Part shown: piece after piece, positions 1 through 11,820 of the stretch | Numbering within the stretch: the first letter of the stretch is position 1 | How the letters are laid out: each line of letters begins with the position of its first letter | Assembly (NCBI GenBank): GCA_016783995.1 | Contig: JADHVN010000038.1 | Coordinates: 1 to 11,820 of the forward strand | Origin: Actinomycetota bacterium | GTDB taxonomy: Bacteria; Actinomycetota; Humimicrobiia; Humimicrobiales; Humimicrobiaceae | Direction: 5' to 3' | DNA: 11,820 bases | The notes under the pieces: generated by a model | What the model saw: only the letters and a program-made list of their open reading frames with translations | What the model was told of the DNA's origin: nothing | Database searches by the model: none | Made by a program: the position numbers and the translations under genes

Positions 1-114
1 AACTCTTGTTATATATTTTATTAATCTGCTATAGATTATAATATATTATTATGCATCGCAATCAAATAGACCATACAATACAGTGGATTAATGTGTGCTA
101 TCTAAATTTTTTTG

Positions 115-190
115 TTTCGCAGTATCTTAATAGTAGAGCAGTTGACTGTTAACTGAAATATTATAGGTTCGAGCCCAGTCCGAGGAGCTA
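115..190 (+). tRNA. Degenerate tRNA-Asn-like sequence (probable pseudo-tRNA)
   Basis: The 3' part reads GGTTCGAGCCCAGTCCGAG then GAGCTA, which closely follows the T-arm and acceptor end of bacterial tRNA-Asn. The middle holds GACTGTTAAC, an anticodon loop with GTT (Asn), and the D-arm region keeps TAGTAGAGC. The 5' acceptor strand (TTTCGCA) does not pair with CCGAGGA beyond one or two positions, the anticodon stem is broken by an extra base, one T-stem pair is A-A, and the terminal CCA reads CTA. It is therefore probably a decayed tRNA-Asn copy rather than a working gene. Its 3' end resembles the five repeats R1-R5 further right, so it may be the island's original attachment target or an old att copy. 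Confidence 0.5.
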
Positions 191-220
191 ACATTAATCC
201 CCACATGCACTGGCAGCTGA

Positions 221-440
221 CGGCTGCTTTGGCAAAGGCGGCTACTTTATGCTTCTCCTATTAATATAGATACTGAATCCCTTGGAAAACTCTTCATACA
301 CAAAATATTTAAGATGCTTCTGTCTAAGGGCCTCATTTCAGAAAGGATAATAGAATTAATGCTCTAGTGGGTGTTTGATAGTCAGGTGACCTTGAAGACA
401 TTCTATAAATTTAAATCGGACCATGCTCGAATCGCCCGGG
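221..440 (+). pseudogene. Possible IS91-type transposase fragment
   Basis: Reading in frame from 221 gives an open stretch with two stops (365-367 and near 443) that includes LGKLFIHKIFKMLLSKG, LISERIIELML and, after a TAG stop, W. This resembles the part of IS91/IS801-like transposases where a segment of the type HHKVFxMLxxxGxI...LLxW precedes a conserved HSGF motif. Here HSGF is absent and the frame is stopped. It has no start, no zinc-binding N-terminus and no catalytic tyrosine region, so it would be a short relic. The match is from memory of the family only and could be chance in an AT-rich stretch. Confidence 0.33.
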
Positions 441-441
441 C

Positions 442-493
442 TTAACATTTACCATATTTTATGGTATTATAATCATAAATTATGGTAAAGGAG
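442..493 (+). promoter_or_regulatory. Promoter, operator-like inverted repeat and RBS of the wHTH/nucleotidyltransferase operon
   Basis: TTAACA (442-447), a 17-bp spacer and TATTAT (465-470) form a plausible sigma70 promoter; TATAAT at 468-473 is an alternative -10. TTTACCATA (448-456) is mirrored by TATGGTAAA (481-489), and a nearer palindrome, ACCATA-TTT-TATGGT, lies at 451-465. AAAGGAG (487-493) is a good ribosome binding site 7 bases before the ATG at 501. The repeated arms flank the -10, as expected for autoregulation by the wHTH protein encoded next. The same arms precede abiEi at 4072. Confidence 0.55.
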
Positions 494-500
494 CAAAACT

Positions 501-830
501 ATGCTGGAACCTGTACTGGGCAACGGCACCATAGAAAGAATTTTATTTACACTTGAATCTTATGGACAGGCATATCCTACAGAGTTATCAAAGATGTTTA
601 ATATTCCGGTAAATGGAATTCAGCAGCAACTGGAACGTCTGGAGAATGGTGGGGTGGTGGTTAGTTCAATGGTTGGCAGAACCAGGTTATATCAGTTTAA
701 TCCGAGATATCCCTTTTTGAAAGAACTGAGAGCATTGATTCAAAGAGCAATGGAATTTCTGTCTAAAAAAGAAATGCAACAGTATTACAGGAGAAGAACA
801 AGACCGAGGAAGAAAGGTAAACCACTATGA
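501..830 (+). CDS. Winged-helix DNA-binding protein, partner of a nucleotidyltransferase
   Basis: This 109-residue protein has an N-terminal winged-helix fold of ArsR/MarR type at about residues 10-70. Helices read IERILFTLESYG, PTELSKMFNIPVNGIQQQLERLE (recognition part) and the wing VVVSSMVGRTRLYQFNP. The C-terminus is very basic (RRRTRPRKKGK). It starts 7 bases after AAAGGAG and overlaps the next gene by ATGA (827-830). Small wHTH proteins translationally coupled to AbiEii-like or MNT-like nucleotidyltransferases are a known gene arrangement, in which the wHTH member is thought to act as repressor or antitoxin. That role is inferred here. The inverted repeat over its promoter fits autoregulation. 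Confidence 0.7.
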   Translation: MLEPVLGNGTIERILFTLESYGQAYPTELSKMFNIPVNGIQQQLERLENGGVVVSSMVGRTRLYQFNPRYPFLKELRALIQRAMEFLSKKEMQQYYRRRTRPRKKGKPL

Positions 831-1384
831 ATTTAGATTGGCAAAAGGTGGGGATTAAAAAACTAGCAGCAATAATCTCTGCTCATTTGCAAAAGAACGG
901 TATTGAAGTTGTTCTGGTCGGCGGAGCCTGTGTTTCACTCTACTCCGACAATCAATATGTGTCCTATGATATTGACTTGATTACTGAAAGTTCCATCAGA
1001 AAAATAATTCCGGTGCTTGAGGAATTAGGATTTAAAAATACCGGAGGTCGTTTATTTGAAAATCCTCAGTGTAAATTTTTGATAGATTTTCCTGCCCCTC
1101 CTGTATCAATAGGAGATGAACCTATCTATAAGTTTAATAATTTAAAAACATGCTTTGGTACAATCTGTTTATTAACCCCAACAGATTGTATTAGAGACAG
1201 GCTGGCTGCTTATTTTTTCTGGAACGACCAGCAATCTTTAGACCAAGCAGTTATGGTAGCAAAAAGGAACAAAATCCATTTACTAGAAATAAAAGAATGG
1301 GCTGAAAAGCAAGGCAAAATAGAAAAGTATGAAGTTTTCAAGAAAAAATGCAGGGAAGAAGGTTTTAACACTAAAGCAAAGTAA
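827..1384 (+). CDS. Nucleotidyltransferase-fold protein (putative toxin of a type IV-like pair)
   Basis: The 185-residue protein carries the hallmarks of the nucleotidyltransferase superfamily: VLVGGACVSLY (GG at 32-33), then SYDIDLI giving the metal-binding pair D48 and D50, and FLIDFP (D87) as a likely third carboxylate. The later motif LTPTDCIRDRLAAYFFWND (117-135), followed by a region ending EIKEWAEKQGK, is typical of DUF6036/AbiEii-like small nucleotidyltransferases. It overlaps the wHTH gene by 4 bp, which implies coupled translation. Related enzymes transfer a nucleotide to RNA or protein; the target here is unknown. The stop codon at 1382-1384 directly abuts a minus-strand tRNA-like fragment. 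Whether the pair is a true TA system is inference. Confidence 0.7.
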   Translation: MNLDWQKVGIKKLAAIISAHLQKNGIEVVLVGGACVSLYSDNQYVSYDIDLITESSIRKIIPVLEELGFKNTGGRLFENPQCKFLIDFPAPPVSIGDEPIYKFNNLKTCFGTICLLTPTDCIRDRLAAYFFWNDQQSLDQAVMVAKRNKIHLLEIKEWAEKQGKIEKYEVFKKKCREEGFNTKAK

Positions 1385-1425
1385 TGGACCCAGCCGGATT
1401 TGAACCAGCAACCAACAGATTTTTT
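1385..1425 (-). tRNA. 3'-half tRNA-like fragment
   Basis: On the minus strand this reads AATCTGTTGGTTGC, then the T-arm GCTGG-TTCAAAT-CCGGC (complement of 1393-1409) with all five stem positions pairing (one G-T), then TGGGTCC and a discriminator A. No matching 5' acceptor strand, D-arm or clean anticodon stem follows, and no CCA is encoded. It is only a tRNA 3' half. It begins at the base after the nucleotidyltransferase stop codon, as an attachment-site remnant would. Confidence 0.35.
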
Positions 1426-1458
1426 AGGTTATGGTTTAAAAATATTTCCATAGATGAA

Positions 1459-1497
1459 ACAAGCCCCTTAGGGACTTGTCGATCGTAATCCACGATC
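1459..1497. repeat. Two adjacent small hairpins
   Basis: ACAAGCCC-CTTA-GGG(A)CTTGT at 1459-1479 forms a stem with one bulged A. Directly after it, GATCGT-AATCC-ACGATC at 1481-1497 is a perfect 6-bp stem with a 5-base loop. No T-run follows on either strand, so these are weak candidates for terminators. They sit in the gene-free stretch 1385-1828, which otherwise holds the tRNA fragment, repeat R1 and the hipB promoter. Confidence 0.35.
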
Positions 1498-1547
1498 CAT
1501 TAATAATATATAAAAAAACATATCTGTTGCCAACAAAAGAAATCTAA

Positions 1548-1579
1548 TTGTTATCAACATAGACCAGTCCGGGGAGCCA
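1548..1579 (+). repeat. Repeat R1: 32-bp tRNA-Asn-3'-end-like repeat
   Basis: R1 starts TTGTTATCAACATAGA and ends CCAGTCCGGGGAGCCA. It is the first of five copies in the same orientation (also 3902, 5621, 8393 and 9051). The 3' part imitates a tRNA-Asn 3' end with G discriminator and encoded CCA, while the 5' part resembles the anticodon-loop sequence of tRNA-Asn. A second shared block follows at 1602-1650 (CTACACAAACAAACGGGGA...) and recurs after R2 and, shortened, after R4. R1 lies between the nucleotidyltransferase module and hipBA. Confidence 0.8.
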
Positions 1580-1793
1580 ATCAATATAGGCTCTATAGGC
1601 TCTACACAAACAAACGGGGAAACCCATCTTAACAATATAAAGCCGGCTCTCAATTTATACTTTAGAGATCCAGCAGATTCTTAAATTTCTAATAATATAG
1701 CGGATTTGATACATAAAATTGATAATTTTGGTCTAATGAAATATTATAGCTACATTAATTAGATAGAATGTTATTTATATAATATAAAATTTA

Positions 1794-1818
1794 TGCTACA
1801 ATATTAGCCAATATGGAG
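1794..1818 (+). promoter_or_regulatory. Extended -10 promoter and RBS of hipBA
   Basis: TG at 1794-1795, one base, then TACAAT (1797-1802) makes an extended -10 element with no good -35. ATATT-AGCC-AATAT (1801-1814) is a short inverted repeat beside the expected transcription start and could be a HipB operator. GGAG (1815-1818) lies 10 bases before the ATG at 1829. Confidence 0.4.
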
Positions 1819-1828
1819 CTTAATGTAA

Positions 1829-2176
1829 ATGAAAGGCTATGTTATGGATTGGTATGGAATGTCAGATAAAGCAGTAATTAGGGATATTGGAAAAAGAATA
1901 AAGCAGATGAGATTAAATAAGAATATTTCCCAGAAGGCTTTATCTGAAAAAATCGGAATACACAGGGTGACATTAAGTAAAATTGAGAGAGGTCAAAAAA
2001 TATCTCTTCTGACTCTCATTCAAATAATGCGGGGACTTGGAGAATTGCAAAGACTGGAAAATATTATACCGAAAGAAATAATAAGCCCTTTGCAACTGGC
2101 TAAACTTCAGGGGAAAAAAAGAAAAAGAGCCTCAAAACAGACTGAAGCTCAGGAAGAGAAAGAACCGGAATGGTAG
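1829..2176 (+). CDS. hipB: HipB-like antitoxin / Xre-family repressor
   Basis: A 115-residue protein with a Xre/HTH_3 domain at about residues 18-75: IGKRIKQMRLNKNISQKALS, then the recognition region IHRVTLSKIERGQK (44-57), and a basic, charged tail (GKKRKRASKQ...). In HipBA systems HipB binds operator DNA, neutralises the HipA kinase and represses the operon. The gene overlaps hipA by 7 bp (2170-2176), so the two are translationally coupled. The start is uncertain: ATG 1829 has GGAG 10 bases upstream, while ATG 1844 has AAAGG 7 bases upstream and would give a protein starting MDWYGMSDK. The HTH is unaffected by this choice. Confidence 0.85.
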   Translation: MKGYVMDWYGMSDKAVIRDIGKRIKQMRLNKNISQKALSEKIGIHRVTLSKIERGQKISLLTLIQIMRGLGELQRLENIIPKEIISPLQLAKLQGKKRKRASKQTEAQEEKEPEW

Positions 2177-3465
2177 CATTTATTAATATTTGGAACAGAA
2201 GAGTAGGAGCAGTTTCCTGGGATGAGGAAAGAAGACTGGCTACAATGGAGTTCGATGAAAACTTTATCAAGGAGGGGATAGATTTATCTCCAATAATAAT
2301 GCCGTTGAGTAAACTGATCAAAGGTAATAGGATCTATTCTTTTGAAAATCTTCCGGAAATAACATATAAAGGATTACCGGGCCTTTTAGCAGACTCTCTT
2401 CCAGACAGGTATGGAAACAGATTAATCAATGAGTGGCTTGCAATACAGGGAAGGTCAGAAGAAGACTTTAGCACGGTTGACAGGTTATGTTATATCGGAA
2501 AAAGAGGGATGGGGGCACTTGAATATGAACCGGCAATCCTTGGAAAAGAAGATAGATCTGAATCAATCAATATAGAGGAATTGGCAGAACTGGCCAGACA
2601 TGTATTAAATGAAAGAAAAAAATTAAATCCACGTTCCCGGATCAGTGATAAAAATACTCTAAACGAAATTATAAGAGTAGGTACTTCTGCAGGTGGAGCA
2701 AGGGCTAAAGCTGTGATTGCAATAAATAACCAGACAGGTGGAATTCGTTCGGGGCAAGTAGATGTTCCGGAAGGTTTTGAGCATTGGATCTTAAAGTTTG
2801 ATGGAATAAAGGATAATCAATTAGGGGAACCTGCAGGATATGGAAGGGTTGAATATGCTTATCACAAAATGGCAAAAGATGCAGGAATAAATATGGAAGA
2901 ATGCAGGCTTATAGAAGAGAACAGTAGAGCACATTTTATGACAAAACGGTTCGATAGAAAACCGGGAAATGAAAGAATTCATATGCAAACGCTATGTGCC
3001 ATTGCTCATTTTGATTATAATGATCCTAATTCATATTCATATGAGCAATTATTCCAGATTATACGAAAAATAAGATTACCCTATGCGGATGCCCGGGAAA
3101 TATATAGAAGGATAGTATTTAATATAGCAGGGAAAAATCTTGATGACCACACAAAAAATATCTCTTTTCTTTTAAGAGAAAACCAATCCTGGAGATTATC
3201 TCCAGCATATGATCTTATTTATAACCACAATCCAGAAGGAAAGTGGACTAGAAGACACCAGATGTCAGTTAATGGAAAGAGGGAGAATATTAGTTATAAT
3301 GATTTAATTACTCTGGGTAATGAAAACAGTATTAAGTCCCCAAAAGAAATAATAGAACAGGTATTGGAAGTTCTAAATAATTGGAAAAAATATGCAAAGG
3401 ATATTGGCCTGGAAAAGAGGAGAATAGAAGAGATAAATAAAAACATGGAATTGAATATAAAATAA
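2170..3465 (+). CDS. hipA: HipA-family serine/threonine kinase toxin
   Basis: At 431 residues this is full length for the family (E. coli HipA has 440). The N-terminal HipA_N-like subdomain spans about 5-110. The kinase core shows the glycine-rich GTSAGGARAKAVIAI (171-185), the ATP-binding lysine in HWILKFD (K209), FMTKRFDR (256-263), the catalytic segment GKNLDDHTKNISFL (321-334; D325, D326, H327, N330) and the metal-binding LSPAYDL (D348). All key positions are intact, so it is probably active. HipA enzymes phosphorylate aminoacyl-tRNA synthetases such as GltX and arrest translation; the target of this one cannot be read from sequence. The start overlaps the end of hipB (ATGGTAG). Confidence 0.92.
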   Translation: MVAFINIWNRRVGAVSWDEERRLATMEFDENFIKEGIDLSPIIMPLSKLIKGNRIYSFENLPEITYKGLPGLLADSLPDRYGNRLINEWLAIQGRSEEDFSTVDRLCYIGKRGMGALEYEPAILGKEDRSESINIEELAELARHVLNERKKLNPRSRISDKNTLNEIIRVGTSAGGARAKAVIAINNQTGGIRSGQVDVPEGFEHWILKFDGIKDNQLGEPAGYGRVEYAYHKMAKDAGINMEECRLIEENSRAHFMTKRFDRKPGNERIHMQTLCAIAHFDYNDPNSYSYEQLFQIIRKIRLPYADAREIYRRIVFNIAGKNLDDHTKNISFLLRENQSWRLSPAYDLIYNHNPEGKWTRRHQMSVNGKRENISYNDLITLGNENSIKSPKEIIEQVLEVLNNWKKYAKDIGLEKRRIEEINKNMELNIK

Positions 3466-3475
3466 TCCTTACATG

Positions 3476-3747
3476 TAAGAATTATTTCAGTACGAAGATC
3501 AAGGAAGGAGGAGGTTGATATATATGAAAGCTCGTGAGTTTGATAAGAAATTTGATGAAAGCAAAGATATTTCAAAATACCTTGATGCACCAAAGGCGAG
3601 AAGGCCCAAACAGGAATAAAAGAGAGTCAATGTAGATTTCTCTTTGTTGATGATCAATTTATTGGATAAAGAGGCAAAACGATTAGGTGTGCCCGGCAGT
3701 CCATTATTAAAGTATAGATAGCAGAGCGTCTTGAAAAGATATCTTGA
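3476..3747 (+). pseudogene. Decayed brnT 3' end and brnA pseudogene
   Basis: From 3476 the sequence repeats the end of the intact brnT and all of brnA found at 8697-8971. It shares AGAATTATTTCAGTAC, a GGAAGGAGGAGG ribosome site and ATGAAAGCTCGTGAGTTTGA (ATG at 3524). The brnA frame stops at codon 32, where CAA of the intact copy is TAA. It then has a one-base loss (CCACGG to CCCGG) and a TGG-to-TAG change, before ending at the matching TGA (3745-3747). The front of brnT is missing. The homology continues past the gene through the AAAATAAAACTCTCC flank to repeat R2. It is a truncated, mutated duplicate of the brnTA cassette, sitting just after hipA. Confidence 0.88.
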
Positions 3748-3901
3748 AAATATCTGATGCTATATAGTAGAGGAATCTAAAATTATCTATAAGTTAGATA
3801 GTACAATTAATAAATAGCAAAATAAAACTCTCCTTAAAAATATCCGATTTTTTAAATGTAGAATTTAACAGATTATATTCAAAATAAGGGTACAATGTAA
3901 T

Positions 3902-3933
3902 TTGTTATCAACATCGTCCAGTCCGGGGAGCCA
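3902..3933 (+). repeat. Repeat R2: tRNA-Asn-3'-end-like repeat
   Basis: This copy differs from the consensus by CATCGTCCAG in place of CATCGACCAG. The sequence before it (ACAATGTAAT) is shared with R5, extending the homology leftwards. After it, a short ATGATTCAAAC stretch matches the block after R3 and R5, and CTACACCAACAAACAGGG (3957 on) matches the block after R1, so R2 combines both classes of downstream flank. Apart from R2, the stretch 3466-4071 holds the brnA pseudogene and the abiEi promoter. Confidence 0.8.
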
Positions 3934-4040
3934 AATTTGATGATTCAAACTCAGTTCTACACCAACAAACAGGGCAACCAATTCTAACTACAAAGATACT
4001 TATCTAAGGGCTTGTAAAAAATAATATTTAGTGTAATATA

Positions 4041-4078
4041 TTACCATATAATAATTATAATATATTATATTATGGTAA
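4041..4078 (+). promoter_or_regulatory. Promoter/operator overlapping the abiEi start codon
   Basis: TTACCATA (4041-4048) is mirrored by TATGGTAA (4071-4078), and the ATG of abiEi (4072) lies inside the right arm. TATAAT occurs at 4047-4052 and 4056-4061 between the arms; no strong -35 is visible. No ribosome binding site precedes the ATG, so transcripts from either -10 would be leaderless or nearly so. AbiEi proteins repress their own promoters through inverted repeats, which fits. The arm-to-arm distance is 30 bp, against 32 bp for the same arms before the wHTH gene at 501. Confidence 0.55.
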
Positions 4079-4851
4079 ATAAAAGCACTATTTTGTCAAA
4101 AAAGGATTTAAAACTATTAGAAAATGCAATTCTAAGTCATGGAAGAATTTTAAATTCCAGTCAGTTAAAAAATATCTTCAGCAAAGATTATTCATTAGGG
4201 GAGGTAAACAACCGTGTTTCCTTACTGGCTAAAATAGGTTGGCTGCTTAGAATAAAAAAAGGATTATATGTAATAGTTACTGACTTTAGCACTCTTGGTT
4301 TTAATGATTTATCCATATACTTGATTGTTAAAGCCTTAAATGAAAATTCTTATATCTCATTTGAAAGTGCCTTACAACATCATGGAATTTTTGACCAGAT
4401 GCTGTCTGCTGTAGAATCAGTTACTTTTGAAAGAGCAAGAAAATATAAATTTCAAGATACGAAAATAAATTTCCTAAGTATTAAAAAAAAGCTTTATTTC
4501 GGGTTGTCTAGTGAACGTATAGAATCTGATTTTGTAAATATTGCTGATATAGAGAAAGCCATTTTAGATATGCTTTATTTTAGAAAAAATTCTTACAATA
4601 TAAGCTTAATCTGGGAAAAACTAAATGAATACAAGAGGGATTTTGATTTTAAGAAATTAATAAGATATGCAAAAAGATTCAATGATACTATTGTTAGGCA
4701 AGTTGGATTCCTGCTTGATAAGCTTGGAATCGAGACAGAGGATTTATATCAAATAATTAAAGGAAAGAATAGCTACAGCATAATGACAAATAATTCTAAT
4801 CAATTTAATAGTAAGTGGAGACTGTATTATGACCATAAGATTATTAAATAA
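4072..4851 (+). CDS. abiEi: AbiEi-family type IV antitoxin / transcriptional repressor
   Basis: A 259-residue protein with the AbiEi layout: an N-terminal winged helix (about 10-70, ending IKKGLYVIVTD), then the family segment SYISFESALQHHGIFDQ (93-109), a TFERARKYKF strand, ADIEKAILDMLYF (158-170) and a helical C-terminus. AbiEi binds DNA to repress the operon and counteracts AbiEii without binding it directly (type IV TA). The gene overlaps abiEii by 23 bp. The ATG has no ribosome site and falls inside the operator arm, so leaderless translation is likely. The repressor may still be functional although its toxin partner is frameshifted. Confidence 0.88.
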   Translation: MVNKSTILSKKDLKLLENAILSHGRILNSSQLKNIFSKDYSLGEVNNRVSLLAKIGWLLRIKKGLYVIVTDFSTLGFNDLSIYLIVKALNENSYISFESALQHHGIFDQMLSAVESVTFERARKYKFQDTKINFLSIKKKLYFGLSSERIESDFVNIADIEKAILDMLYFRKNSYNISLIWEKLNEYKRDFDFKKLIRYAKRFNDTIVRQVGFLLDKLGIETEDLYQIIKGKNSYSIMTNNSNQFNSKWRLYYDHKIIK

Positions 4852-5600
4852 ACAACAATTAAGTTTGATTAATAAAAATACTTTAAAATATAGATTAGCT
4901 GAGGCTGAAAAAGATTATTTTTTAGCTATTGTATTAAATTACATCTATAATTCTAATTTAAAGGATAAACTTGTTTTTAAGGGAGGAACAGCTCTTTATC
5001 ATTGTTACTTACCTCAGTTCCGGTTTTCCGAGGATCTTGATTTTACCTCAACAGTTAAAGATATTACTTTAAAAAAATATAGTGGACGTCTTGAAACTTG
5101 AAGATTTTCTGGAAGTAAAAAAGCATTATGTTTCAAATAAAACCTTAAAAATTGAAAAATTGAAATATCAAGGCCCACTTGATATGCCAAATTCACTAAA
5201 AGTGGAAATTGATTTTACTCAAAATATTGTTCTTACTCCCACAGAAATGGAATATAAAAATTTTTGGAAAGTTAAAACAGAATTAAAAGTTATGGATATA
5301 AGAGAGATTAGTGCTGAAAAAATTAGAGCAATGAGTGATAGAGCAAGATATAGAGATTTTTATGATCAGTATATGATTTTGAAAAATTATGATATTAAAT
5401 TGGATGAAATTATTAATCTAGTCGAGCAAAAAGAAATAAGGGAGCCAATAAGTCCAGCATCGATTTTATCAAATTGGGAGATTGCTAAAGAAGAGAAATC
5501 AAAAGATCTGCTAAGAGTTTATTATAAAGAGGTTATATCAGATACCAATATTGAAAAGATGCTAAAAAAGTTATCATTTAGTACGATTATTGTAAAATAA
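4829..5600 (+). pseudogene. abiEii: AbiEii nucleotidyltransferase toxin, frameshifted at an A7 run
   Basis: The first frame (4829-5101) carries VFKGGTALYHCY (GG at 52-53) and RFSEDLDFT (D69, D71), the nucleotidyltransferase core of AbiEii. It then hits TGA. The next frame resumes at once with KLKYQGPLDMPNSLKVEIDF, AEKIRAMSDRARYRDFYD and a normal C-terminus ending at 5600. Dropping one A from the seven at 5071-5077 fuses them as ITLKNIVDVLKLEDF into 256 residues, normal for the family. The break may be a true mutation, a sequencing error in a homopolymer, or a transcriptional slippage site. AbiEii enzymes use GTP or other NTPs, in some members to add nucleotides to tRNA and stop growth. As read, the toxin is truncated and probably inactive. 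Confidence 0.85.
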
Positions 5601-5620
5601 TGCTGTAAATATTTTGCGAA

Positions 5621-5652
5621 TTGTTATCAACATTGACCAGCCCGGGGAGCCA
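5621..5652 (+). repeat. Repeat R3: tRNA-Asn-3'-end-like repeat
   Basis: R3 starts 20 bases after the abiEii stop and carries CATTGACCAGCCCGGGGAGCCA instead of CATCGACCAGTCCGGGG... at two positions. It is followed by a flank (5653 to about 5745) closely related to the flank of R5, including ATTCAAACCAATATCA and TTTCTGCCAGCGTTTTCC. Confidence 0.8.
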
Positions 5653-5714
5653 ATCTGTATTATTCAAACCAATATCAGGTATTCCCGGGTCTTTATCAGA
5701 ATTATTCATATCTG

Positions 5715-5758
5715 AATTTCTGCCAGCGTTTTCCTTCGCCCAGCCGCTGGCAGAAATT
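5715..5758. repeat. Perfect 14-bp inverted repeat in the R3 flank
   Basis: AATTTCTGCCAGCG (5715-5728) is mirrored exactly by CGCTGGCAGAAATT (5745-5758) around a 16-base loop. The matching flank of R5 keeps the left arm (AATTTCCGCCAGCG, from about 9145) but its right arm has decayed. No T-run follows directly, so it is not a classic terminator for abiE, though it could act as one. The rest of 5760-5880 shows nothing I can assign. Confidence 0.7.
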
Positions 5759-5886
5759 TGGTGGTCTGCGCTTTCAAGCTCCTGATAAACAAATTTTAGA
5801 TAAAATAAAAAACCTAATTTTATATTATAAGTAAGAGAATAATCTGGTAAAATGTAATTAGTTTAATTTTGATTCTGATAATTTTC

Positions 5887-5914
5887 TTGATAAAAGATCC
5901 AGGCTGTATAAAAT
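5887..5914 (+). promoter_or_regulatory. Promoter of the DUF6557/DUF7309 pair
   Basis: TTGATA (5887-5892), a 16-bp spacer and TAAAAT (5909-5914), the latter preceded by TGTA, give a good promoter. The predicted start near 5921 leaves about 27 bases of leader before the ATG at 5948. Confidence 0.45.
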
Positions 5915-5947
5915 AGAAAGCTGATCTTTATTTTTTATGGTGACAAA

Positions 5948-6547
5948 ATGATTTTTAAAGAGTTAATAAATACTGTAAATTACAATTATATGTGGGCTGT
6001 GCTTGATAAGGAATACAATCATAAAGATGGCGCTTACGAAGCTTATAAAAGGGTAATTGAAGAATTAAAGACACTCAAACCCAGATCCTGCAAACCACCG
6101 ATTACCCTTATTGTGGCAAAAATAGAGGATTGCATTGAGCCAGGTACATCTATTTTTGATGTGTTTGGTATAATAAAGGGTGATAAAAACCATTATGCAC
6201 TTGAGATGACATCCTGGGATGAATGGCTAAATTTTAATGTTTTAGATAAATGTATTGAAGTTTACGGAAATGCAGATGTAACGGCCTATTCTTTGTACGA
6301 GATGACATTCTTCGGGTATTCCAAAAAAACTGTGGATGAAAGAGTTAAACAGGAAAAACGAATATTGGACAAAAGTATCAAAGAAATAGAAAGCGGCACC
6401 TCTCAATTAATTTCATTTGAAGAAGCTATGGCCAAAATAGGTTTTATTGATAAACGAACTCCCATGGAAAAAGAAAAAGAATGCAGGGAGTATTGGCGGA
6501 TTACTGCCATGAATGAAAAGATTTATAAAATGTTACTGGGAAGATGA
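5948..6547 (+). CDS. DUF6557-like protein of unknown function
   Basis: A 199-residue soluble protein. MIFKELINTVNYNYMWAVL at the start, a YKRVIEELKTLKP helix (33-45), YALEMTSWDEWLNFNV (83-98) and VTAYSLYEMTFFGYS (111-125) match my memory of the DUF6557 pattern (MTFKEL...V..., W-E-W-L-x-M, CLWEMTFFGF). The C-terminal third (130-199) is charged and helical and appears additional. There is no signal peptide or membrane segment. The gene is followed after 36 bases by the DUF7309-like gene on the same strand, so the two probably form an operon. Their position between TA modules suggests, but does not show, an accessory or defence-type role. Confidence 0.6.
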   Translation: MIFKELINTVNYNYMWAVLDKEYNHKDGAYEAYKRVIEELKTLKPRSCKPPITLIVAKIEDCIEPGTSIFDVFGIIKGDKNHYALEMTSWDEWLNFNVLDKCIEVYGNADVTAYSLYEMTFFGYSKKTVDERVKQEKRILDKSIKEIESGTSQLISFEEAMAKIGFIDKRTPMEKEKECREYWRITAMNEKIYKMLLGR

Positions 6548-6583
6548 ATTAGTAGAATTTATCAAGACGGGGATGCATAAACC

Positions 6584-7627
6584 ATGAATGAGAAAATCCC
6601 AACAGCTTCAAAATTAAAAAAATTATATGATCTGGCTCTAAAATTCAAAGGAATCAGATGCTGGGAATACATGGAAGATACTGATATATTCGGAGTCATG
6701 AGACCCGGGGATGGTCTGATCGGCTATGTCTGCATCCTTGGAAATGCCGGAGAAGTTTTTGGAATAAATGCATATCTTGGCCCCAGGGGTCTAGATGGAT
6801 ATCTTAAGGTACTTTCTGGTGAGATATACAAAGAAAGTTTAGAAATGATGTCTTCCCAGTATTGTTTATCATTGACATATGAGGAAGATGAATCTTACCT
6901 TGATAAAAAGGATAAATCAGTATTAAAAGAACTTTGTATAGATTCTAAGAGTAAAAATGCATTGCCGTTTTTCAGGACATATATTCCAGGTTATTATCCC
7001 TGGTATTTAACTGAAGATGAAGTAGAATTTTTTGAGATTATCCTGGAACAATCTATTGATGTATGTAAGAGATTTAAACATGAAAGAAATCTTTTTGAAA
7101 CAGATAAGGGTAGCTATTATTTTGTGAGGGTGCCTTTTAAAAGCAATAATAGTACTTTGTGGAAGGATAAATTTATAGAAGCAGAACCTTATAAAAAAAA
7201 ATGGGAAGATGCCCAGATAAATGAAGTTAAATTGAAAAAGATCTTGAAGAGATACCCTCAAAGAAAAGGATTGTGGGAAATCGGCTGCGATTTTTTTCCG
7301 TTACGTATTAAGGACGGTAAATCAAGACCATATATGCCGCTTGTATTTCTGGGGATAGATGCTACGACAGGGGAAATCCTGGGGCATAGTGTATCCAGTT
7401 TGAGAAAGCAAAACCTGCTTGTAGCCGAGGAGATACTAAACCTGGTAGGAAAGCTTAATACTATTCCTGAGACTTTGATCGTAAGTAACAGGAATTTAAA
7501 GAAAATATTAACTCCATTGTCAGAAAGACTTGATTTTACCATTAGATTTAAGAGAAATCCTATCTATTATGAGGAAGCTGCAAATTCTATGATAGGCTTT
7601 TTAAACAGCGGACCCCAGAGTAATTAA
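6584..7627 (+). CDS. DUF7309/DUF6930-like protein of unknown function
   Basis: A 347-residue protein. The N-terminal half (about 11-170) has CWEYMEDTDIFGVMRPGDG, IGYVCILGNAGEVFGINAYL and GPRGLDGYLKVLSGE, which I recognise as the DUF7309 type, followed by PFFRTYIPGYYPWYLTEDE (128-146). The C-terminal part (about 228-335: GLWEIGCDFFPL, PYMPLVFLGIDATTGEILGH, ETLIVSNRNLKKIL, LDFTIRFKR) looks like the DUF6930 domain that usually follows. No catalytic motif is evident. A GGGGA ribosome site lies about 10 bases before the ATG. It is probably cotranscribed with the DUF6557-like gene. The stop codon lies within an inverted repeat at 7619-7639. Confidence 0.6.
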   Translation: MNEKIPTASKLKKLYDLALKFKGIRCWEYMEDTDIFGVMRPGDGLIGYVCILGNAGEVFGINAYLGPRGLDGYLKVLSGEIYKESLEMMSSQYCLSLTYEEDESYLDKKDKSVLKELCIDSKSKNALPFFRTYIPGYYPWYLTEDEVEFFEIILEQSIDVCKRFKHERNLFETDKGSYYFVRVPFKSNNSTLWKDKFIEAEPYKKKWEDAQINEVKLKKILKRYPQRKGLWEIGCDFFPLRIKDGKSRPYMPLVFLGIDATTGEILGHSVSSLRKQNLLVAEEILNLVGKLNTIPETLIVSNRNLKKILTPLSERLDFTIRFKRNPIYYEEAANSMIGFLNSGPQSN

Positions 7628-7639
7628 TCATTAATTACT
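7619..7639. terminator. AT-rich inverted repeat over the stop codon at 7627
   Basis: AGTAATTAA (7619-7627) and TTAATTACT (7631-7639) pair perfectly around TCA. The convergent hicB ends about 46 bases away. The stem is AT-only apart from the end G-C pair and lacks a following T-run, so a terminator role is weakly supported. Confidence 0.3.
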
Positions 7640-7685
7640 TCATAAAAATATACAGGATCTGGATTATTAAACGATGCACACAAGA

Positions 7686-8018
7686 TCAGGATATTTTTGA
7701 TAAAATATACTGGTTAACAGATACTCCTTCTTCTGCTGATTTTATTGATAAATTCCTATGCACCTCAGCAGGTACTCGTAATGTTAAATTCCCTTTATAT
7801 CTTTTTAACCCAAAGGGCTCAGGTATTTCTTCATTTTCTTCTTGCATCCATGCTATTGCTTCTTCAACAACTTTTTCAATCTCTTTTAATGCATGTTCAA
7901 TCGTATTCCCATGTGCAGCTAATGATGGAAATTCAAGACATCTGGCAATATGTAATTGATCTTCCTCTGACCACTCTACTCTATAAGTATATTTTTCAAT
8001 TATTTTATGACTTTTCAT
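7686..8018 (-). CDS. hicB: HicB-family antitoxin with ribbon-helix-helix C-terminus
   Basis: A 110-residue protein. Residues 10-60 form the partly degenerate RNase-H-like HicB fold (YRVEWSEEDQLHIARCLEFP, then LAAHGNTIEHALKEIEKVVEEA). Residues 77-110 (NLTLRVPAEVHRNLSIKSAE, then EGVSVNQYILSKIS) are an Arc-type ribbon-helix-helix DNA-binding end. HicB neutralises HicA and represses the operon. It overlaps hicA by 14 bp (8005-8018), with hicA upstream, the usual order for this class. GAAGGTG lies just before its ATG inside hicA, allowing separate translation. This is the only clearly minus-strand module in the window, convergent with the DUF7309 gene. Confidence 0.92.
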   Translation of the reverse strand: MKSHKIIEKYTYRVEWSEEDQLHIARCLEFPSLAAHGNTIEHALKEIEKVVEEAIAWMQEENEEIPEPFGLKRYKGNLTLRVPAEVHRNLSIKSAEEGVSVNQYILSKIS

Positions 8019-8241
8019 TTTTCACCTTCAATTTTTCTAATGCTTTTAATACAAGCTTTACTTGATATGGCTTAGCCATTTTCCCTTCTTTTTGTATATT
8101 TATTCTAGGATCACCTTTCCACGGTGTTTTAAAAATGTGATGGCTGCTCTTTATTCTTGGGTTCCCAAAATATTTCGTGCATATTTTTTGTAAATCATCA
8201 AATTTAACATTTTTCGGATTAGACAGCTCATCTTTTTCCAT
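8005..8241 (-). CDS. hicA: HicA-family mRNA interferase toxin
   Basis: A 78-residue double-stranded-RNA-binding-fold toxin. KFDDLQKICTKYFGNP, then SSHHIFKTPWKGDPRINIQ (32-50) with catalytic histidine H34 in the G/S-S-H-x-x-F motif, then KMAKPYQVKLVLKALEKL (54-71), are the family signature. HicA cleaves mRNA and tmRNA independently of the ribosome. It is slightly longer at the N-terminus than the shortest members. The ATG lies 7 bases after the predicted -10 box with no ribosome site, so the transcript is probably leaderless. Confidence 0.92.
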   Translation of the reverse strand: MEKDELSNPKNVKFDDLQKICTKYFGNPRIKSSHHIFKTPWKGDPRINIQKEGKMAKPYQVKLVLKALEKLKVKNEKS

Positions 8242-8248
8242 GTATTAA

Positions 8249-8277
8249 ATGATAGCTTATAAGCTATCATATGTCAA
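8249..8277 (-). promoter_or_regulatory. hicAB promoter with a perfect 22-bp palindrome
   Basis: On the minus strand, TTGACA (complement of 8272-8277), a 17-bp spacer and TATCAT (8249-8254) form a near-consensus promoter. The plus-strand sequence 8249-8270, ATGATAGCTTA followed by its exact reverse complement, is a 22-bp palindrome filling the spacer and -10. It is the obvious operator for HicB. Transcription should begin at or within a few bases of the hicA ATG (8241). Confidence 0.8.
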
Positions 8278-8392
8278 TAAATCCTTTTATTTGAATGAGT
8301 GAATGAATGATTGTTTGAGTTTTTATCGGATTTTCTAATAGGGGAAAATATTATTCATAACCGATAATGAAATATGAATATTATAAGATTTT

Positions 8393-8424
8393 TTATTATC
8401 AACATCGACTAGTCCGGGGAGCCA
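8393..8424 (+). repeat. Repeat R4: tRNA-Asn-3'-end-like repeat
   Basis: R4 reads TTATTATCAACATCGACTAG then TCCGGGGAGCCA, with two changes from R5. The next bases (CTTAATACAACATAAAGCGACTC, written here as CTTAATACAAC then ATAAAGCGACTC) match the far end of the R1 flank, so the middle of the R1-type flank is deleted here. It separates the hicAB promoter from the brnTA promoter. Confidence 0.75.
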
Positions 8425-8459
8425 CCTTAATACAACATAAAGCGACTCTTAATTTTAAA

Positions 8460-8496
8460 TTGACTAAAGGTATATATAAGGTATAATAATTATACC
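8460..8496 (+). promoter_or_regulatory. brnTA promoter with palindrome touching the ATG
   Basis: TTGACT (8460-8465), a 16-bp spacer and TATAAT (8482-8487) form a strong promoter. GGTATAAT-A-ATTATACC (8480-8496) is a perfect palindrome that covers the -10 and ends at the base before the brnT ATG (8497). No ribosome site is present and the start of transcription should fall within about 0-5 bases of the ATG. BrnA, a ribbon-helix-helix protein, is the expected repressor. Confidence 0.75.
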
Positions 8497-8760
8497 ATGG
8501 AATTTGAGTTCGATCATAAGAAAAGTGAAATCAATGAGCAGAAACACGGTATTGATTTTTTTAAGGCTCAGGAATTATGGGATGATGCAGACTTTATTGA
8601 GATTCCTGTAAAAACCAGTGATGAACCAAGATTTACGGTAACCGGAAAGATTTCAGGAAAGTATTGGTCGGGAGTTATTACATATCGTAACGAAAAGATA
8701 AGAATTATTTCAGTACGGCGATCCAGGAAGGAGGAGATTGATATATATGAAAGCTCGTGA
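8497..8760 (+). CDS. brnT: BrnT-family ribonuclease toxin
   Basis: The 87-residue protein has the BrnT (DUF497) pattern: FEFDHKKSEINEQKHGIDF at the N-terminus, AQELWDD, EPRFTVTGKISGKYWSGVIT and the C-terminal IRIISVRRSRKEEIDIYES. BrnT is a RelE-like ribosome-independent RNase. The family's basic and acidic active-site positions appear present. It precedes the antitoxin gene, the usual order for brnTA, and overlaps brnA by 14 bp. The transcript is probably leaderless. A damaged relative of this cassette lies at 3476-3747. Confidence 0.92.
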   Translation: MEFEFDHKKSEINEQKHGIDFFKAQELWDDADFIEIPVKTSDEPRFTVTGKISGKYWSGVITYRNEKIRIISVRRSRKEEIDIYESS

Positions 8761-8971
8761 GTTTGATAAGAAATTTGATGAAAATAAAGATATTTCAAAA
8801 TACCTTGATATATCAAAGGCGATAAGGCCAGGACTGGAACAAAGAAGAGTCAATGTAGATTTCCCTTTATGGATGATCGATTTATTGGATAAAGAAGCAA
8901 AACGGTTAGGTATACCACGGCAGTCTATTATTAAAGTCTGGGTAGCAGAGCGTCTTGAAAAGGTATCTTGA
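8747..8971 (+). CDS. brnA: BrnA-family ribbon-helix-helix antitoxin
   Basis: From ATG 8747 the product has 74 residues. The first half (MKAREFDKKFDENKDISKYL) wraps the toxin in the known family; the second (RRVNVDFPLWMIDLLDKEA, then KRLGIPRQSIIKVWVAERL) is a ribbon-helix-helix DNA-binding domain. I chose ATG 8747 over the in-frame TTG at 8738 because GGAAGGAGGAG (8726-8736) is 10 bases from the ATG but only 1-3 bases from the TTG, and because the pseudogene copy keeps the same ATG. It overlaps brnT by 14 bp. Confidence 0.9.
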   Translation: MKAREFDKKFDENKDISKYLDISKAIRPGLEQRRVNVDFPLWMIDLLDKEAKRLGIPRQSIIKVWVAERLEKVS

Positions 8972-9050
8972 AAATATCTGATGCTAAATTTTTCAATAAA
9001 TTAGATAAAATAATTAGCAAAATAAAACTCTCCTCTTAAAACAATGTAAT

Positions 9051-9082
9051 TTGTTATCAACATCGACCAGTCCGGGGAGCCA
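9051..9082 (+). repeat. Repeat R5: tRNA-Asn-3'-end-like repeat
   Basis: R5 carries the consensus form, starting TTGTTATCAACATCGA and ending CCAGTCCGGGGAGCCA. It is preceded by ACAATGTAAT, as at R2. Its flank begins AACTGTACGATTCGAACC, in which GATTCGAACC is the reverse complement of a tRNA T-loop, and then follows the R3 flank to about 9175. It ends the brnTA cassette. The rest of 8972-9276 holds AT-rich DNA with two overlapping TATAAT boxes (9200-9210) that may drive the next gene. Confidence 0.8.
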
Positions 9083-9276
9083 AACTGTACGATTCGAACC
9101 AAAATCAAGTGTTCTTGGATCCTTCCTAGAGCTATTCATTTCTAAATTTCCGCCAGCGTGTTCCTCCGCCCGGTTATTGGAATAATATATAGAATCATTT
9201 ATAATATAATTCAATCGTATATCACTTATAAATATATGCAAATTAAAAGGCCAGACTAATTATATGGGAGGTGTAA

Positions 9277-10119
9277 ATGAGTAAAAACCATATAGATTTA
9301 GCAGTTCTTGCTGTAAGAGATAATGCAGCTAATTGTAAAATATTAAAAACAAATGAAAAAATAATATTAAGATTGTCCTCATATCAACTTTTTAAGATAG
9401 TACCCGGGGGAATTGCCACTATTGACCCGAAGAAACAATGGGAATTTGGTAATAATACATATATATCCGGTAAGCTCATCAACCACCGTATTGATATACC
9501 TGCTCTGGGTTTGACCCCGCTTAAGTTGGAAAAATTTGATTATTGGGATCCCCGGGAAGCATTCGAAGAAGAATGGGATGAGTACGATGAAATTATTGAA
9601 GAAACAGATGAATACTATAAGGCTATTATTCAAGCAGGCAAAAGACCCTGCTACGAGATGGAGCAAATAGTTCCGGGTGATACAGATCTGAATGCAGATG
9701 GACCAATACTTGATGCAATATATTATAAAGATATTGGTGAGATAGGTACAGCTCAAGATATTTTAATGGATGAGCTTATTGTGGATTTAAGATGTCTTGA
9801 TGCGCATGCACACCTGGGTAATTTTATGATTGATAGCTGGCCTAAAAAAGCACTTCTTCATTACAATGTAGGTATGAAAATAGGAGAATTGTCCCTAACT
9901 GAGGATTTTAATGAAGTACTCTTGTGGGCACATCTTGATAATAGGCCATTTTTTAGGTGTCTGCATGGATATGGGCTATGCCTCTGGAAACTTGAACGCT
10001 TTAAGGAGGCTGAAAAAATATTTGAGCGCATGCTCTGGTTAAATCCACCGGATAATCAGGGTGCCCGTTTTACTATTTATCTGGTAAAAGATAAAAAACC
10101 CTGGAGAGAAGACTATTAA
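9277..10119 (+). CDS. TPR-like protein of unknown function
   Basis: A 280-residue soluble protein starting 5 bases after GGGAGG (9266-9271). Residues 1-85 are beta-rich (IILRLSSYQLFKIVPGGIAT). Residues 95-115 are strongly acidic (EEEWDEYDEIIEETDEYY). The C-terminal half has tetratricopeptide-like helix pairs at about 176-205 (DAHAHLGNF...ALLHYNVGMKIGE) and 225-265 (GYGLCLWKLERFKEAEKIFE, then MLWLNPPDNQGAR). The LNPxDNQG ending is also seen in ST7-like and other bacterial TPR proteins. I do not know a function; TPRs usually mediate protein contacts. It lies to the right of the last repeat and is followed after 60 bases by the RQC-like gene. Confidence 0.65.
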   Translation: MSKNHIDLAVLAVRDNAANCKILKTNEKIILRLSSYQLFKIVPGGIATIDPKKQWEFGNNTYISGKLINHRIDIPALGLTPLKLEKFDYWDPREAFEEEWDEYDEIIEETDEYYKAIIQAGKRPCYEMEQIVPGDTDLNADGPILDAIYYKDIGEIGTAQDILMDELIVDLRCLDAHAHLGNFMIDSWPKKALLHYNVGMKIGELSLTEDFNEVLLWAHLDNRPFFRCLHGYGLCLWKLERFKEAEKIFERMLWLNPPDNQGARFTIYLVKDKKPWREDY

Positions 10120-10179
10120 TGCTACAGCAATACTATTTTATTTAAAACAATAGCAATAGATATTAGTAGTAATATTAAA

Positions 10180-10755
10180 ATGAGTAAAAAAGTAATAAGA
10201 GTTTCTGTTGATCTGCACCCTCAGAAATCAGGTCCATTATTAAATGAAGAAATTAAAGCAATTTTAAGAGGAGCTGATGATTTAATAATGGAAGGGGGAC
10301 GGAGTCTTCTAGCTAAAATATTGAAAGGATCTAGAGATAAAACTATATTAGAAAAAGGTCTTAAAAATAATCCTGTATATGGATATTATAAAGGCCTATT
10401 AATATATGAAATTACTTCAAAAATAGATTGGTTAATTATTAATAGATATTTGGAAATTGAATATAGCTACAGGCTCCCCATGCTTATATATGGTCCAAAG
10501 GGATGGGAAATAGAAAAAGATACTTATACAGATGAACTCCTTGCTGGATTTGATAAATTAATTGAGAGTGGAATAAATAGTTTCAATATGCTCTACTTGA
10601 AAGATAGAGCCAGAGATATGATAATGCTGCTTCTAGATAAAATTCAAGCAAGAGGAGATATTAAATACATACCAATTCTTGAAGCATGGAGGAAGATAGA
10701 TTATCAGAAAGTTAGAGTTCGTATTAATTCTGTTATTAGAGATATTTCTAAATAA
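10180..10755 (+). CDS. RQC-minor-1-like DNA-binding protein
   Basis: A 191-residue protein. Residues about 22-115 look like a stand-alone RQC winged helix, the DNA-binding domain otherwise found in RecQ helicases: GRSLLAKILKGSRDKTILEK, NPVYGYYKGLLIYEITSKID, then LEIEYSYRLPMLIYGPKGWE. The rest (MIMLLLDKIQARGDIKYIPI, LEAWRKIDYQKVRVRINSVI) is helical and repeat-like. It resembles proteins named RQC-minor-1, described as stand-alone RQC domains in conflict-type loci. That naming is from memory. There is no helicase domain. No ribosome site precedes the ATG (AATATTAAAATG). The gene probably depends on upstream transcription or its own weak promoter. Confidence 0.65.
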   Translation: MSKKVIRVSVDLHPQKSGPLLNEEIKAILRGADDLIMEGGRSLLAKILKGSRDKTILEKGLKNNPVYGYYKGLLIYEITSKIDWLIINRYLEIEYSYRLPMLIYGPKGWEIEKDTYTDELLAGFDKLIESGINSFNMLYLKDRARDMIMLLLDKIQARGDIKYIPILEAWRKIDYQKVRVRINSVIRDISK

Positions 10756-10815
10756 TTAAACGAGAGAAAATTATAATCTTAAAACATTTCCTTTTTTCTA
10801 AATTTATAATTAGCG

Positions 10816-10821
10816 TATAAT
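10816..10821 (+). promoter_or_regulatory. Possible -10 box for the CGCC protein
   Basis: TATAAT follows TTAGCG; no clear -35 is seen. A start near 10828 would leave a leader of about 60 bases before the ATG at 10888. Confidence 0.3.
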
Positions 10822-10887
10822 AGTAAAAGAGGAAAATCGTTGCTAAGATTTGTAACTGGAATTAAAAACAAGTAAGAAATAGATAAT

Positions 10888-11160
10888 ATGAAAATATCAA
10901 AGAGAAAAAATAAATTGTACAATACCGAACGCTTTGGACAACCCGAAATAAGAGTATATCATAAAAAGGGCTCAGGCAAGAAATCACCCCGGTATCTTCT
11001 AAAATGTGGTTGTTGTAATGAAAAGTTAGAAATATACTACGGCAATATGGGACTTGAAATTAATGGTGTAAATGGTTCAATAGAGGATTGGCGCGAGATT
11101 CTGCTTCCACTGTTATACCTCGATAACCCCCTAATCGCACATAACACAAATAATGTTTAA
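10888..11160 (+). CDS. Small CGCC-motif protein of unknown function
   Basis: A 90-residue protein with a basic N-terminus (MKISKRKNKLYNTERFG), then RYLLKCGCCNEKLEIYYG with C40, C42 and C43, then LEINGVNGSIEDWREILLPL. I recall similar unnamed bacterial proteins with the order YNTERFGQP...YLLKCGCC...LEIYY...GVNGS.ENWREILLPLL. The cysteine cluster has no second CxxC pair, so a complete zinc ribbon would require dimerisation. The gene is probably real because of that conserved pattern; its ribosome site is weak. The function is unknown. Confidence 0.6.
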   Translation: MKISKRKNKLYNTERFGQPEIRVYHKKGSGKKSPRYLLKCGCCNEKLEIYYGNMGLEINGVNGSIEDWREILLPLLYLDNPLIAHNTNNV

Positions 11161-11369
11161 ACAATGTATCCCTATTGCCTAAAAATCTGAACGAAAGCCT
11201 ATACGTTGCCTACCACCATCATCAGATAAATATATAAATAATCTTTAAGGAACTTGTAGCTGATTACCATTCTTTATTATTAAAATATGCTACAATATAA
11301 ATACAATTTCAATCAAAGAGAAATGTTTAAAATTATTTATATATACTTAAAAAACGCAGAGGTGCTGAT
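11161..11369. promoter_or_regulatory. Intergenic region with extended -10 promoter of the MNT/HEPN operon
   Basis: TG (11288-11289), one base, then TACAAT (11291-11296) is an extended -10; the 12 bases TATGCTACAATA are identical to those at the hipBA promoter (1793 on). AGAGGT (11358-11363) is a ribosome site 6 bases before the ATG at 11370. The remainder shows nothing I can assign. Confidence 0.4.
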
Positions 11370-11693
11370 ATGGAAAAAAGAATAAAGGATGAGTTGAATA
11401 TCCTCAAAGATATAATAATAAAAACAATCCCTATTGGGAGAATATTCCTGTTCGACTCCTATGCAGGTGGCAAACCTCGTATTGATTCAGACCTGGATAT
11501 TTATGTAGCAATGCCTGATAATGCAAAAATCAGGGAAATTGATGCGATGAAATTAATCCGTAAAGCGATTCGGGATAAAAAAACAATGCCTGTGGATATT
11601 GTGGTTAGCAAAGAGAATAATTTTAACCAGCGTAAATCTATGATTTCGATTGAACATCAAATTGAACAGAATGGGATTTTATTGTATGGTTAA
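11370..11693 (+). CDS. MNT-type nucleotidyltransferase (antitoxin partner of a HEPN protein)
   Basis: A 107-residue minimal nucleotidyltransferase. The core is IFLFDSYAGGKPRIDSDLDI, with D41 and D43 as metal ligands and PVDIVV (D76) as third carboxylate. In MNT/HEPN pairs the MNT protein adds AMP to the HEPN RNase and silences it. The usual GSxARG motif is changed to DSYAGG: the first glycine is aspartate (D29) and the arginine is glycine. This may weaken or alter nucleotide transfer, leaving inhibition by binding. It overlaps the HEPN gene by 8 bp. Confidence 0.82.
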   Translation: MEKRIKDELNILKDIIIKTIPIGRIFLFDSYAGGKPRIDSDLDIYVAMPDNAKIREIDAMKLIRKAIRDKKTMPVDIVVSKENNFNQRKSMISIEHQIEQNGILLYG

Positions 11694-11820
11694 TATAAAA
11701 GAAGCACAGGAATGGCAAAGGCTTGCTGCCCTGGATTTAAGAACAGCGGAATACCTGCTGAATATGAGCCCTCTTCCAATAGAAATTATTTGTTATCACT
11801 GCCAGCAATCAGCGGAAAAA
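11686..11820 (+). CDS. HEPN-domain protein, 5' end only
   Basis: The frame from ATG 11686 is open to the window edge (45 codons). It reads MVNIKEAQEWQRLAALDLRT, then AEYLLNMSPLPIEIICYHCQ and QSAEK. The A..DL..AEYLL and I-x-CYHCQQSAEK patterns are the first two helices of HEPN domains of the PF05168 type. The RNase motif R-x4-6-H would lie beyond the window. Its start overlaps the end of the MNT gene by 8 bp, so it is translated from the same message. It is the likely toxin of the pair. Confidence 0.8.
   Translation, partial: MVNIKEAQEWQRLAALDLRTAEYLLNMSPLPIEIICYHCQQSAEK

What the first reader, a model, noticed from the sequence alone, without database searches (positions are those of the whole stretch)
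1548..9082. Five direct 32-bp repeats that resemble the 3' end of tRNA-Asn separate the TA modules
Copies at 1548, 3902, 5621, 8393 and 9051 share length and orientation and fall between modules, never inside a gene. The last 16 bases, CCAGTCCGGGGAGCCA, match a tRNA-Asn 3' end. From memory, the Yersinia HPI att core at asn-tRNA is CCAGTCAGAGGAGCCAA, a very close match. The first part (TTGTTATC-AACAT) resembles the tRNA-Asn anticodon loop. The island may have grown by serial integration, or be a set of cassettes exchanged by recombination between these sites. I know of no described TA-cassette system using truncated tRNA copies this way.
Basis: partly seen in the sequence, partly recalled or inferred. 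Interest (0 to 1): 0.78.

Follow-up and report, generated by a model that had tools for sequence, protein, structure and literature searches.

The report
tRNA-Asn cassette array, serine-recombinase sites
The five repeats look like landing scars of a DNA-inserting enzyme (a serine recombinase) that targets the end of a tRNA gene, and they separate small swappable gene cassettes that occur in other orders in related uncultured bacteria, with the same scar in other phyla.

Summary
In detail: five same-strand 32-mers, none in 200 shuffles. The reading is partly right: the sites are attachment sites with a tRNA-Asn 3' end, and units between them shuffle. Wrong: the first half of the repeat is not an anticodon loop, and the recombinase is not of the implied HPI (tyrosine) type. 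That half (TGTTATCAACATCG) recurs inverted directly after tRNA-Asn at 5 of 5 held loci of one large serine recombinase (LSR) family (intact in two Omnitrophota genomes, truncated or decayed in three actinobacterial ones) and at 0 of 36 other LSR loci; it is most likely the recombinase's own half-site. I hold 67 sites in 19 genomes plus the window; 36 site pairs share only one neighbour, 1 shares both, 1 is mixed, so the junction is the site. Nearest published: Dehalococcoides ssrA islands and SCC. Different: target, site, units down to 0.66 kb, spread over phyla. That the LSR itself moves the cassettes is inferred: 15 of 19 site-bearing genomes (mostly drafts) show no family LSR, and no genome is held for the window.

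The parts
117..190 (+). decayed tRNA-Asn (GTT) at the head of the array; ARAGORN does not call it
   Evidence: alignment to tRNA-Asn genes, score 50 vs random maximum 20; ends CCAGTCCGAGGAGCTA; no tRNA called
191..1579 (+). unit c1: winged-HTH-like (501-830) + nucleotidyltransferase-like (827-1384), ends with site 1
   Evidence: the unit cut at 192 matches G005:C48 from its first to its last base at 91%; it follows a tRNA 3' fragment there and a Y-site in G013; Pfam matches weak, below curated cut-offs
1548..1579 (+). site 1 (half-site Y + tRNA-Asn 3' end)
1580..3933 (+). unit c2: HipB-like HTH (1829-2176) and HipA (2170-3465), followed by a decayed copy of the BrnT/BrnA tail (3476-3765), ends with site 2
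   Evidence: Pfam HipA_C 4.9e-54, HTH_3 1.8e-13; repeats D1/D4 89-92% to 8699-8989
3902..3933 (+). site 2
3934..5652 (+). unit c3: AbiEi (4072-4851) and an AbiEii split over two overlapping frames (4829-5101, 5082-5600), ends with site 3
   Evidence: Pfam, PADLOC
5621..5652 (+). site 3
5653..8424 (+). unit c4: DUF6557 (5948-6547), DUF7309+DUF6930 (6584-7627), HicB (7686-8018, - strand) and a small ORF (8005-8241, - strand; HicA by position only, no family match), ends with site 4
   Evidence: Pfam; about 90% match of most of it to G377:C214
8393..8424 (+). site 4
8425..9082 (+). unit c5: BrnT toxin (8497-8760) / BrnA antitoxin (8738-8971), ends with site 5; 658 bp
   Evidence: Pfam, NCBIfam; 94% match of its last 438 bp to G010:C68, whose contig ends there
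9051..9082 (+). site 5
9083..11820 (+). unit c6 and beyond (no further site before the window ends): weakly TPR-like, RQC-domain and Polbeta nucleotidyltransferase genes
   Evidence: Pfam; 90% match of part to G005:C48

Best explanation
The repeats are attR-type attachment sites of a large serine recombinase whose chromosomal target (attB) is the 3' end of tRNA-Asn. Each site is the element's half-site Y (TGTTATCAACATCG) joined to about 18 bases of tRNA-Asn 3' end, with the likely crossover at the central AG of GGGGAGCCA. The window is an array without an integrase of its own behind a decayed tRNA-Asn: each unit starts right after the CCA and ends with its site. Shown: the sites, their orientation and spread, unit boundaries at the sites, exchange of neighbours, and the link between inverted Y, tRNA-Asn and one LSR family. 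Inferred: that this LSR made the sites by attP (Y-core-Y') x attB (tRNA) recombination, and that the LSR in trans (with its 45-aa neighbour protein as directionality factor) excises and inserts units, as an integron integrase does with cassettes. That toxin-antitoxin cargo stabilises such arrays is a guess from superintegrons (recalled).
For: Inverted Y directly follows tRNA-Asn at 5 of 5 held loci of the LSR family (G007 100%, G475 76%, G033 66% and N-terminally truncated, decayed G014 60% and G013 71%). G475 and G033 were found by protein search and only then checked for tRNA-Asn and inverted Y. 0 of 36 other LSR loci (at most 38% identity) show the junction, although 4 of them have a tRNA-Asn called in the stretch. 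G475 has tRNA-Asn, inverted Y, LSR, then Y-sites in one 1.55-Mb contig. Y-core-Y' is a 53-bp quasi-palindrome. The LSR has Resolvase, Recombinase and Zn-ribbon domains, best NCBIfam model CcrB, below cut-off. Neighbour exchange: 27 upstream-only and 9 downstream-only pairs against 1 both and 1 mixed (pairs are not independent). All 15 multi-site loci have one orientation. Unit c1 is conserved end to end but follows three kinds of left neighbour. Four genomes share the 300 bp upstream of tRNA-Asn (pairwise scores 227-273) and diverge right after it, except the two with the LSR remnant.
Against: No genome or recombinase is held for the window itself. Only 2 of 19 site-bearing genomes hold an intact family LSR and 2 a decayed one; 15 show none, though most are drafts of unknown completeness. 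G033 has the LSR and tRNA.Y' but no Y-site at up to 3 mismatches. If elements with Y-core-Y' simply stacked, internal junctions should read Y-core-Y'; only 1 of 67 does, against 0.79 expected from shuffles. The right halves are poorly conserved: 10 of 67 carry a T-arm-like GATTCGAAC, shuffles 0.9. In G007 and G475 other genes lie between tRNA.Y' and the LSR. No reads were available, so circles or excision could not be looked for.
Confidence: 0.72

Rival explanations
1. The sites were laid down by the serine recombinase long ago, but the shuffling of units now comes from host homologous recombination between the near-identical 31-mers, flanks and neighbouring cassettes. The arrays are fossils, not an active cassette system.
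For: 15 of 19 site-bearing genomes have no detectable family LSR; the four G006 sites carry the same 28-base match; LSRs are usually one-way without a directionality factor (recalled); decayed LSRs and a decayed tRNA occur.
Against: 25 of 31 site columns are at least 92% identical over 67 sites (sites were selected at up to 7 mismatches) between genomes of different phyla; breaks fall at the site even when neighbours share nothing else.
Confidence: 0.35
2. A P4/HPI-type tyrosine integrase uses tRNA-Asn and makes the repeats, as the first reader supposed from the HPI core.
Against: PF00589 hits lie in no array of 14 genomes; the nearest intact ones on a tRNA-Asn or site contig are about 16 kb (G003:C41), 26 kb (G007:C12) and 53 kb (G011) away; G006 holds only two Xer-like proteins and one fragment. 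Y is not explained by tRNA identity.
Confidence: 0.06
3. These are integron cassettes with attC sites.
For: Small gene units, one orientation, exchangeable, rich in toxin-antitoxin genes.
Against: The integron-integrase model passes its cut-off in 1 of 20 genomes, on a contig without a listed site (G002:C525; site on C440); the sites end in a tRNA 3' end and are linked to tRNA-Asn.
Confidence: 0.01
4. A passive dispersed repeat unrelated to site-specific recombination.
For: Several copies per genome on different contigs.
Against: Uniform orientation in 15 of 15 multi-site loci, breakpoints at the site, inverted arm tied to one LSR family.
Confidence: 0.02

Closest known systems
Dehalococcoides ssrA-specific genomic islands (DsiB/DsiA; McMurdie et al. 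2011, PMC3146451; abstract, section 5 and found passages read)
   Same: Tandem units downstream of an RNA gene, bounded by a direct repeat of the RNA 3' end; a CcrB-like serine recombinase on the reverse strand next to attL; a short conserved non-RNA motif just upstream of the repeat; 15 of 31 islands lack the integration module.
   Different: Target is tmRNA (ssrA), not tRNA-Asn; a 20-bp repeat with a different 15-bp motif; described in one genus plus one deep-sea fosmid; a six-gene module. Here: an LSR with a 45-aa partner ORF (not compared with DsiB by sequence), units down to 0.66 kb, several phyla, shuffled cassettes.
SCC / composite SCC islands of staphylococci (CcrA/B/C)
   Same: Serine recombinases, tandem elements separated by att repeats (recalled; search listing only); CcrB is the best-scoring NCBIfam model of the G007 LSR.
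   Different: LSR scores 180.8 against a CcrB cut-off of 900; the SCC target is rlmH and SCC elements are large (recalled).
Integron / superintegron cassette arrays
   Same: Works like: small units with a conserved 3' site, one orientation, exchangeable, toxin-antitoxin cargo (integron side recalled).
   Different: No IntI over cut-off on an array contig; the site is a serine-recombinase type tRNA junction; the anchor is tRNA-Asn.
Yersinia HPI and tycheposons (tRNA-targeting tyrosine recombinase elements)
   Same: tRNA 3' end as integration site (recalled; tycheposon seen only as a search listing).
   Different: Tyrosine, not serine, recombinase (recalled).

Membership tests
Large serine recombinase (the enzyme proposed) | Resolvase catalytic, Recombinase and zinc-ribbon domains in one about 500-aa protein | tested here: met
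   PF00239 2.3e-30, PF07508 1.9e-29, PF13408 1e-14 in G007; R8 and S10 invariant over 14 aligned rows (13 homologues and the query; P0001 is identical to it; their catalytic role is recalled)
Large serine recombinase (the enzyme proposed) | Distinct quasi-symmetric attP and attB sharing a short core | tested here: inconclusive
   Y-core-Y' 53-bp quasi-palindrome, 13-14 of 14 arm bases at 5 loci; attB symmetry is weak and neither was tested for recombination
Dehalococcoides ssrA-GI (Dsi) | Integration at ssrA with its 20-bp repeat | tested here: not met
   Repeat and flanking gene are tRNA-Asn
Dehalococcoides ssrA-GI (Dsi) | Six-gene integration module with second small serine recombinase | tested here: inconclusive
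   Not seen by ORF reading beside the LSR in G007; no domain scan of all neighbours
SCC | CcrA/B/C above curated cut-offs | tested here: not met
   CcrB 180.8 vs 900, CcrC 126.5 vs 900, CcrA 71.1 vs 700
Integron | IntI integrase next to the array | tested here: not met
   1 of 20 genomes over the cut-off, not on a contig with a listed site
Integron | attC recombination site | not tested
   No attC model was run; the core does not fit the recalled attC consensus by eye
HPI-like tRNA-Asn island | P4-type tyrosine integrase beside tRNA-Asn att | tested here: not met
   PF00589 search of 14 genomes: no intact hit within 15 kb of a listed site or tRNA-Asn; one fragment 7 kb from tRNA-Asn in G006
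This tRNA-Asn Y-site system | Recombinase gene shown in the window's own genome | not testable with these tools
   No genome held

The most novel reading that the evidence does not exclude
A serine-recombinase counterpart of the integron: one dedicated recombinase family, anchored at tRNA-Asn and helped by a conserved 45-aa protein, excises and inserts sub-kilobase to few-kilobase gene cassettes at Y-core sites in either a tRNA-Asn or an existing array, and the same site grammar lets cassettes be shared among bacteria of different phyla in the subsurface.
Probability: 0.33. Interest if true: 0.86.

Novelty: new variant of a known kind. Interest (0 to 1): 0.62.

Why it matters
Integrons are the textbook cassette system and depend on a tyrosine recombinase. 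An array of small cassettes tied to a serine recombinase, with a nearly invariant site in uncultured Omnitrophota, Aerophobetes and actinobacterial genomes, would give a second route for collecting toxin-antitoxin, defence and metabolic genes, and a compact, testable recombinase with predicted attP and attB.

Tried and rejected
Anticodon-loop origin of the first half: rejected, because that sequence appears inverted after tRNA-Asn genes. Tyrosine integrase: PF00589 over 14 genomes, none near arrays. Integron. All LSRs equal: rejected. My first control used flanks of only 1.5 kb for many loci and would have missed G475, whose junction lies 2 kb from the LSR; I therefore refetched up to 5 kb each side where the contig allowed and rescanned: 0 of 36 other loci have the junction. 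One further hit, a 130-aa LSR fragment in G003:C18, was not examined; several control stretches are cut by contig ends. Three of the 36 hold a Y-like arm at up to 2 of 14 mismatches: G010:C68 (true Y-sites; its LSR appears to sit in a cpaF-like gene, read by eye) and single weak hits in L231 and L241. Rfam on the window: nothing. Viral contigs: no Y-site and no LSR relative. Plasmids: no near match to the window; the 34-mer in phages and plasmids gave only partial matches. The class search gave the same three hits. Unexplained: in G006 and more weakly in G011 a site is followed by a copy of the tRNA-Asn downstream flank.

Papers: ten searches used; only PMC3146451 was opened. That this tRNA-Asn system is not in print rests and the open-licence library only.
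Full report
OBSERVATION. The window holds five + strand copies of a 32-mer, TT(G/A)TTATCAACAT-N-G-W-C-Y-AG-Y-CCGGGGAGCCA, at the stated coordinates. 200 shuffles give none, and allowing 10 mismatches adds none. A decayed tRNA-Asn at 117-190 precedes the first unit. Units closed by a site are 658 bp to 2.8 kb. Their genes are HTH + nucleotidyltransferase-like (weak matches), HipBA, AbiEi/AbiEii, DUF6557 + DUF7309/DUF6930 + HicB, BrnT/BrnA, then weakly TPR-like, RQC and Polbeta genes.

SPREAD. An exact scan of the collection of 84,980 species genomes with a degenerate 24-base core gave 20 stretches in 14 metagenome-assembled genomes, labelled Aerophobetes, Omnitrophota, Actinobacteria/Hydromicrobium, Eisenbacteria, Desulfobacteraceae and Lokiarchaeota. 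The last two rest on contigs of 3.7 and 3.1 kb and may be binning errors; the Eisenbacteria site is divergent (7 mismatches to the 31-mer). Whole-genome search of these 14 gave 47 sites and 0 for the reversed control pattern. A search of 396 genomes of the phylum of G014 found 10 with sites, four of them new: G223, G254, G265, G377. In the stretches I hold there are 67 distinct sites at up to 7 mismatches to a 31-mer, in 19 genomes plus the window. Genomes were mostly picked by the site, so these are not frequencies.

TRNA LINK. Where tRNA-Asn and a site share a contig at short range (7 genomes: G007, G009, G012, G013, G014, G265, G475) the site is 0.8-10 kb downstream in the same orientation. 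Two more share a contig at long range: G006 (326 kb; a run of Ns interrupts a similar CcdA-like gene at both places, so the scaffold may be misjoined) and G011 (0.9 Mb, opposite strand). G003, G005 and G010 have tRNA-Asn on a contig without a listed site; G001, G002, G004 and G008 gave no tRNA-Asn by the pattern. In G223, G254 and G377 only the fetched stretches were looked at. All 15 loci with two or more sites have one orientation.

CASSETTE BEHAVIOUR. Comparing 300 bp on either side of the 67 sites, with similarity starting within 12 bp of the site, 27 pairs share the upstream side only, 9 the downstream side only, 1 pair shares both and 1 is mixed; 30 of the 36 one-sided pairs are between genomes. 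Many pairs belong to a few cassette groups and are not independent. The window's unit c1 matches G005 over its whole length at 91%. There it follows a tRNA-Asn 3' fragment, in G013 a Y-site, and in the window a decayed tRNA-Asn. Most of c4, the last 438 bp of c5 and parts of c6 have 88-94% relatives in G377, G010 and G005. At tRNA-Asn itself, G012, G013, G014 and G265 share the 300 bp upstream (pairwise scores 227-273) but not downstream (8-13), apart from G013 and G014 (101), which both carry an LSR remnant.

THE RECOMBINASE. In G007 tRNA-Asn is followed by ACATACCCCAATGTTGATAACA, whose last 14 bases are the inverse of the site's left arm. A 515-aa serine recombinase lies antisense 1.3 kb on, and a Y-site at 10 kb. 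The protein search scored a capped set of candidates and listed 120 of 976 homologues; 74 are 56-100% identical and the other 46 are 39-45%, which looks like a discrete family. Searching it in 18 genomes gave decayed copies 60% and 71% identical within about 500 bases of tRNA-Asn in G014 and G013. Two more members, G475 (76%) and G033 (66%, N-terminally truncated), were found by protein alone; both proved to sit beside tRNA-Asn followed by inverted Y. In G475 the tRNA-Asn is interrupted by a group I intron. So 5 of 5 held members show the junction. Of 37 other LSR hits I examined 36, with up to about 5 kb each side where the contig allowed: 0 of 36 show it, though 4 have a tRNA-Asn called in the stretch. 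A 45-aa ORF lies at the LSR 3' end in G007, G475 and G033, and beside the LSR remnant in G013 and, degraded, in G014. I propose it as a directionality factor; that is a guess from position.

MECHANISM. Shown: site, boundaries, exchange, LSR link. Inferred: attP = Y-core-Y' (53 bp), attB = tRNA-Asn 3' end with its flank, crossover at AG, array sites = attR. Unexplained: internal junctions almost never read Y-core-Y' (1 of 67), so simple stacking of whole elements does not explain the arrays; and 15 of 19 site genomes lack a detectable family LSR. Either cassettes move as circles bearing Y plus their own left end, or homologous recombination reshuffles old scars.

KNOWN SYSTEMS. Dehalococcoides ssrA islands are architecturally closest: tandem units behind an RNA gene, a CcrB-like serine recombinase on the reverse strand next to attL, a conserved non-RNA motif upstream of the repeat, and 15 of 31 islands without integration genes (PMC3146451: abstract, section 5, passages). 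The present system differs in target, site, unit size and host range; the two recombinases were not compared by sequence. The SCC recombinase models score well below cut-off; integron integrase over cut-off was not found on array contigs. Hence: a new variant of a known kind.

Noticed in passing
L186 3234-3432 (-), genome G475: Group I intron (RF00028, 82.5 bits) inside the tRNA-Asn that anchors the LSR element.
   Followed up: partly
L109 7793 (G003:C41), L133 about 7560 (G003:C68), L129 about 7611 (G005:C124), L127 about 3289 (G013:C184): Other serine recombinases (26-31% identical to the G007 type) lying at or next to a tRNA-Asn-like 3' end, in G003:C41, G003:C68 and G013:C184 overlapping it; tRNA-Asn is a hotspot for several LSR lineages.
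   Followed up: partly
window 3476-3765 and 8699-8989: Unit c2 ends in a decayed copy of the BrnT/BrnA unit c5, suggesting two units fused by loss of a site.
   Followed up: no
window 5718-5758; L020 about 1065-1015 (-): A hairpin-like motif (TTTCTGCCAGCG...CTGGCAGAAAT) recurs about 100 bases after some sites in the actinobacterial group (read by eye).
   Followed up: no
window 191-410; L020 about 2640-1930 (-); L098 9035-9514: Remains of a transposase-like gene (IS91-like by eye) near the first unit in these three arrays.
   Followed up: no
window 4829-5600: AbiEii is split over two overlapping frames; described only.
   Followed up: no
L094 3013-4136 and L095 about 6130-6542 (G006); L185 10960-12083 (G475): A similar thioredoxin-like + CcdA-like cassette occurs at different array positions in two Omnitrophota genomes (read by eye).
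   Followed up: no
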